This document shows, in pieces, positions 1-64,000 of a stretch of 64,000 bases of DNA (the stretch's first letter is position 1; each line of letters opens with the position of its first letter). Source of the stretch: Halalkalicoccus sp. CGA53 (lineage in GTDB: Archaea > Halobacteriota > Halobacteria > Halobacteriales > Halalkalicoccaceae); NCBI RefSeq assembly GCF_036429475.1, contig NZ_CP144125.1, forward strand, positions 2,294,001 through 2,358,000, given 5' to 3'. A program made the position numbers and the translations under genes. The notes under the pieces are model-generated. The model did no database searches and was not told the DNA's origin. It was given only the letters and a program-made list of their open reading frames with translations.

Positions 1-999
1 GACGACCTGCCGGAGGAAGAGATCGTCTGGCACCACCTCGGTGCACCCGACATCTCACTCCACAACCACCGCCAGGCGGTGACCTTCCAGCAGCTAATGG
101 ACGAGTGGAGCGACGGACGGTTCCAGGTCGACATCGCCCCGGCGGGCGAACTCGCGGGCGACGTCGAGTCCGTCGAGCAGGCCCAGGAGGGCGCCATCGA
201 GGTCGCGGCGGGGATCGCCGAGGGACACGTCGCACCGTTCTGGCCGGACATCAACGTGATCGGGATGCCGTTCGCGTATCCCGACGTCACCGTCGCGAAC
301 TACGTCTGGGATCACACCGATTTCGGTCGCGGCATGCGCCAGAGTATGGCGGAGGACATGGACGTCACGCCGATCAGCTGGTATGACAACGGCGGTATGC
401 GCTGTTACACGTCCAGCCAGCCCCTCGAGTCGCCCGATGACTTCGAGGGACAGTCCTTCCGTAACATGGACATCGAAGCGCACCTGGAGATCACGCGGTC
501 GCTGGGCGCGTCCGCCGAGCCGATCGACTGGACCGAACTCTACGAGGCGCTGGACACGGGTGTCGTGGACGGACAGGAGAACGCGGTCCCGACGATCCCA
601 CTGGAGAACCTCCAGGAGGTCCAGGAGTACCTCTACCTGACCCTGCACGTCTACTCGATCAACTTCGCGCTGGCCTCCAACCAGTGGTGGGAGGACCTCC
701 ACCCGACCTATCAGCACCTCGTTCGAACTGCCGGTGCGTACGCGGGCAACCACGCCCGGAAGGTCAACCGGCTCCAGCGCGTCCAGTTGCTCACCGTCTT
801 CGAGGAGGAGTACGACATGACGATCACCTCGCCGACGCCCGAGGACCACGAACGGATGCAGGAGATGACCCAGGGGCCGGTCGGCGAGATCATCGAAGAG
901 GAGGTGTCCGACGCCGGCCTGATCGACGATCAGGAAGAAGCAATCGAGACGGCGATGGAGGAACTGGGCTACGATCCGGAGATCGCACCGGAGACGTAG
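1..999 (+). CDS. TRAP transporter solute-binding protein, DctP family (5' truncated)
   Basis: Extracytoplasmic binding protein of a TRAP transporter, which captures a carboxylate-type substrate for sodium-driven uptake. The reading frame is open from base 1, so the signal peptide and first strand are outside the window; 332 residues are visible. Family features are the segment around DIEAHLEITRSLGASAEPI and the GVVDGQEN motif near residue 185, typical of the DctP/DctP-like fold. It is followed by the small and large TRAP permease genes in the same direction, which settles the assignment. The ligand cannot be read from sequence; the hydroxy-acid context of the window suggests an organic acid. 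Confidence 0.93.
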   Translation, partial: DDLPEEEIVWHHLGAPDISLHNHRQAVTFQQLMDEWSDGRFQVDIAPAGELAGDVESVEQAQEGAIEVAAGIAEGHVAPFWPDINVIGMPFAYPDVTVANYVWDHTDFGRGMRQSMAEDMDVTPISWYDNGGMRCYTSSQPLESPDDFEGQSFRNMDIEAHLEITRSLGASAEPIDWTELYEALDTGVVDGQENAVPTIPLENLQEVQEYLYLTLHVYSINFALASNQWWEDLHPTYQHLVRTAGAYAGNHARKVNRLQRVQLLTVFEEEYDMTITSPTPEDHERMQEMTQGPVGEIIEEEVSDAGLIDDQEEAIETAMEELGYDPEIAPET

Positions 1000-1060
1000 G
1001 AGGAAAGACTGAATACGAATAGCTCGTAGTGTTCGTCCGGAGTACTAGATCACGGCACAC

Positions 1061-1750
1061 ATGTCAACACCTACCACTGTTATCGAGTACGTAGATACCT
1101 ACATCGATAGGGCGCTCACTCCGTTGAGCAGAACCGTCCGGGCGGTGTTCGACAGGTACGATCGCCACCTGGAGTGGTGGTTCGAGACGATGGATCGGCT
1201 GGAGGCGGCGCTGTGGACGGTCGGGAAGACGATACTCGCCGTACTCGCGATCCTCGTCACGTTCCAGGTCGTGACACGATACCTGTTCAACTGGATCCCG
1301 GTGTGGGGTGGCGAACTCGCCTCGTATCTGGGGATCTGGGCGTCGCTGCTCATGCTATGCGCGCTGGTCTGGAGCGACACCCACCTCCAGGTTGAGTTCG
1401 TCTTCGAGAAGCTCCCGCTCAGGATGAGACGCCGCATCAGATCGCTCCAGCTCATCCTCATCGGCGGGTTCGCGCTCGCGTACACCTACTACGGGTGGCA
1501 GTACGCGTACGGCGCCGGGTTCCGCTCGTACTCCACCTCGCTGCACCACTTCTTCGGTCTCCTCCCGTTCGTTCCGTCGGGGTGGCGACTCGACATGTTC
1601 TGGGTCTATATCATCCTCCCGATCAGTGGCGTGTTGTTCGTTCTGGCTGCCTTCTCGAAGCTCCTTCAGATCAACTACTATCCCGAACAGCTCAGGGAGG
1701 ATTACTCCCAGCGATACGGTGCCGTCGAAGTGGAAACGGGGGCCGACTGA
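1061..1750 (+). CDS. TRAP transporter small permease, DctQ family
   Basis: Small integral membrane subunit (229 residues) that pairs with the large permease. A soluble N-terminal stretch of about 55 residues precedes four hydrophobic segments: about 60-80, 95-115, 135-155 and 180-205. The motif WGGELASYLGIW in the second segment resembles the E/Y-containing motif of DctQ proteins. The start is an ATG 61 bp after dctP, and the stop is 2 bp before the dctM start, so the three genes form one operon. Confidence 0.9.
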   Translation: MSTPTTVIEYVDTYIDRALTPLSRTVRAVFDRYDRHLEWWFETMDRLEAALWTVGKTILAVLAILVTFQVVTRYLFNWIPVWGGELASYLGIWASLLMLCALVWSDTHLQVEFVFEKLPLRMRRRIRSLQLILIGGFALAYTYYGWQYAYGAGFRSYSTSLHHFFGLLPFVPSGWRLDMFWVYIILPISGVLFVLAAFSKLLQINYYPEQLREDYSQRYGAVEVETGAD

Positions 1751-1752
1751 CG

Positions 1753-3045
1753 ATGGATACGATGTTGTTGCTCGGGCTAATGGTCCTCCTGCTCGTGTTC
1801 ATCTTCTCACGAGTGGAGATCGCGTTCACGCTCGGGATGGTCGGCTTCGTTTTCCTGTTGATCGCCGACCAGTCCCTCGTCACCGGGATCTCACGGGCGT
1901 TCGGGGGGCTCAACCGGTTCGTGTTGTTGGCGATCCCCTTCTTCCTTCTCGCGGGCGAGTTGATGAACCAGTCGGGAATCACCGAACGTCTCATCGAAGC
2001 AGCCAACGTCACCGTCGGCCGCGTCCGGGGGGGCCTCGCCCAGGCGAACGTCGTCGCGAGTCTCCTGTTCTCCGGCCTCACGGGCGCGGCCGTCGCGGAC
2101 GTCGCGGCACTGGGTTCGATCTTCGTGCCGTCGATGGCCGCCGAGGGTTACGATCGGGATTTCAGCGCGGCAGTCACGGCTGCTTCCTCACTGGTCGGAC
2201 CTATCATCCCCCCCAGCATCATCATCGTCATCTACGGTGCCGTGACCCAGACGTCGATCGGTGCGCTGTTCGCAGCCGCGATCATTCCCGGGCTCATCCT
2301 GGGCCTGTCGATCATGGTCCTCATCTCGGTCATCGCGGTCCGTAAGGACCTGCCGCGCTACGAAGTCGAGGTCACACGGAAAGAGTACCCGGCGCTGATC
2401 TTTCACTCGCTGCTGGCGCTGACGATGCCCGCGATAATCCTGATCGGCATCACGGGGGGGTACATGACCCCGACGGAAGCCGCTGCGGTCGCCTCCGCGT
2501 ACGCGTTCTTCCTCGGGACCGTTGTCTACCGATCACTCACGTACGAGCGGTTGCAACAGGCCCTGGAGCTGACGCTCGAACGGACTGCTCAACTGTACAT
2601 CATCATCGGGTTCGCGATGATCTTGACGTGGGTGATCGCCCGAGAAGGGGTCACGCGTGACCTCGCAGAGGGGGTCGCCGCCCTCGGTCTGGGGCCGCTC
2701 GGGTTCATGATCATCATCTCCCTGATACTCCTGTTCGTCGGTACGTGGCTCGAGATCGGCGCGGCGACGATCATGCTCGCTCCGACGATTCACGAGATGG
2801 CCCAGGTCCTCGGTATCCACGAGTTCCAGTTCGGGATCATGTTCATCGTCACGCTGAACTTCGGGCTCATCACGCCCCCGGTCGGCATCTGCCTGTTCGC
2901 CGCCTCGAGCGTGTCACGCGTCCCCGTCTGGCCGATCGCCAAGAAGATCGTCCCGTTCTTCGTGGTCGATATCATCGTGCTCGCGTTGCTCATCTACTTC
3001 CCACAACTGACGCTCTGGCTGCCAGAGACGCTTGGGTATCTGTAA
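1753..3045 (+). CDS. TRAP transporter large permease, DctM family
   Basis: Large membrane subunit (430 residues) that carries the transport path of the TRAP system. It is hydrophobic throughout, with motifs typical of DctM: ALAIPFFLLAGELM-like text near residues 55-70, VASLLFSGLTGAAVADVAALG near 100-120, and LITPPVGICLF near 370-385. An open frame extends far upstream, but ATG 1753 lies directly after the dctQ stop, gives the usual MDTMLLLGLMVLLLVF membrane start and the normal family length, so I chose it. Confidence 0.93.
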   Translation: MDTMLLLGLMVLLLVFIFSRVEIAFTLGMVGFVFLLIADQSLVTGISRAFGGLNRFVLLAIPFFLLAGELMNQSGITERLIEAANVTVGRVRGGLAQANVVASLLFSGLTGAAVADVAALGSIFVPSMAAEGYDRDFSAAVTAASSLVGPIIPPSIIIVIYGAVTQTSIGALFAAAIIPGLILGLSIMVLISVIAVRKDLPRYEVEVTRKEYPALIFHSLLALTMPAIILIGITGGYMTPTEAAAVASAYAFFLGTVVYRSLTYERLQQALELTLERTAQLYIIIGFAMILTWVIAREGVTRDLAEGVAALGLGPLGFMIIISLILLFVGTWLEIGAATIMLAPTIHEMAQVLGIHEFQFGIMFIVTLNFGLITPPVGICLFAASSVSRVPVWPIAKKIVPFFVVDIIVLALLIYFPQLTLWLPETLGYL

Positions 3046-3384
3046 TCGACGCGGAACGAGAACGAACGACCCCGATCTCTCCCCTCCCTGGCCGGCGAAC
3101 GGAGCGGTCTCACCCACTCTTCTGGTCGATTTCGCTCGTCACGCCCGGCGATGGATACGGATCGACGAGGTAGTCAACGTTCCCGCATCACTGACGGCCT
3201 CGAACAGACCGTCCTCGTCACATGGTCGTTCTGCCGTCGTCGTCTCTCCGTCTGGAGACTCGTTTCCCGTGTTCCTCCTCCTGGATGTTTCGACCCGAGA
3301 TTCACATCGCGAGGTCATACCGGGGCAGTGTCCGAAGAATCACGCCCCCTAGATTGAAGCCGTTTCGACCCCTAACCGTGTTGT
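3046..3384. other. intergenic gap, no gene recognised
   Basis: This 339-base stretch lies between dctM and the lipoprotein gene. Short open frames exist here on both strands but have the arginine/serine-rich composition of GC-rich shadow frames. I see no RNA gene, no repeat and no clear TATA box. Confidence 0.5.
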
Positions 3385-4434
3385 ATGTTAGCGAGTAGGC
3401 GACGGTTTCTCGGGGCTATCGGAACCGTCGGGGCTGTTGGCATCGGGGGGGTAACCGGGTGCATCAGTCTGGGGCGACAACCGACCGTCGCCGATCTCGA
3501 CGAGTGGCCACCGGCGGACGGCGGTGACGATCTCGCGTTCTGGAGTTGGCAGGACAACTGGAGCAACCAGGCGATCGCGTTTCAGCACGTGGGCGACCTC
3601 GAGACGATCGAACGGAGCGCGATCCCCTCCAACGAGCAGTACGAGCGCCTCGCGGACGGGGAAACGCCCGACGCGGTCCAGATGACGCCCCGTGAGTTCG
3701 ATCGTGCCGTTCGGGACGACCTGTTGCAACCACTGCCCGTCGATACGCTCCCATCCTGGCCGCCGGACCGAGAGTTTCGGACGGACGGCCTCGAGTTCTA
3801 CGAACGCGACGGCGAGTACTACGGCATCCCGCACGTGCCGCTCACGCACGCGGTCGCGTACCACCGCACGGAGGTCGGCGAAGTCCGCGACGTCGATTCG
3901 ATGGGGTGGGGGTTGCTCTGGGAGGAATCGTTCGCGAACGAGATATCGATGCCGGCCGACCCGGTACTGGCCGGCCAGATCGCCGCGCTGTACACCGGCC
4001 AGGATCCGAACGATCCCGACGACGTCGACGTCGTCCGAGACGCGCTGGAGGTCCAACGTCCACTCGTCAGGGGCTACTGGCACAGTTTTATGGAGCCCTT
4101 CGAGGCGTTTCGGTGGTCCGACCTCCTCGTGGCCGCGCTGCCGTACTCTACCATGACGCTGTGTTCCCAGGATGGCATATCGGCCGAGTTCGTCGCCCCG
4201 GACGACGGCGTCGTATACGGCCAGAACTCCTTCGGGATCCCGAACGGTGCAGAGAACCCCTACGGCGGACTCGAGTTCATCGACTGGGCGACCAAACTCA
4301 GGACCGGCGTCGAAACTACGTGGGGTGCGGACCAGTGGACGCTCTTCCCCGCACGGGCGGTCGATGACGACCTCCGAGATGCATACGGGTCGGCCGCAGA
4401 GGCCGCCGGTATCGAACCGAGTTCGCTGGGATGA
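3385..4434 (+). CDS. Tat-exported lipoprotein, ABC-type solute-binding protein-like (orphan)
   Basis: 349 residues. The N-terminus has a twin-arginine motif (RRRFLG, residues 5-10), a hydrophobic stretch and a lipobox Cys at residue 26 (VTGC), so the protein is predicted to be exported folded and anchored to the outer face of the membrane. The mature part resembles type-2 periplasmic binding proteins of the spermidine/putrescine or sugar type: an early WSWQDNW segment, DAVQMTPREF, YGIPHVPLTHAVAY and a late WTLFPAR region. No permease or ATPase gene is adjacent; instead the stop overlaps the next start by four bases (ATGA). Substrate unknown; a non-transport role is possible. Confidence 0.65.
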   Translation: MLASRRRFLGAIGTVGAVGIGGVTGCISLGRQPTVADLDEWPPADGGDDLAFWSWQDNWSNQAIAFQHVGDLETIERSAIPSNEQYERLADGETPDAVQMTPREFDRAVRDDLLQPLPVDTLPSWPPDREFRTDGLEFYERDGEYYGIPHVPLTHAVAYHRTEVGEVRDVDSMGWGLLWEESFANEISMPADPVLAGQIAALYTGQDPNDPDDVDVVRDALEVQRPLVRGYWHSFMEPFEAFRWSDLLVAALPYSTMTLCSQDGISAEFVAPDDGVVYGQNSFGIPNGAENPYGGLEFIDWATKLRTGVETTWGADQWTLFPARAVDDDLRDAYGSAAEAAGIEPSSLG

Positions 4435-5132
4435 CTCGGACGACTGCCGGCCGATCGCGCCGCGACGTACTGACGGCAGTCGGCGTCACACTCGGAACGG
4501 TCACGACGGGGTGTCTCGGCGATGGGAACGATGAAGACGAGGACACGGAGTCACCGATAACGCGATCGGATCACCCTGCAACCGAGGATATCGAGGGCCC
4601 CCGGCTTGGGCCCGCGGTTGGGGACGCCGATGCAACGATCGTCGCCTTCGAGGATCCGTCGTGTCCCGTATGCGCCGGGTTCGCACAGGGTACGCTTCCG
4701 ACGCTCCGCGAGGAGGCTATCGATCCCGGCACCGTGACCTACCTCTACCGCGCGACCCCCGGTACCGAACCGTGGAGCTATCCGGCGACGCGCGCCCTGT
4801 TCTCGGTCCACCGACGGAATTCAGGCGGGTTCTGGACGCTGAAAGACCGCTACTACGAGGAGATCGACGGCTTAGACGAGAACTCGATCTACAACCGGAC
4901 CCTCGCGATCCTCGAAGCGGACGTGGCTGACACCGACCCGGACGCCGTTCTAGAGGCGATGGATGGGAACGACGACGCGATCGAGGAGCGTATGGAACGC
5001 GATGAAGCCGCCGCTACCGCGAGCGACCTGACGCAGACTCCTTCGTTCGTCCTGTTCCGCGACGGGAACTACCGTACCACCGTCGCCGGTAACCAGCCGT
5101 ACGATGTCTTCGAAGGGGCGCTCGAGCTGTAA
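4431..5132 (+). CDS. Tat-exported DsbA-like thioredoxin-fold lipoprotein
   Basis: 233 residues. The signal has RR at residues 10-11 and a lipobox Cys at 28 (TTGC), followed by an acidic linker to about residue 60. The thioredoxin fold begins with DATIVAFEDPSC; the active site is CPVC (C78 and C81), and the cis-proline loop is TQTPSFVLF near the C-terminus. This is the DsbA-like disulfide oxidoreductase pattern, acting outside the membrane. Start ATG 4431 overlaps the stop of the binding protein, so the two are translationally coupled and probably act at the same place. Confidence 0.85.
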   Translation: MTRTTAGRSRRDVLTAVGVTLGTVTTGCLGDGNDEDEDTESPITRSDHPATEDIEGPRLGPAVGDADATIVAFEDPSCPVCAGFAQGTLPTLREEAIDPGTVTYLYRATPGTEPWSYPATRALFSVHRRNSGGFWTLKDRYYEEIDGLDENSIYNRTLAILEADVADTDPDAVLEAMDGNDDAIEERMERDEAAATASDLTQTPSFVLFRDGNYRTTVAGNQPYDVFEGALEL

Positions 5133-5628
5133 TACCGTACGATCCCGGCAGCGTCGCAGCCGTCCGCGTTCTGCCAATAGCCAATTTTTGACATCTACAA
5201 ACAGTAGTATTCGATCTAGCGTACGTTTCCGATCGTGTTCTCGACGTGGAAGCGTTCGTGATCGTTTTCGTCCTATCCACCGCACTCGAGAGAACCTAAC
5301 GACAGAACCACTCGAACGAGCGACAACCCTCAAACGGTATAGAAGACAGGTGCGGCGAACGGACGAACGAAATCGGTGGGGGACTGTACATTATAGGACG
5401 ACGAAGATTCGAAAGTGTGCTAGCAATTAGCAGACTGTGAATACTAACTCGGTAATACTTCTAGAACTGACCTAGCCCAAATGATTGATAGACATAAGTA
5501 AATGAATATTACAAGATCAGTTACTGTATCGTCGGGGGTTCGAAAAGACAGTCGATACGTATCGCCACGGAAACTGTTTCGACGGGCTCACCACTGAGAT
5601 CGGCTCAGATGGTCCCTGCCGCGTTCCG
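5133..5628. other. intergenic gap, AT-richer in its second half
   Basis: This 496-base gap lies between two convergent genes. Its second half (about 5390-5540) is clearly richer in A and T than the flanking genes. I see no coding pattern, RNA gene or clear repeat; it probably contains the terminators of both converging transcripts. Confidence 0.5.
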
Positions 5629-7521
5629 CTACACGTCCGTGATCCGGCGGTAGTCGTCGTCGAGCGCCGCTGCGTCCTCGGGCAGCAGGGCGACGACGAT
5701 GTACGGGACGTGTTCGTCGAAGTACTCCACGAGCGTCGCGATCCGCTCGGAGTCGATCGCCTCCAGCGAGTCGAGCAGCAAGAACGGCACCTCCTCGGCG
5801 ACGTCGTGGGCGAGCGCGCCGGCGAGCGCGACGATCAACCCCGTCACCTCGCGCTCGGACTCGCTCAGGTGCTCGACCTCGTCCTCGTAGGCGATGCCGC
5901 CGTCAGTGCTCCGGGTGACGTGGAGGAGGTACTCCGCGTCCTCGCGTGGCGAGGCTGCCTCCCTGCGTTCGATCCAGATCCGCTCGAGGTTCGCGTAGTC
6001 GAGTAGATCGAGGACCGTCCCCATGTGCTCGTTGAACGCCTCGATCGCGTCGCGCTCGATCCGGTCGATCCGCGTGCGGAGTCGTTCGATCTCCTCGCGA
6101 ATCGACTCGCGCTGGTTCTCGAGCGTCTCCCGGTCCGACAGCCGCTCTTCGACCTCCTCGATCTCCTCCGCGACCGCCTCGCGTTCGCTCTCCACACGGC
6201 GCAGCTCGAACTCGGCTTCCGTCACCTCACGCTGGAGGGTGAACGTCTCGTCGCCGTCGCGTGCTTCGAGGGCGACCTCGAGTTCCTCGATCTCCGTTTC
6301 GAGTTCTTCGATCTCCGAATCGACCTCCGCCAGACGCTCCTCTCGGCGCTCGATCTCCCGGTCGGTCTCCTCGGCCTCCCGGTCGAGACGCTCGCGCTCG
6401 CGGCGACGCTCCGCGCGCGACTCGCGTCGGGCTCTGAGCTCGTCGAGTTCGTCCGTGACCTCGCGTCGACGCTCTGCGGTCTCGCTCCGGAGCTCGCGAA
6501 GCCGATCGAGCATCGCCTCCATCTCCGCCGACTCGACCGTGCTCCCGCAGGTCCAGCAGGTCAGCTCCTCGTCCTCGACCAGCCGATCCGTGACCGGTCG
6601 CTCCCCGTCGATCTGCCGGACGAACGAGGGGCGTTCGCCCTCGACGATCTCCTGGTTGAACTGGACGATCGTCTGGAGCCGCGAGACCGTCTCGTCGAGT
6701 TCGCGTTTGCGCCCCCGGAGCGTCTCGATTCGCGAGGCCATCTCGTCGAGCGCCGACTCCTCGTCCCCGGGCAGCTCCGCGAGTTCGGCGCCGAGTTCCT
6801 CCCGCTCGGCTTCGAGCGAGTCGAGGCTCCGTCTCTCGGTCTCCCGCTCGTACTCGAGGTCCTCGAGACGCCGCCTGAGTTCGCGCAGCTCCTCCAGATC
6901 CTCGTCGGTATCGGTGTCCTCGTCGGTCGCGGCATCGAGTGCCGCTCGCGCCTCCTCGAGCCGTTCGGTGGCCTCGTCGACCGCCTCGTCGAGCCGTTGG
7001 CGCTCGGCTTCGAGCTCTGGGATCTCGCGCTCGAGCGTCGAGAGTTCGGAGAGCCGCTCGTCGACCCGTTCTCGCTCGGATCGGAGCCGGTCGATCTCCT
7101 CGTCGATTCGTTCGGTGTCGATCGGGCGCAACAGCAGCTCCCGCAGGTCGCCGCCGACCTCGACCGCCCGTCGGGCCTCGTTCGACTCGAGTAAGAACGC
7201 GAAGAGGTCCGCGAGCTCCGGATCCGCGAGGTAGGGCTCACCGTCGAAGGAGACCACGCCGTTCGACCGGGCGAGCCGTCTCGTGTACGACTCCTCGCCG
7301 ATCGTGAGTTCGACATGGCCCTCCTCCGCGTCCCCCTTGAGTGAGACGCGCTCGCTTCCGAGCGCCGCCATGATCGACCGGAGGAACGACGTCCGGTTCG
7401 TCGCGTTCCGACCCGCGAGCACGCTCACCCCTGGTCTGAGCTCGACGTCCGTCTCGTCGATCCCGCCGATGTTCTCGACGTGGACGGCGACCGGACGCTC
7501 CGCAGCATCGACTGATGACAT
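5629..7521 (-). CDS. sph3: archaea-specific SMC-related protein Sph3-like (Rad50-like coiled-coil ATPase)
   Basis: 630 residues from ATG 7521. Layout: an N-terminal ATPase half with a modified Walker A (GRNATNRTS, residues 37-45, where the canonical Lys is Arg), a long coiled coil of E/R-rich heptads, a zinc-hook CWTC at about residues 321-324, a returning coiled coil, then a signature-like LSESEREVTG (about 552) and Walker B FLLLDSLEAID (about 578). This is the architecture of Rad50/SMC-like proteins. The adjacent rdfA gene points to Sph3, which from memory is required for rod shape in Haloferax volcanii. An in-frame extension upstream exists, but a TATA-like box 27 nt before ATG 7521 supports this start. 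Confidence 0.78.
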   Translation of the reverse strand: MSSVDAAERPVAVHVENIGGIDETDVELRPGVSVLAGRNATNRTSFLRSIMAALGSERVSLKGDAEEGHVELTIGEESYTRRLARSNGVVSFDGEPYLADPELADLFAFLLESNEARRAVEVGGDLRELLLRPIDTERIDEEIDRLRSERERVDERLSELSTLEREIPELEAERQRLDEAVDEATERLEEARAALDAATDEDTDTDEDLEELRELRRRLEDLEYERETERRSLDSLEAEREELGAELAELPGDEESALDEMASRIETLRGRKRELDETVSRLQTIVQFNQEIVEGERPSFVRQIDGERPVTDRLVEDEELTCWTCGSTVESAEMEAMLDRLRELRSETAERRREVTDELDELRARRESRAERRRERERLDREAEETDREIERREERLAEVDSEIEELETEIEELEVALEARDGDETFTLQREVTEAEFELRRVESEREAVAEEIEEVEERLSDRETLENQRESIREEIERLRTRIDRIERDAIEAFNEHMGTVLDLLDYANLERIWIERREAASPREDAEYLLHVTRSTDGGIAYEDEVEHLSESEREVTGLIVALAGALAHDVAEEVPFLLLDSLEAIDSERIATLVEYFDEHVPYIVVALLPEDAAALDDDYRRITDV

Positions 7522-7543
7522 CGAGCCACCGTTCACTCCGTGT

Positions 7544-7551
7544 CGTAATAA
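7544..7551 (-). promoter_or_regulatory. TATA-like box of sph3
   Basis: On the minus strand this reads TTATTACG, about 27 nt before ATG 7521, the spacing of a leaderless haloarchaeal transcript. It lies in the 76-base gap after rdfA, so sph3 may have its own promoter. Confidence 0.5.
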
Positions 7552-7597
7552 CTCTTTCAACCCGTGGCCGGTTGTGACACGAGTATGGCTGTAACGG

Positions 7598-8236
7598 TCA
7601 CTCGGACCCGCAGTCACAGCCGCCGCGCTCGACGAACCCGGTGACCGAGCTGACGGCCCCACACTCCCGACAGGAGACCTGTACGTCGACGAGTACGTCG
7701 AGGTCACCGGCCGCGATCGCGTCCGCGTTCGCCAGCCGCGTGAGAGTGTCCTCGGTCACGGCCGTCGTCCGGCTGACGAGCGCCTCCAGCTTGCCGAGTT
7801 CCCGCTCGATCCGTTCCTCGGTGCTCTCCTCGCCGCTCGAGGGATGGACCGCACCCCGGTGGTTCGTGAGGTAGGTGTAGATCGCCTGGTGTGAGACGAA
7901 GTCCTTCTCCGTGCGCCCGAGGTCGACGCCGTCGCGTTCGAGCTGTCGCCTGGTCTGTTCGCGCATCCCGGCGCTGACCCCCTCGTCCTCGAGCAGTCGG
8001 TAGGTGTTCTCGACTTCGCCGTCGAGCGGCCTGAGACCCGCTCGCTCCATCGCCGCCCCGAGCACCCGCTGGTTGAACCAGTCCGAGAGCGCCCGCAGGC
8101 TCATCGACTCGCCACCCTCGCCGGTCCAGCGTCGCTCGAGCTCGGCCCCGGTCCCGTCGAGCTCGTACTCCCGGATGACACGGCCGACCTTCCCGGGTGG
8201 GCCACCCCCGGATCGGTCGGCCTCCTTCTCGGTCAT
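7598..8236 (-). CDS. rdfA: rod-determining factor RdfA
   Basis: 212 residues. The opening KVGRVIREYELDGTGAELE, followed by SLRALSDWFNQRVL, matches the haloarchaeal RdfA family, which is needed for rod-shaped cells in Haloferax volcanii. The middle part is helical and charged; the last 24 residues carry a probable zinc-binding cluster (CRECG followed by CDCG). The start at 8236 (MTEKE) fits a TATA-like box 27 nt upstream; an in-frame ATG 24 bases further out is less likely. It sits between dgoD (46-base gap) and sph3 (76-base gap), all on the minus strand. The rdfA-sph3 order matches the pair I recall from Haloferax; the third gene of that locus, ddfA, is not seen here. Confidence 0.82.
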   Translation of the reverse strand: MTEKEADRSGGGPPGKVGRVIREYELDGTGAELERRWTGEGGESMSLRALSDWFNQRVLGAAMERAGLRPLDGEVENTYRLLEDEGVSAGMREQTRRQLERDGVDLGRTEKDFVSHQAIYTYLTNHRGAVHPSSGEESTEERIERELGKLEALVSRTTAVTEDTLTRLANADAIAAGDLDVLVDVQVSCRECGAVSSVTGFVERGGCDCGSE

Positions 8237-8259
8237 GTCCCTCCCAGCGCACCGGGGCA

Positions 8260-8266
8260 CATAACG
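8260..8266 (-). promoter_or_regulatory. TATA-like box of rdfA
   Basis: Minus-strand CGTTATG about 27 nt before ATG 8236. It supports the shorter rdfA start and a promoter separate from dgoD. Confidence 0.5.
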
Positions 8267-8282
8267 GTGTGGATCGACCCGC

Positions 8283-9437
8283 TCACCACTCGGCTATGCT
8301 CCCGTCGTCGTGACGCCAGACGGGGTTGTGCCAGTCGACGTCCTCCCGCGTCCGTTCTTCGACGTACTCCTCGTCGACCTCGATCCCGAGCCCCGGTCCG
8401 TCGGGCACGTCGACGTACCCGTCTTCGTACTCGAAGACCCCCGGATCGGCGAGGTAGTCGAGGACGTCGTTGTCCTCGTTGTAGTGGATGTCGAGGCTCT
8501 GTTCCTGGAGCAGCGTGTTCGGCGTACACGCGTCCACCTGGAGCGACGACGCGAGGGCGATCGGCCCCAGCGGGCAGTGTGGCGCGAGCGCGACGTCGTA
8601 CGCCTCGGCCATCGCCGCGATCTTCCTGACCTCGGTGATCCCGCCCGCGTGCGAGAGGTCCGGCTGGATCAGGTCGACCGCACCGCTCTCGAGGAGGGGC
8701 TTGAACTCCCAGCGCGAGTAGAGCCGCTCGCCCGTCGCGATCGGGACGGTGGTGTGTGCGGCGATCCCAGAAAGCGTATCGCTGTGCTCCGGCAACACCG
8801 GCTCCTCGACGAACATCGGTTCGTACGGGGCGAGCGCCTCGATCAGCCGCTCGGCCATCGACTTCGAGGCACGCCCGTGGAGGTCCACCCCGACGTCCAC
8901 CTCGGGACCGACCGCGTCGCGGACCTCCGCCATCCGACCCCGGGCGGCCTCGACGGTCGCCGGCGTGTCGATACGGCGAAGCTCGCCGGTCGCGTTCATC
9001 TTCAACGCGGTGAACCCCTCGGCGACCTTCTCGGCGGCCGCCTCGCCGACGTCCGCGGGCCGGTCGCCGCCGATCCACTGGTAGACCCGTACCCGGTCGC
9101 GCGCCCGGCCGCCGAGGAGCTCGTAGACTGGCGCCCCGTGTTCTCTCCCCTTCAGATCCCAGAGCGCCTGATCGATCCCGGAGAGCGCGCTCATCAGGAC
9201 TGGACCACCCCGGTAGAACCCGCCGCGGTACATCGTCTGCCAGTGGTCCTCGATTCGAGAGGGCTCCTCGCCGAGCAGATAGGTCTCCATCAGTTCGGAG
9301 ACCGCCGTCGCGACGGTCCTCGCCCGACCCTCGACCACCGGTTCGCCCCAGCCTACACGGCCGTCGCTCGTCTCGACGCGCAGGAAGAGCCACCTCGGTG
9401 GGACTCCGAAGAGGTCGTAGTCGGTCACCTCGGTCAT
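8283..9437 (-). CDS. dgoD: D-galactonate dehydratase, enolase superfamily
   Basis: 384 residues. It dehydrates D-galactonate to 2-keto-3-deoxygalactonate. It aligns from end to end by eye with E. coli DgoD: VPPRWLFLRVET and VGWGEPVVEGRARTV at the start, GGFYRGGPVLMSALSGIDQALWD-type text near 72-94, and a final WRNP/WRHDD-like tail. Metal ligands are D185, E211 and E237; catalytic residues are K146, H187 (DLHGR) and H287 (APHCPLGP). No sugar-acid kinase or aldolase gene is beside it; its minus-strand neighbours downstream are rdfA and sph3. The start overlaps the stop of a 21-residue upstream ORF. Confidence 0.88.
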   Translation of the reverse strand: MTEVTDYDLFGVPPRWLFLRVETSDGRVGWGEPVVEGRARTVATAVSELMETYLLGEEPSRIEDHWQTMYRGGFYRGGPVLMSALSGIDQALWDLKGREHGAPVYELLGGRARDRVRVYQWIGGDRPADVGEAAAEKVAEGFTALKMNATGELRRIDTPATVEAARGRMAEVRDAVGPEVDVGVDLHGRASKSMAERLIEALAPYEPMFVEEPVLPEHSDTLSGIAAHTTVPIATGERLYSRWEFKPLLESGAVDLIQPDLSHAGGITEVRKIAAMAEAYDVALAPHCPLGPIALASSLQVDACTPNTLLQEQSLDIHYNEDNDVLDYLADPGVFEYEDGYVDVPDGPGLGIEVDEEYVEERTREDVDWHNPVWRHDDGSIAEW

Positions 9438-9499
9438 CGCCGATCACCGATCCACTCGGAACGTCTCGGGAACGCGTCGTCGATCTCGGTCGGCGCCAT
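9434..9499 (-). CDS. possible 21-residue upstream ORF overlapping the dgoD start
   Basis: Starts MAPTEIDDAFPRR and ends in TGA inside the dgoD ATG (ATGA overlap). A TATA-like box lies about 27 nt before its ATG, so a leaderless transcript would begin on this ORF rather than on dgoD. The product may be a leader peptide, or the ORF may only mark the 5' untranslated region. No homology is recognised. Confidence 0.3.
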   Translation of the reverse strand: MAPTEIDDAFPRRSEWIGDRR

Positions 9500-10022
9500 A
9501 GTCCTCCTCCTCTGCGCCGGGCCGTAAACGTACCGCGGGACCGTTCGATCGTTTCCCGAGGCCTCCGATTTTGTATACCACCCTTCGGTGTACCGGCGCC
9601 CTCCCATTATCGGGATACGAACAGACAGGTCGAAGTACCGCTCATTCGTAGGATCGGAATCTACGGGGGATAGGTGACCGTCGCTCCCGCAGCAGGCCGT
9701 CCGACTCGATTCATAGCACTGGCCCCTCCGGGGACTCCAACTACTCGAACGGTTTGCCAAAGGCTGTCACTTCCGCCGCACGCAGGCCGACTACCCGGCA
9801 GCGGTCCCCGTCGGGAGTGCCCGTCTCGATTCCGTACATACGCTCGATCGACTTGTGTGGTAACCAGTTTCGTGGCAGGCAGCGACTCTGTTCGACCGCT
9901 TTGATCGCGGGAACACCGTCCTGACGGCTGCTGACAACCGAAACCGGTCTAAAACCGTCGGATCAGTATGGAGGCGATCGAAGGCAAATTTCATATAGCA
10001 TCTATTGGTTTACATCCGGCCG
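9438..10022. other. intergenic gap between dgoD and the recombinase
   Basis: Apart from the short upstream ORF and its TATA-like box (minus-strand CGTTTACG at 9523-9530), I see no gene in these 585 bases. Open frames here are short, rich in R and S, and have no recognisable domain. No tRNA or attachment site is evident next to the recombinase 3' end. Confidence 0.5.
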
Positions 10023-11066
10023 TTATACTAGCAGATATATATTGTCGTGGTAGACCGTGTGGACACGATCGCCCCAGTTGTGGGTGTAGGTGTCGATGAT
10101 GTCGTCGGCGACGTCCCCCCGGAGGTACTTCACGATACCCCGATCGCCGGTCCGGTCACGGAGGTGTGTCGTGAAGAAGTGTCTGAAGTAATGGGGGGTG
10201 ACGTTCTCGGCGGCGTCGCCCCCGGTGTGATACCACCCCTGCGCACGCGCGTGCCGTTCGACGAACGACCGAACGGTGGGCGGTTCGACTCGCCGACCCC
10301 AGTTCGAGGCCGTGTTCACGAACAGCGGCTCGGCAGGCGAGGGTGAGTCCGGACGGATCGCGAGGTAGGCGAGCAGCGCCTCTCGGAGCTCTTCGTCCAC
10401 CGGAACGACCGTCTCACGCTGGCGCTTGTTCGAAGACGAACGCACCTCTCCGTTCGTCTCGGCTCCCCGTTTCGGCCGCGGGCTGACGAACAGGGCGTCC
10501 GGACGCTCGGAGAGCTGTGCCCTCGCGGGTGCGATCGCGGCGTACTCGGGTGGGTCCTCGAGTCGGAGGTCTCGACAGTCGAGGTTACAGAGCTCTCCGA
10601 CCCGTAACCCGGTCTTCAACAGCGTGAGGACGGTGGCCCGTTCGAGCGGGTGTGAGATCCCCGCGACGAACGTCCGCATCCCCTCGACCGAGACGTCCCT
10701 GCGCGTCGGGTTCGCCTCGATCCGTTCGGGCATCTCCTCGACGACCAGTGCCATCGGGTTGAACTCGAACGCGCCGATCTGGGTCATGTAGGCGTAAAAC
10801 CGGTGGAGATACGAGGCGTATGTCGCGATCGTGCTTTCGGCGTGTTCGGCCCGCAACGTGTGGACCCAGGCCATACACTCGCGCTGTGTCGCCTCTGCGG
10901 GATCGGTGGATCCTCGACCTTCTTCGGCGAGGAACCGCTCGAACTCGCGGAGGACCCGTTCGTAGGCCTGGATCGTCCGCTCCGCCTTCCCGTGGTAGGC
11001 CTGGTCCTCGAGGAAGTACTCGATCGAGTCGCCTACCTCGACCGAGCGACGAGGATCGACGCTCAT
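10023..11066 (-). CDS. tyrosine recombinase / integrase, XerC-like
   Basis: 347 residues. An N-terminal SAM-like core-binding domain (about 10-110) is followed by the catalytic domain. Visible active-site residues are R155 (TGLRVGELC), a Lys in NKRQRETVVP near 214, H292 and R295 (PHYFRHFF), and a probable nucleophile Y327 (IDTYTHNW). The start ATG overlaps the stop of the upstream gene by four bases, so the two are co-translated. It could be a conserved chromosomal recombinase or the integrase of a lost element; no att repeats, phage or plasmid genes are nearby, so I favour a resident recombinase. Confidence 0.88.
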   Translation of the reverse strand: MSVDPRRSVEVGDSIEYFLEDQAYHGKAERTIQAYERVLREFERFLAEEGRGSTDPAEATQRECMAWVHTLRAEHAESTIATYASYLHRFYAYMTQIGAFEFNPMALVVEEMPERIEANPTRRDVSVEGMRTFVAGISHPLERATVLTLLKTGLRVGELCNLDCRDLRLEDPPEYAAIAPARAQLSERPDALFVSPRPKRGAETNGEVRSSSNKRQRETVVPVDEELREALLAYLAIRPDSPSPAEPLFVNTASNWGRRVEPPTVRSFVERHARAQGWYHTGGDAAENVTPHYFRHFFTTHLRDRTGDRGIVKYLRGDVADDIIDTYTHNWGDRVHTVYHDNIYLLV

Positions 11067-11446
11067 CGCTCACCGACGAGGACGTAGCCGCCGTCACGGG
11101 GACTGTATCGGACCTCGTTTCGCTCCTGGAGCGATTCGAGCGCATCGTAGAGCCGCTCCTCGATGTCGTCGGTCACCGCCGCGAACAGGTCCTCATCCGT
11201 CATCGGGCCCCCAGAGAGGGCAGAGAGAAGGCCCTCTTCCAGGGTGTCACCCCCCGGGGTAGCGTCCGCAGAACCGCCTTCCTCGGGATCGGGCGAGAAG
11301 CCCGCTCGCCCTGCCTGGATCATCGTCCGTACGAACTCGCTCTGGGTCATATCGAGCGCCGCCGCGTGTTCCTTCCAGCGTTCCTTCTGGTAGCTCGGGA
11401 CGTACGTCTTTACGACCGCTCGATCACTGCCGGAGGACTCTCTCAT
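11063..11446 (-). CDS. small DNA-binding-type protein, DUF5805-like
   Basis: 127 residues. The first 50 residues (VKTYVPSYQKERWKEHA, then MTQSEFVRTMI) look like a ribbon-helix-helix domain. A Gly/Asp-rich linker leads to a C-terminal winged-helix-like region (EERLYDALESLQERNEV, then YSPRDGGYVLV). I recall this family as DUF5805, found next to recombinases in haloarchaea. The start MRESSG at 11446 is preferred to an ATG 21 bases upstream, with a TATA-like GATATAC about 30 nt before it. It overlaps the recombinase and may be its regulator or directionality factor (inference). Confidence 0.72.
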   Translation of the reverse strand: MRESSGSDRAVVKTYVPSYQKERWKEHAAALDMTQSEFVRTMIQAGRAGFSPDPEEGGSADATPGGDTLEEGLLSALSGGPMTDEDLFAAVTDDIEERLYDALESLQERNEVRYSPRDGGYVLVGER

Positions 11447-12529
11447 GGGACGGTATCCGCTTCTCACCCGTCGTATATCAATGTAGTCCCTATACCGGTG
11501 ATAAGAGACGTTATCTCACTCGGTGGGTCTGTGTCCTCGTTCGATCCTTCACCTTATCCCAATTTTTGGTACTGTCGAACTCGGTTTAGGTGCTACATAG
11601 GGGGATATAACCATGGCCTTCGATCGGTCGATCGACCCGCCCACACACGATGTACGGGGCCGAGTTCTCCTCCAGATCACAGTCGGGGGTGGTAGGGTAC
11701 TCCCTCGGTCGTTGGAGGAGTAAGGGAAATTTTCGTACCGATTGCCGCACTGGTTCCTCGATATTGTGGCGAGCTCCCGTCTCTTCTCGCTGACACACCA
11801 CCTCCCATTCATGTTCCGCTCGCCAAATCGATCGATAGCGCTACGGAGTACTGGAATCGGATGGTCGGTCCCGTACCACAGAAGCGTCTGAAGGGCTTCA
11901 GTTCGTCTTCGGGGCGCGCGGTTCGGCTACTCACTACAATGGCTCCGGTAACACGGAGTGTTCTCCGATAGAGGTATTCTAAATGGTCCTGCGGGCCCAT
12001 CGAGCGACAGATCGGTCTCTCGGTGAACACACGCCTTCCAGTACTATAGACGGTCACGACACACCATACCGATCTAAACGGGCGATCGCTGCCGAGTCGG
12101 TGTCCGAGAGTAGGGCCGCTACAGCGAACGGGGCTACGATGGTATATCGGTTCTCAGCCCCCTTCCCGAAACCTACCGACCTCGAGGCCGTGTAAACAGC
12201 GCTCCTCTCGATCACCCGTGATCGGTCGATACCGCTCGACTGGTCGGTGCTCTGGACCTTCAGCGACGCAGGGGACGAACCACCTCCGGAACGGGGTTCC
12301 TGCGTCGAGATTCCGGAAGCCACCCGGGTACCCGTAACGATTCCTCTAGAGGGAGGCGTCTCCCTGCGACCGGTTCCGGAACAGCGCTCCTCCGTTCCTC
12401 GAACCATGTATGGGAGTGATTACATTCCCAGAATATCAGAATGTGTATAAGGATGTGTGGAACATCGCAATCTGTAAATCTCATAGCGCTATACACAAAA
12501 CTCGACGAACCGCTCGAACGGCGAGGCGA
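11447..12529. other. 1.1-kb gene-poor stretch
   Basis: No convincing gene on either strand. The open frames are all under 120 codons, lack the acidic composition of halophile proteins and have no recognisable domain. The segment 12410-12500 is AT-richer. I see no IS ends, tRNA or CRISPR repeats. It may be decayed sequence beside the recombinase. Confidence 0.45.
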
Positions 12530-13291
12530 TCAGCCGTAGGTGAGGTTGATCTCGATGACGTTCGCCGCGCGCTCGACGAGTGTCGGGAGTTCCTCGTCGA
12601 ACCACTCGCCGCGCATCCGGCTCTTCGGCCCGGAGACGCTCACCGCTCCCACGACGGTCTCGGCGGTGACGATCGGTGCGGCCACGCAGTGGAGGCCCTC
12701 GAGACGCTCCTCGCGGTCGAAGGCGTAGCCGCGTTCGCGGACCCGTTCGAGCTGCTCGGCGAGTTCGTCCCGATCGGTGATCGTGTACGGCGTACGCGCG
12801 GGGAGGCCGTGGCGGTCCAGGATCGTCTCCACTCGCTCCGGAGGGAGGTGGGCGAGGATCGCCTTCCCGAACCCGGTCGTGTGGAGGTACACCCGTTTCC
12901 CGGCGTGGGTGTCCATGTGAACGGCGTCCGAACCCTTCGCCTTGTAGAGGAACACGCCACGGCCGTGCTCTTCGACCAGGAGGTTCGCCATCTCGCTCGT
13001 CGCCTCCGCGAGCTTGTCGATCTCGGGGGGGCCGATCGTCGCCACCCGTCGTCGCTCCCGGGCGTGCTCGCCGAGTTGGAGGAACCGGAGCCCGACGTCG
13101 TAGGCGCCGTCGTGTTTCACCACGTACTCGTTGCGCCAGAGCGTCTGTAAGTGGTTGTGGACCGTACTCTTCGGCAGCCCCACGTGATTCGCGAGCTCCG
13201 TCACGCCGGCACCGTCGAGTGCCTGAAGCGCCTCGATGATGCGAAAGCTCGTCTCGGTCGCGTTGACGGTGACCGGCTCGTCTCGCTGCAT
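12530..13291 (-). CDS. IclR family transcriptional regulator
   Basis: 253 residues. An N-terminal winged helix (ATETSFRIIEALQALDGAG, then VTELANHVGLPKSTVHNHLQ with the recognition helix near residues 32-50) is followed by the IclR effector domain (AVHMDTHAGKRVYLHTTGFGKAILA, ERGYAFDREERLEGLHCVAAPI). It binds DNA and senses a small organic acid in characterised members. A long in-frame extension upstream is not protein-like; ATG 13291 is supported by a TATA-like box 27 nt away. It is divergent from the malyl-CoA lyase-type gene, which it probably controls. Confidence 0.92.
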   Translation of the reverse strand: MQRDEPVTVNATETSFRIIEALQALDGAGVTELANHVGLPKSTVHNHLQTLWRNEYVVKHDGAYDVGLRFLQLGEHARERRRVATIGPPEIDKLAEATSEMANLLVEEHGRGVFLYKAKGSDAVHMDTHAGKRVYLHTTGFGKAILAHLPPERVETILDRHGLPARTPYTITDRDELAEQLERVRERGYAFDREERLEGLHCVAAPIVTAETVVGAVSVSGPKSRMRGEWFDEELPTLVERAANVIEINLTYG

Positions 13292-13812
13292 GATCCGTCT
13301 GCGCCTGGGAAACGCATAACCTCTTCGACCGTCTCGACGTTCGGACGAGCTGAACGGCCGCTCGTTCCGGCCGATCGGGGGAATACGAACGGGATCTGTA
13401 GATCTCCGCCGGTAGTGTTCCCCCGAGAGCCCGTCCCGACCCGGTTCCCAGCCTTGATAGACGTGACATGCATACTTCTGTAATGGAGCGGAGGGGTCCC
13501 TACCGTGCCGATCCGACCACGGATGATGGTCGTCCCGGTCCGCTCGGGCCATTCGTCCCCACTGGAACGTCGTTCTACAGGGGTGAACGGTTCTTCCGAC
13601 TTCTTCTGTCCGCTCTTTCTGCCGGATAGTCGAGCGTACCGGCGACGAGTGCCGTATCCGTCGGTGGGCAGGCTCAACGAGTGGACGTTCGCGTCGCATC
13701 CACCGAGAAAGGGCGTCCGGACCGTGTGAACCTCTGACGAGGAGGGTGATCGTCGACCGCCGTGAGGTAGTTTTATGATGACGCCTGCGGGAGTGGGAGG
13801 TGGATCTCACGC
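13292..13812. other. divergent regulatory region between iclR-type gene and lyase gene
   Basis: This 521-base gap has a minus-strand TATA-like AGGTTATGC (13314-13322) for the regulator and TTTTATG (13771-13777) before the lyase. No third gene is supported. A weak CCTC-TGAC-GAGG repeat near 13733 is too short to call an operator. Confidence 0.5.
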
Positions 13813-14724
13813 ATGACAGACGTCACCCTGCGGAGGACGCAGTTAGCAACGCCCGCGAGCGACGAGGGCATGATGGAGAAGGCGGCTTCGAGCGACGCCG
13901 ACGAGGTCTTCCTCGACCTCGAGGACTCGGTCGCGCCGAACGCGAAGCCCGACGCCCGCGGTCCGCTCGTCGAGGCGGCGAACACCCACGACTGGAGCGG
14001 AAAGGTGCTCTCCTATCGGATCAACGGCATCGACACCCAGTGGTGGTACGACGACCTGATCGAGGTCGTGAGCGAGGCCGGCGAGAACATCGACGACATC
14101 ATCGTTCCGAAGGTCAAGGGCGCGAGCGACATCCACACGGTCGAGAACCTGCTCACCCAGGTCGAGGTCAACGCCGGCCTCGAGGTGGGGGCGATCGGTC
14201 TCGAACCCCAGATCGAGGACGGCGAGGGGATGCACAACGTCCACGAGATCGCCCACGCCTCCGATCGCCTCTCGAGCGTGATCTTCGGCCCCGGCGACTA
14301 CTCCGCCGCGATGGGGACCCCTGGACTCGATATCGGCCAGTTCCCCGACTACCCCGGCCACTACTGGCACTACGCACTGTCTCACTGCAACGCCGCCGCG
14401 AAGAGCGCCGGCCTCCCGTGTCTCGACGGCCCGTACGCGGACATCTCGGACGAGCAGGGCTTCCGCGAGTCCTGTTCGAACGCCCGGATGGTCGGCTGTG
14501 ACGGCAAGTGGGCGATCCACCCTAGCCAGATCGAGATCGCGAACGAGATCTTCGCGCCCGATCCGGAGGTCGCAGAACGCGCCGACCGGATCGTCGAGGC
14601 GTACGCCGAGGCGATGGAGGAGGGGAAGGGTGCGGTGAGCGTCGACGGGCAGATGGTCGACGAGGCGACCAACAAGATGGCCCAGGAGATCGTCGCGCGG
14701 GCGAAGGCCGCAGACATCCTCTAG
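13813..14724 (+). CDS. malyl-CoA / beta-methylmalyl-CoA lyase-type protein (HpcH/HpaI-CitE family)
   Basis: 303 residues. The family cleaves malyl-CoA or methylmalyl-CoA to glyoxylate and acetyl- or propionyl-CoA. By eye it matches Rhodobacter Mcl1: EVFLDLEDSVAPNAKPDAR near residue 32, YRINGIDTQWWYDDL near 62, IIVPKVKGASDI near 97, DGPYADISDEQGFR near 205, and WAIHPSQIEIANEIF near 238. The acidic residues expected to bind Mg (LEDSV; a Glu in GLEPQIEDG) are present. The divergent IclR gene is its likely regulator. It could supply or consume glyoxylate together with the hydroxyacid dehydrogenases. A citramalyl-CoA specificity cannot be excluded. Confidence 0.82.
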   Translation: MTDVTLRRTQLATPASDEGMMEKAASSDADEVFLDLEDSVAPNAKPDARGPLVEAANTHDWSGKVLSYRINGIDTQWWYDDLIEVVSEAGENIDDIIVPKVKGASDIHTVENLLTQVEVNAGLEVGAIGLEPQIEDGEGMHNVHEIAHASDRLSSVIFGPGDYSAAMGTPGLDIGQFPDYPGHYWHYALSHCNAAAKSAGLPCLDGPYADISDEQGFRESCSNARMVGCDGKWAIHPSQIEIANEIFAPDPEVAERADRIVEAYAEAMEEGKGAVSVDGQMVDEATNKMAQEIVARAKAADIL

Positions 14725-14740
14725 CCGGTTTCGATCGCGT

Positions 14741-15106
14741 TCACTCGAGCGGCCCGACCAGTTCGAGCGTGTGGCCGTCGGGGTCGAGGATGAACGCGGT
14801 TCGCGCGCCGGCTTCGGGCTGATCGCCTGGTTCCTTCTCGACGCCGTGGTTCTCGATCCGATCGAACGCCTCGTCGACGTCCTCGACCTTGAACGCGAGG
14901 TGGCCGAACGCGTCGCCGTGGTCGTACTCGCTCACACCCTCGGTCTCCGAGAGCTGTACCTCGATCCCGTTCTCGTCGGCGACGTACCGGTGGACGGTGC
15001 CGTCGGCCTCGAACCCCCAGGTCTCCTCGAAGCCGAACTGTTCGGTGTAGTACTCGACCGACGCCTCGACGTCGCGTACGTTGAGGTTGGCATGGATGAA
15101 CTCCAT
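14741..15106 (-). CDS. VOC (glyoxalase/bleomycin resistance) family protein
   Basis: 121 residues with paired beta-alpha-beta-beta-beta modules: FIHANLNVRDVEASVEYY at the start and FGHLAFKVEDVDEAFDRI near residue 69, ending in FILDPDGHTLELVGPL. Metal ligands would be His5, Glu in EVQL (about 50), His71 and Glu in LELV (about 117), the glyoxalase I pattern. It may be a lactoylglutathione-lyase-like or epimerase enzyme; the substrate is not clear. Start ATG 15106 has a TATA-like box 27 nt upstream inside an inverted repeat. It converges with the lyase gene (16-base gap) and diverges from the first fused dehydrogenase. Confidence 0.85.
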   Translation of the reverse strand: MEFIHANLNVRDVEASVEYYTEQFGFEETWGFEADGTVHRYVADENGIEVQLSETEGVSEYDHGDAFGHLAFKVEDVDEAFDRIENHGVEKEPGDQPEAGARTAFILDPDGHTLELVGPLE

Positions 15107-15126
15107 ACGTGGGCGACCGTCCCATT

Positions 15127-15142
15127 CCACATAAGCGTGTGG
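15127..15142. promoter_or_regulatory. inverted repeat CCACA-N6-TGTGG at the VOC gene promoter
   Basis: The arms CCACA and TGTGG flank TAAGCG and enclose the minus-strand TATA-like CTTATG (15131-15136) of the VOC gene. A bound repressor would block the TATA box. The same arms and spacing recur at the tripartite transporter promoter (38863-38880). Confidence 0.5.
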
Positions 15143-15207
15143 TGCCGTGGGGGTTCGGGACCGATCGCGGGAGTGGCAGTTCGTCACACGGTGGGTACGT
15201 GCACAGG

Positions 15208-15216
15208 TATTATACC
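15208..15216 (+). promoter_or_regulatory. TATA-like box of the first fused dehydrogenase
   Basis: TATTATACC centred about 27 nt before ATG 15239. It fixes the start and implies a leaderless transcript. Confidence 0.55.
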
Positions 15217-15238
15217 GCTCGCCGCCCGACGGTCGGTA

Positions 15239-18200
15239 ATGGCCGTCGAGAAACCGGAACGAGGGCGGGCGGGACAGGGGAGTACGACCGACACCGGCCG
15301 GTCGTCGGTGATCGAGAAACCCTCGGGAGGGATGGCGGAGTTCGCGACGCTGAACGAGGAGCTCGGCCACGACCACCCGGACGTCGAGGAGTACGTCGAT
15401 CTCGCGGCGGACCTCCGCGACGCGGTGGCGGGGGAGGTCCGCTTCGACGAGTACGCACAGGTGCTCTACGCGACCGACGGGAGCATCTACCAGGCCCGAC
15501 CGGCCGGCGTCGTCCACCCGACGGACGTCTCCGACGTGCAGGCGGCAGTCCGGATCGCCGCCGACCACGACGTTCCGATCATCGCTCGCGGGGCCGGCTC
15601 CTCGCTCGGCGGGCAGGCCGTCGGACCCGGCTGTGTCGTCCTGGAGATGACGACGTACATGGACGGCGTCGTCGAGCTCCGTCCCGAGGAGCGGCGTGCG
15701 GTCGTCCAGCCCGGTGTCGTCCAGGACCACTTCGACGAGTACGCCAGCCGGTGGGGGCTGAAGTTCGCGCCCGACCCGGCCTCCTCGAACCGGGCGACGA
15801 TCGGCGGCGGCCTCGGCAACAACTCGACGGGCGCACACTCGGTCCGTTACGGGATCAGCGACGCCTACACGGAGGAGCTGAAGGTCGTGCTCGCCGACGG
15901 CTCGCTGATCCACACCCGCGAGGTGGTCCTCGACGGCGAGGAGTGGGAGGAGATCGTGGCGAAGGGGGACAGGGAGGCGGCGATCTACGAGACGATCCGG
16001 GGGCTGGTCGAGGAGAATCGGGACGAGATCGGCGAGAAGTACCCCGACCTCAAACGGAACGTCTCGGGGTACAACCTCCAGAAGGTGATCTACGAGAACC
16101 GCGAGGGAGAGGAGGTGATCAACCTCTCGAAGCTACTGGTCGGCTCGGAGTCCACCCTCGGCGTGATCGTCGAGGCCGAGATCAGTCTCGTCACCGTTCC
16201 CGAGGAGACCTCGCTCGCGCTCTACTGTTTCTCCGACCTGATCGAGGCGCTCGCGGCGGTGCCCGAGGCACTCGAGTTCGACACGAGCGCCGTGGAGCTG
16301 ATGGACGCCGAGGTCTTCAGACTGGCTCGCGGCTCCGAACAGTTCGCGAAGTACGAGGAGCCGATCCCCGACGGCACGGAAGCGGCGCTGATGCTCGAGT
16401 TCGACTCCGAACTCCACGAGGACCTCGGAGAGCCCATCCGGCGGACGAACGCCCACTTCGTCGACGAGGGCGACGCGTTCGACGTGCTCGAAGCCTACAC
16501 CGACGAGGACCAGGCGGACATCTGGAAGCTCCGGAAGGCGGCGATCCCGCTGCTGATGGCGCTCGAGGGCGATCCGAAACCCTACCCGTTCATCGAGGAC
16601 GCGACGGTCCCGCCCGCGGAACTCGCCGAGTACGTCGGGGAGTTCGAGCGCGTGCTCGACGAGCACGGAACCTCGGCGGCCTACTTCGCCCACGCCGGCA
16701 GCGGGACGCTCCACATCCGGCCGATCCTCAATCTCAAAGACGGCGAGGGGATCGAGACGATGCGCTCGATCTCGGAGGACGTCACCGACCTCGTCCTGGA
16801 GCGCCACGGCTCCTTTTCCGGTGAACACGGCGACGGCCTGGCTCGCACCCAGTTCAACCCGAAGATGTACGGGCCGGCACTCTGGGAGGCGTTCAAGGAG
16901 GTGAAGACGGTCTTCGACCCCGACTGGCGGCTGAACCCCGGGAAGGTCGTCTATCGCGAGGACGACCCGACCGACATGCGCGAGAACCTCCGGTACGGGA
17001 CAGAGTACCACTCGATCGAGCCACAGACGAAACTCGACTTCTCCGCGGAAGGTGGCTTCTCACACCTCGTCGAGCTCTGTAACGGCTGTGGGACCTGCCG
17101 GCAGACCGACGACGTGATGTGTCCCACCTACCGGGGTATGAAAGACGAGATCGCTACCACGCGCGGGCGGGCGAACATGCTCCGGGCGGCGATCTCGGGG
17201 GAGATCCCGACCGAGGAGCTGTACTCCGAGCGGTTCCAGGAGGAGGTGCTCGACCTCTGTGTCGGCTGCAAGGGCTGTAAGTCCGACTGTCCGACCGGCG
17301 TCGACCTCGCGAAGCTCAAGGCCGAGGTGAAACACGGCTACCACGAGCGTGAGGGCTCGGACCTCAGAACGAAGCTCTTCGCGAACATCGACCGGCTCTC
17401 GTGGCTCGGGAGCAGACTCGCGCCGGTCTCGAACCTCGGCCCGAAGCTCCCGGGTTCGCGCGTCGTGATGAAGACGGTGGCGGGGATCGCCCCCGACCGG
17501 AAGCTCCCGCCGTTCCGCCGCGAGTCGCTGGCCGACTGGTACGAAAAGCGCGGTCCGCGCATCGACGAGCGGGAAGCCGACCGGAAGGTGCTGCTCTTTC
17601 CGGACACGTACACGAACTACAGCTACCCCGAACCCGGGAAGGCGGCGATCCGCGTGCTCGAAGCAGCGGGCGTACACGTGCGGATACCCGACGAGTGTGG
17701 GCCGAGCGGTCGGGCGGCGTACTCCGTCGGTCTGCTCGACCAGGCCGAAGAGCGCGCACGGACGAACGTCGACGCACTCGGCGGCTACGTGGAGGACGGC
17801 TGGGACGTCGTGGCGATCGAACCCTCCGACGCCGTCGTCTTCCAGGACGAGTACACCTACCTGATTCCGGGTACCGAGACCGAACGGGTCGCCGAGTCGG
17901 CCTACGGGATCATGGAGTACCTCGACGAACACCGCCTGATCGACGGGCTGGTCGAGCACGACCGGCTGATGGTCCCGACTGAAACGCTCAGCTACCACGG
18001 CCACTGCCACCAGAAGTCCACCGGGAAGGACCACCACGCGGTGGGGGTGCTCGCGCGGGCGGGCTACGACGTGGACGTGCTCGACACGAGCTGCTGTGGG
18101 ATGGCCGGCTCGTTCGGTTACGAGGCAGAACACTACGACCTCTCGAAGGCGATCGCGGCCGACCTCTTCGAGAAGATCGACGCCAGCGAGGGCGAGACGG

Positions 18201-18307
18201 TGATCGCCCCGGGCGGATCGTGTCGGAGCCAGATCGGCGACCGCGACGGGGAGACCGAGAACCCCCCGCACCCGATCGAGATGGTCGAAGCGGTGCTGAC
18301 GCCGTAG
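15239..18307 (+). CDS. fused FAD / Fe-S D-2-hydroxyacid dehydrogenase (GlcD-GlcF or YdiJ type), paralog 1
   Basis: 1022 residues. It oxidises a D-2-hydroxy acid (D-lactate, glycolate or D-2-hydroxyglutarate in known relatives) and passes electrons through iron-sulfur clusters to the respiratory chain. An N-terminal PCMH-type FAD domain (RGAGSSLGGQAVG near 117) is followed by the FAD-oxidase C domain, two ferredoxin-like motifs (CNGCGTCRQ near 614, CVGCKGCKSDCPTGVD near 675), and a C-terminal cysteine-rich domain with HGHCHQK (about 921) and CCGMAGSFGYEAEHY (about 951). The length matches E. coli YdiJ (about 1018). A longer open frame upstream is rejected because a TATA-like box sits 27 nt before ATG 15239. 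The lactate permease follows. Confidence 0.9.
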   Translation: MAVEKPERGRAGQGSTTDTGRSSVIEKPSGGMAEFATLNEELGHDHPDVEEYVDLAADLRDAVAGEVRFDEYAQVLYATDGSIYQARPAGVVHPTDVSDVQAAVRIAADHDVPIIARGAGSSLGGQAVGPGCVVLEMTTYMDGVVELRPEERRAVVQPGVVQDHFDEYASRWGLKFAPDPASSNRATIGGGLGNNSTGAHSVRYGISDAYTEELKVVLADGSLIHTREVVLDGEEWEEIVAKGDREAAIYETIRGLVEENRDEIGEKYPDLKRNVSGYNLQKVIYENREGEEVINLSKLLVGSESTLGVIVEAEISLVTVPEETSLALYCFSDLIEALAAVPEALEFDTSAVELMDAEVFRLARGSEQFAKYEEPIPDGTEAALMLEFDSELHEDLGEPIRRTNAHFVDEGDAFDVLEAYTDEDQADIWKLRKAAIPLLMALEGDPKPYPFIEDATVPPAELAEYVGEFERVLDEHGTSAAYFAHAGSGTLHIRPILNLKDGEGIETMRSISEDVTDLVLERHGSFSGEHGDGLARTQFNPKMYGPALWEAFKEVKTVFDPDWRLNPGKVVYREDDPTDMRENLRYGTEYHSIEPQTKLDFSAEGGFSHLVELCNGCGTCRQTDDVMCPTYRGMKDEIATTRGRANMLRAAISGEIPTEELYSERFQEEVLDLCVGCKGCKSDCPTGVDLAKLKAEVKHGYHEREGSDLRTKLFANIDRLSWLGSRLAPVSNLGPKLPGSRVVMKTVAGIAPDRKLPPFRRESLADWYEKRGPRIDEREADRKVLLFPDTYTNYSYPEPGKAAIRVLEAAGVHVRIPDECGPSGRAAYSVGLLDQAEERARTNVDALGGYVEDGWDVVAIEPSDAVVFQDEYTYLIPGTETERVAESAYGIMEYLDEHRLIDGLVEHDRLMVPTETLSYHGHCHQKSTGKDHHAVGVLARAGYDVDVLDTSCCGMAGSFGYEAEHYDLSKAIAADLFEKIDASEGETVIAPGGSCRSQIGDRDGETENPPHPIEMVEAVLTP

Positions 18308-18321
18308 CTCGCCTCGGGGGG

Positions 18322-18327
18322 TTTTTT
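18322..18327 (+). terminator. T-tract terminator after paralog 1
   Basis: A run of six T follows a G-rich stretch 15 bases after the stop codon, the form of an archaeal intrinsic terminator. Confidence 0.45.
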
Positions 18328-18443
18328 CTCCCGGTTCTCTCGAAATCAACCCTAATAGTTATGATCGACGGCTGAGCAGGTGAGCGTGAGCTGTTCACAA
18401 TGATCAGGTACGCGACATCGGAGTCGGGAACCGGTGATCGAGC

Positions 18444-20234
18444 ATGGTGATGGACGTGATCACGGCCTCGTTGCCGCTGGTGGTGGTGGCGGTGTTGCTC
18501 GTCGGCCTGCTCTGGCCGGCGACGCGGGCGATGCCGATCGCGTGGGCGGTCGCGCTCTTCGTCGGTTTCCTCTTCTGGAACAACCCGCCCGGGTGGCTCG
18601 CGGCGGCGTCGATCGTCGGCGTGATGACGGCGCTCGAGATCCTCTGGATCGTCTTCGGTGCGCTGGTGTTGCTCTACACGCTGATGCAGGCAGGGGCGTT
18701 CGACCGGATCAACGCGGGCTTCGCAGCCGTTTCGGAGGACAGACGGGTACAGATCGTCCTCCTGGCGTTCTTCCTCGCGACGTTCATCGAGGGGGCGGCC
18801 GGCTTCGGGACGCCCGCGGCGGTCGTCGCACCGCTTCTGCTCGGCCTGGGGTTCCCCGCGCTCGCGGCAGTGATCGCAGCACTGATCGGCCACATCATCG
18901 CCGTCACCTACGGCGCGGTCGGGACGCCGATCATCGTCGGCATCCAGGACCCGCTCGAGATCTACGAGGACGCGATCGTCAACGACGGTGGGATGAGCGT
19001 CGTCGAGTACTCACAGGAGGTCGCGGCGTGGGCGGCGACGTACCACGCGCTCGTCGGCTTCGTCATGCCGCTGTTCGCCGTCGGGATGGTCGTCTACTTC
19101 TTCAGCCCGAAAGACGAGCGCTCGATCGGGCCCGCGCTCAGCGTCTGGCCGCTCTGTCTGTTCGCCGGGATCTCCTTCGCGATCCCCTACTGGATCTCCG
19201 CGTGGTTCATCACGCCGGAGTTCCCGTCGCTGATCGGCGCGATGGTCGGCGGTGCGATCACCGTCTCGGTGCTCAGAGCCGGCTACCTGCTCCCCGACGA
19301 CGACTGGGAGTTCCCGCCGAGAGAGGAGTGGCCCGACCACTGGGTCGGCACGATCGAACCCGGCGAGAACGGCGGCAGGAACGGTCGTGGCCCGGAGGAG
19401 GCGGTCGTCTCCGACGGCGGCACCCTCAGGGCTCCGGAGATGTCGCTGGCGAAGGCGTGGTCCCCCTACGTCATCCTCATCGTCCTGCTGGTCCTCACGC
19501 GCGTGATCGACCCGATCTCGGAGTTCATCACGAACCCGGATATCGGCGTGACCGTCGGATCGTTCACCGTCGGGATGGTGATCGCGTGGGAGCCGATCCT
19601 CGGCTTCGAGGGGCTCGCCGGTGACATCGGCTGGGTCAACGCGCCCGGCTTCTGGCTGATCGTCAGCGCGCTCGTCGCGATCGGCATCTTCGGGATGAAC
19701 GGCGGAGAGGTGAGCGCCGCGTGGCGCGAGGCGGCCGAGAAGCTCGTCTCGCCCTTCATCGCGCTCGTCTTCGTCATCGCGATGGTGCAGGTGATGATCC
19801 AGTCGGCGGGCGCCCCCGGCGCACCCGACGCGAGCATGATCGAGGTGCTCGCCATCGCGACCGCGAACGTCACCGGGCCGGCCTACCCCGGCCTCGCCGC
19901 GCTGATCGGGGCGCTCGCCGCCGCGATGGTCGGCTCGAACACCGTCTCGAACATCACGTTCGGCGGCTTCCAGTTCACCGCGGCGCACGAACTCGACCTG
20001 CCGAGTCAGATCGTCGTCGGCACGCAGGCGGTCGGCGGCGCGATCGGCAACCTCGTCGCGATCCACAACATCGTCGCGGCGCTCGCGACCGTCGGCCTCG
20101 TCGGCCAGGAGGGTCGTGTGATCCGGCTGAACCTCATCCCGCTGTTTTACTACGCGGTGATGGTCGGGTTCTGGGCGCTGCTGTTCGTCTACGTCATGCC
20201 CGACGTTTGGCCGGCCGTCTTCGACGTCTACTGA
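18444..20234 (+). CDS. lctP: L-lactate permease, LctP family
   Basis: 596 residues, about 14 hydrophobic segments. It imports lactate (and glycolate in related proteins) with protons or sodium. Family marks: FIEGAAGFGTPAAVVAPLLL near residue 114, HIIAVTYGAVGTPI near 152, and the late VGSNTVSNITFGGFQF and VVGTQAVGGAIGNLVAIHNI. An acidic, Gly-rich loop near 300-335 is a halophile insertion. A second in-frame ATG two codons in is an equal choice of start. It lies between a D-type hydroxyacid dehydrogenase and a convergent L-lactate oxidation operon, so both lactate enantiomers could be used. Confidence 0.92.
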   Translation: MVMDVITASLPLVVVAVLLVGLLWPATRAMPIAWAVALFVGFLFWNNPPGWLAAASIVGVMTALEILWIVFGALVLLYTLMQAGAFDRINAGFAAVSEDRRVQIVLLAFFLATFIEGAAGFGTPAAVVAPLLLGLGFPALAAVIAALIGHIIAVTYGAVGTPIIVGIQDPLEIYEDAIVNDGGMSVVEYSQEVAAWAATYHALVGFVMPLFAVGMVVYFFSPKDERSIGPALSVWPLCLFAGISFAIPYWISAWFITPEFPSLIGAMVGGAITVSVLRAGYLLPDDDWEFPPREEWPDHWVGTIEPGENGGRNGRGPEEAVVSDGGTLRAPEMSLAKAWSPYVILIVLLVLTRVIDPISEFITNPDIGVTVGSFTVGMVIAWEPILGFEGLAGDIGWVNAPGFWLIVSALVAIGIFGMNGGEVSAAWREAAEKLVSPFIALVFVIAMVQVMIQSAGAPGAPDASMIEVLAIATANVTGPAYPGLAALIGALAAAMVGSNTVSNITFGGFQFTAAHELDLPSQIVVGTQAVGGAIGNLVAIHNIVAALATVGLVGQEGRVIRLNLIPLFYYAVMVGFWALLFVYVMPDVWPAVFDVY

Positions 20235-20266
20235 CCGTCGAACCGGCTTCGAAAACCCTCCTCACA

Positions 20267-22474
20267 CTATTCGGGTGCGATCAGCTCGACCGGGTGGATC
20301 GGCTCTCTCGTCATGAGGTCGTCCAGCTGATCGGTACAGGAGGTGCCGCTCGTGAGGACGATCCGATCCCGTTCGCCCGGCTGCTCGAACTGCTCCACCA
20401 GATCGTAGCCGATGTCGAGCGCGAGGTCGTAGTACTGGCTCTTGTAGCCGAACGAGCCGGCCATCCCACAGCACTCGACCTCCGAGGTGAGCACGTCGTA
20501 GCCCAGCCGTGAGAGGACGGCTTCGGTGTAGCCCTCGAGGTTCAACGAGCGCTGCTGGCAGTGGCTGTGGTAGGCGACGCGGTCGTCTCCGGTTCGAAGT
20601 GCTTCCTCGTTCGCGCCGTTCTCGAGCAGGCCGAAGACGTACTCCAGTACCTCGTAACTGTTCTCGTCCAGCCGCTCGAACGAGCGCTCGGGCAGGAAGT
20701 GTTCGTAGTCCGCGCGGAACATCGCGAGGTCGCTCGGCTCGATCACGACGATATCCCCCCCGGAATCGACGTGTTCGGCGAGCGCGCCGTAGACCGCGCT
20801 CGCCGCTTCGTCCGCCGTCGCGAGCATCCCCTGGCTGAGCGGCGCGCGACCGCTCTCCGGGACCTCGGGCACCCGCACGTGGACGCCGAGCGCCTCGAGC
20901 GTTCGTACCGCCGCTTTCCCCCGGTCGACGGCCACGTAGTTCGTGTAGGCGTCGGCGTAGAGCACCGCCTCTCGGTCGGCGTCGACCGCGTCCACGCGGG
21001 GGCCACCGCGCCCCTCGAACCAGTCGACGAGCGTCTCGCGCCGAAACGTCGGGAGCGGCCGCCGTCGGTCGATCCCGAAGAGGCGTTCCATCGCGATCCT
21101 CGCCGGCGGCAGGGACCCGATCCAGTTCGAGACCGGCGCGGACGCGCTCCCCAGCCTCGCGAGCGTCCCGTAGTTGCCGAACAGCCGTTTCTGGAGGTCG
21201 GGACCGCCCTCCTCGGCGTCGGGGACGAGTCCGTCGACGAGGAAGTCGAACCCCTCTCCCCTCCCGTGGTTGATCCGATCCCGCACCACCTCGTTGATCC
21301 ACGGGATGTCGATCTTCACCGGACAGGCCGGGACACACCGCGAACACCCCGTACAGAGGTCGTTGAACTCGGCTGCCGAATCGAGCCCGTGGACGCCGGC
21401 CTCCCAGCCGGTCGCGATGCCGCCCGAGTAGGTCTCGCCGCCGAAGGCGTGGCCGCCGACGTGCTGGAAGTTCGCACACGTGTTCGAACACGCCGCACAC
21501 CGGATGCAGTAGAGCGTCTCGCATAGGTGGGTGTCCTCGCGCATCGCCATCCGGCCGTTGTCGAGCAGGACGAGGTGGAACTCCCGCTCGGCGTCCGACC
21601 CCCCGAACCCCGGGACGTCGGGTGACTCGAAGTCGATCGGCGGGCTCTCGACCGGGGGCGTCAGCAGCGAGACGTAGGAGGTGAGGTCCTGGCCGGTGCC
21701 CGACCGGCCGATCAGCTCGACGAACGGCGCGAGGTCCTCGAACCGGGGGACGATCTTCTCGACGCCCGCGAGCGCGACGTGCGTGTCCGGCGCGACCGCC
21801 GACTTCCGGGCGTTGCCCTCGCTGGTCACGAGCATCATCGTACCCGACTCCGCGACGAGGAAGTTCGCGCCGGTCATTCCGACGTCCGCCCCCGTCACCT
21901 TCTCGAGGAGGTACTCCCGGGCGAACATCGTGAGCTCCTCCGCCGTCTCCGGGGGATCGTCGGGCTCGAAGACCTCCTCGATCAGCCGGGCGATCTCATC
22001 GCGGGACTTGTGGATCGCGGGCGCGACGATGTGCGAGGGGTCTTCCTCGGCGATCTGGAGGACGAACTCCGCGAGGTCGGTCTCGGTGACCTCGATGCCC
22101 GCTCGCTCTAGGTGCTCGTTCACCTCGATCTCCTCCGAGGTCATCGACTTCGATTTCACCAGCGTCTCCGCACCTCGTTCGGCAAAGACCTCCTCGATGT
22201 AGCGGTTCGCGTCTGCGGCGTCGCTCGCCAGGTAGACGTGGCCGCCGTTCTCCTCGACGCTCTCGGTGAGCTCGTCGATCAGCTCGGGAAGCCGCTCGAT
22301 CGCGTCCTCTTTGATCTCACGAGCGCGGTCTTTCAGCTCCTCGTAGTCGTCCAGTTCCGCGACCGAGTCGTATCGTCCTCGGTTGAAGACGGCCGTGTTC
22401 GCCTGCACCGAGTCGCCCTCGGTCTCGAGGAGCTCCCTGAGCCTCGCGGCGGTCTCGGCTCGGTCGGCGCTCAC
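20267..22474 (-). CDS. L-lactate oxidation protein: LutB/LldF and LutA/LldE-type fusion
   Basis: 735 residues. It is a fusion of two bacterial subunits that oxidise L-lactate to pyruvate. Residues 1-280 form a LUD domain (VGMTGANFLVAESGTMMLVTSEGN is the family signature). Next come two cluster motifs, CIRCAACSNTC (about 321) and CTGCSRCVPACPVKID (about 375). The C-terminal third is the cysteine-rich domain with HSHCQQR and CCGMAGSFGYKSQYYD (about 668). Bacteria encode LutA and LutB separately; here they are one chain with only one full CCG-type repeat near the end. Start ATG 22474 overlaps the LutC-like stop by four bases. Confidence 0.85.
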   Translation of the reverse strand: MSADRAETAARLRELLETEGDSVQANTAVFNRGRYDSVAELDDYEELKDRAREIKEDAIERLPELIDELTESVEENGGHVYLASDAADANRYIEEVFAERGAETLVKSKSMTSEEIEVNEHLERAGIEVTETDLAEFVLQIAEEDPSHIVAPAIHKSRDEIARLIEEVFEPDDPPETAEELTMFAREYLLEKVTGADVGMTGANFLVAESGTMMLVTSEGNARKSAVAPDTHVALAGVEKIVPRFEDLAPFVELIGRSGTGQDLTSYVSLLTPPVESPPIDFESPDVPGFGGSDAEREFHLVLLDNGRMAMREDTHLCETLYCIRCAACSNTCANFQHVGGHAFGGETYSGGIATGWEAGVHGLDSAAEFNDLCTGCSRCVPACPVKIDIPWINEVVRDRINHGRGEGFDFLVDGLVPDAEEGGPDLQKRLFGNYGTLARLGSASAPVSNWIGSLPPARIAMERLFGIDRRRPLPTFRRETLVDWFEGRGGPRVDAVDADREAVLYADAYTNYVAVDRGKAAVRTLEALGVHVRVPEVPESGRAPLSQGMLATADEAASAVYGALAEHVDSGGDIVVIEPSDLAMFRADYEHFLPERSFERLDENSYEVLEYVFGLLENGANEEALRTGDDRVAYHSHCQQRSLNLEGYTEAVLSRLGYDVLTSEVECCGMAGSFGYKSQYYDLALDIGYDLVEQFEQPGERDRIVLTSGTSCTDQLDDLMTREPIHPVELIAPE

Positions 22475-22980
22475 AGCCCCTCCACGAGCAGCACGTCGAC
22501 CGTCTTCGGGCCGTGTGCGCCCCGGACGAGTTCGCCCATGTCGGCGGTCGCGCTCGGTCCCGTCGCGACGATCGCGCTGGCTCTCGCCTCGCCCACCTCC
22601 TCCGAGAGCCGCGAGAACGCCGTCGGGATATCTCGTACTATATCGCTCTCGGCGAGGACGGCGACGTGGTGATCGCAGAAGACGCTCACCTGTTCGCTCC
22701 CGTCTTCGGTGGCGGGCAGCACGAGCGAGCCGTACTCGGCGACCGCGAAGGAGGCGGCGGTCACGCCGGTTACCGCCTCCTCCAGCTCCCGCGGACTCGG
22801 ATCGAGCGTCACCGTCTCCGGGAGGCCGAGTCCCTCGAACGGGAGTCTCGCGCCGACCGCCGGCTCGGAGACCAGCTCGGACAGCGTCGCCTCGAAGCCC
22901 GGGGGATCGGTTCGCGAGAGCCCAACGTCGAGGGCCGCGAGCGAGCGTTCGAACGCCCCCTGCGTGTGTGTCGTTGCCAT
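22471..22980 (-). CDS. LutC/YkgG-type LUD domain protein
   Basis: 169 residues of the LutC (LldG) type, the third part of the L-lactate oxidation complex. Features: VTAASFAVAEYGSLVLPATED near 75-95, HHVAVLAESDIVRDIPTAF near 107 and a late VATGPSATADMGELVRGAHGP. It is upstream of and overlaps the LutB/LutA-type fusion gene on the minus strand, so the pair forms one operon that diverges from the malic enzyme gene. Confidence 0.87.
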   Translation of the reverse strand: MATTHTQGAFERSLAALDVGLSRTDPPGFEATLSELVSEPAVGARLPFEGLGLPETVTLDPSPRELEEAVTGVTAASFAVAEYGSLVLPATEDGSEQVSVFCDHHVAVLAESDIVRDIPTAFSRLSEEVGEARASAIVATGPSATADMGELVRGAHGPKTVDVLLVEGL

Positions 22981-23070
22981 GTCCCCGCCTTAGGGCGGAG
23001 CCGTTTCACTCTTTCTTCGGCGACCGGGGTTCGACGGTCGTCGAATCCGCTTCCCGCTACCGACGACACC

Positions 23071-23078
23071 TTTTTGAG
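23071..23078 (+). promoter_or_regulatory. TATA-like box of the malic enzyme gene
   Basis: TTTTTGAG about 26 nt before ATG 23100. It supports this start over the long in-frame upstream extension. Confidence 0.45.
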
Positions 23079-23099
23079 ACGGGCGGGGCATCTCACGGT

Positions 23100-25352
23100 A
23101 TGTCACTCGAAGACGACGCGTTGGAGTACCACCGGACCGACCCGCCGGGGAAGATCGAGATCGCGACGACCAAGCCGACGAACACCCAGCGCGACCTCAG
23201 CCTCGCCTACTCGCCGGGGGTCGCCCGCCCGTGTGAGGTGATCGCCGAGAGCCCCGAGGACGTCTACACCTACACCGCGAAGGGCAACCTCGTCTGCGTC
23301 GTCTCGAACGGGACCGCCGTACTGGGTCTCGGAGACATCGGCGCCGCCGCCTCGAAACCCGTGATGGAGGGCAAGGGGGTACTGTTCAAGCGCTTCGCCG
23401 ACATCGACGTCTTCGACATCGAACTCGACACCACGGACACGGAGGAGTTCGTCCGCGCGGTGGAGCTGATGGAGCCCACCTTCGGCGGCGTGAACCTAGA
23501 GGACATCAAGGCGCCCGAGTGTTTCGAGATCGAGGAGCGGCTCAGAGACAGCATGTCGATCCCGGTCTTCCACGACGATCAGCACGGCACGGCGATCATC
23601 TCCGGGGCGGCGCTGTTGAACGCCGCCGAACTCGCCGGGAAGGAGCTCTCGGAACTCTCGGTCGTCTTCTCGGGCGCGGGCGCGAGCGCGCTCGCGAGCG
23701 CCCGCTTCTACGTCTCGCTCGGGGTACGCAGAGAGAACATCACGATGTGTGACTCCTCGGGGATCATCACCGAGTCACGAGCGGAGGAGGTCAACGAGTA
23801 CAAACGCGAGTTCGCGAGCGATCGCGAGGAAGGGGGACTCGCCGACGCGATGGAGGGTGCGGACGTGCTCGTCGGGCTCTCGATCGCCGGCATCGTCAGC
23901 CAGGAGATGGTCCGGTCGATGGCCGAGAACCCGATCATCTTCGCGATGGCGAACCCCGACCCGGAGATCACGTACGAGGACGCGAAGGTCGCCCGCGAGG
24001 ACACCGTGATTATGGCGACCGGGCGTTCGGACTACCCGAACCAGGTGAACAACGTCATCGGCTTCCCGTTCATCTTCCGGGGCGCGCTCGACGTTCGCGC
24101 GACCGAGATCAACGAGGCGATGAAGATCGCGTGTGCGGAGGCGATCGCCGACCTCGCGAAACAGGACGTCCCCGATGCAGTTGTAAAGGCCTACGGCGGC
24201 GACGAGCCGCTCCAGTTCGGTCCCGAGTATATCATCCCGAAGCCGGTCGATCCCAGGGTGCTGTTCGAACTCTCGCCGGCGGTCGCGCAGGCCGCAATGG
24301 ACAGCGGCGCTGCTCGAAAGGAGATCGACATCGAGGCGTACAGGGAGGAGCTCGAAGCCCGCCTCGGCAAGTCGAGGGAGATGATGCGCGTCGTCCTGAA
24401 CAAGGCCAAGAGCGAACCCAAACGCCTCGCGCTCGCCGAGGGCGAGGACGAGAAGATGATCCGCGCGGCCTACCAGATCGAGGAGGAGGGGATCGCGGAG
24501 CCGGTGCTGCTCGGCGAGCGCGCGGATATCGAGCGGACGATCGCCCGGCTGGGCCTCGAGTACGAACCCGAGGTCGTCGACCTCTCGGAGGGACGGCTCG
24601 ACGGCTACGCCGACGCGCTCTACGAGAAGCGAAAGCGAAAGGGGATCACGCGAAGCGAGGCCGAGGACCTGGTCCGGACCGACTCGAACTACCTCGGGAG
24701 CGTGCTCGTCGAGCGGGGGGAGGCCGACGCGATGCTGACCGGGCTCACGCATCACTACCCGACGGCGCTCCGCCCGCCGCTGCAGGTGATCGGCACCGCC
24801 GAGGACGTGAACTACGCCGCCGGCGTCTACATGCTCGCCTTCCAGAACCAGGTCGTCTTCCTCGCCGACGCGACGGTGAACCAGAATCCCGACGAGGAAG
24901 TGCTCGCGGAGGTGACGAAACAGACGGCGAAGCTCGCCCGTCGGTTCAACGTCGAACCCCGGGCGGCGATGCTCTCGTACTCGAACTTCGGGAGCGTCGA
25001 CAACGAGGGGACGCGAAAGCCCCGCGACGCGGCGCGGCTCCTCAGGGAGGACCCGACCGTCGACTTCCCGGTCGACGGCGAGATGCAGGCCGATACGGCG
25101 GTAGTAGAGGAGATCCTCACCGGGACGTACGAGTTCTCCGAACTCGAGGAGCCGGCGAACGTGCTCGTCTTCCCGAACCTCGAGGCCGGCAACATCGCGT
25201 ACAAACTCCTCCAGCGTCTCGGCGGGGCGGAGGCGACGGGCCCGATGCTCGTCGGGATGGACAAGCCGGTCCACGTGCTCCAGCGCGGCGACGAGGTGAA
25301 GGACATCGTCAACCTCGCCGCCGTCGCCGTCGTCGACGCCCAGGAGGAATGA
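23100..25352 (+). CDS. malic enzyme with C-terminal phosphotransacetylase-like domain (MaeB type)
   Basis: 750 residues. It decarboxylates malate to pyruvate with NAD(P). Residues 1-430 are the malic enzyme: [15 protein letters not shown] near 40, [20 protein letters not shown] near 64, [13 protein letters not shown] near 130, [19 protein letters not shown] near 158 and a Rossmann domain with [11 protein letters not shown] near 188. Residues 430-750 resemble phosphotransacetylase ([29 protein letters not shown]-like text), probably a regulatory acetyl-CoA sensor as in MaeB. It links malate from the neighbouring pathways to pyruvate. Confidence 0.93.
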
Positions 25353-25453
25353 GCGACCAGCGGGAACCGGACGGCTCCGCCGCCCGGGAAAGCGGTAAGA
25401 CACACACCCGACGAAGCGACTAAACGGCCCGGCGTGCTCTCCCCGAACGTCCG

Positions 25454-26725
25454 ATGCGTCTCGACGACAACGACCGCTCGATAACCGTCTTCACCGCGCT
25501 CGCCCACGGGGTGTTTCACACCTACGAGCTGTCGATCCCGATCTTCATCGTCATCTGGCTCGACGTCTTCGACGTCTCCGCAGCGGTACTCGGCCTGGTC
25601 GTCGGCCTCGGCTACGGGCTGATCGGCGTCGGCGCGGTCCCGAGCGGCGTACTCGCGGATCGCTACGGCTCGCGCCGGCTGATCGTCGTCTCCGTGGTCG
25701 GGATGGGCGGGGGCTTTCTCGCGCTCTCGGTCTCGCCGAGCGTCCACACGCTCGCACTCGCCATCGTCGTCTGGGGAGCTGCGGCGAGCGTCTACCACCC
25801 GGCGGGGCTCTCGCTGATCAGCCGCGGGGCGCGAGAGCGCGGGACGGTCTTCGCCTACCACGGCGTCGGCGGCAACGTCGGTACCGCGCTCGGTCCGCTG
25901 CTCGCGGCGCTCGCGCTCGTCTTCCTCGACTGGCGGCTCGTCGCCGCGCTGCTCGTGGTTCCGGCGGTCGTCGTCGTCGTCCTCGGCTCGACCATCGACT
26001 TCGAGACCGACCGCTACGCCGAGGACGAGGCCGTCACCGACGGCGGGGACGGGGAGAGCGAGGACGAGCCCGAACGCGAAGGGGTCGAGGAGTGGGAGTC
26101 GCTCACGCTCGAGAGCTTCCTCGCCGACTCCCGCAAACTGTTCACCCTCGGGTTCGCGCTCACGTTCGTCGTCGTCATGCTCTACGGCACCTACTACCGC
26201 GGCCTGCTCACCTTCCTCCCCGACATGATCGCCGACCTGCCCGGCTTCGAACCGTACACCGTGATGGGCCAGACCGCCGAACCCGGCCAGTACGTCTACA
26301 GCGGCCTGCTGATGATCGGCATCCTCGGCCAGTACGCCGGCGGCAGGGTGACGGATCTGGTCCGCACGGAGTACGCGCTGTTCGCGACGCTCGCCGTGCT
26401 CTCGGTGACGGCGTTCGCCTTTCTCCCCGTGGCGAGCGTCGGCGTCGCCCCCTTCCTGCTGCTCTGTGCGGTGCTCGGCTTCTGTCTCTACGCGACCGCC
26501 CCGATCTACCAGGTCGTCATCGCGGAGTACGCCGCGGCGGACGTCCACGGCCTCTCCTACGGCTACACCTATCTCGGGATGTTCGGCGTCGGCGCGGCGG
26601 GCGCCGCCATCGCCGGCGCGCTGCTCACCTACGCGGACTCCGCGGCGCTCTTTCTCACCCTCGGCTCGGTCGCGCTCGTCGCCGCGGCGCTCACGCTCGT
26701 CGTCTATCGTCTCGGCGAGAGGTAA
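25454..26725 (+). CDS. major facilitator superfamily transporter
   Basis: 423 residues, about 12 hydrophobic segments with a soluble acidic loop near residues 185-215 between the two halves. The loop between segments 2 and 3 has the MFS motif GVLADRYGSRRL (about 61-72). The hydrophobic region near 115-135 (YHPAGLSLISRGARERG) resembles the fosmidomycin-resistance/nitrate-type subgroup. The substrate is unknown. Its stop is 10 bases from the stop of the convergent dehydrogenase gene. Confidence 0.88.
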   Translation: MRLDDNDRSITVFTALAHGVFHTYELSIPIFIVIWLDVFDVSAAVLGLVVGLGYGLIGVGAVPSGVLADRYGSRRLIVVSVVGMGGGFLALSVSPSVHTLALAIVVWGAAASVYHPAGLSLISRGARERGTVFAYHGVGGNVGTALGPLLAALALVFLDWRLVAALLVVPAVVVVVLGSTIDFETDRYAEDEAVTDGGDGESEDEPEREGVEEWESLTLESFLADSRKLFTLGFALTFVVVMLYGTYYRGLLTFLPDMIADLPGFEPYTVMGQTAEPGQYVYSGLLMIGILGQYAGGRVTDLVRTEYALFATLAVLSVTAFAFLPVASVGVAPFLLLCAVLGFCLYATAPIYQVVIAEYAAADVHGLSYGYTYLGMFGVGAAGAAIAGALLTYADSAALFLTLGSVALVAAALTLVVYRLGER

Positions 26726-26735
26726 TCCACCCGAG

Positions 26736-27674
26736 CTACGCCACCCTGTTCCGTAGCTTCTCGCCCGTTCGGTAGCGCCGGACGTTCTCGGCCACCAGCT
26801 CCGCGATGTCGAGGTGATACCGGTTCGTCGCCGACCCCTTGTGCGGCGTGAGTATCACCTCGTCCATCCCCCACAGCGGCGACTCCTCGGGAAGGGGTTC
26901 GGTCTCGAAGACGTCCAGACCCGCCCCGGCGATCTCGCCGGATTCGAGCGCGGAGACCAGCGCCCCCTCGTCGACGATCGGGCCGCGGGCGACGTTGATC
27001 AAGTAGGCGTCCTCGCGCATCGTCTCGAACTCGGGTGCAGAGAACAGCCCGTCGGTCGCGGGCGTGTGTGGCAGCGCGATTGCGACGAACTTCGCACCCG
27101 AGATCGCCTCGTGGAGCTCGTCCGGGTGGTAGGTCCGCTCGACGCCGGGTACCGAGTCCTCCGAGCGACGCACGCCGACGACCTCCATCCCGAGACCGGC
27201 ACCGCGTTCGGCGATCCCCTGCCCGATCGTCCCGAGGCCGACGACGCAGAGCCGTTCGTTCTCGACCGTGAACGGTCGCTCGTACTCCGGGGAGTACCAC
27301 TCGCCTGCGAGCTGGTGATCCCGATAGCGGTGAAAGAGCCGGGCGAACGAGAGGGCGAAGCCGATCGCCACCTCCCCGACGGTCGCGCCGTGGATCCCCG
27401 AACTGTTCGTCAGCGGGATCCCCTCCCGTTCGTAGGCAGCGATGTCGAACTCGTCGTAGCCCGCCCGCGCGCAGTGGACCCAGCCAGCATCGAGGTACTC
27501 CGGTCGCGGGACGTACGAGACCACCGCGTCGGTCTCGTCGTAGCTCTCGCCGTCGCCGACGAGTTCCGCCGGGATCGGGAGGTCGGCGAACGCCTCCACG
27601 AACGGCTTCTTCGGGATGACCGCCTCGACGGATTCGTGTACGTACAGCTGTCCGAGTTCGGGTCGCTCGTTCAT
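26736..27674 (-). CDS. D-2-hydroxyacid dehydrogenase (NAD(P)-dependent)
   Basis: 312 residues. It reduces 2-oxo acids such as glyoxylate, hydroxypyruvate or branched oxo acids to D-hydroxy acids, or works in reverse. Visible: nucleotide-binding VVGLGTIGQGIA (144-155), catalytic Arg 230 (NVARGPIVDEGAL), Glu near 257-259 (FETEP) and His 278 (LTPHKGSAT). An in-frame extension of 22 residues is rejected, since MNERPELG at 27674 gives the usual start. It is divergent from the ThDP enzyme gene, with an inverted repeat between them. Confidence 0.88.
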   Translation of the reverse strand: MNERPELGQLYVHESVEAVIPKKPFVEAFADLPIPAELVGDGESYDETDAVVSYVPRPEYLDAGWVHCARAGYDEFDIAAYEREGIPLTNSSGIHGATVGEVAIGFALSFARLFHRYRDHQLAGEWYSPEYERPFTVENERLCVVGLGTIGQGIAERGAGLGMEVVGVRRSEDSVPGVERTYHPDELHEAISGAKFVAIALPHTPATDGLFSAPEFETMREDAYLINVARGPIVDEGALVSALESGEIAGAGLDVFETEPLPEESPLWGMDEVILTPHKGSATNRYHLDIAELVAENVRRYRTGEKLRNRVA

Positions 27675-27707
27675 GGTAGCTGCAGGTATGTGTCCGATTT
27701 GAGCGTT

Positions 27708-27726
27708 GTGGAACGGGCGCTTCCAC
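27708..27726. promoter_or_regulatory. inverted repeat GTGGAA-N7-TTCCAC in a divergent promoter
   Basis: Perfect 6-base arms centred in the 122-base gap between the D-2-hydroxyacid dehydrogenase and the ThDP-dependent enzyme genes. The position fits a shared operator. Confidence 0.35.
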
Positions 27727-27796
27727 GAGAGACGGCCCACCGGCCGAACCTACATCCTTATGACGCACGTTACCCAATGAGCCATCGTTAGAGCCC

Positions 27797-29407
27797 ATGG
27801 ACGTCAACGAAGCGATCGCGGAGACACTGAGAGACGAGGGTGTGGAGTACCTCTTCGGATTCCCGAGCAACCCGCTGTTCGACACCGACTCGGCCGAAGA
27901 CGTGGGAATCCGGAAGATCATCACCAGACAGGAGCGCACGGCGGTCCACATGGCCGACGCGGTCGGCCGGCTGACCTCCGGGGATCAGGTCGGCGCGTTC
28001 GCCTGCCAGCACGGCCCCGGCACCGAGAACTCGATCGGCGGCGTCGCCCAGGCCTACGGCGAGTCCGCGCCGATCGTCGCCATTCCCGCAGGATACGACC
28101 TCGCGAAGACCGACGTCGACCCGAAGTTCAACTCGCTGGTCGCCTACCAGCCGGTCAGCAAGTCCTGCGAACAGCTCGCCGACCCAGGTGCAGTGAGCGA
28201 GACGATGCGCCGGGCGTTCAGCGCCGCGCGCAACGGCCGGCCACGGCCAGCGGTGGTGGAGGTCCCGAAGGACGTCTTCTACACCGATCTCGAGGGGGAG
28301 TTCGAGTACACCCCCTCGAAGTCTCGCCGTTCCGGTCCCGATCCGGCCGACGTCGAGCGGGCGGCCGAACTGCTTGCAGACGCCGAGCGACCGGTGATAT
28401 TCGCCGGGCAGGGCGTCCACTACGCGAAGGCCTGGGACGACCTCCACGAACTGGCGGAGACGCTCGAAGCACCCGTCGCGACGAGTCTCAACGGGAAGAG
28501 CGCCTTCCCCGAGGATCACCCGCTCGCGCTCGGTGCGGCGAGCAAGAGCGAACCCGGACAGCTCTCTCACTTCGTCCGCGAGGCGGACGTGCTGTTCGGG
28601 GTCGGCTGTTCGTTCACCGACACCGCCTACGGACTGACGGTTCCGGAGGGGCCGACGATCGTCCACTCGACGCTCGACCCCACCGACATCGACAAGGACG
28701 TCGTCTCCGAGCACTCGCTCGTCGGTGACGCCAAGCTCACCCTCTCCGCGCTCGTCGACGATCTCTCGGACCTGGTCGACGCCGACCGCGGTCGGGCCGA
28801 CGCGGTCGCCGACGAGATCGAGTCGGTGAGAGCGGAGTGGCTCGCCGACTGGGAGCCCAAACTCACCTCCGAGGAGACGCCGATCAACCCGTACAGAGTC
28901 GTCCACGAACTCGACACGGCGCTGGACAAGGAGGAGGTCGTCATCACCCACGACGCGGGCAACCCCAGGGACTTCCTCGCGCCCTTCTTCGAGGTGACCG
29001 AACCGCTCTCGTACATCGGCTGGGGCAAGACCACACAGCTCGGCTACGGCCTCGGCCTCGCGATGGGCGCGAAACTGCTCCACCCGGAGAAGGTCTGTGT
29101 GAACCTCTGGGGCGACGGCGCGATCGGGATGACCGGCCTCGAACTCGAGACCGCCGCCCGCGAGGAGCTCCCGGTGCTCTCGGTCCACCTGAACAACTAC
29201 GAGATGGCCGGCTACGACACGCCCTTCTTCGGCGACTGGGCCGACGTCGCCGAGGGGCTGAACTGTCACGGCGAGCGCGTCACCGAGCCCGACGACCTCG
29301 GCGCGGCGATCGATCGCGCGGTCTCCGCGACCGAGGAGGGGACGCCCGCGCTGCTCGAGGTGATCACGTCGAAGGAGACGGAGCTCTCCCGACCCGACCT
29401 CGAGTAG
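27797..29407 (+). CDS. thiamine-diphosphate-dependent enzyme, acetolactate synthase-like
   Basis: 536 residues. The three ThDP-enzyme domains are in order: an N-terminal pyrimidine-binding domain with catalytic Glu 46 (TRQERTAVHMADAVGR), a central domain (PVIFAGQGVHYA near 198), and a C-terminal cofactor domain with GDGAIGMTGLELETAAR to LNN (about 437-468). The substrate is unclear. Glyoxylate carboligase is unlikely because it has Val in place of this Glu. Sequence similarity to oxalyl-CoA decarboxylase is general only, although a class III CoA-transferase follows 64 bases downstream, the partner such a decarboxylase would need. Other options are a 2-oxo acid decarboxylase or acetolactate synthase-like lyase. 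Confidence 0.8.
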   Translation: MDVNEAIAETLRDEGVEYLFGFPSNPLFDTDSAEDVGIRKIITRQERTAVHMADAVGRLTSGDQVGAFACQHGPGTENSIGGVAQAYGESAPIVAIPAGYDLAKTDVDPKFNSLVAYQPVSKSCEQLADPGAVSETMRRAFSAARNGRPRPAVVEVPKDVFYTDLEGEFEYTPSKSRRSGPDPADVERAAELLADAERPVIFAGQGVHYAKAWDDLHELAETLEAPVATSLNGKSAFPEDHPLALGAASKSEPGQLSHFVREADVLFGVGCSFTDTAYGLTVPEGPTIVHSTLDPTDIDKDVVSEHSLVGDAKLTLSALVDDLSDLVDADRGRADAVADEIESVRAEWLADWEPKLTSEETPINPYRVVHELDTALDKEEVVITHDAGNPRDFLAPFFEVTEPLSYIGWGKTTQLGYGLGLAMGAKLLHPEKVCVNLWGDGAIGMTGLELETAAREELPVLSVHLNNYEMAGYDTPFFGDWADVAEGLNCHGERVTEPDDLGAAIDRAVSATEEGTPALLEVITSKETELSRPDLE

Positions 29408-29471
29408 GCTGAGGTCCCGAGAGACGACCCCGAAACGAACCTTTCATGTCGCCGCTGGGCGTTCCCGTCCC

Positions 29472-30770
29472 ATGGACACCGAGAGTGACCCACACGACTC
29501 TGGTCGCGAGTCGACGGGTTCGACGGTCGACCCGAACGGACGGCTCCTGGATGGGATCACGGTCGTCGACCTGACCACCTTCGTCACGGGCGGCTTCGCG
29601 ACGCTGATGCTCGCGAACCAGGGTGCCGAGGTGATCAAGGTCGAACGCCCCGGCGCGGGCGACGATAGCCGTCACTCCGGGCCGCCGTTCGTCCCGGTCG
29701 AGGGCTACGACGGCCCCGGGAGGCCCGCCACCGAGGCCGGCGAGTCGCCGTATTTCTGGACGGTGAACTACGGCAAGCGGAGCGTCGAACTGAACCTCAA
29801 ATCGGAAGCGGGCCTCGCAGCGCTCTATGACCTGATCGAGACCGCCGACGTCGTGATCGAGAACTTCCGGCCGGGCACCGCCGACCGCCTCGGCGTGGGA
29901 TACGAGGACGTACGGGAGCTGAACGGGGACGTGATCTACTGCTCGATCTCCGCGTTCGGCGACTCGGGGCCCTGGAGCGAACGGCCGGGCTACGATCTCC
30001 TCGTGCAGGGGATGAGCGGGATCATGAGCGTTACGGGCCCCGAAGACGGCGACCCGGTGAAGGTCGGGCTCCCGCAGACCGACCTGATCACGGCGATGTG
30101 GGCGGCGTTCGGGATCGTCGGCGCGCTCTTCCGGAGAGAGCGGACGGGCGAGGGCGAGCGCGTCGAACTCGGGATGCTCGACGCGGCGTTGCCGTGGCTC
30201 ACGAAGCAGGCGGGCAAGGCGTTCGTCGGGGAGGAGACCACGCGAATGGGGACGAAAGACCCCGTGCTCGCCCCGTACCAGTCCTATCCTACGGCCGACG
30301 GCTACCTGAACGTCGCCTGCGGCAACCAGCGCCTCTGGGAGGAGTTCTGTGCGGCGATCGATCGGGAGGACCTCGCCGAGGACGATCGGTTCGAGACGAA
30401 CGGCGACCGCGTCGGACACATGGACGAACTGGAGGGAGAGCTCTCGGCGACGCTCGCCGAACGAACGACCGACGAGTGGGTATCGCTCCTGGCCGACGAG
30501 AAGGGCCTTCCCGTGGGGCCGGTCTTCGACGTGAGCGAGGCGCTCACGAACGAGCAGGTCGAAGCACGCGGTGTCGTCGGGACGCTGCCCCACGCCGCGC
30601 TGGGCGAGATCGACGCGATCGAGCACCCGCTCAACTTCGCGGGCGCCGACAGCGGGTTCCAGTCGGGCCCGCCCTTGCTCGGCGAGGACACCGAGAGCGT
30701 TCTCTCGGAACTCGGGTACGATGAGGCGGAGATCGACCGGCTCAGAGAGCGCGGGGCGATCCCCGAGTAG
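29472..30770 (+). CDS. class III CoA-transferase (CaiB/BaiF family), copy 1
   Basis: 432 residues. It transfers CoA between carboxylic acids. The nucleotide-fold start (ITVVDLTTFVTGGFATLMLANQ, then AEVIKVERP) and the catalytic Asp 175 (ERPGYDLLVQG) are present, with the family's SGIMSVTG after it. The first 25 residues are a polar extension. It follows the ThDP enzyme by 64 bases and precedes the second fused dehydrogenase. Possible acceptors are oxalate, malate or other hydroxy acids; formyl-CoA transferase and succinyl-CoA:malate transferase belong to this class. Substrate specificity cannot be read here. Confidence 0.87.
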   Translation: MDTESDPHDSGRESTGSTVDPNGRLLDGITVVDLTTFVTGGFATLMLANQGAEVIKVERPGAGDDSRHSGPPFVPVEGYDGPGRPATEAGESPYFWTVNYGKRSVELNLKSEAGLAALYDLIETADVVIENFRPGTADRLGVGYEDVRELNGDVIYCSISAFGDSGPWSERPGYDLLVQGMSGIMSVTGPEDGDPVKVGLPQTDLITAMWAAFGIVGALFRRERTGEGERVELGMLDAALPWLTKQAGKAFVGEETTRMGTKDPVLAPYQSYPTADGYLNVACGNQRLWEEFCAAIDREDLAEDDRFETNGDRVGHMDELEGELSATLAERTTDEWVSLLADEKGLPVGPVFDVSEALTNEQVEARGVVGTLPHAALGEIDAIEHPLNFAGADSGFQSGPPLLGEDTESVLSELGYDEAEIDRLRERGAIPE

Positions 30771-30797
30771 GAAGGACAGGATCGATCGTTGATGATC

Positions 30798-30814
30798 GTG
30801 CGACTGCATCGCAC
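30798..30814. promoter_or_regulatory. inverted repeat GTGCGA-N5-TCGCAC upstream of paralog 2
   Basis: Perfect 6-base arms just 5 bases before a TATA-like TTATAC (30820-30825), in the position of the BRE element. It is a candidate operator for the downstream dehydrogenase. Confidence 0.35.
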
Positions 30815-30819
30815 AACAG

Positions 30820-30825
30820 TTATAC
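30820..30825 (+). promoter_or_regulatory. TATA-like box before the upstream ORF of paralog 2
   Basis: TTATAC about 26 nt before ATG 30848 and about 140 nt before the dehydrogenase ATG. The predicted leaderless start therefore falls on the 38-residue ORF. Confidence 0.5.
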
Positions 30826-30847
30826 GGCCGTGAGCGCAGGTACGGAT

Positions 30848-30964
30848 ATGAGCGGTTTGCCAACGGCCGACGAGCCGTCGGTCGCCGTCGTGGCGTCCGA
30901 TCCGGCTGGGGAGAGATGGGCGGCGGTCGAAACGGGACGGAGCGCGGGAGGGTCCGGGAACTGA
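30848..30964 (+). CDS. possible 38-residue upstream ORF coupled to paralog 2
   Basis: Starts MSGLPTADEPSVAVVASD and ends GGSGN. Its TGA shares an A with the ATG of the dehydrogenase (TGATG), the arrangement used for translational coupling. A TATA-like box 26 nt upstream suggests its ATG is the transcript start. The sequence is acidic to neutral and has no known domain. It could be a regulatory leader peptide, or non-coding 5' leader. Confidence 0.35.
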   Translation: MSGLPTADEPSVAVVASDPAGERWAAVETGRSAGGSGN

Positions 30965-33957
30965 TGGCGACGAGCAGAGAGAGGGGAGATCCGGCGACCG
31001 ACGACCGGTCGAACTACGACTACCGGAACGACGAGGTGAACCGGCCGGGGATGGTCCGGGACCTAAAAGGGCTCGTCGAGGGCGACGTCCGCTTCGACGA
31101 GTACACCCGACAGCTCTACGCGACGGACGCGAGCGCGTACGAGGTGACGCCGATCGGCGTCGTCTATCCCAGGTCGACGGAGGACGTCGCCGCAGTCGTC
31201 TCCTACTGCGCCGACCGCGAGATCCCAGTCCTCCCACGCGGCGGCGGGACGAGCCTCGCGGGCCAGGCGGTCAACCGCGCGGTCGTCCTCGACTTCTCGA
31301 GGTATATGACCGACCTGCTCGCGATCGACGGGGAGGAAGGGACCGCCCGGGCACGGAGCGGGATCACCGTCGCCGGGCTGAACCGGGCGATCGAGCACAC
31401 GGGACAGAAGTTCGCGCCCGATCCATCGACGGCCGATCGGAGTGCGCTGGGCGGGGCGATCGGGAACAACACGACCGGGGCACACTCGCTCAAGTACGGG
31501 AAAACCGACGCCTACGTCGAGGAGTGCGAGGCAGTTCTGGCGGACGGCACGGTCACGACGTTCGGCGAGACTCCCCTCTCGGAGATCCGCGAGGGGGCCG
31601 ACCCCGACGGTGACCTGCTCTCGCGGATCTACGCGAACGTCCTCGAGGTGATCGACGATTCTAGTCACCTGATCGAGGAGGCGTATCCCACGCTCAAACG
31701 GAACGTCTCGGGCTACAACCTGGACGTGCTGATCGAGGAGGGACGAGAGGCAGAGCGGGCGATCGAACGGGGCGAGGAGGGGACGGTGAACCTCGCGAAA
31801 CTGCTCGTCGGTAGCGAGGGGACCCTGGCAGTGATCACCGAAGCGAACGTCTCGCTCGAACCGATTCCCGAGACGAAGAGCGTGGCGGTGCTCACCTACG
31901 ACGACCTGCTCTCGGCGATGGAGGACGTCGGAGCGATCTTAGAGCACGACCCCGCCGCCGTGGAGGTGCTCGACGACGTGCTCGTCGACCTCGCGCGGGA
32001 GACGGCCGAGTTCAAAGACGTCGTCGGGCGGCTTCCCGATGGCACCGGCTCGTTCCTGCTCGTCGAGTTCTACGCCGAGGGAGAGGAGGAGGGCAGGGAG
32101 AAGGTGAAGGGCCTGATCGAGGATCGCGTAGGCGAGATCGCGTTCGACTCGCTCGAAGCTTACGGGAAGGAAGAGCGGAAGGATCTCTGGACGATGCGGA
32201 AGGCGTCGACGCCGATCCTGCTCGGGAGAACGGGGAAAGAGAAACACATCGCGTTCATCGAGGACATCGCGATCCCGCCCGAGCACCTCCCCGAGTACGT
32301 CGCGGAGTTCCAGGCGGTGATGGAAGAGGCGGGGACGTTCGGGAGCTTCTACGCCCACGCGGGCCCTGGTTGTCTGCACGTCCGGCCGCTGATCAATACA
32401 CATTCTATCGAGGGGATCGAGGCGATGTACGAGATCTCGGACGGGGCGACCGACCTCGCCGTGAAGTACGGCGGGTCGGTCTCGGGCGAGCACGGCGACG
32501 GCCGGGCGCGCACCCAGTGGAACCGGAAACTCTACGGCGAGGAGGTGTTCGGCCTATTCAAGGAACTGAAGACGGCGTTCGACCCCGACTGGCTGCTCAA
32601 CCCGGGAATGGTCTGTGGCGACGTCTCGATGACCGAGAACCTCCGCTTCGACCTGGAGGACGTCTTCGACGCCGGGTTCGAGCCTGCGCTCAACTGGGAG
32701 AACGAGAACGGGTTCAGAGGAATGGTCGAGCTCTGCCACGGCTGTGGCGGCTGCCGGACGAGTCAGGCGGGAACCGGCGGCGTGATGTGCCCGACCTACC
32801 GCGCAGCGGAGGAAGAGATCACCTCGACGCGTGGTCGGGCGAACATGCTCCGGCAGGCGATGACGGGGGCGTTCACCGAAGAGGAGATCTTCGAGGAGGA
32901 GTTCCTCCACGAGGTGCTCGATCTCTGTGTCGGCTGCAAGGGCTGTGCGAAGAACTGCCCGAGCGAGGTCGACCTCGCGAAGCTGAAAGTCGAGGTCGAA
33001 CACGCCGCCCACGAGCGAAACGGGATCGGCCTTCGGACCAGACTGTTCGCGAACATCGACCGGCTCTCGGCGCTCGGGAGCGCGCTCGCACCGCTCTCGA
33101 ACCTGGGGACGAAATTCCCTGGTTCGCGGCTGGTGATGGAGAGGACGATCGGCATCGCGCGGGATCGCTCACTCCCGGAGTTCTACCGCGAGTCGCTCGA
33201 AGACTGGTTCGAGGACCGGGGTGGATCGACGGTGGCGGAGAGCGAGGCGGATCGGAACGTCGTGCTGTTCCCTGACGCGTACACGAACTACAGCAACCCC
33301 GGTGCGGGAAAGGCCGCGGTGCGGGTGCTCGAGGCCGCGGGCGTCCACGTCGCGATTCCCGAGGGTGTGACCGGTTCCGGCAGACCGCCACACTCGAAAG
33401 GGGTGCTCGAGAAGGCGCGCTCGCACGCGCGACGGAACGTCGACGCCCTGGTCCCGGAAGTCGAGGCTGGCTGGGACGTGGTGATCGTCGAGCCCTCGGA
33501 CGCAGTGATGTTCCAGTCCGATTACCTCGACCTGCTCTCGGGCGAGGACGTCGAACGAGTGGCGCGAAACACCTACGGCGTGATGGAGTACCTCGACGCG
33601 TTCCGGCTGGACGAGACGCTCTCGTTCGGGGAGGTGGACGAACACCTCACGTACCACGGCCACTGCCACCAGAAGGCGACGGCGAAAGACCACCACGCGG
33701 TGGGCGTGCTCCGCAGAGCGGGCTACCGGGTCGACCCGCTCGACAGCACCTGCTGCGGGATGGCCGGCTCCTTTGGATACGAGGCCGAACACTACGCGAT
33801 GAGCCAGGCGATCGGGTCGATCCTCTTCTCGCAGATCGACGGGAGCGAGGGCGAATCGGTCGTCGCACCCGGCGCGTCCTGTCGGACCCAGATCGGCGAC
33901 GAGTTCGGCGAGAAACCGCCCCACCCGATCGAGAAACTGGAAGCGAGTCTCGCGTAG
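30964..33957 (+). CDS. fused FAD / Fe-S D-2-hydroxyacid dehydrogenase, paralog 2
   Basis: 997 residues with the same layout as paralog 1: PCMH FAD domain (LPRGGGTSLAGQAVN near 97), FAD-oxidase C domain, clusters CHGCGGCRTSQ (near 592) and CVGCKGCAKNCPSEVD (near 655), and C-terminal HGHCHQKATAKDHH and CCGMAGSFGYEAEHYAMSQ. It is much closer to paralog 3 than to paralog 1; several DNA patches are identical to paralog 3. The start MATSRERG was chosen because it matches the paralog 3 start and overlaps the upstream ORF; an ATG at 30916 is the alternative. It lies between two CoA-transferase genes, so its product may be handed to CoA chemistry. Substrate unknown. Confidence 0.88.
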   Translation: MATSRERGDPATDDRSNYDYRNDEVNRPGMVRDLKGLVEGDVRFDEYTRQLYATDASAYEVTPIGVVYPRSTEDVAAVVSYCADREIPVLPRGGGTSLAGQAVNRAVVLDFSRYMTDLLAIDGEEGTARARSGITVAGLNRAIEHTGQKFAPDPSTADRSALGGAIGNNTTGAHSLKYGKTDAYVEECEAVLADGTVTTFGETPLSEIREGADPDGDLLSRIYANVLEVIDDSSHLIEEAYPTLKRNVSGYNLDVLIEEGREAERAIERGEEGTVNLAKLLVGSEGTLAVITEANVSLEPIPETKSVAVLTYDDLLSAMEDVGAILEHDPAAVEVLDDVLVDLARETAEFKDVVGRLPDGTGSFLLVEFYAEGEEEGREKVKGLIEDRVGEIAFDSLEAYGKEERKDLWTMRKASTPILLGRTGKEKHIAFIEDIAIPPEHLPEYVAEFQAVMEEAGTFGSFYAHAGPGCLHVRPLINTHSIEGIEAMYEISDGATDLAVKYGGSVSGEHGDGRARTQWNRKLYGEEVFGLFKELKTAFDPDWLLNPGMVCGDVSMTENLRFDLEDVFDAGFEPALNWENENGFRGMVELCHGCGGCRTSQAGTGGVMCPTYRAAEEEITSTRGRANMLRQAMTGAFTEEEIFEEEFLHEVLDLCVGCKGCAKNCPSEVDLAKLKVEVEHAAHERNGIGLRTRLFANIDRLSALGSALAPLSNLGTKFPGSRLVMERTIGIARDRSLPEFYRESLEDWFEDRGGSTVAESEADRNVVLFPDAYTNYSNPGAGKAAVRVLEAAGVHVAIPEGVTGSGRPPHSKGVLEKARSHARRNVDALVPEVEAGWDVVIVEPSDAVMFQSDYLDLLSGEDVERVARNTYGVMEYLDAFRLDETLSFGEVDEHLTYHGHCHQKATAKDHHAVGVLRRAGYRVDPLDSTCCGMAGSFGYEAEHYAMSQAIGSILFSQIDGSEGESVVAPGASCRTQIGDEFGEKPPHPIEKLEASLA
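31111..31166 (+). repeat. 56-base identity tract shared with paralog 3 (42862-42917)
   Basis: The DNA is identical over 56 bases, including third codon positions, while the flanks differ at many silent sites. It encodes the QLYATDASAYEVTPIGVV segment. Confidence 0.8.
31504..31562 (+). repeat. 59-base identity tract shared with paralog 3 (43255-43313)
   Basis: Identical DNA encoding TDAYVEECEAVLADGTVTT, bounded by silent differences on both sides. Confidence 0.8.
32465..32603 (+). repeat. 139-base identity tract shared with paralog 3 (44285-44423)
   Basis: The longest identical patch between the two genes. It covers the conserved GGSVSGEHGDGRARTQW region and the following LFKELKTAFDPDWLLNP segment. 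No silent change occurs in 139 bases. Confidence 0.85.
33757..33830 (+). repeat. 74-base identity tract shared with paralog 3 (45565-45638)
   Basis: Identical DNA for GMAGSFGYEAEHYAMSQAIG and following residues. The codons just before it (Cys-Cys) already differ silently. Confidence 0.8.
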
Positions 33958-33975
33958 TCCTGCCCGAAGGCAGTT

Positions 33976-35214
33976 TCACTCGCCGAACGCGCCGCCCTCT
34001 CGCCACGCCGAGAGCGTCGTCTGCTCGCCTGCCACCTCGGAGAACACCTCGTCGGTGTGCTCGCCGAGGCGTGGAGCGGGGCTCCGAACGACGTCCTCGA
34101 ACCCGGGGAAGTTGATCGGGTGGCCGGGGAGGAGGAGTTCTCCGGCGTCCGGGTCGGTGTGTTCGATCACGAGGTCTCGTGCGGCGGTCTGTTCGTGTTC
34201 GACGACGTCCGCGACGTCGTTGATCGGCCCACACGGAAAGCCCGCCTCGGTGAGGACCGAGAGCCAGTGTTCCGCCGACTCCTCCTCGAGTCGATCCTGG
34301 ATCGCACCCACGACTGTCTCGGCGTTCGCCATCCGCTCTCTGTTCGTCTCGAACTCCCTGACCGACTCACACCCCACCACGTCGACGAATGCGTCCCAGC
34401 GAGCGTCGCTCGGCACGCCCGTGACGATCGACTTCGTCCCGGTCTCGAACACCTGGTACGGGACGAGCGCCTGGTGGCTCCGTCCCTGCGGGCCGGGCAC
34501 CTCGCCGGTCAACGAGTAGTTCGTCAGGTACTCGTTCAGCAGCGTGACGATGGCGTCGAACAGGCCAACGTCGAGCTTGCCGACGAACTCCCTCTCGTCG
34601 TTCGTCCCGTCGTTCTCACCCTCACCGGACCCCACCCGCCCGCGTTCGTGGAGCCGGGCGAGCACGCCGATCGTCGCGAACATCCCCGCAGTCAGGTCGC
34701 CGACGGCCTGTCCCACCTTCACCGGCTCGCCCCCCTCCGGACCGGTGACGCTCATGATCCCGCCCTCGGCCTGGAGGATGAGGTCGAGCCCGGGTTTCTC
34801 TCGCATCGGGCCGGTCTCGCCGTAGCCCTTGACGCTCGCGTAGACGAGCTCCGGGTTCAGCTCTTTCAGATCGTCGTAGCCGATGCCGAGTTTGTCGGTG
34901 ACGCCGTAGCCGAAGTTCTCGACGAAGACGTCGGCGTCGGCGAGTAGCGCACGGGCCGCCTCTACACCGGCGTCGCTCTTGAGGTCGAGCGTGACCGACT
35001 CCTTGTTTCGGTTGAGCGCGACGAAGTAGCCGGTCTTGCCGTCCTGGCCGACGCCCTGGACCCTGACTGGGTCGCCGACGCCCGGCCGTTCGATCTTGAT
35101 CACGCGCGCGCCCATGTCCGCGAGCAGCGCCCCGCAGAACGGGCCGGCGCGGTGGGCGGTCATCTCGACGACGGTGAGTTCCGAGAGCGGTCCCTCAGTA
35201 TCGGTCTCGGGCAT
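33976..35214 (-). CDS. class III CoA-transferase (CaiB/BaiF family), copy 2
   Basis: 412 residues. The fold start is LTVVEMTAHRAGPFCGALLA with ARVIKIERPG; catalytic Asp is D144 (KPGLDLILQAEGG). A Gly/Glu-rich loop near 200-225 is a halophile-type insertion. Identity to copy 1 is low, so it is not a recent duplicate. The upstream crotonase gene ends 2 bases before its start, so the two form an operon: CoA transfer to an acid and hydration or isomerisation of the CoA ester, like the CaiB/CaiD pair. It converges with paralog 2 (18-base gap). A 22-residue upstream extension is rejected. Confidence 0.86.
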   Translation of the reverse strand: MPETDTEGPLSELTVVEMTAHRAGPFCGALLADMGARVIKIERPGVGDPVRVQGVGQDGKTGYFVALNRNKESVTLDLKSDAGVEAARALLADADVFVENFGYGVTDKLGIGYDDLKELNPELVYASVKGYGETGPMREKPGLDLILQAEGGIMSVTGPEGGEPVKVGQAVGDLTAGMFATIGVLARLHERGRVGSGEGENDGTNDEREFVGKLDVGLFDAIVTLLNEYLTNYSLTGEVPGPQGRSHQALVPYQVFETGTKSIVTGVPSDARWDAFVDVVGCESVREFETNRERMANAETVVGAIQDRLEEESAEHWLSVLTEAGFPCGPINDVADVVEHEQTAARDLVIEHTDPDAGELLLPGHPINFPGFEDVVRSPAPRLGEHTDEVFSEVAGEQTTLSAWREGGAFGE

Positions 35215-35216
35215 GG

Positions 35217-35999
35217 TCACTCGCCCTCGTTGAACTCGTCGACCAGCCGGCGGCGTTCCTCGCCCGCGAACTGCTCCCACCAGAGGTCCGCCTCGTACTC
35301 GCGGGCGGTCTCGGCGTCGGGTGCTTCGACTGCGTAGTTGATCGCCTCTTTCGAGTTCTTCACCGCCTCGCGACCGGTATCCTGGATCGCGTCGATTATC
35401 TCCTGGACCGTCCCGTCCAGTTCCTCTCTGGGCACGGCGTGGTTGATCAGACCGATCCGTTCGGCCTCGGCGGCGTCGATGAACCCAGCGGTCAGCACGA
35501 GTTCCTTCGCTTTCGCCTCACCCACTAACTCGACCGCTCTCCGGTTAGCACCACCGGTCGGGATCTGACCGATGTTGGCGACGGGGACGCCGAACTTGGC
35601 GTCCTCGGTCGCAACGCGCATGTCACAGTACATCGCGGTGATCAGCCCGCCGCCGACGCAGTAGCCGTTTACCTTCGCGATCACGGGCGCGTGACAGTGA
35701 AGCGGTTTCTGGTACATCTCGTAGAACAGTTCCTGACGGTCGCGCTGGTGGGCGTGTTCGTCCGTCGTTCCGGCGTACTCGGTGATGTCCGCACCGGCGG
35801 AGAAGGCGTCGTCGCCCTCGCCGGTGATCACGACGGCGTCGATCGAACGGTCGAGCGCGATGGCGTCGAACGCCCTGCGCAGGTCGAGCATGACGTCGTC
35901 GTTGAGCGCGTTGTACTTCTCGGGGCGGTGGAACTCGATGGTCGCGACGCCGTCGGCGATCTCGACGCTGAGGCTGGCGTACGCGTCGTGGCGTACCAT
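35217..35999 (-). CDS. enoyl-CoA hydratase/isomerase family protein (crotonase)
   Basis: 260 residues. Oxyanion-hole motifs are AFSAGADI (about 65) and NGYCVGGGL (about 107). Of the two catalytic glutamates of classical enoyl-CoA hydratase, the second is present (KAKELVLT, about 168), but the first, in the FGxPE motif, is replaced (FGVPVANIG, about 142). Such single-Glu members are often isomerases or have other reactions, so simple hydration should not be assumed. It is the first gene of an operon with CoA-transferase copy 2. A TATA-like box lies 27 nt upstream. Confidence 0.87.
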   Translation of the reverse strand: MVRHDAYASLSVEIADGVATIEFHRPEKYNALNDDVMLDLRRAFDAIALDRSIDAVVITGEGDDAFSAGADITEYAGTTDEHAHQRDRQELFYEMYQKPLHCHAPVIAKVNGYCVGGGLITAMYCDMRVATEDAKFGVPVANIGQIPTGGANRRAVELVGEAKAKELVLTAGFIDAAEAERIGLINHAVPREELDGTVQEIIDAIQDTGREAVKNSKEAINYAVEAPDAETAREYEADLWWEQFAGEERRRLVDEFNEGE

Positions 36000-36020
36000 G
36001 GCGCCGATCGACGGGGTACG

Positions 36021-36030
36021 AGCAAAAAGC
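36021..36030 (-). promoter_or_regulatory. TATA-like box of the crotonase/CoA-transferase operon
   Basis: Minus-strand GCTTTTTGCT centred 27 nt before ATG 35999. Confidence 0.45.
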
Positions 36031-36067
36031 TTCCCTCGTTGCTCGAGTGCCTGCCGCGGTCCGTGGC

Positions 36068-36073
36068 TTTATC
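36068..36073 (+). promoter_or_regulatory. TATA-like box of the malate/tartrate dehydrogenase-type gene
   Basis: TTTATC about 27 nt before ATG 36097; a leaderless start is likely. Confidence 0.45.
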
Positions 36074-36096
36074 GCCCCCATCGCCGTTCGTAACCC

Positions 36097-37146
36097 ATGG
36101 CATACGAGGTAGCGACGATCCCAGGCGACGGTATCGGCCCCGAGGTCGTGGACGCGACGCTCCCGCTGTTCGAGTCGGTCGCCGATAGCCACGGGGTGGA
36201 CGTAGAGTTCGAGCGCTTCGAGTGGGGCTCCGATCGGTATCTGGACGAGGGTGCGATGATGCCCGAGGACGCGCTCGACACCCTGGAGAGCTACGACTCG
36301 ATCCTGCTGGGTGCGGTCGGGCACCCGGAGGTGCCGGATCACCTCACGCTCCACGGACTGCTGTTACCGATCAGAAAGAGCTTCGATCAGCGGGTCTGCA
36401 AGCGCCCGTCCGTGCTCTTCGAGGGCGTCGAGAGCCCGTTGCGGGGCTACGAGGGCGGCGACGTCGACTTCGTGGTCTTCCGCGAGAACACGGAAGGGGA
36501 GTACTCCGACGTGGGTGGGCGCGAACACGTCGGGTTCGCCCACGAGGTGGCGATCCAGACCTCGGTGTTCACCCGCGAGGGGACCGAGTCGATTCTCAGG
36601 GCCGCGTTCGAGGAGGCCGGCGAGCGCGAGGGCCACGTGACGTCGATCACGAAGTCGAACGCCCAGGCCTACAGCATGACGTTCTGGGACGATCTGGTCG
36701 AAGAAATCTCGACGGAGTACCCCGGGATCGAGGTCGAGAGGCTGCTGGTCGACGCGGCGTCGATGGACCTGATCCGTCGGCCCGAGGAGTTCGACGTGAT
36801 CGTCGCCTCGAACCTCTTCGGGGACATCCTCACGGACATCGGTGCGATCGTCACGGGGAGCATGGGACTCGCCCCGTCGGGCAACATCGACCCGTCGGGG
36901 AGCTACCCCTCGATGTTCGAGCCGGTGCACGGGAGCGCCCCGGACATCGTGGGCGAGGGTATTGCGAACCCGCTCGCGACGGTGCTCTCTGCGTCGATGC
37001 TGTTCGAGGACCTGGGCGAGGAGGCGGTCGCGGAGGAGCTCTGGGCGCGCGTCGAGTCGGTGCTCGCCGACGAATCCGCGCCGCTCACGCCCGACCTCGG
37101 TGGGTCCGCGGGAACGGAGGACGTCGTCGAGGCGCTCTCGGACTAG
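36097..37146 (+). CDS. D-malate / tartrate dehydrogenase-type isocitrate-isopropylmalate family enzyme
   Basis: 349 residues. The protein aligns well by eye with E. coli DmlA: IPGDGIGPEVVDAT, GAVGHPEVPDHLTLHGLLLP (about 70), FDQRVCKRPSVLFEGV, VVFRENTEGEYSDVGGR (about 130), TKSNAQAYSMTFWDD and ASNLFGDILTDIGA (about 233). The GHP-x-VPDH segment and the early REN motif distinguish the D-malate/tartrate group from LeuB, but isopropylmalate activity cannot be fully excluded. It would oxidatively decarboxylate D-malate to pyruvate. The stop overlaps the stop of the convergent stress protein gene within one CTAG. Confidence 0.8.
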   Translation: MAYEVATIPGDGIGPEVVDATLPLFESVADSHGVDVEFERFEWGSDRYLDEGAMMPEDALDTLESYDSILLGAVGHPEVPDHLTLHGLLLPIRKSFDQRVCKRPSVLFEGVESPLRGYEGGDVDFVVFRENTEGEYSDVGGREHVGFAHEVAIQTSVFTREGTESILRAAFEEAGEREGHVTSITKSNAQAYSMTFWDDLVEEISTEYPGIEVERLLVDAASMDLIRRPEEFDVIVASNLFGDILTDIGAIVTGSMGLAPSGNIDPSGSYPSMFEPVHGSAPDIVGEGIANPLATVLSASMLFEDLGEEAVAEELWARVESVLADESAPLTPDLGGSAGTEDVVEALSD

Positions 37147-37571
37147 TCGAGCCTGACGGAGACAACGGGGCACGGGGCGTCGAGTAACATGGACTGAACG
37201 ACGCTCCCGAACAGCGCCTTCCCGACCGGCGACCGCTTCCGACCCGCGATGACGAGGTACTCGGCCTCGTGCTCGTCGGCGTAGGTGACGACCTCCTCCG
37301 CGGGGTCGCCCATCAGCCCGACCGCGGTGGCGTCCGCGTGCGCCTCCTCGGCCGCTCTCCGGGCCACCGCGGTCGCCCCCTCGATCACGTCCTCCATCGG
37401 GACCGGTCCGTTCGACCGGGTGACGCTCGTCTGTTCGAGTTCGACGAACCCCTCCCTCGTGAGGACGTGGATGACGTGGACGGGGAGCTCCATGGCCGCC
37501 CCGAGACGGGCGGCCTCCTCGACGATCGGTCCGGCACGCTCGCTCTCGTCGACCGCTGCGACGATCGGCAT
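37143..37571 (-). CDS. universal stress protein, UspA family
   Basis: 142 residues, single domain: start MPIVAAVDESERAGPIVEEA, HVIHVLTREGF (about 33), and the nucleotide-binding tail VIAGRKRSPVGKALFGSVVQ (about 106-125), the G-x2-G-x9-G-S/T motif of ATP-binding members. The start is supported by a TATA-like box 27 nt upstream. Confidence 0.92.
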   Translation of the reverse strand: MPIVAAVDESERAGPIVEEAARLGAAMELPVHVIHVLTREGFVELEQTSVTRSNGPVPMEDVIEGATAVARRAAEEAHADATAVGLMGDPAEEVVTYADEHEAEYLVIAGRKRSPVGKALFGSVVQSMLLDAPCPVVSVRLD

Positions 37572-37593
37572 ACGTCCGTATCGGTTCCCACCC

Positions 37594-37603
37594 GATATAT
37601 AGC
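37594..37603 (-). promoter_or_regulatory. TATA box of the universal stress protein gene
   Basis: Minus-strand GCTATATATC centred 27 nt before ATG 37571, one of the clearest boxes in the window. Confidence 0.6.
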
Positions 37604-37656
37604 TGTAGACCGGCGCGGGGGCGAGGCTTTAGGTTCCCGGCCCGCGCGGGTCGGGT

Positions 37657-38796
37657 ATGTCCGTTCGAACCGTCGAGGCGATCCCGCTCCATCGCGAGCT
37701 CGACACGCGATTCGCGAACGCACAGAAGTGGATCGACAGCCGTGAGTACTGCCTCGTCCGGATCGAGACCGGCGACGGGCTGGTCGGCTGGGGCGAGTGC
37801 TGGGGGCCGATCGCCGGCAACCGGGAGCTGGTCGAGGAGTACGTCGCACCCCGGATCGAGGGCGACGATTCCACGGCCGTCGAACGGCTCCACGAGGAGC
37901 TCGTCTTCGCGCTCCGCTCGTCGTACCACTCCTACGTTCCCGCGAGCGTCGTCAGCGGCGTCGACATGGCGCTCTGGGACCTCTACGGGAAGTCGGTCGG
38001 GGCGTCGGTCTCCCGGCTGCTGGGTGGGCGGCGCCGGGAGGAGGTCCGCGCGTACGCGACGGGGCACTTCTTCGGAGACGTCGAGAGGTTCGAGGAGCTC
38101 GAGGAGGCGGTCGTGCGCGAGGCCGAGGGTCACGTCGCGGCGGGCTTCTCCGCGCTCAAGAACAAGATCGGGCTCTCGCGGCACTTCCCGGGGTGGGGGA
38201 TGGAGGAGGACGTCGCGCTCGTCCGTGCGATCCGGGAGGCCGTCGGCCCGGACGTGCGGCTGATGACCGACGCGAACCACGGCTACGACCGGGCCGACGC
38301 GATGCGGGTCTCGCGTGCGCTCGCCGACCTCGACGTCTACTTCTTCGAGGAGCCGCTGCCGCCGGAGGATCTCGTGGGGTACGCGGCGCTCAACCGAGGA
38401 CCGACGCCGATCGCCGGCGGGGAGTCCTGGGCCTTCCTCCACGAGTTCGAGCGGGTACTCTCGGCGAACGCCGCGAGCTACGTCCAGCCGGACCTGACGA
38501 GCGTCGGCGGGTTCACCTCGGCACGGAGGGTGGCGGCCGCCGCGGGCGCCGCGAACGTCGGCTGTCTCCCGCACGTCTTCGGGAGCGCGGTCGCACTGGC
38601 CGCGAGCCTCCAGCTGCTCGCGACGCTCTCCGGCGAGCCGATGCTCGAGTTCGACCGGACGCCGAACCCGATCCGCGACGACCTCGCGATCGATCCCGTG
38701 GAGAACGACGGGCCGACCGTCGCGATCCCGGACCGACCGGGGATCGGCGTCGAGATCGACGAGCGGGTGCTCTCGCGCTTTCGCGCCGACCGGTAA
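37657..38796 (+). CDS. mandelate racemase/muconate lactonizing enzyme family (enolase superfamily) dehydratase-like
   Basis: 379 residues. A capping domain (1-130) precedes the barrel. Visible: KNKIG with a Lys-x-Lys pair (about 168-170), metal ligands Asp in TDANHGY (about 207), Glu in FEEPL (about 232) and Glu in GGES (about 258), and His in PHVFGS (about 307). This Lys plus His set is typical of racemases and acid-sugar dehydratases of the MR group. It precedes a tripartite tricarboxylate transporter operon in the same direction, so a sugar acid or hydroxy diacid is the probable substrate. It is clearly different from DgoD. Confidence 0.83.
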   Translation: MSVRTVEAIPLHRELDTRFANAQKWIDSREYCLVRIETGDGLVGWGECWGPIAGNRELVEEYVAPRIEGDDSTAVERLHEELVFALRSSYHSYVPASVVSGVDMALWDLYGKSVGASVSRLLGGRRREEVRAYATGHFFGDVERFEELEEAVVREAEGHVAAGFSALKNKIGLSRHFPGWGMEEDVALVRAIREAVGPDVRLMTDANHGYDRADAMRVSRALADLDVYFFEEPLPPEDLVGYAALNRGPTPIAGGESWAFLHEFERVLSANAASYVQPDLTSVGGFTSARRVAAAAGAANVGCLPHVFGSAVALAASLQLLATLSGEPMLEFDRTPNPIRDDLAIDPVENDGPTVAIPDRPGIGVEIDERVLSRFRADR

Positions 38797-38846
38797 CCGC
38801 CGGAACTAGACCGTCCGCCGTCGGTTCTACAACCCGCGAAGAAAAC

Positions 38847-38858
38847 TATTATATATAT
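38847..38858 (+). promoter_or_regulatory. TATA box of the tripartite transporter operon
   Basis: TATTATATATAT about 100 nt before ATG 38956, implying a 5' leader of roughly 75 nt rather than a leaderless start. The operator-like repeat follows 4 bases downstream. Confidence 0.55.
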
Positions 38859-38862
38859 CGCC

Positions 38863-38880
38863 ACCACATCGTCATGTGGT
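38863..38880. promoter_or_regulatory. perfect inverted repeat ACCACAT-CGTC-ATGTGGT
   Basis: Seven-base arms with a 4-base spacer directly after the TATA box and over the expected transcription start, the usual site of an archaeal repressor operator. Its core CCACA-N6-TGTGG is the same as at 15127-15142. Confidence 0.6.
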
Positions 38881-38955
38881 ATCAGCCCACGGTACGGAAC
38901 CACCACCAGGTCAGTCGATCTGGCCGGGCAGAGAAGACCCCGAACGGGGACCACT

Positions 38956-40044
38956 ATGGCACGGGAACACATCCGACACGGCGGCGGGGAACAGACAACG
39001 ACCAACACCGGAGCCGGGGGCGTTCGCAGACGGCGATTCCTCCAGGCGGCGGGGGCGACGTCGGTCGCTGCGATGGCGGGCTGTCTCGCCGGCGACAACG
39101 GGGACGACGAGGGGGACTGGGAGCCGAGCGAACGGATGCGCTACATCGTCCCGTACGACGAGGGCGGCGGAACCGACGTCTACGCCCGCGGTATCATCGA
39201 GCCGCTCACGGACGCGATGGGACAGGACATCCAGATCGACAACGTCCCGGGCGGTGGCGGACTGAACGGCTTCGGCGACGCGATCGGTGCCGAACCGGAC
39301 GGACACACGTTCACGGGAAGCGCGGTGCCGCTCGAGGTGACGCCACAGCTGCTCGACGACCCCGGGTTCGACCAGCGCGACCTGCGCGGGGTCGGCAACA
39401 TCGGCCGGTCGACCTGGTGTCTCATCGTCAACGAGGAGTACGAGGGCGAGGTCGAGACGTTCGACGACGTCAGGGAGATGCACAACTCCGGGGAGTGGAC
39501 GACGATCGGCATCCAGGAGCCCGGCAGCCCGCAGGACATAATGACGCTGCTGGCGAAAGAGGAGCCGGAGTACGCCGACGAGTACGACTGGAACTGGACG
39601 GATCGCGTGCAGTACACCGGGACGGGACCGATCGCCGAGGCGGTGACCTCGGGCGAGGTTCCCTGTGGGATCGGGACCGACGCCGGCACGGAGCCGAACG
39701 TCTCCTCCGGCGGGGTCTACCCCGTCGTCTGCTTCTTCAGCGATGGGACCGACGTCTACCCCGACATCCCGTCGGTCACCGACGAGGGCTACCCGGAGAT
39801 GGACTTCATCGCCGGTGTGACCCGTGGGATCTACGCACCGCCGGACGTCTCCGACGACCGGATCGAGGTGCTCGCAGAGCGCTTCGAGGAGGCGACCGAG
39901 GACGAACGGTACGAGGAGTGGTCGAACGACACCGGCAACCCGATCTTCTGGGAGGGCCCCGAGGAGGCCGAGGCCGCGATGAACGACCCGTTCGAGGTGA
40001 TGGAGGAGCTCGAGATCGTCGAACTCATTCAGGAACACCAATAA
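38956..40044 (+). CDS. tripartite tricarboxylate transporter substrate-binding protein, TctC/Bug family
   Basis: 362 residues. A Tat lipoprotein signal (RRRRFLQAAG at 24-33, lipobox Cys 43 in MAGC) is followed by the Bug fold: MRYIVPYDEGGGTDVYARGI (the first substrate-loop motif), INVPGGGGLNGF-like text near 97-104, and a late GIYAPPDVSDDRIEVLAERF. It captures a carboxylate for TctA/TctB. First gene of the three-gene operon; the upstream dehydratase gene suggests the ligand. Confidence 0.92.
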   Translation: MAREHIRHGGGEQTTTNTGAGGVRRRRFLQAAGATSVAAMAGCLAGDNGDDEGDWEPSERMRYIVPYDEGGGTDVYARGIIEPLTDAMGQDIQIDNVPGGGGLNGFGDAIGAEPDGHTFTGSAVPLEVTPQLLDDPGFDQRDLRGVGNIGRSTWCLIVNEEYEGEVETFDDVREMHNSGEWTTIGIQEPGSPQDIMTLLAKEEPEYADEYDWNWTDRVQYTGTGPIAEAVTSGEVPCGIGTDAGTEPNVSSGGVYPVVCFFSDGTDVYPDIPSVTDEGYPEMDFIAGVTRGIYAPPDVSDDRIEVLAERFEEATEDERYEEWSNDTGNPIFWEGPEEAEAAMNDPFEVMEELEIVELIQEHQ

Positions 40045-40071
40045 GGGCTCTCGGATCTCCACTTATCAGGG

Positions 40072-40695
40072 ATGAACGTACAAGAACTCAGGGAGAAGGT
40101 CACCGCCGAGCAGGTCATGCTCGCGGTCCTGCTCGTGTTGAGCGGGGTGTTCTTCGTGGAGCCGATCGTCCAGGAGTACCCGGACGACGCCCGGGTGTTC
40201 CCCCAGATGACCTCCGCCGCGGTCTTCATCGGCTGTTTCCTGCTGCTCGTCCAGAACTACCTGCCCGGGCCGGTCCGGAAGTTCGTCGCAGAGAGCGTGA
40301 GCATCACCTCGACGCCGATGGAGGAGGAAGAAGACGAGGAGGACGAGGACGACGAGGAGTTCGTGAAGGAGACGCTCGGTCGCGACTACGGTTACGAGGT
40401 GAACGACACCGTGTTCATGGTGGGGACCTCGACGCTGTATCTCGTGCTGGGGTGGGCCGTGGGCCTGCTGTTCGTCACCTTCCCGTTCGTGCTGGCGTAC
40501 ATGCTCTGGTTCAAGGTCCGCTGGCCCATCGCCGTCGTCTGCGGGGTCGCCGCGACGGCGATCATCTACCTGTTCCGGGTGTTCCTCCTCCTGCGGCTCG
40601 ACCGGGGTGCGATCCTCGACTTCAGCCCGTTCGTCCCCACCTCGATCGACCTGCCGCTCGCGTTCGCGCTCGCGACGGTCGCGGGGGTCGCGTAG
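40072..40695 (+). CDS. tripartite tricarboxylate transporter small permease, TctB family
   Basis: 207 residues with four hydrophobic segments. A highly acidic soluble loop of about 20 residues (near 83-103) lies between segments 2 and 3 and is a halophile feature. The early YPDDARVFPQMTSAAVFIG text matches the TctB N-terminal motif (P-x-x-FP). The stop TAG is directly followed by the TctA ATG. Confidence 0.88.
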   Translation: MNVQELREKVTAEQVMLAVLLVLSGVFFVEPIVQEYPDDARVFPQMTSAAVFIGCFLLLVQNYLPGPVRKFVAESVSITSTPMEEEEDEEDEDDEEFVKETLGRDYGYEVNDTVFMVGTSTLYLVLGWAVGLLFVTFPFVLAYMLWFKVRWPIAVVCGVAATAIIYLFRVFLLLRLDRGAILDFSPFVPTSIDLPLAFALATVAGVA

Positions 40696-42192
40696 ATGGC
40701 GGTCGACGCCTTCTTCGAGGGGCTCGCGCTCGCCGCGAGCTGGCCCGTGATCGGGTGGATGGCGCTCGGGCTCGTCCTCGGGATCGTCCTCGGGGCGCTG
40801 CCGGGGATCGGCTCGCCGGTCGGGATGGCGCTCGTACTGCCGCTGACGCTGCCGCTCGATGCGACCTCGGCGATCGTGCTGCTCGTGGCGATCTACAGCG
40901 GGGCGATGTTCGGCGGCTCGATCGCCGCGATCCTGATCAACGCGCCCGGCACCGAGTCCGCGGCGGCGACGACGCTCGACGGCTACCCGATGGCGAAAAA
41001 CGGCCTCGCGAAGAACGCGCTCGCGATCGCGACGACGGCCTCCGCGTTGAACGGCTTCCTCGCGGCGCTCGCGCTGATCCTGCTCTCGCCGGTGCTGATC
41101 GAGGTCGTCCTCGCGTTCGGCTCGCCGGAGTACTTCCTGCTCGCGATCCTCGGTATCTCGCTGATAACGATCGTCACGCAGGGCTCGATCGTGAAGGGGC
41201 TCGTCGCCGGCGCGCTCGGCTTCATGATCTCGACGATCGGCACCGCGATCCTCACCGCGCGCCCGCGGTATACGTTCGGACAGTTCGGCCTCTACGACGG
41301 GATCGACTTCGTCGCGGCGCTGATCGGGATGTTCGCGTTCGCGGAGATGATGAAGCTCGCGGCGAAGAAACAGATCTCCGCCGAGAACATCGAACTCGCT
41401 GGGAGCGTCCGCGAGGGCGTGATGGCGGTGTTCAACCACCCGAAGACGACGCTCAAGTCGGGGCTGATCGGGATGGGGATCGGCATGGTCCCCGGCTCGG
41501 GCGCGACCACCTCGACGTTCGTCGCCTACGCCGAGGAGGCGCGTTCGTCGGCGAAGGACGGCCGGTTCGGTGAGGGCGACCCGCGAGGAGTGATCGCCCC
41601 CGAGGCGGCGAACAACCCGACGGTGAGCGGGTCGCTCATCCCGACGCTCTCGTTCGGGATCCCCGGCAGCGGGAGCACCGCGGTGTTGCTCGGCGGGATC
41701 CTCATGCACGGGCTCCAGCCGGGTCCCGTGCTCTTCGACGAACAGCTGCACATCACCTACGCGCTGTTCGTCTCACTCTTCCTGGGGAACGTGCTGATCC
41801 TGGCGATCGGCCTGACGGTGATCCCGTACGCGAGTAAGATCACCGAACTGGACACGAACGTCATCATCCCGCTCGTCGTCGTGCTCTCCTTTGCGGGCGC
41901 GTTCACGCTGAACCAGAACTGGTTCGACGTGCTCGCGGTCCTGTTGCTGGGCGTGCTCGGCTTCTACATGGTCCGGTACAACTACTCGGTGATCGCGTTC
42001 GTGCTGGGGATCGTCCTCGGGCCGATCGCCGAGGAGAACTTCTTCCGGTCGCTGCAGATCTCCGGCGGGGACTACGCCATCTTCGTCAACCCGATCGACC
42101 GGCCGCTCTCGTTTCTGCTCTCGGTCACGATCTTCCTCGTGCTGTTCGGGCCGTTCATCAAGGCCCGGTTCGACCGCGAGCGTTCCGGCTGA
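40696..42192 (+). CDS. tripartite tricarboxylate transporter large permease, TctA family
   Basis: 498 residues, about 12 membrane segments. Family motifs: LGALPGIGSPVGMALVLPLT (about 34-53), ATTLDGYPMAKNGLAKNAL, FGQFGLYDGIDF, MVPGSGATTSTFVAYAEEAR (about 262-281) and TLSFGIPGSGSTAVLLGG (about 318). It carries the substrate across the membrane with a cation gradient. The start codon abuts the TctB stop. Confidence 0.94.
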   Translation: MAVDAFFEGLALAASWPVIGWMALGLVLGIVLGALPGIGSPVGMALVLPLTLPLDATSAIVLLVAIYSGAMFGGSIAAILINAPGTESAAATTLDGYPMAKNGLAKNALAIATTASALNGFLAALALILLSPVLIEVVLAFGSPEYFLLAILGISLITIVTQGSIVKGLVAGALGFMISTIGTAILTARPRYTFGQFGLYDGIDFVAALIGMFAFAEMMKLAAKKQISAENIELAGSVREGVMAVFNHPKTTLKSGLIGMGIGMVPGSGATTSTFVAYAEEARSSAKDGRFGEGDPRGVIAPEAANNPTVSGSLIPTLSFGIPGSGSTAVLLGGILMHGLQPGPVLFDEQLHITYALFVSLFLGNVLILAIGLTVIPYASKITELDTNVIIPLVVVLSFAGAFTLNQNWFDVLAVLLLGVLGFYMVRYNYSVIAFVLGIVLGPIAEENFFRSLQISGGDYAIFVNPIDRPLSFLLSVTIFLVLFGPFIKARFDRERSG

Positions 42193-42234
42193 TCGTTCCG
42201 GAAGAGTGAGGCGCCCGGACGCCCTTTCTCGCCC

Positions 42235-42663
42235 ATGGCAGAGGGCTACCGACGCGTCTCGCTCGACGAGGTGGGGACGAACCCGGAGAAACCCGGCTCG
42301 CGCTGGGAGCTGTCGAGCGCACTGGGAGTCGACGCGTTCAACCTGAACGTCGCGGTCCTCGAGGCGGGGGAACGACTCTCGCAGAACCAGTTTCACTACC
42401 ACGAGAACCAGCAAGAGGCCTTTTACGTCGCGGAGGGGCGCTGTCGCGTCGAAGCCAGGGAGGAGGGGTTCGAGTTGGAGACGACGGACACCGTCGCCTT
42501 CGAGGCGGGAGAAGTCGGGACGCACGTGATCTACAACCCGTTCGAGGAGCCGTGCCGACTGGTGGGGATCGGCTGGCCGCCTGAGGGGCGACACCCGGTC
42601 CACCAGGTCGAGACGGTCGACGCGCTGCTCGAAGAGCGTTACGGGAAGGAGGGGCCGTCGTAG
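42235..42663 (+). CDS. cupin domain protein
   Basis: 142 residues, a single beta-barrel. The first metal motif is seen in SQNQFHYHENQQEAFYVAEGRC (H57 and H59, with E64 following) and the second in a region near FEAGEVGTHVIYNP (H101). It could be a small isomerase, epimerase or regulator. Its place between the transporter and the third fused dehydrogenase suggests a role with the same substrate; the function is not known. Confidence 0.82.
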   Translation: MAEGYRRVSLDEVGTNPEKPGSRWELSSALGVDAFNLNVAVLEAGERLSQNQFHYHENQQEAFYVAEGRCRVEAREEGFELETTDTVAFEAGEVGTHVIYNPFEEPCRLVGIGWPPEGRHPVHQVETVDALLEERYGKEGPS

Positions 42664-42685
42664 TCCGATCGAGAGGGGATAAGCG

Positions 42686-42699
42686 CCACAGTAATGTGG
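42686..42699. promoter_or_regulatory. inverted repeat CCACA-N4-TGTGG before paralog 3
   Basis: It lies 22-35 bases before ATG 42721, in the region expected to hold the promoter. It has the same arms as the repeats at 15127 and 38863, but a spacer of four instead of six. Confidence 0.4.
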
Positions 42700-42720
42700 G
42701 ACCTCCCGTAGGTGTGTGTA

Positions 42721-45700
42721 ATGGCGACGGAACACACCGGGCCGGCGGCGGACGATCGCTCGGGCTACGACTACCGCACCGGCTCCGAGACGATCCCGGC
42801 GGGGCTCGCGGGGCTCTCGGACCTCGTCGCGGGCGACGTCCGCTTCGACGAGTACTCGAAACAGCTCTACGCGACGGACGCGAGCGCGTACGAGGTGACG
42901 CCGATCGGCGTCGTCTACCCCACTTCGACGACCGACGTCGCGACGGTGATGCGCCACTGCGCGGAGCACGAAATCCCAGTGATGCCCCGTGGAGGCGGGA
43001 CGAGCCTCGCGGGCCAGGCGACGAACGAGGCGGTCGTCCTGGACTTCACCCGATACATGACGGAGGTCTTCGCGATCGATCCGGACGAGCGAACCGCCAG
43101 CGCCGAGGTCGGCGTCTACCTCGGCGACCTGAACGCCGAGTGTGCGCCCCACGGACTGAAGTTCGCGCCCGATCCCGCCTGGGGCGACAAGAGCGCGCTG
43201 GGCGGGGCGATCGGGAACAACTCGACCGGCGCGCACTCGCTCGTCTACGAAAAGACCGACGCCTACGTCGAGGAGTGCGAGGCAGTTCTGGCGGACGGCA
43301 CGGTCACGACGTTTGGGGAGATCACGCTCTCGGAACTCCGCGACCGGGCCGATCCGGACGGCGATCTCGAGGGCCGGATCCACGCGATCGTCGCCGAAGT
43401 GGTCGACGAGCACGCCGAAACCGTCGAGGAGGCCTACCCGGACCTGACGCGGAACGTCTCGGGCTACAACCTCGACTGGATCGTCGAGGAGGCGATGGAG
43501 GCGAAACGGGCGATCGAGGAGGGCGAGGCGGACGACGTAGAGGGGACGATCAACCTCGCTCGACTGCTCGCCGGCAGCGAGGGCACCCTCGCGATCGTCA
43601 CCGAGGCGACCGTCTCGCTGGTCGAGGTGCCGGAGACCAAGGCGGTCGCGCTGTTGACCTACCCCGATTTGCTCTCGGCAATGCGCGACGTCGCGCCGAT
43701 CCTCGAACACGGCCCCGCCGCCGTGGAGGCGATGGACGACGTCCTCCTGGATCTGGCGAGACAGACCGAGGAGTTCGGCCCCGTCGTCGGGATGCTGCCG
43801 GAGGGTACAGATTCGGTGCTGCTCGTCGAGTTCTACGCCGACTCCGTCGAGGAGGGCAAGGAGAAGGTCGCAGACCTGCTCGTCGATCGGGTCCCCAGCG
43901 TCGAGAGCGAGGTAGAGCCGAGCGAGGGTGCGGCCGAGACCACCGACGCGCCGGTCGAGGCGACGACCGCGATGGAGGCCTACGACGCGGCGAAGCGCGC
44001 GCAGTTCTGGAAGATGCGAAAGAGCGGGCTGCCGATCCTGCTCTCGCGCACGAGCGACGAGAAACACATCGCGTTCATCGAGGACACGGCGATCCCGGCC
44101 GAACACCTCCCGGCGTTCGTCGAGGGGTTCGAGGAGATCCTCGAGGCAGAGGGGACGTTCGCGACGTACTACGCCCACGCCGGACCCGGCGTGCTCCACA
44201 TCCGGCCGCTGATCAACACCAAGACGGAGGGGGGACTCGCCTCGTTCGAGGCGATCGCCGACGGCGTCACGGACCTCGTCGTCGAGTACGGCGGGTCGGT
44301 CTCGGGCGAGCACGGCGACGGCCGGGCGCGCACCCAGTGGAACCGGAAACTCTACGGCGAGGAGGTGTTCGGCCTATTCAAGGAACTGAAGACGGCGTTC
44401 GACCCCGACTGGCTGCTCAACCCCGGACAGGTCTGCGGCGATATTTCGATGACCGAGAACCTCCGCTTCGATCCGGCCTACGAGTTCGAGACGGGGTTTG
44501 AACCCGTGCTGAACTGGGAGAACGAGAACGGCTTTCAGGGGATGGTCGAGCTCTGTCACGGCTGTGGCGGCTGCCGGGGTCCCCAGCACACCACGGGCGG
44601 TGTGATGTGTCCGACGTTCCGAGCGGCCGAGGAGGAGATCACGTCCACCCGGGGGAGAGCGAACATGCTCCGCCAGGCGATGAGCGGCGACCTCCCGGAC
44701 GAGCAGTTCAGTGACGAGTTCATAACGGAAGTACTTGACCTCTGCATCGGCTGTAAGGGCTGTAAGATCGACTGTCCGAGCGGGGTGGACATGGCGAAGC
44801 TGAAGGCGGAGGTGACCCACGAGTACCACCGCCGGGAGGGTGCTGAGGCTCGATCGAAGCTGTTCGCGAACTTCGATCGGCTCGCGCCGCTCGCGAGCGC
44901 AACCGCGCCGGTGTCGAACCTCCTCTCGTCGCTTCCCGGGTCGGGGTTGCTCGCCGAGAAGACGATGGGGATCGCACGGGAGCGCTCGCTCCCCGAGTTC
45001 CAGCGCGAGACGCTCCGCGACTGGTTCGAGGCGCGCGACGGGTCGTCGGTTCCCGAGGACGGGGCGGACCGCCGCGCGCTGCTCGTCCCGGACACCTACA
45101 CGAACCACGTCCACCCGGAGGTCGGACGGGCGGCGGTCCGCGTCCTGGAGAACGCGGGCGTCCACGTCTCGCTCCCCGAGGAGGTCGGCGACAGCGGCCG
45201 CGCGGCGTTCTCGAAGGGCTTTCTCGACGAGGCAGGAACGCTCGCGACCGAGAACGTGACGGCGCTCGCCCCGCGGATCGAGGAGGGGTGGGACGTCGTC
45301 GTCGTCGAGCCCTCCGACGCGGTGATGTTCCAATCCGATTACCGTGACCTGCTCTCGGGCCGGTTCGTCGATCTGGTGAGCGAGAACACCTACGGCGTGA
45401 TGGAGTACGTGGACGCGTTCGGGCTCGACGTGCCGGATGGGAGCGGCGAGCGGCTCACCTACCACGGCCACTGCCACCAGAAGGCGACCGCGAAGGACCA
45501 CCACACCGCGGCCGTCCTCACGAGGGCCGGCTTCGAGGTGGACGTCCTCGACAGCGGCTGTTGTGGGATGGCCGGCTCCTTTGGATACGAGGCCGAACAC
45601 TACGCGATGAGCCAGGCGATCGGGTCGATCCTCTTCTCACAGATCGACCGGAGCGGCGGGCGCGTCGTCGCCCCCGGGACCTCCTGTCGGACCCAGATCG

Positions 45701-45759
45701 GCGACGAGTACGGCGAGGAGCCCCCACACCCGGTCGAGCTGCTGGCCGAGTCGCTCTGA
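42721..45759 (+). CDS. fused FAD / Fe-S D-2-hydroxyacid dehydrogenase, paralog 3
   Basis: 1012 residues, same domain order as paralogs 1 and 2. FAD domain MPRGGGTSLAGQATN (near 88), cluster motifs CHGCGGCRGPQ (near 612) and CIGCKGCKIDCPSGVD (near 676), C-terminal HGHCHQKATAKDHH and CCGMAGSFGYEAEHYAMSQ. It has an insertion near residues 395-415 (an acidic Glu/Thr-rich stretch around SVESEVEPSEG) that paralog 2 lacks. Four DNA patches are identical to paralog 2. The next gene, an acyl-CoA synthetase, starts 46 bases later. Substrate unknown. Confidence 0.88.
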   Translation: MATEHTGPAADDRSGYDYRTGSETIPAGLAGLSDLVAGDVRFDEYSKQLYATDASAYEVTPIGVVYPTSTTDVATVMRHCAEHEIPVMPRGGGTSLAGQATNEAVVLDFTRYMTEVFAIDPDERTASAEVGVYLGDLNAECAPHGLKFAPDPAWGDKSALGGAIGNNSTGAHSLVYEKTDAYVEECEAVLADGTVTTFGEITLSELRDRADPDGDLEGRIHAIVAEVVDEHAETVEEAYPDLTRNVSGYNLDWIVEEAMEAKRAIEEGEADDVEGTINLARLLAGSEGTLAIVTEATVSLVEVPETKAVALLTYPDLLSAMRDVAPILEHGPAAVEAMDDVLLDLARQTEEFGPVVGMLPEGTDSVLLVEFYADSVEEGKEKVADLLVDRVPSVESEVEPSEGAAETTDAPVEATTAMEAYDAAKRAQFWKMRKSGLPILLSRTSDEKHIAFIEDTAIPAEHLPAFVEGFEEILEAEGTFATYYAHAGPGVLHIRPLINTKTEGGLASFEAIADGVTDLVVEYGGSVSGEHGDGRARTQWNRKLYGEEVFGLFKELKTAFDPDWLLNPGQVCGDISMTENLRFDPAYEFETGFEPVLNWENENGFQGMVELCHGCGGCRGPQHTTGGVMCPTFRAAEEEITSTRGRANMLRQAMSGDLPDEQFSDEFITEVLDLCIGCKGCKIDCPSGVDMAKLKAEVTHEYHRREGAEARSKLFANFDRLAPLASATAPVSNLLSSLPGSGLLAEKTMGIARERSLPEFQRETLRDWFEARDGSSVPEDGADRRALLVPDTYTNHVHPEVGRAAVRVLENAGVHVSLPEEVGDSGRAAFSKGFLDEAGTLATENVTALAPRIEEGWDVVVVEPSDAVMFQSDYRDLLSGRFVDLVSENTYGVMEYVDAFGLDVPDGSGERLTYHGHCHQKATAKDHHTAAVLTRAGFEVDVLDSGCCGMAGSFGYEAEHYAMSQAIGSILFSQIDRSGGRVVAPGTSCRTQIGDEYGEEPPHPVELLAESL

Positions 45760-45776
45760 GCACGGCGAGGTCAACG

Positions 45777-45793
45777 TTTAGGTGCCGACACCT
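45777..45793 (+). promoter_or_regulatory. TATA-like box and overlapping repeat before the acyl-CoA synthetase
   Basis: TTTAGG lies about 26 nt before ATG 45806 and runs into AGGTG-CCGA-CACCT, a perfect 5-base-arm repeat (45780-45793). Own promoter and operator are possible, but the repeat is short. Confidence 0.3.
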
Positions 45794-45805
45794 CACACAA
45801 GGGGT

Positions 45806-47914
45806 ATGAGCGAACGCGAGGCGCTCGACGCGCTCTTCTCGCCGGACTCGATCGCCGTCGTGGGCGCGAGCCCCGACTCGTGGTACTCCTCGCAGCTGGT
45901 GGAGAACTGTCTCTCCTACGGGTTCACCGGGGAGATCTACCTCGTCAACCCCGCCCGGGAGGAGGCGTGGGGCCGGCGGTGTTACGACTCGATCGAGGAG
46001 CTCCCCGAAACGGTCGACCTCGCGGTGATCTCGATCCCCCGGGAGTACGTCGTCGGCGTCGCCCGATCCGCGGGCGAGCGTGGCGTGCCGGCCGCGCTCG
46101 TGCTCTCGGCGGGCTTCGCCGAGGCCGACGCGGAGGGCGAGCGGCTCGAATCCGAACTGGCGGAGGTCGCGGTCGAGACCGGTATCCGGATCTGTGGGCC
46201 GAACTGTATCGGGGTTGCGAACGTGGGTGGGGAGGTCGTGCTCACGAGTACGTGCTCGCGAAAGCCCGAACTCGGATCGGTCGGACTGGTGAGCCAGTCT
46301 GGCGCGCTCGCCTTTACTACCTTCTTCGAGCGAGGCGCCGACGAACGGCTCCACTTCTCGCACGTCGTCTCGACGGGAAACGAGGCGGACCTCTCGCTCT
46401 CGGAGTACGTCTCGTATCTCGCGGATCGGGATCCGGTCGACGTGCTCTGTCTCTACGTCGAGGGCGTGGAGGACCCCCACGCGTTCGTGCGGGCGTCGAG
46501 CGAGGCGATCGCGGACGGGACGCCCGTGATCGTCGTGAAGGTGGGCCGGAGCGATGCGGCGGCGGCCGCCTCGGTCTCGCACACGGGATCGATAACGGGG
46601 AGCGACGACGCCTGGGCGGCCGCGTTTCGGCAGGCGGGCGTCGAGCGCGTCGAGGACATCCCGGACCTCCTGGCCCGTGCGAAGGCGCACGCGAGCTACG
46701 ATCCCCCGGCGTCGAACCGGATCTGTATCGCCTCGACCAGCGGAGGACTGGGGAGTCTCCTCGCGGACATGGCGACTGAGCGCGGGCTCTCGTTGCCGCC
46801 GATCGAGGGGGAGAGCCAGCGCACACTCCGGGGGATCGACGGCCTGCTCACCTACGACGGGTTCGGCAACCCGGCGGACATCCGGGGGTACGGCGCGGAC
46901 GCCCTGCCCGAGATCACCGACGCGCTCTTCGCGGACGACGCCTTCGACGCGTACGTCTTCGCGATCGGGCTCTCGGCGGTCGACGAGCGCGCGGAACGGA
47001 TCGCCGACGATCTGCTCGCCGTCGTAGAGCGGGCGGAGAGACCGGTGTTCGTGCTCTGGACGGGACGCAGGACGCCGGAGGGAGGGGGTGGCACGCCGTT
47101 CGAGCGGATCGCGGAGGCGGCGCCGCTCTACGCCGATCCGGGTCGGTGTCTGGACGCCCTCGCCTCGCTGGTCGAAGCGGGCGAGAGACGGGCGCAGGCG
47201 CGCCGTCGCGTGAGCGCCGTCACCGGGGACGCGGCGGTCGGACACGCGGGTCTGGACCTGCCGACCGACCGGCCGCTCCGCTGGGCCGAGGCGGTCTCGC
47301 TGGCACGGTCGGTCGGGATCGACCCCGTCGAGACGACGGTCGTCCGGTCGGAAGGGGCGGCGGTCGTCACAGGAGGGGAGATCGACGGCCCGGTCGTCCT
47401 CAAGGTCGACGATCCGGCACTCTCCCATCGGAGCGACGCCGGAGCGGTCGCGCTCGACCTCGACAGCGAGAACGCGATCCGCGAGGGGTTCGACCGGATC
47501 GTCGGGAACGCACGAGCCGTCGACGAGTCGATCCGAAACCCGGACGTGCTCGTCCAGCCGATGGTCGACGACGGTATCGAGGCGATCGTCGGGATCACAC
47601 GAGAGGAGGGGTTCGGTCCGGTGCTCACGGTCGGTTCCGGCGGTGTCGCGGTCGAACGGGAGGCCGACGCGACGGTCGTCGTCCCGCCCGTCACCGCACC
47701 CGACGTGAGCCGGGCTCTGGGCGAGACTGGGCTCGGAGTCGCGCTCGATGCGCCCCGACACGACCGGGAGGCGTTCGTCGACCTCGTGACCCGTCTCGGG
47801 ACGCTCGCGACTCGCCACCCGGAGATAACCGAGTTCGAGTGCAACCCGGTGATCGTCCACGGGACGGGCTGTTCGGTCGTCGATCTCCTCTGCCGGATCG
47901 GGGATACGAACTGA
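45806..47914 (+). CDS. ADP-forming acyl-CoA synthetase (acetate-CoA ligase family)
   Basis: 702 residues. It interconverts an acyl-CoA, ADP and phosphate with the acid, CoA and ATP. Domains: CoA-binding Rossmann (SIAVVGASPDSWYSSQLV, 15-32), two succinyl-CoA-ligase-like flavodoxin domains with the phospho-His motif SVSHTGSITGSD (His about 257), and a C-terminal ATP-grasp part (from about 490: VVLKVDDPALSHRSDAGAV, then GFGPVLTVGSGGVAVE). Alpha and beta parts are fused as in haloarchaeal acetyl-CoA synthetases. ATG 45806 was preferred to one 24 bases upstream because of the TATA-like box. It may release the final acyl-CoA of the pathway with ATP gain, or activate the entering acid. Confidence 0.9.
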   Translation: MSEREALDALFSPDSIAVVGASPDSWYSSQLVENCLSYGFTGEIYLVNPAREEAWGRRCYDSIEELPETVDLAVISIPREYVVGVARSAGERGVPAALVLSAGFAEADAEGERLESELAEVAVETGIRICGPNCIGVANVGGEVVLTSTCSRKPELGSVGLVSQSGALAFTTFFERGADERLHFSHVVSTGNEADLSLSEYVSYLADRDPVDVLCLYVEGVEDPHAFVRASSEAIADGTPVIVVKVGRSDAAAAASVSHTGSITGSDDAWAAAFRQAGVERVEDIPDLLARAKAHASYDPPASNRICIASTSGGLGSLLADMATERGLSLPPIEGESQRTLRGIDGLLTYDGFGNPADIRGYGADALPEITDALFADDAFDAYVFAIGLSAVDERAERIADDLLAVVERAERPVFVLWTGRRTPEGGGGTPFERIAEAAPLYADPGRCLDALASLVEAGERRAQARRRVSAVTGDAAVGHAGLDLPTDRPLRWAEAVSLARSVGIDPVETTVVRSEGAAVVTGGEIDGPVVLKVDDPALSHRSDAGAVALDLDSENAIREGFDRIVGNARAVDESIRNPDVLVQPMVDDGIEAIVGITREEGFGPVLTVGSGGVAVEREADATVVVPPVTAPDVSRALGETGLGVALDAPRHDREAFVDLVTRLGTLATRHPEITEFECNPVIVHGTGCSVVDLLCRIGDTN

Positions 47915-48044
47915 AGAAATTGTGTATCTTATCCATAGTGGACATCTACAGCGGCCGAAAACGGTGTTGGAGACCCCCTGTCAGAAATCTCGAGAAGATG
48001 AGTATAATTACTTTCGAAACCCACTCGGTGGTATCCGTCGTACC

Positions 48045-49226
48045 TCAGCCGGTGAACATCTCTCCGAGCTGTTCGCGCCAGCTCTCGATCTCGTCGACGG
48101 ACTCCTGGACCTCCTCGATCTCGACGCGAACGGCGGCGATCCGTTCGGGGAGGCCGGCGTCGAGTTCGTCGACGTCCGCCTCCACCGCCGCGACGTCGCT
48201 CTTGACGCCGACGAGTTTGCCCCGCAGTTCGTCGATCGGGGCCTCGAGCTCCCGTACCGTCTCCTCGACGGACTCGATCTCCCCTTCGAGCTCCGAGAGC
48301 TCCTCGACCCTCGATTCGAGGTTGGCGAGCGACGCCTCGATCTCGTCGTGTCTCGATCGCGACTGCTCGAGGAGCTCCTCACCGGTCCCGTTCTCGTCGA
48401 CGAACGCCGAGAAGGCGTCGGCGTAGGCGTCCAGTTCGCTCACGCGAGCCTGGAGGTGCGAGAGCTGTGCGTCGGTGCTCGACGAACTGGTCTCCGAGAG
48501 CTCGACCGCCTCGCGGAGCACCGCGAGGTCCGTCTCCGAGGCCGTTCCCTCCCTGATCTCCGCTGCGAGGCTCGCGACCGCGTTCCGTTCCGAGTCGGCC
48601 GTCGGTGCGGGTTCGTTTTCCTCCGGCTCGTCCACCGGAGGTACGCTTTCGGGGGGGCTTTCGACGCTCTCCTGGGGCTCTTCCAACTCGACCGCCGTCT
48701 CGCCGGCACCGCCTTCGACCGCCGCGAGGCGCTCGTCGAGCGAGCCGCCCTCCTCCTCGTCGAGACCCGGAACCGACTCGCGCGAGCCGTCGATGAACTC
48801 CCTGACCACGGCAGTCGTCTCCTCGGAGACCAGCGGTTCCTCGCGCTCCATCGAGACGCTGCCGGATTCGACGTCGAGCGACGGCGCGACCATGAACGGT
48901 CGAGCCTCCTCGGGATCGTCGATCCGGATCGCGTAGACCGTCGAGACGAACTCGCCGGCTTCCAGCGTGCGTTCGAAGGCGACCCGGCTGTCCTCGTAGG
49001 CCGACCAGCACTCGCTCTCGTACTCGGGGTGGAAGCCGATCTTCTCGATCGGGAACGCCTCGGGTACCTCGTCGACCAGCCTGATCGTCGCCGGATCCTC
49101 GCGCTCGGAGTCGATCGTGAACGTGATCGTCGGGACCGCGAACGCCTCGGGTTCGAACCGTTTCTCCACCGATACACCCTCTTCCTCGACCGTGAGCCGC
49201 TCGTACTCGTCTACCTCCTGACTCAT
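48045..49226 (-). CDS. coiled-coil protein of unknown function
   Basis: 393 residues, very acidic. Residues 1-120 look like a beta-rich domain (YERLTVEEEGVSVEKRFEP, then VPTITFTIDSEREDPATIRL, GFHPEYESECW). Residues about 120-230 are a Glu/Pro/Ser-rich linker. From about 240 to the end it is a continuous coiled coil with heptad-like Leu/Val/Ile and Glu positions. No signal peptide or membrane segment is seen, so it is probably cytoplasmic. I do not recognise the family; a structural or partition role would fit the form. It starts at MSQEVD; an upstream ATG 33 bases away is less likely. The gene before it on the minus strand (MBL fold) ends 42 bases upstream. Confidence 0.75.
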   Translation of the reverse strand: MSQEVDEYERLTVEEEGVSVEKRFEPEAFAVPTITFTIDSEREDPATIRLVDEVPEAFPIEKIGFHPEYESECWSAYEDSRVAFERTLEAGEFVSTVYAIRIDDPEEARPFMVAPSLDVESGSVSMEREEPLVSEETTAVVREFIDGSRESVPGLDEEEGGSLDERLAAVEGGAGETAVELEEPQESVESPPESVPPVDEPEENEPAPTADSERNAVASLAAEIREGTASETDLAVLREAVELSETSSSSTDAQLSHLQARVSELDAYADAFSAFVDENGTGEELLEQSRSRHDEIEASLANLESRVEELSELEGEIESVEETVRELEAPIDELRGKLVGVKSDVAAVEADVDELDAGLPERIAAVRVEIEEVQESVDEIESWREQLGEMFTG

Positions 49227-49268
49227 ACCCGGTACTCTCGCTCCGAAAGCATAAGTCAATCGGGTACG

Positions 49269-50099
49269 TTACAGCTCGATCCGGTCCCCGACCTCGACGA
49301 CCTCCAGGCTCTCGGGGTGAGAAAAGCTCGCGGCGTGACGGTGGAGGACCGTGGGATCGGCAGTGAGCCCCTTCCACATGTCCCAGTGGGTGGGGAGCAA
49401 GCGATCGACGCCGAGCTGGTTCGCCGCCTCGATCACCATGTTCTCGTCGCTGTACCACCGCGTCCTCGTCGGCTCGCCGGTCTCCTTCTCGGGGATCGTC
49501 CCGACGGTCCCGAACGCGAGCGCCGCGAGGTCGATCCCGTACCGCTCGCCGACCTCCTCGAACGGCTCGCCCGGTCGCGCGTCGCCGCCGTGGAAGAACG
49601 TACCGGCGTCGTGATCGATCACGTAGCTCACGGGATGGGTCGCGTCCGGGTCGTTCGCCGGCTCGACGTGGACGGTGAACGACCCGATCTCGAAGCTCTC
49701 GCCCTCGCTCACCTCGACGAGCTGGTCCTCGCGCACGTCCCAGTCCTCGGTCCACGACTCCTCGTCGGTGACCGAGAGCGAATCGTCCGGCGCGTAGAAC
49801 GTCGCCCCGGTGTTCGCGAGGATCGGCGCCTGCGAGGGGCCGTGGACGTGGTCGGTGTGCTCGTGCGTTCCGAGGATCGCGTCGGCCTCTCGGACGTCCT
49901 CCGGGTCGAACGGTACCGGGATCATCCGCACCGTCCGCGGCGGGTCGCCGGTCCCGAGATAGGGGTCGACGAACAGGGTGGTTCCGTCGTTCGCCTCGAG
50001 CGCGAAGCCGTTACAGCCCAGATACCAGAGGGAGACGCCTTCGGGAGTCGCCTCCGCGATCTCGGTCGGGAGCCAGTCGCCCCAGTCGCTCGTCGTCAT
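49269..50099 (-). CDS. metallo-beta-lactamase fold hydrolase, UlaG-like
   Basis: 276 residues. The zinc motif is THEHTDHVHG with H79, H81, D83 and H84; further ligands are in HGGDARPG (Asp about 173) and PTHWDMWKG (His near 245). The WYLGCNGFALE start and DPYLG are typical of the UlaG (ascorbate-6-phosphate lactonase) group, which also includes hydrolases of unknown substrate. The acidic surface is normal for the organism. Confidence 0.87.
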   Translation of the reverse strand: MTTSDWGDWLPTEIAEATPEGVSLWYLGCNGFALEANDGTTLFVDPYLGTGDPPRTVRMIPVPFDPEDVREADAILGTHEHTDHVHGPSQAPILANTGATFYAPDDSLSVTDEESWTEDWDVREDQLVEVSEGESFEIGSFTVHVEPANDPDATHPVSYVIDHDAGTFFHGGDARPGEPFEEVGERYGIDLAALAFGTVGTIPEKETGEPTRTRWYSDENMVIEAANQLGVDRLLPTHWDMWKGLTADPTVLHRHAASFSHPESLEVVEVGDRIEL

Positions 50100-50138
50100 A
50101 CCACCGACTGCGACGGAGACCTCCCTAAGCGTACCGAC

Positions 50139-50513
50139 TCAGTCCTGACAGCAGCCGCCGGCCTGCTCGCCGAAATCCACAGAAAGCGGCTCGCTGATCG
50201 CCTCGTTGACCGCCTCGAGCCGGGCGTCGAGGCGGTTCTGTGCCTCTAGATACTCCGCCATCGCGGGGAGCTGGTGGAGCTCCTGCTGGCTCCGCTGGAG
50301 TTCGACCAGGTCCTCCTGGGTAGCTTCGCCGACCTGCCGGGCGAGCATGAACTCCTCGCGTTTGCCCTCGAACTCTCGGATCTTCTCCTGTGCCTCGGCG
50401 CTCTCCTCGACCGCGGCCTTCGCCTCCTCGAACGCCTCGTACTCGGGGAGCTCGCTGATCGTCTCGCCGAGTTCGCGGCCAAGCGCTTCGACGCTCGTGG
50501 TTTCGACGCTCAT
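50139..50513 (-). CDS. YlbF/YmcA family protein
   Basis: 124 residues, mainly helical: LGETISELPEYEAFEEAKAAV, then DLVELQRSQQELHQLP, then AMAEYLEAQNRLDARLEAVN, the YlbF fold order. Bacterial relatives act in RNA processing complexes, but the archaeal role is unknown. The tail ends GGCCQD, so a paired Cys at the C-terminus could bind metal or a cluster. It is divergent from the glutaredoxin-like gene. Confidence 0.83.
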   Translation of the reverse strand: MSVETTSVEALGRELGETISELPEYEAFEEAKAAVEESAEAQEKIREFEGKREEFMLARQVGEATQEDLVELQRSQQELHQLPAMAEYLEAQNRLDARLEAVNEAISEPLSVDFGEQAGGCCQD

Positions 50514-50616
50514 ACCCGATGTAGAGGGCCCACGACTGTTAGGTGTGCCGATCGTCCGGTTTCGGGCCGTCTGTCGCCGGCACTACGGTTTACTCCGGCG
50601 AGCCCTGATAGCTCGT

Positions 50617-50880
50617 ATGCTCGAACTCTATCAGTCGGAGGACTGTCCGCACTCGGCCGAGGTACGCGAGCGCATGACCGACCTCGGGCTCTCGTACGTG
50701 GTCCACAACCCGCGGACGGCGGCGGGCGAAGAGCGAAACGGACAGGCCCTCGACGAACTGGAGACGATCGGCGGGAAGGACGAGATCCCCTTCCTCGTCG
50801 ACACCACGAGGGAGGAGACCCGGTACGACAGCGAGGAGATCGTACAGTACCTGGAAGACCACTACGGCGACGGACGCTGA
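50617..50880 (+). CDS. glutaredoxin / GST N-terminal domain protein
   Basis: 87 residues with a thioredoxin-like fold: LYQSEDCPHS has a C-x-x-S active site (C10 and S13), followed by DEIPFLVDTTREETRYDSEEIVQYL, the cis-Pro and the conserved GST/glutaredoxin helix. It could take part in thiol chemistry with the organism's low-molecular-weight thiol. The gene stands 80 bases before dph2. Confidence 0.88.
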   Translation: MLELYQSEDCPHSAEVRERMTDLGLSYVVHNPRTAAGEERNGQALDELETIGGKDEIPFLVDTTREETRYDSEEIVQYLEDHYGDGR

Positions 50881-50960
50881 CCGGTTCGATCGACGTCCGC
50901 AGCGATAGCCTCCGGACCGAAACGCCGCCGTTTTACCGCTCCGGGCCGGTTGTCTATCCA

Positions 50961-52010
50961 ATGAGCCAACACTCCGAGTTCTCCCCCGGCGATCTCCGCA
51001 ACACCGGGATGCGTCTGAAACACGACCGGGAGTGGGACTACGAACTCGATCGGATCGTCGAGGCCGTCGCGGAGCGGGACGCCAGGACGGTCGGCCTGCA
51101 GTTCCCCGAGGGGCTGAAACGACGCGGCCCGAACGTGGCCGACGACCTCCGGGAGCTGCTCCCCGAGGGCGTGCGAGTCCTGATCTCCGGCCAGCCTTGT
51201 TACGGCGCCTGTGACCTCGATACCTACCTGCTGCGCCGGACCGACGTCTTCGTCCACTTCGGCCACAGCCCGATGAAGGAGTCCGAGAAGATCATCTACG
51301 TACCGCTCTTCTCTAACGTCGAGGTCGCCCCGATCATCGACGAGGCGCTCGGCGAACTGAGCGATCCGGGGGAGGACCCCGACGTCGGCCTCGTCACGAC
51401 CGCCCAGCACATGAACCGCTTTTCGGAGATGCGCGCACACCTCGAGCGGGTGGGATACACCGTCCACACCCGCCGGGGCGACGATCGGCTCACCCACGAG
51501 GGGCAGGTGCTCGGCTGTAACTACGCGAGCGCGGACATCCCCGCCGATCAGGTGCTCTACGTCGGTGGCGGGAAGTTCCACCCGCTCGGACTCGCGATGG
51601 AACACCCCGAGAAACGCGTCGTGATCGCCGACCCGGTGAACAACGTCGTGACGGTGGCGGACACGGAGAAGTTCCTCAAACAGCGCTACGGTGCCGTCCA
51701 CCGCGCGATGAGCGCGGACAAGTGGGGCGTCATCTTCTGTACGAAGATCGGACAGGGGCGGTGGGATATCGCCGAAAAGATCGTCGAGGAGAACGAGAAC
51801 GCCTACCTGATCACGATGGACGAGATCACGCCCGACAGGTTGAGAAACTTCGCGATGGACGCCTTCGTCAACACCGGCTGTCCCCGGATCACCACCGACG
51901 ACGGCCCGCGCTTTCACAAGCCGATGCTCACCCCCGGCGAGTACGAGATCGCGGTCGGGAACGAGCCGCTCGAATCGCTGGAATTTGACACCTTCCACGG
52001 CACCTGGTGA
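50961..52010 (+). CDS. dph2: diphthamide biosynthesis enzyme Dph2 (2-(3-amino-3-carboxypropyl)histidine synthase)
   Basis: 349 residues. It is the radical-type enzyme that transfers the aminocarboxypropyl group of SAM to a histidine of elongation factor 2. The three cluster-binding cysteines sit in GQPCYGACD (C80), VLGCNYAS (about 187) and NTGCPRIT (about 308), one in each of the three repeated domains. Length and order match archaeal Dph2. The long open frame upstream is a shadow; ATG 50961 gives the proper N-terminus. Confidence 0.94.
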   Translation: MSQHSEFSPGDLRNTGMRLKHDREWDYELDRIVEAVAERDARTVGLQFPEGLKRRGPNVADDLRELLPEGVRVLISGQPCYGACDLDTYLLRRTDVFVHFGHSPMKESEKIIYVPLFSNVEVAPIIDEALGELSDPGEDPDVGLVTTAQHMNRFSEMRAHLERVGYTVHTRRGDDRLTHEGQVLGCNYASADIPADQVLYVGGGKFHPLGLAMEHPEKRVVIADPVNNVVTVADTEKFLKQRYGAVHRAMSADKWGVIFCTKIGQGRWDIAEKIVEENENAYLITMDEITPDRLRNFAMDAFVNTGCPRITTDDGPRFHKPMLTPGEYEIAVGNEPLESLEFDTFHGTW

Positions 52011-52033
52011 GCGGGATCGGTACCTAAAGCAAA

Positions 52034-52040
52034 TTTTATA
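52034..52040 (+). promoter_or_regulatory. TATA box of the small membrane protein gene
   Basis: TTTTATA about 27 nt before ATG 52064; it supports the first of two in-frame start codons. Confidence 0.55.
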
Positions 52041-52063
52041 CATCAGCGATCTGAAAGACGTTT

Positions 52064-52453
52064 ATGACGACTCGCTCGGCCTCCGGCACGCCGTCGATGA
52101 CCGATCGTCTCGTGTACGCGCTCGCGGCGCTCGTCTTCGGGACCGCTCTCACGGTGGCGTCGATGGTCCTGATCGGTACGTTCGCGCTGATCGAACTCCT
52201 CGCGGCTTACACCGGGTCGGCACTGCTGTTCGGTGCTGGATTCACGCTCGCCGGTCGGTTCCTCGGTTCGGGACGAGTCAGCGTCGGAGCGCTCGTGACC
52301 GCGGTCGCGCTCCTCGCGGCGTGGCTGACCGTCGTCGTGCTGTCGAGAGTGGAACTGCTCGGTCCCGTCGCGAGCGTCGATCTGCTCGGACTCACCACTC
52401 TGCTCGCGCTCTCGTTTCTCGGCCTCTTCGCGCTCGTCGTCTGTGTCCACTGA
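52064..52453 (+). CDS. small integral membrane protein
   Basis: 129 residues with four hydrophobic segments (about 17-40, 44-65, 73-96 and 105-128) and hardly any loops. No known domain is recognised. A second in-frame start (MTDRLV, residue 12) is possible, but the promoter spacing favours the first. It is followed 69 bases later by another membrane protein and then volactin, all in one direction. Confidence 0.75.
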   Translation: MTTRSASGTPSMTDRLVYALAALVFGTALTVASMVLIGTFALIELLAAYTGSALLFGAGFTLAGRFLGSGRVSVGALVTAVALLAAWLTVVVLSRVELLGPVASVDLLGLTTLLALSFLGLFALVVCVH

Positions 52454-52522
52454 CCCCTCCCCATCACTGATTCCGACATCTAGCCCAAAGATATTGATAC
52501 GAGCGCTGGCATCGACTCCGTA

Positions 52523-53407
52523 ATGACCTCGACGGATCGCCTCGAATCACGCCTGTTCGAGCTGTACGGTCGGTACGTCGGCGAACCCGACGCCAGAACC
52601 GACGTCTACGCCGGCTTCGCGCTTTTCTTCGGCGCGCTCGCCGTCGGCGTCCTGGGACTCTCGGTCTTCCTCGCGAGCGCCGGCGTCGAGCGGGGCACGG
52701 GACTCTTCTGGAACCTCAGGGGGATCGCAGTCGTCCTCGCGCTGGTCGGGCTCCCCTCGCTCATGCTCTCGGTCGTCGTCCTCCTGCCGGTCGATCGGCG
52801 CGCGCTCTACGCCGCGGGCGGCGGCCTCACGGTCTGTCTTATCGCGCTCGCGGTGTTCGTCGCGGCCTACCCGAGCAACTGGAACGTCTCGGGGCAGGCG
52901 GACTACAGCGCACACGGGATCGCGCTCTACTCGGTCGGTCTCGCGGTGGTGGTCGCGGCGACCGGGGCGGCGCTCGTCGCCCACCACCTCGATCGGGTGC
53001 GTCCGGGCGATGAGGGTTCGGGAGAGCCTGGCGAGGAGGTGAGCGACGAACAGGTCGCCCGCGACATCGAGAGCGCGATGTCCGGCGTCGACCTCTCGTG
53101 GGGCGGCGTCTCGCGCCGGAAGACGAAACGGCTGCGGCTCACCGAGAGCGAGGAGGTCGACCGGTCGGGCTTCGACGGCGTCGAGGCGACCGCGACGCGC
53201 TCGTCCGGCTCGGGCGTCGACGACGCCGTCGCGAGCCTCCGCGGGCTCCAGGGCGGACGGACGAAGTCCGCGAGCGGCGGCGGCACCGAGAAACAGGCGA
53301 GCGCGCTGACCGAACTCCGCGAACGAAAGCGCATGGAGGCCCTGGCGACGGCCGAGCCCTCCCCCCTCTCCCGAATCGCCGACCGGATCAAGGCGCTTCT
53401 CCCCTGA
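52523..53407 (+). CDS. membrane protein with soluble C-terminal tail, upstream of volactin
   Basis: 294 residues. The N-terminal half has five or so hydrophobic segments (about 30-52, 68-92, 99-118, 135-160) and the C-terminal half is polar, with a basic patch (SRRKTKRLRL near 200) and a final amphipathic stretch (LSRIADRIKALLP). I recall haloarchaeal proteins of this form but not a proven function. Its tail could touch the cytoskeleton, since the next gene is the actin homolog, 57 bases downstream (inference). Confidence 0.78.
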   Translation: MTSTDRLESRLFELYGRYVGEPDARTDVYAGFALFFGALAVGVLGLSVFLASAGVERGTGLFWNLRGIAVVLALVGLPSLMLSVVVLLPVDRRALYAAGGGLTVCLIALAVFVAAYPSNWNVSGQADYSAHGIALYSVGLAVVVAATGAALVAHHLDRVRPGDEGSGEPGEEVSDEQVARDIESAMSGVDLSWGGVSRRKTKRLRLTESEEVDRSGFDGVEATATRSSGSGVDDAVASLRGLQGGRTKSASGGGTEKQASALTELRERKRMEALATAEPSPLSRIADRIKALLP

Positions 53408-53434
53408 ACAGATAATTCTTCTGTAGCAAGAAGA

Positions 53435-53442
53435 TTTATTAT
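53435..53442 (+). promoter_or_regulatory. TATA box of volactin
   Basis: TTTATTAT about 27 nt before ATG 53465. It gives volactin its own promoter. Confidence 0.55.
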
Positions 53443-53464
53443 CAATAGGTGTTAGAATCGCATC

Positions 53465-54511
53465 ATGGCCAAAGGACTAGACGTCGGCACCATGAACCTG
53501 CTCTCGGCGAAACAGGACGGCGAGGACACGCTGTTCGTCCAGCAGCGCAACTCCTTCGTCGAGATCGAGTACAGCGACATGGCCGAACAGATGCTCTCGC
53601 GCAGCGACGTACTCCACATCAAGAAGGACGACACGGTCTACGTCGTCGGCGACGACGCGCTCACGTTCGCGAACGTCTTCAACCGCGAGACGCGCCGACC
53701 GATGCACCACGGCATCCTCTCCTCGAGCGAGCGCTCGGCGATCCCGATGATCAAACTCATCACCGAACAGGTCGTCGGCGAGCCGAGCAGACCGGGCGAG
53801 AAGCTCTACTTCTCGAGCCCGGCGGACCCGATCGATTCGGAGCTCTCGACGCTCTATCACGAGAAGACCGTCCAGTCGTTCCTCGGCGACCTCGGCTACA
53901 GCCCCGAACCGATCAACGAGGCGATGGCCGTGATCTACTCCGAACTCGCGGACAACGACTTCACGGGATTGGGAATCAGCTTCGGCGCGGGCATGACGAA
54001 CGTCTGTCTCGCCTACTACGCGGTCCCGGTGATGACCTTCTCCGTCGCTCGTGGAGGCGACTGGATCGACGAACAGGCCGCACAGGCGACCGGTACCCCA
54101 GTGGACAAGGTCACCTCGATCAAGGAGGACGGCTTCGAACTCGACTTCCGGACCGACATCGGCGGCGTCGAGGGTGCGCTCGCCATCTACTACGAGAACT
54201 TACTCGACTACGTCATCGAGCACATCTCGCGCGAGGTCAACGACGAGGACGTCGAGGAAGGCCTCGACGTCCCGGTCGTCGTCACCGGCGGCACGTCGAG
54301 TCCCCGAGGGTTCGACGTGCTCTTCGAGGATCACCTGGAGAAGGCCTCGATACCGTTCTCGATCAGTCACGTCGAGCGGGCGCACGAACCGCTCTACAGC
54401 GTCGCCAGCGGCGCGCTGGTCGCGGCGCGATCCGACGAGGAACAGATGGGCGAGTACGAGACCGTCGGCGAGGACGAAGAAGCCGAGGCGGAAGCGCCCT
54501 CCGACGACTGA
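53465..54511 (+). CDS. volA: volactin, haloarchaeal actin homolog
   Basis: 348 residues. Actin-fold ATPase: phosphate-1 loop GLDVGTMNL (4-12), phosphate-2 loop [12 protein letters not shown] (about 167) and the adenosine motif [13 protein letters not shown] (about 270). The acidic tail after about 325 is a halophile extension. The sequence matches the haloarchaeal actin family that forms filaments and affects cell shape in Haloferax volcanii. The cytoplasmic filament should act with the membrane proteins encoded just before it. This window also encodes RdfA and Sph3. Confidence 0.82.
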
Positions 54512-54682
54512 TCAGGTCCCCGCCCTGAACCGTTCGATCGCTTCGGCCCAGGACTCCGCTTCTACTCGCTCTCTCCGCTGGTCGACCTCCACGTCGGCGT
54601 ACCCACAGCCATCGCAGACGAGCGCCTCGCGTCCCTCGAAGCGCAGCCGCGAGAGCGCCCCACCACAGCGCGGACAGTCCAT
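54512..54682 (-). CDS. small zinc-ribbon protein
   Basis: 56 residues. Two CxxC pairs (CPRC at 3-6 and CDGC at 23-26) form a zinc ribbon similar to that of TFIIB-like small proteins, followed by a charged helix. It directly abuts the stop of volactin, convergent. Longer in-frame starts upstream lack protein-like composition. Function unknown; a DNA or RNA contact is possible. Confidence 0.78.
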   Translation of the reverse strand: MDCPRCGGALSRLRFEGREALVCDGCGYADVEVDQRRERVEAESWAEAIERFRAGT

Positions 54683-54755
54683 GACAGTCGGTGACGATCC
54701 GCGGGTAAATCTCCTCCGGCCACCGGAGGCGGCAGTTCGGATCTCGTTCTCCCCG

Positions 54756-55697
54756 CTAGCGTGGACGTGAGAACGCACCGCGCAGATCCGCTCCGACGGT
54801 CTCTAGCGCGTCGCTCGCGGCGTCGAACTGGTCGAGGAAGCTCACGAAGCCGTGGATCATCCCGTCGTAGCTGTCGTGCTCGACGGGCACCCCTGCCTCG
54901 CCCAGCCGGTCGGCGTACACCTCCCCCTCGTCGCGCAACGGGTCGAAGCCGGCGGTGATCACCGTCGCCGGCGGGAGTCCCGAGAGGTCGCGCGCGAGCA
55001 GCGGCGCCGCGTACTCGTTTCGTCGGTCGATCGCGCGTGGGAGATACTTCTCGACGTACCACCGGATGCTCTCGCGCTCGAGAAGGTAGCCCTGGGCGTT
55101 CTCCTCGTGGCTCTCGAACTCGTGGATCTCTGGCGCCGCGACCGCGGGGTAGATCAGCACCTGGTGCTCTAGCTCCGGGCCACCCCGGTCGCGTGCGAGC
55201 AGCGTCACCGCCGCCGAGAGGTTGCCCCCGGCGCTGTCGCCAGCGACCGCTACCCGCCCCGGATCGCAGTTGATCCGGTCGCCGAACTCGCTCGCCCACT
55301 CGACGGCGGCGTAGGCGTCCTCGACGGCCGCTGGAAACGGGTGTTCGGGCGCGAGGCGATAGTCGACCGAGAGCACCGCACACCCAGCGGCGTTCGACAG
55401 CGCCCGGCAGAGCGGGTCGTAGGTCTCTAGATCGCCGACGGTCCACCCACCGCCGTGCAGGTAGACGACGAGCGGGTGGTCCTCACCGACGGGTGCATAG
55501 AGTCGAACCGGGAGTTCGCCATCCGGCCCCCCGATCGAGAGGTCCTCCACGCGGTCGACGTCCTCCCGGGAGGCGTCGGCGAACAGCGTTCGGAGCCTTT
55601 CGCGTGCGTTTTCGACCGAGAGCGCCTGTGTCGGTGGCTGTCCCATCGCCTCGACGGTCTCGAGCAGCGCCGCCGCCTGTGGATCCAGGTCCGTCAT
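54756..55697 (-). CDS. alpha/beta hydrolase, hormone-sensitive lipase family
   Basis: 313 residues. Oxyanion motif HGGGW (81-85), nucleophile S155 in GDSAGG, catalytic Asp in AGFDPLRDEG (about 255) and His in MIHGF (about 285). This set defines the HSL/carboxylesterase family acting on short acyl esters. No signal peptide, so it is cytoplasmic. Start MTDLDPQAAALL. Confidence 0.91.
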   Translation of the reverse strand: MTDLDPQAAALLETVEAMGQPPTQALSVENARERLRTLFADASREDVDRVEDLSIGGPDGELPVRLYAPVGEDHPLVVYLHGGGWTVGDLETYDPLCRALSNAAGCAVLSVDYRLAPEHPFPAAVEDAYAAVEWASEFGDRINCDPGRVAVAGDSAGGNLSAAVTLLARDRGGPELEHQVLIYPAVAAPEIHEFESHEENAQGYLLERESIRWYVEKYLPRAIDRRNEYAAPLLARDLSGLPPATVITAGFDPLRDEGEVYADRLGEAGVPVEHDSYDGMIHGFVSFLDQFDAASDALETVGADLRGAFSRPR

Positions 55698-55767
55698 GTC
55701 CCTCCCTCCCGACCGGTCCTACTTAGTCCACCCTCCATCGGGTATTACTACTAGACATTGAGAAACG

Positions 55768-55777
55768 TTTTTATATG
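55768..55777 (+). promoter_or_regulatory. TATA box of the 127-residue protein gene
   Basis: TTTTTATATG about 26 nt before ATG 55798, one of the strongest boxes in the window. Confidence 0.6.
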
Positions 55778-55797
55778 CGTAACGAGTATGGCCGCGT

Positions 55798-56181
55798 ATG
55801 AGTACGACACGCGGTCCGATCGTCGAACGCTGCCGGCCGGAGGAAGCGACGGCGGTTCGCCTCCGCGGGACCGACCTCGACTCGACCGCACCCGAGTATC
55901 TGCGTGACCTGAAGTACGAACTCGCGGCCGAGGCGCTCGTCCCCGCCCGACTGACCGTCGAGGCGTGTTTCGCGGAGGACTGTTCGCTGTCGACCCAGCG
56001 GGAGGTCGAGCGGATCAGGGAACACGTCCGTGCCGCCGCGTTCCTCGGTGCGGGCACGCTCACGGTCGAGGTCGAGGAGGTCGCCGACGAGACGAAGGTC
56101 CGCCCCGCACTCGAAGCCTGTGCGGAGCGCGCCCGTCGCGAGGGCGTCAGCCTCGACCTCGACGGGCCGATCGCCCTGTAA
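55798..56181 (+). CDS. small conserved-looking protein of unknown function
   Basis: 127 residues, acidic alpha/beta. Two Cys-containing stretches (VEACFAEDCSLS near 58-69; ALEACAERARREG near 103) and alternating strands (GAGTLTVEVEEVAD) are visible. No membrane segment or known motif. A clear TATA box 26 nt before the ATG indicates a leaderless, well-expressed gene. I do not recognise the family. Confidence 0.72.
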   Translation: MSTTRGPIVERCRPEEATAVRLRGTDLDSTAPEYLRDLKYELAAEALVPARLTVEACFAEDCSLSTQREVERIREHVRAAAFLGAGTLTVEVEEVADETKVRPALEACAERARREGVSLDLDGPIAL

Positions 56182-56315
56182 GGGATCGAGACGAACGCGG
56201 CCGGGACCTGCCGGGGCCTTTGACTGTGTGGATCGGGAACATCCAACCCGACCGATCCAACGCTCGAAGCGCGAGCCACGAGGGATTTACCCGTGCGTCC
56301 TCTCCGGTGAGATAT

Positions 56316-56678
56316 ATGTGGACGATCGAGGAGCGGTTCGACACCGCCGAGGACGGGATCGAAATCGAGTTTCGGGCGCGGAGCGGGCGCGGTCCCTTCG
56401 CCGAGCGACTCGTCCCCGAGGACGCGGTGGTCACGATCCGGGAGGGTGCCGAGGGCCACAGCACGCTCGACAGCGTGAGCGGTGGGGCGGCCGGACGGAT
56501 CGAACGGCGCTGGGAGGCCGGCGAGGCGCTCCAGATCTCTATCATCCGCGAGGACGACGACTCGCTCCACGGGCGGGTGGTACCGGTCCCCGGGACGCGC
56601 GAGGAGTTCACCGTCGAGTGGTCGAAGTCGACGTTCCCCTCGAAACTCGGAGCGCTCTCGCGGCCGTCGGAGCTCTAG
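56316..56678 (+). CDS. small acidic protein of unknown function
   Basis: 120 residues, beta-rich composition: EIEFRARSGRGPFAERLVP, DAVVTIREGAEG, ALQISIIREDDDSLHGRVV. No Cys or membrane segment. The start at 56316 is the only early ATG. It lies between the preceding unknown gene and the methyltransferase, all on the plus strand. No function can be given. Confidence 0.65.
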   Translation: MWTIEERFDTAEDGIEIEFRARSGRGPFAERLVPEDAVVTIREGAEGHSTLDSVSGGAAGRIERRWEAGEALQISIIREDDDSLHGRVVPVPGTREEFTVEWSKSTFPSKLGALSRPSEL

Positions 56679-56715
56679 ACGATTCGTTTTACCGTTCCGG
56701 TTCGAACCCCTCCGA

Positions 56716-57342
56716 ATGAGAAAACGCTCGCTCGAACGCACGCTCTCGGTCCTCGAAGGCTTCTCCGATCCCGACGTCTCACTGGAGCAGTATCCGACCC
56801 CGGCGGGGATCGCGGCCCATCTCGTCCACCTCGCGGACGTGACCGGCGACCTCGGTGGGCCGGTCGTCGACCTCGGGTGTGGGACCGGGGTGCTCGCCAT
56901 CGGCGCGGCGCTCAGGGGGGCGAACCCCGTCATCGGCGTCGACGTCGATCGGGAGGCGCTCGCGACCGCGGTGGAGAACGAGCGGTGCGCCGGCGGCGGT
57001 ACCGAAATCGACTGGCTCTGTGGCGAGGTGGGGAGGATACCGCTCTGTCTGGAGGGTGCGACCGTCCTCACGAACCCGCCGTTCGGCGCACAGACCGGCT
57101 CCGAGGGCGCGGACAGGCCGTTTCTGGAGGTCGCATCGGAGATCGCTCGTGTCTCGTACTCGATCCACAACGCGGGGAGCCGGGCGTTCGTCGAAGCCTA
57201 CGCCTCTGCGCTCGGCGGTGAGCTCACCCACGCCTACGCGCTCTCGTTCGACCTCGACCGGCAGTTCGCCTTTCACACCGAGGAACGACGGTCGATCGAC
57301 GCCGAGTGTTTCAGGGTTCAGTGGTCCGGCGGCTCGCGGTAG
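56716..57342 (+). CDS. METTL5-like N6-adenine RNA methyltransferase
   Basis: 208 residues. SAM-binding motif VDLGCGTGVLAIGA (51-64) and catalytic NPPFG (about 119-123) identify an N6-adenine methyltransferase; together with the early LEQYPTPAGIAA start it matches the METTL5 family, whose eukaryotic member modifies small-subunit rRNA. An N-terminal extended frame is a shadow. The 3' end overlaps the end of the convergent rhomboid gene by 25 bases. Confidence 0.9.
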   Translation: MRKRSLERTLSVLEGFSDPDVSLEQYPTPAGIAAHLVHLADVTGDLGGPVVDLGCGTGVLAIGAALRGANPVIGVDVDREALATAVENERCAGGGTEIDWLCGEVGRIPLCLEGATVLTNPPFGAQTGSEGADRPFLEVASEIARVSYSIHNAGSRAFVEAYASALGGELTHAYALSFDLDRQFAFHTEERRSIDAECFRVQWSGGSR

Positions 57343-58946
57343 CGCTCTCTCGAGAACACCTCAACCTCGGTGCCGTCGGCGACGGCGAGCACCCGCTCGT
57401 CCTCGTCGACGAGGTCGATTCCGCCCGCGCTCACCGTCTCGTTCTCCGCCGGGATCGCGACCCGTTCCGTACCCTCCGGCCCGGTGACCTCCGCGTGGAA
57501 CTCGCCACCCTCGGAGACGACGCTCACCGTGTGGTCGGCGACGACGGGGTCAGCGGTCGAGGGGCCTGACTCGTAGGCGAGCGTCCTCCCGTCGGCGTCG
57601 TCGATCCACACCAGGTAGACGGTGTCGTTACCCGTCACTCTGTACCCCTCCCTCGTCACGGTGACCGGCTCGCTCCAGCCGATCCCGCCGACCCGGAACG
57701 TCACCTCGCCGTAAGTGGAGAGCTCGCGCTCGGAGACCTTCTCGCGCCAGATCTGACGCTCCTCGCTCGCGACGATCACACCGCTGGTGGTGACGTTCGT
57801 CGAGAGGCCGAACCCCTCGATCGGGAGCACGTTCACCATGCGGTTCTCGATCCCCTCGTCGTAGAAGACGAGGTAGTCGCCCGCTTCGACGCCCTCCCGC
57901 TCGACCGGCTCAATCACGTTCGCGTTCAGGAGCGTGCTGAACCCGCCCATCCCGACCAGCGAGAGACAGAGCACCACCACGGCGACCCGGTGGGCAGAGA
58001 TCCGACCACCGGGCCGGTCGCCCGCGACGACCGCCGCCGTGATAACGGTCGCGACGACGAGGACGAGCGCGACGCCGAGCGCGCGGAAGAGGACGAACGA
58101 CTCCGCCTCGAGGATCCACCAGAGCGCCCACAGCGAGAGCGAGGAGGCGACGAGCAGCGAGCCGACCCAGAGCCGGAGCGGGTCGGGTGCCTTGTCCCGA
58201 CGACGTAAGACGAGCGCGCCGAGCAGGACGCCGAGGAACAGCCCGAGTGCGTGGCCCTGGACCGCGACGCCGTACCAGGAGGGCCGCGAGACGACGACGA
58301 CCGTCTCCGCGACCGTGACGGGGTTCGTGAACGCGTCCATCGTCACCCGGACCACACCACGCGCGGTGAGCGCGACGACGGTGAGAAGCGGGTAGCGGAC
58401 GAGCGAGAAGCCGACGAACGCGAAGACCACGCCCGAGAAGCCGATCACCGGCCCCCAAGAGAAGAGCGCGGTCGCGAGTCCGACGAGAAAGACCCCGGCC
58501 GGGAAGACGACGAACGCCCGCACGTAGGGGTTCGTCCACGGCGTGGCGAACGTGCGCGTCCCGCGCTTTTGCGGGTAGTGAGAGAAGACGTACTCCGCGA
58601 GCGGGGCGAAGACGAGCGCGGAGGTGAGGTTGTTGACGAGGTGCGAGGGACTGGAGTGGGCGAATCCCGCGAAGAACCAGCCCGTGGGGTAGAAGATCGA
58701 CACGGCGGTGAACGCGCCGACGACCGGCCGGTTCCAGTGCCAGAACCCGCCCTGGACGAACAGGTAGACGCAGAGGACACCCGACAGGGAGACGAGCGTC
58801 CCCCAGGGGACGCCCATCACGAACCGCGATCGGAGCCGCGAGCCGACGTCGACCGACGCGAGCCGTGCGATCGACCAGAGCGAGCCCACGACCGCGGCTA
58901 CGACGAGCCCGCGCCAGGCGAGTTCGACGGCCGCCTCGGGAACCAT
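57318..58946 (-). CDS. rhomboid family intramembrane protease with large C-terminal domain
   Basis: 542 residues. The rhomboid core has the catalytic Ser in GFSGVVFAF (about residue 170) and His in VQGHALGLFLG (about 230), with six or more membrane segments before about residue 335. Residues about 345-542 are predicted soluble beta structure (FYDEGIENRM, VTFRVGGIGWSEPVTV, VYLVWIDDADGRT, ending DGTEVEVF), which probably lies outside the cell. This long extra domain is unusual for the family. The start MVPEAAVEL at 58946 replaces a longer frame of 22 residues. Confidence 0.86.
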   Translation of the reverse strand: MVPEAAVELAWRGLVVAAVVGSLWSIARLASVDVGSRLRSRFVMGVPWGTLVSLSGVLCVYLFVQGGFWHWNRPVVGAFTAVSIFYPTGWFFAGFAHSSPSHLVNNLTSALVFAPLAEYVFSHYPQKRGTRTFATPWTNPYVRAFVVFPAGVFLVGLATALFSWGPVIGFSGVVFAFVGFSLVRYPLLTVVALTARGVVRVTMDAFTNPVTVAETVVVVSRPSWYGVAVQGHALGLFLGVLLGALVLRRRDKAPDPLRLWVGSLLVASSLSLWALWWILEAESFVLFRALGVALVLVVATVITAAVVAGDRPGGRISAHRVAVVVLCLSLVGMGGFSTLLNANVIEPVEREGVEAGDYLVFYDEGIENRMVNVLPIEGFGLSTNVTTSGVIVASEERQIWREKVSERELSTYGEVTFRVGGIGWSEPVTVTREGYRVTGNDTVYLVWIDDADGRTLAYESGPSTADPVVADHTVSVVSEGGEFHAEVTGPEGTERVAIPAENETVSAGGIDLVDEDERVLAVADGTEVEVFSRERYREPPDH

Positions 58947-59036
58947 ACGATCTGACTGGAAGCGCGCGCGGTTATCGTTGTCGCCGGTGTAGGGAGCCAA
59001 CGTAAGGTTCAAACGCGCGACCGGCCAACTCCGCCC

Positions 59037-59324
59037 ATGGACTTACGCGTGCTCTCGCGGGAGGAGGGCTATCTCGAACTCGAGATCGGCGGCGAGGATC
59101 ACACGTTCATGAACGTGCTGAAGGGAACCTTACTCGACACCGACGGCGTCGCGGCGGCGACCTACGACGTGAACCCGGAGCAGTCCGGCGGCCAGACGGA
59201 CCCCGTCCTGATCCTGAAGACCGACTCGGGCGTCGACCCGCTCGACGCGCTCTCGGAGGCGACCATCGCGATCCAGGACCACATCGAGGAGTTCCGCGAC
59301 GCCTTCGACATCGCGCAGGCCTGA
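59037..59324 (+). CDS. rpoL: DNA-directed RNA polymerase subunit L (Rpo11)
   Basis: 95 residues. RNA polymerase assembly subunit related to eukaryotic RPB11 and bacterial alpha N-terminus. Family text: EIGGEDHTFMNVLKGTLLDT, the strand VAAATYDVNPEQSGGQTDPV, and VLILKTDSGVDPLDALSEA. It pairs with subunit D. The end is 82 bases from the convergent hisF stop. Confidence 0.96.
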   Translation: MDLRVLSREEGYLELEIGGEDHTFMNVLKGTLLDTDGVAAATYDVNPEQSGGQTDPVLILKTDSGVDPLDALSEATIAIQDHIEEFRDAFDIAQA

Positions 59325-59406
59325 TACGGACGGTCGTGACTGGTCACGGGTGATCGTCGACTCCTACTGGCGATCACCGGTACGGGACTACGATCGTCCC
59401 CGTGAC

Positions 59407-60222
59407 TCAGAGCCGAACCGGAACCCGCTTCTCGTCGAGGTAGGTTTTGACCTCCCCGATCGAGCACTCCCCGAAGTGAAAGATGGAGGCGGCGAGGGCG
59501 GCGTCCGCACCCGCGTCGACGAACGCCTCGCGCATGTGCTCGGGCCCGCCACAGCCCGAAGACGCGATCACCGGCGTCGAGACGGCGTCACAGACCGCCT
59601 TCGTCAGCGGGATGTCGTAGCCGTCTTTCGTACCATCCATATCGATCGAGTTGACGAACAGTTCGCCCGCCCCCCACGATTCGGCCTCCCTCGCCCACTC
59701 GACCACGTCGATGCCCGTCCCCTCGCGGCCGCCTTTCACCGTACACTCGAACCAGCAGGACTCGCCGTCGACCCGCTCGTAGTGCTCTCCCTCCCCGTCG
59801 AACCGGCGGCGGGCGTCGACCGAGATGACGATACACTGGTTGCCGAACGCCTCGGCTCCCTCGCCGATCAGTTCGGGTCGCTCCAGCGCGGCGGTGTTGA
59901 TCGAGACCTTGTCGGCGCCGGCCCTGAGCGTCTCCTTGATGTCCTCTCTCGTCCTGATCCCTCCGCCGACGGTGAGCGGGATGAACACTTCGTCGGCGAC
60001 TCTCGAAACCGTATCGAGCATCGTCTCCCGCCCCTCGGCGCTCGCAGTGATGTCGAGGAAGACGAACTCGTCGGCCCCACTCTCGTTGTACGCGCGGGCC
60101 ATCTCGACGGGGTCGCCGGTGTACTCTAGGTTCTCGAAGTTCACCCCGGTGTAGACCGCCGCCTCCCCGTCCTCGTTCAGGTCGACGTCGATACACGGGA
60201 TGATCCGCTTCGTGAGGGCCAT
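59407..60222 (-). CDS. hisF: imidazole glycerol phosphate synthase subunit HisF
   Basis: 271 residues, TIM barrel. It forms imidazole glycerol phosphate and AICAR in histidine synthesis, using ammonia from HisH. Catalytic Asp residues are in IPCIDVDL (about 12) and ISVDARRRF (about 135). Phosphate loops [12 protein letters not shown] (about 75-86) and [10 protein letters not shown] (about 225) are clear. A TATA-like minus-strand CTTTTTGC (60247-60254) stands 28 nt upstream. No other his gene is in the window. Confidence 0.97.
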
Positions 60223-60246
60223 TCGATCGAACTCGGCGGGGACACG

Positions 60247-60254
60247 GCAAAAAG
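60247..60254 (-). promoter_or_regulatory. TATA-like box of hisF
   Basis: Minus-strand CTTTTTGC centred about 28 nt before ATG 60222. Confidence 0.4.
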
Positions 60255-60268
60255 GGTCCGACCCGGGG

Positions 60269-60287
60269 ACCTAGAATGATACTAGGT
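60269..60287. promoter_or_regulatory. inverted repeat ACCTAG-N7-CTAGGT between hisF and the 31-residue ORF
   Basis: Perfect 6-base arms in the divergent gap, 47-65 bases upstream of the hisF ATG and 27 bases before the TATA box of the small ORF. A shared operator is plausible. Confidence 0.4.
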
Positions 60288-60313
60288 TCCATATAGGGTT
60301 GGGGCGGAAAGGA

Positions 60314-60320
60314 TTTATAC
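60314..60320 (+). promoter_or_regulatory. TATA box of the 31-residue protein gene
   Basis: TTTATAC about 29 nt before ATG 60346, correct for a leaderless transcript. Confidence 0.55.
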
Positions 60321-60345
60321 CGTGGCTCGCTCCGACGTGTCACAC

Positions 60346-60441
60346 ATGGCGAAAACGATGAAAGACGTCTCGCACCGACCGCCGAACGGAGACAGTGTCA
60401 CGAACGTGTGGAGCCGCGGCCGAAAAGACGACGAAGAGTAA
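60346..60441 (+). CDS. 31-residue small protein
   Basis: Starts MAKTMKDVSHRPPNG and ends GRKDDEE with TAA. The composition is basic in the first part and acidic at the end. It has a good TATA box at leaderless spacing and stands alone in a gap that otherwise has no gene, so I consider it real though easily missed. No function known. Confidence 0.55.
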   Translation: MAKTMKDVSHRPPNGDSVTNVWSRGRKDDEE

Positions 60442-60599
60442 CCCGGTTCTCGCGGACCCGTCGATCCGTCCACCCACAGTCGAGAGCGATCGCTCCGGCT
60501 TCTCCAGCGGGCCGCCCGCGCGTGACCCACGCAGCCGGATCACGTCGAATGTCGGCGTGCGTCGGTGCGTTTAAGCCTGTTCCGGGGGCACGTCGAGAC

Positions 60600-60863
60600 A
60601 TGAGCGACGATCGAGCGATGGACGAGGAGGAGGGCCAGGCACAGGCGCCGGGCGAGGAGTCCGGGCCGATGGTGAAACAGCGCGGTACGCAGGAAGAGAA
60701 AGTAAGCACGACGGAGATCGAACAGGACCCACCCAAGCGCCCGGCTGTCGAACGGACGACCGCCCCCCAGAGCCCGTACACGACCCGCGACGTCGCGATG
60801 GGCGCAGGTATCCTGCTCGTCGGCCTACTCGTCGCGTTCGTCATTCCGCTGCTCCTCGCCTAG
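60600..60863 (+). CDS. small C-tail-anchored membrane protein
   Basis: 87 residues. A polar acidic N-terminal part (to about 60) is followed by one hydrophobic helix, AMGAGILLVGLLVAFVIPLLL, to the end, a tail-anchor layout with the N-terminus in the cytoplasm. No domain recognised. The start at 60600 is the first ATG giving acidic sequence; the longer frame upstream is not protein-like. Confidence 0.75.
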   Translation: MSDDRAMDEEEGQAQAPGEESGPMVKQRGTQEEKVSTTEIEQDPPKRPAVERTTAPQSPYTTRDVAMGAGILLVGLLVAFVIPLLLA

Positions 60864-61060
60864 CTCTCCCCGAACGGCTCCAGATCCTCGCCGCAGCACG
60901 GACGGTACGTGAGCTTTGTCCCGCTCTCCTCGACACCTGCCGCCTCGATGAAGCCGGAGGCGAGGATCGACGCAGGGAGCGCGAAAAGCCCGTCCCCTCG
61001 CAGTCCGGCCCGCGGTGACAGGTGAGGCGACCGAGACGACGCCCGTCCCGACCGACCGAG
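60860..61060 (-). other. open 66-codon frame without start codon, possible gene remnant
   Basis: After the TGA of the luciferase-like gene the same minus-strand frame stays open for 66 codons. The second half reads like a real protein (ASGFIEAAGVEESGTKLTY, then RPCCGEDLEPFGES) and its TAG overlaps the TAG of the convergent tail-anchored gene. No ATG, GTG or TTG is available, so an intact gene is not supported; it may be a decayed 3' end or chance. Confidence 0.25.
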
Positions 61061-62020
61061 TCACCCGAACGACGGCAGGACCTCCTCGCCGAAGTCGTCG
61101 ACGAACGCCGCCTGGTTCGTGGCGACGTTGTGGAGGTAGACCCGGTCGACGCCCTGCTCGAAGTCGCGCTCGATCCACTCGACGTGCTCGTCGAGGTCCG
61201 CCGAGACGCGGACGTTCTCCGCGACCTGTTCGCGCGTGACCTGCTCGCCGAGCTCGTCGAACTCCTCGGGGGTCCGGAGCTGCTGGGTCACCGGCCCCGG
61301 GACGCAGTTCGTCCGCCACTGCTCGTAGGCGTCCTCGAGCGCGGCCGACTCGTCGGCGTCGTAGGCGTGCTGTGCCTTCAGGTAGACCGGCTTCTCCGGG
61401 GCTCGCTCCCGAAACGCCTCGATCCGCCGGGCGTCGGCCTCCTGGTCCGGGGTCCCGACCGTGATCATCCCGTCCGCCCAGCCCGCGAGCCACTCGGCCG
61501 TCTCGACCGAGAGCGCCGCGCCGATCACCGGTGGCGGGCTCTCCGGCAGGGTGTAGAGCGTCGCCCGTTCGACGTCTACCCGACCGTGATGGGTCACCTC
61601 CTCGCCCTCGAAGAGCCGGCGCATCACCTCCGCGCACTCCTCCAGTCGGGCGTTTCGCTCCCCTTTCACCGGCCAGTCCGTCCCCGTGATCCCCTCGTTG
61701 AGCAGCTGGCCGCTCCCGAGCGTGATCCAGAACCGTTCGGGATACATCTCCCGGAGCGTCGCCGCCGCCTGCGCGATGACCGCCGGGTGATACCGGTAGC
61801 CCGGCGCGTTCACCGTCCCGAAGCTCATCTCTGTACTCCGCATCGCAGCCCCGAGCCAGGCCCAGACGTGACCGGACTCGCCCTGTCGTTCGCTCCACGG
61901 GTGGAAGTGATCGGAGGCGAGCACGTGCTCGAAGCCCGCCCCCTCCGCGCGTTCGACGTACGCGAGGAGGTCGCTCGGCGGGAACTGCTCGTGCGAGGCG
62001 TGGTAGCCGAGGGCGGTCAT
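61061..62020 (-). CDS. luciferase-like (LLM class) flavin or F420-dependent oxidoreductase
   Basis: 319 residues, TIM barrel. The start YHASHEQFPPSDLLAYVERAE and the segments VLASDHFHPWSERQG (about 34-48) and FGTVNAPGYRYHPAVIAQAAATL (about 68) fit the F420-dependent group near glucose-6-phosphate dehydrogenase-like proteins; ITLGSGQLLNEGITG and ITVGTP are also typical. The substrate is unknown. Start MTALGYHA at 62020; a longer frame (28 residues more) begins with Arg/Ser-rich text and is rejected. Confidence 0.87.
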   Translation of the reverse strand: MTALGYHASHEQFPPSDLLAYVERAEGAGFEHVLASDHFHPWSERQGESGHVWAWLGAAMRSTEMSFGTVNAPGYRYHPAVIAQAAATLREMYPERFWITLGSGQLLNEGITGTDWPVKGERNARLEECAEVMRRLFEGEEVTHHGRVDVERATLYTLPESPPPVIGAALSVETAEWLAGWADGMITVGTPDQEADARRIEAFRERAPEKPVYLKAQHAYDADESAALEDAYEQWRTNCVPGPVTQQLRTPEEFDELGEQVTREQVAENVRVSADLDEHVEWIERDFEQGVDRVYLHNVATNQAAFVDDFGEEVLPSFG

Positions 62021-62143
62021 CGCTCTACTCCCTCCGACGGGTTCGAGCGTCGCCCTCCGTGACGATCCGTTCCCGTCCGATGCCCGCGGCGTCCGCGACG
62101 CCATCGGTCGACCGTTCGCATACCGGCGTCTCGACGGAGCGAC

Positions 62144-64000
62144 CTATAGTACCACGGCATGGCTCTGCGTGGCCGTCCCTACGTCGAGGGTCCAGTCGCC
62201 GTCGGCCTCCACGGCGATCCAGACGACCCCGCCGGCGCTGTACGACCGCGAGGCGTCGACCTCGCCCTCCCGGTTGATCAGCTGTTCCCTGCTTCCGTCG
62301 GCCCCGTGACCGTCGACGACGAACGCGCCGTCGCCGTCGTGCGCCGCGACGACCCGCACGTTCCCCTCGGTCCAGAGCGGGCCGACGAACGACGGGCCGG
62401 TCCCCGAGTCCGAGACCGGGAGGTCGGCCAGGTCGTCGCGGTCGACCGAGGGCTGGGCCAGGTCGATCGTCCAGTCGTCGTCGGCCTCGACGTCGAGGCG
62501 GTAGCTCCCGCCGGAGACGACGAGGACCGACTCGCCCGTCCCGTCCCCGTCGGCGCGGGCCAGTACGTCCCCACTGGCCTCGCCCTCCACCCCGACGGCG
62601 AACGCTCCCTCGTGGGCGAACCGCGCCCGCAAGAGCCCCTCGTCGAGGTCGAACTCGTCGGTTCTCTCCGGGCCGGAGCCCTCGAACGAGTGCGACTCAC
62701 CTCGCTCGAAGACGGTCCCGTCGGGGCGTTCCCGCGTCCCCTCTTCCCCGTCACCGCCGAGGTCGAGCGTGCCGTCGATCAGATCGGAGGGGGTGATCAC
62801 GTCGAGCCCGCGCTGTTCGATGTGATCGAGCAGGTGCTCGTAGTCCTCGACGGGCATCCCCTCGCCCTCCCCGTCGACGATCCGGGGGATGTGGAGGACG
62901 GTCAGCTGTCCGTACTGGTCGGCGAGGTTGACGTGTCTGCGGACCCCGTTGTGCAGGTCCGGCCCCCACATCATCGGGGTCACGTGGATGCCGGTCGGCG
63001 GCGCGCCGGTCGGACAGCCGCCGAAGACGAAGCCGGTCTCGTGGCTCTCGCGGATCACGGCATGTGTCGTCGGCTCAAGCCGCCGCCATTCGGGGGCGAA
63101 GAAGTGTCTCGCACCCCTTTCGAAGCCCCGCTCGACGAGGTACTCCCTCGCCTGCTCGATCGTTCGCCGCTGGTCCTCCTCGCTCTCGCCGGCGAGGTCG
63201 CCGCTCCCCGGCGAGGAGCCGACGTCCCAGCCACGGTCGCGGAGCTCGCGGAGTTCGTCGAGGTCCATCCGGCCGCCCTCGCCGATCCGGCTCGGGTCGA
63301 CGGCGACCGCGGCGGGCCACTCGCGCTCGCCGAGCGCCTCCGCCGCGATCGAACGGTGGGAGTCGAGCCCGCCGTAGTGGACGAGGATCGCCGCGCCGGT
63401 CTCGAGTCCCCGCGTTCTGCGGAGGTCGTCGACGACCACCCGCGGCGGCTCGTCGTCCGGGCCGACCGCGACGAGGTTGATCCCCGAGACGGCCGAGAGG
63501 TCGGGCTCGTCGGCCGGCTTGTGCTCGTAGCCGCAGTCGATTCGGAGCCAGTCGTCGTAGCCCTGCGGGAAGAAGCGAACGCTCGTGAGCCGCTCGTCGT
63601 ACGTCGGCGCGAGGAACTCGACCTCGATCCGGCTCGCCTCCTCAGGTTTGATCGCGAGCGAGGTGTCCCATCCCCCGAAATCGAGCGGTTCGGGGAACCT
63701 GAACGAGGCTGCGGCGATCCCCTCGTCGCTCTCGACGATCGCCGCCTGCGAGCCGACGCGCGCCTCCTCCGTGTCGGGCTCGATCCGACCCGCGAGCGCC
63801 TCCCACCGGTCGAGTTCCTCGAAGTCCGAGAGGAGCTCACCCGCCTCGATCGCCGGCCACTGCCGATCCGTCTCCGTCTCCGTCTCGGTCTCGTCGTCGT
63901 CGCTCGCGTCGTCCGCACCGCCCCCCGAGTCGTCGGCCTCGCCGTCGTCCTCCTGACTCGATTCCGGGGATTCGGGTTCCTCGTCGTCCGGGTCGGAACA
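62144..64000 (-). CDS. secreted polysaccharide deacetylase-like lipoprotein (5' truncated)
   Basis: The frame is open to the window edge, giving 618 residues. The first visible residue is Cys (CSDPDDEEPES), probably the lipobox Cys after a signal peptide lying outside. A long acidic Asp/Glu/Thr/Ser linker follows, then a beta-rich domain (SFRFPEPLDFGGWDTSL, RIEVEFLAPTYDERL), then the polysaccharide deacetylase (NodB) core: ILVHYGGLDSH near position 204, a WDVGSSPGSGDLAG region, RHFFAPEWRRL and VLHIPRIVDG, and a C-terminal beta domain. The first motif is not the canonical TFDDG, so catalysis is uncertain. It may modify cell-surface glycans. Confidence 0.75.
   Translation of the reverse strand, partial: CSDPDDEEPESPESSQEDDGEADDSGGGADDASDDDETETETETDRQWPAIEAGELLSDFEELDRWEALAGRIEPDTEEARVGSQAAIVESDEGIAAASFRFPEPLDFGGWDTSLAIKPEEASRIEVEFLAPTYDERLTSVRFFPQGYDDWLRIDCGYEHKPADEPDLSAVSGINLVAVGPDDEPPRVVVDDLRRTRGLETGAAILVHYGGLDSHRSIAAEALGEREWPAAVAVDPSRIGEGGRMDLDELRELRDRGWDVGSSPGSGDLAGESEEDQRRTIEQAREYLVERGFERGARHFFAPEWRRLEPTTHAVIRESHETGFVFGGCPTGAPPTGIHVTPMMWGPDLHNGVRRHVNLADQYGQLTVLHIPRIVDGEGEGMPVEDYEHLLDHIEQRGLDVITPSDLIDGTLDLGGDGEEGTRERPDGTVFERGESHSFEGSGPERTDEFDLDEGLLRARFAHEGAFAVGVEGEASGDVLARADGDGTGESVLVVSGGSYRLDVEADDDWTIDLAQPSVDRDDLADLPVSDSGTGPSFVGPLWTEGNVRVVAAHDGDGAFVVDGHGADGSREQLINREGEVDASRSYSAGGVVWIAVEADGDWTLDVGTATQSHAVVL

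Follow-up and report, generated by a model that had tools for sequence, protein, structure and literature searches.

The window analysed here, a stretch of 64,000 nucleotides from the chromosome of Halalkalicoccus sp. CGA53, contains three related dehydrogenase genes on its forward strand, hereafter p1, p2 and p3 (Table 1), of which p2 and p3 correspond to paralogs 2 and 3 of the initial annotation. The annotation had proposed that p2 and p3 are joined by tracts of gene conversion.

Two fused dehydrogenase genes and their identical patches

p2 and p3 lie as direct repeats approximately 11.8 kb apart on the chromosome. Each gene encodes a single chain in which FAD_binding_4, FAD-oxidase_C, 4Fe-4S dicluster and CCG cysteine-rich domains are fused (Pfam), i.e. 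the domain make-up of the FAD/Fe-S 2-hydroxyacid dehydrogenase fusions (GlcD-GlcF or YdiJ-like). The model for the D-2-hydroxyglutarate dehydrogenase YdiJ (NF049975) matched them with 523 and 501 bits, under its equivalog cut-off of 1350, and all matches to the GlcD and GlpC models (NCBIfam) were also below cut-off. The closest solved structures by sequence are glycolate oxidase and lactate dehydrogenases, with the match restricted to the FAD part. A 2-hydroxyacid is the likely substrate of both enzymes, as predicted from their sequences.

The two proteins differ at 31.5% of their residues (68.5% amino acid identity) and 28% of the codons for a shared residue differ between the genes, so that silent sites outside the patches described below have diverged, as had been claimed at the outset. 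The third and more distant paralog, p1, has 53% amino acid identity to p2 and 50% to p3 and served as an internal control; its longest exact run with either gene is 25 bp and it has no tracts in common with them. Every family of long direct repeats that a search of the entire window detected fell within p1, p2 and p3. The open reading frame at 22383-25352 was rejected as paralog 1, being a malic enzyme-phosphotransacetylase (Pfam), and the true p1 is the gene listed in Table 1. A separate gene in the neighbourhood of p1-p3 (20279-21370, minus strand) shares 44% identity with residues 666-1008 of p2, its Fe-S/CCG half.

Four patches of p2 and p3 are identical base for base. Those of 139, 74 and 59 bp were found exactly where the initial annotation had placed them, while for the fourth, originally given as 56 bp, the identity held but the length did not, with one more base on the left bringing it to 57 bp.

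Table 1. Coordinates of the three paralogs and of the identical patches of p2 and p3 (positions in the window).
Feature	Position	Strand	Details
p1	15362..18298	+	third, more distant paralog; internal control
p2	30916..33957	+	likely start 30964; recipient gene
p3	42712..45759	+	likely start 42721; inferred donor gene
57-bp patch, p2 (probable tract)	31110..31166	+	start of FAD-binding domain; exact
57-bp counterpart, p3	42861..42917	+	exact
59-bp patch, p2 (probable tract)	31504..31562	+	FAD-binding domain; exact
59-bp counterpart, p3	43255..43313	+	exact
139-bp conversion tract, p2	32465..32603	+	SGEHGDG...KTAFDPDWLLNP, end of FAD-oxidase C domain; exact
139-bp counterpart, p3 (donor copy)	44285..44423	+	exact
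74-bp conversion tract, p2	33757..33830	+	CCG domain, GMAGSFGYEAEHYAMSQAIGSILFS; exact
74-bp counterpart, p3	45565..45638	+	exact

Chance, constraint and silent divergence

A conserved protein combined with a GC-rich codon bias might yield identity between p2 and p3 without any exchange, and p1, which is an old paralog without exchange, still uses the same codon as p2 or p3 in around 65% of cases. As a control we paired p2 and p3 genes from different genomes, such pairs being under equal protein constraint and similar codon bias and having had no recent within-genome exchange. The control set consisted of 3069 cross-genome pairs of less than 80% amino acid identity, mutually non-independent, drawn from 26 genes of the focal family of genomes and 55 genes of 27 further genomes. 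The longest exact run in these pairs was 65 bp and the third longest was at most 44 bp, compared with 139, 74, 59 and 57 bp in the focal genome, and the 12 control pairs that included one focal-genome gene had longest runs of only 26-36 bp. The fraction of identical codons was 0.721 for p2 and p3 within the genome vs 0.617-0.679 in its cross-genome pairs, and dropped to 0.674 when the tracts were left out.

When codon pairs were permuted within each class of amino acid (20000 shuffles), no run was longer than 96 bp (P ≤ 5e-5 for the 139-bp tract), and the 74-bp tract reached P = 0.005 once the 139-bp tract had been taken out. The 59- and 57-bp patches are singly unexceptional, with P of about 0.07 in the shuffle test and control pairs reaching 65 bp, and each might have arisen by chance; yet as the second and third longest of the runs left after removal of the 139-bp tract, all three being at least 57 bp, they are jointly improbable (P ≤ 1e-4).

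Silent differences were entirely absent from the four tracts (in gene order 0/18, 0/19, 0/43 and 0/22), whereas the pooled cross-genome controls differed at 37%, 33%, 36% and 30% of silent codons at these positions, amounting to 152/417 vs 0/43 for the 139-bp tract. Along the rest of the genes silent divergence is roughly 0.3-0.5 over most of the length, and the tracts are more alike both than their flanks and than protein or codon constraint permits. The uneven profile and the absence of the patches from cross-genome pairs, which differ at 30-37% of these silent codons, are what the initial annotation had anticipated for conversion. Chance with constraint is refuted for the 139-bp tract, and as an account of p2 and p3 as a whole we consider it highly improbable. 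Given the contrast between single-run and joint probabilities, the 139- and 74-bp tracts stand alone, the former as a decisive and the latter as a well-supported case of conversion, whereas the 59- and 57-bp patches are convincing only jointly, as members of the set.

A DNA or RNA signal, or an overlapping reading frame, could likewise fix the nucleotide sequence of both copies, and would fit the identical third positions and the antisense open reading frames that overlap p2 and p3, as is usual at 67% G+C. Such constraint is excluded because about 17-54% of the silent codons at these positions are different in the sister-genus p2 and p3 and even in the congeneric p3 genes (within the 139-bp tract, the congeneric p3 genes differ from the focal p3 at 7/40 and 10/40 silent codons), leaving this explanation with almost no probability.

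A further stretch of p2 (33532-33606) shows 0/16 silent differences from its p3 counterpart, compared with 41% in controls (P = 2e-4, uncorrected), while the encoded protein differs; it may be the eroded remnant of an older tract. In the sister genus, runs shared by p2 and p3 of one genome reach 62 bp and were suggestive by shuffling, but we do not claim conversion there since the cross-genome controls also gave raised rank P values.

Age of the duplication and direction of transfer

Both p2 and p3 have their own orthologs in the sister genus (G003-G009), where they occur together at similar spacing, with p1 close by in most genomes. Orthologs of p2 were found in six of these genomes (72-73% amino acid identity, same gene order), and p3 orthologs are 68-73% identical in the sister genus and 91-92% identical in two congeneric metagenome-assembled genomes (L012 and L013). 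In G003 and G004 the order of a TPP enzyme, a CaiB-type CoA transferase, p2, a tartrate dehydrogenase-like gene, further genes and p3 is conserved, and the p2-p3 interval of 11-13 kb has been retained, as expected of events without crossover. This conserved order of both copies implies that the duplication predates the split of the genera. Between G004 and G009, p1 shows 93% protein identity but p2 only 83% (L100, L097, L110 and L109), which suggests that the paralogs of these two genomes have different histories, with a transferred copy having taken over in one of them.

p2 is nearer to the sister-genus p2 (73% amino acid identity) than to its own p3 (69%). Outside the tracts, it groups with the sister-genus p2 genes (support 78, not starred), and a grouping of p2 with the congeneric p3 genes is rejected (p-AU 4e-7). 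The tree of the 139-bp tract conflicts with this in the opposite direction: focal p2 and p3 are each other's closest relatives (96/88) and nest together with the two congeneric p3 genes, and the test rejects a clade of p2 genes (p-AU 0.007). Few branches of this tree are starred because the tract is short. In the local tree of the 74-bp tract p2 also falls with the congeneric p3 genes, although the case against a p2 clade is weaker than for the 139-bp tract (p-AU 0.09). A recent duplication of the whole gene, with rapid subsequent divergence beyond the patches, would account for p2 and p3 being more alike in both residues and codons than the cross-genome p2/p3 pairs of the focal genome, but is refuted by the syntenic orthologs of both copies and by the tree outside the tracts, and we give it practically no credence. 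The preference of the initial annotation for conversion over such a duplication is borne out by the same synteny and by the significant conflict between local trees.

The residues of the 139-bp tract indicate which copy was the donor. The motif EVFxLFxEL is limited to the p3 genes of the focal genus and to the focal p2, and every sister-genus p2 and p3 reads HLWxVFRDL; p3 has therefore retained the residues typical of its genus and p2 has gained them, in a non-reciprocal manner. The tract tree and these residues show that in the 139-bp tract a portion of p2 was overwritten by p3, after the split from the known congeners. Neither p2 nor the N-terminal half of p3 was found in the two congeneric metagenome-assembled genomes (61-70% complete), which carry part of p3, and the event is accordingly dated via p3 alone.

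Taken together, we are confident that the patches arose by ectopic, non-crossover gene conversion after divergence from the known congeners, from p3 to p2 in the 139-bp tract and presumably in the same direction in the shorter ones, as read from the sequences. The mechanism is an ordinary one, and the case is well demonstrated. Judging from where the tracts lie, blocks held similar by protein conservation are the probable starting points of recombination, which probably halts where divergence rises, giving patches of about 60-140 bp, presumably by strand invasion of the RadA type. The tracts would be short either because the copies have diverged or because only the core of each event is detectable. 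Donor and recipient could have shared one chromosome copy, been carried by sister copies in a polyploid cell or involved DNA of a mated conspecific, and polyploidy may help conversion.

As a variant of this conversion, the source of the tracts might have been a p3 from a different cell of the species or population, acquired through mating or DNA uptake. Haloarchaea exchange DNA between cells, and a near-identical conspecific p3 would leave an identical trace. Recombination between species has also been discussed (PMC8223754). However, the tract sequence is identical to that of the resident p3, an extra step would be required and no data demand a foreign donor; we therefore regard another cell as an unlikely source, and conversion from the resident p3 as the preferred one.

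Candidate conversion in other haloarchaea and comparison with known systems

Among about 34 genomes with at least two copies of the dehydrogenase family, within-genome runs exceeding all controls were detected in three others, namely G019 (151 and 108 bp; L192/L193), G034 (134 bp; L194/L195) and G070 (87 bp; L166/L167). Both G034 copies carry the same 14-residue insertion within the tract, and at its position the only other filled row (G130_c) has a different sequence. Tract positions vary between these genomes and the focal one, consistent with what had been predicted for conversion. We consider these tracts strong candidates for independent conversion on sequence grounds, and since the paralogs involved lie on different contigs in all three genomes, nearness would not be needed. 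Haladaptatus pallidirubidus carries three full-length relatives of p2 on one chromosome (L063, L064 and L070), two of them equal in length and in identity to the query; this pair may stem from recent duplication or from conversion.

It is quite conceivable, if short of probable, that haloarchaea repeatedly exchange tracts of 60-150 bp between paralogs of approximately 70% amino acid identity, even across contigs or replicons, thereby homogenising an enzyme family's conserved active-site blocks within each genome while the rest diverges. If true, the similarity barrier would be low and paralog phylogenies would mislead across haloarchaea. The dehydrogenase family is widespread, and because several haloarchaeal genomes show candidate conversion in it, its trees and ortholog calls may be mosaics. 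p2 and p3 preserve a clear natural trace of ectopic conversion in a pair of highly diverged metabolic genes, with the donor, the recipient and the relative age all resolved, and the tract lengths set a limit on homeologous recombination in haloarchaea that can be tested.

Paralogs of bacteria and of methanogens are well known to undergo conversion, and copying this short between haloarchaeal genes this diverged is little described: our search of the open literature yielded allelic or methanogen cases only and no report on conversion of haloarchaeal metabolic paralogs, although this does not prove its absence. Ectopic conversion, or partial concerted evolution, of coding paralogs is exemplified by tuf of Salmonella and nifH of Rhizobium (cited in PMC8223754). 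p2 and p3 resemble them in the non-reciprocal copying of a gene segment from one paralog to another within the genome, resulting in a mosaic, but differ in that tuf and nif exist as nearly identical copies and remain so, while p2 and p3 are 69% identical in amino acids and only short conserved blocks have been homogenised. Long-lasting concerted evolution in archaea has been described for mtrA (PMC4632066) and for seven methanogen genes (PMC6053082), likewise with conversion between old archaeal duplicates; the archaeal genes reported are all from methanogens (PMC6053082), whereas p2 and p3 encode a haloarchaeal catabolic dehydrogenase and their homogenisation is patchy, not gene-wide. The nearest parallel by organism is the intermolecular gene conversion between genome copies of Haloferax volcanii (PMC8223754, PMC11276520), also a haloarchaeon, in which allelic conversion is very frequent and tracts range from over 600 bp to several kb (PMC8223754); in contrast, p2 and p3 are non-allelic loci, for which conversion is rare on the evolutionary scale and visible tracts span 57-139 bp.
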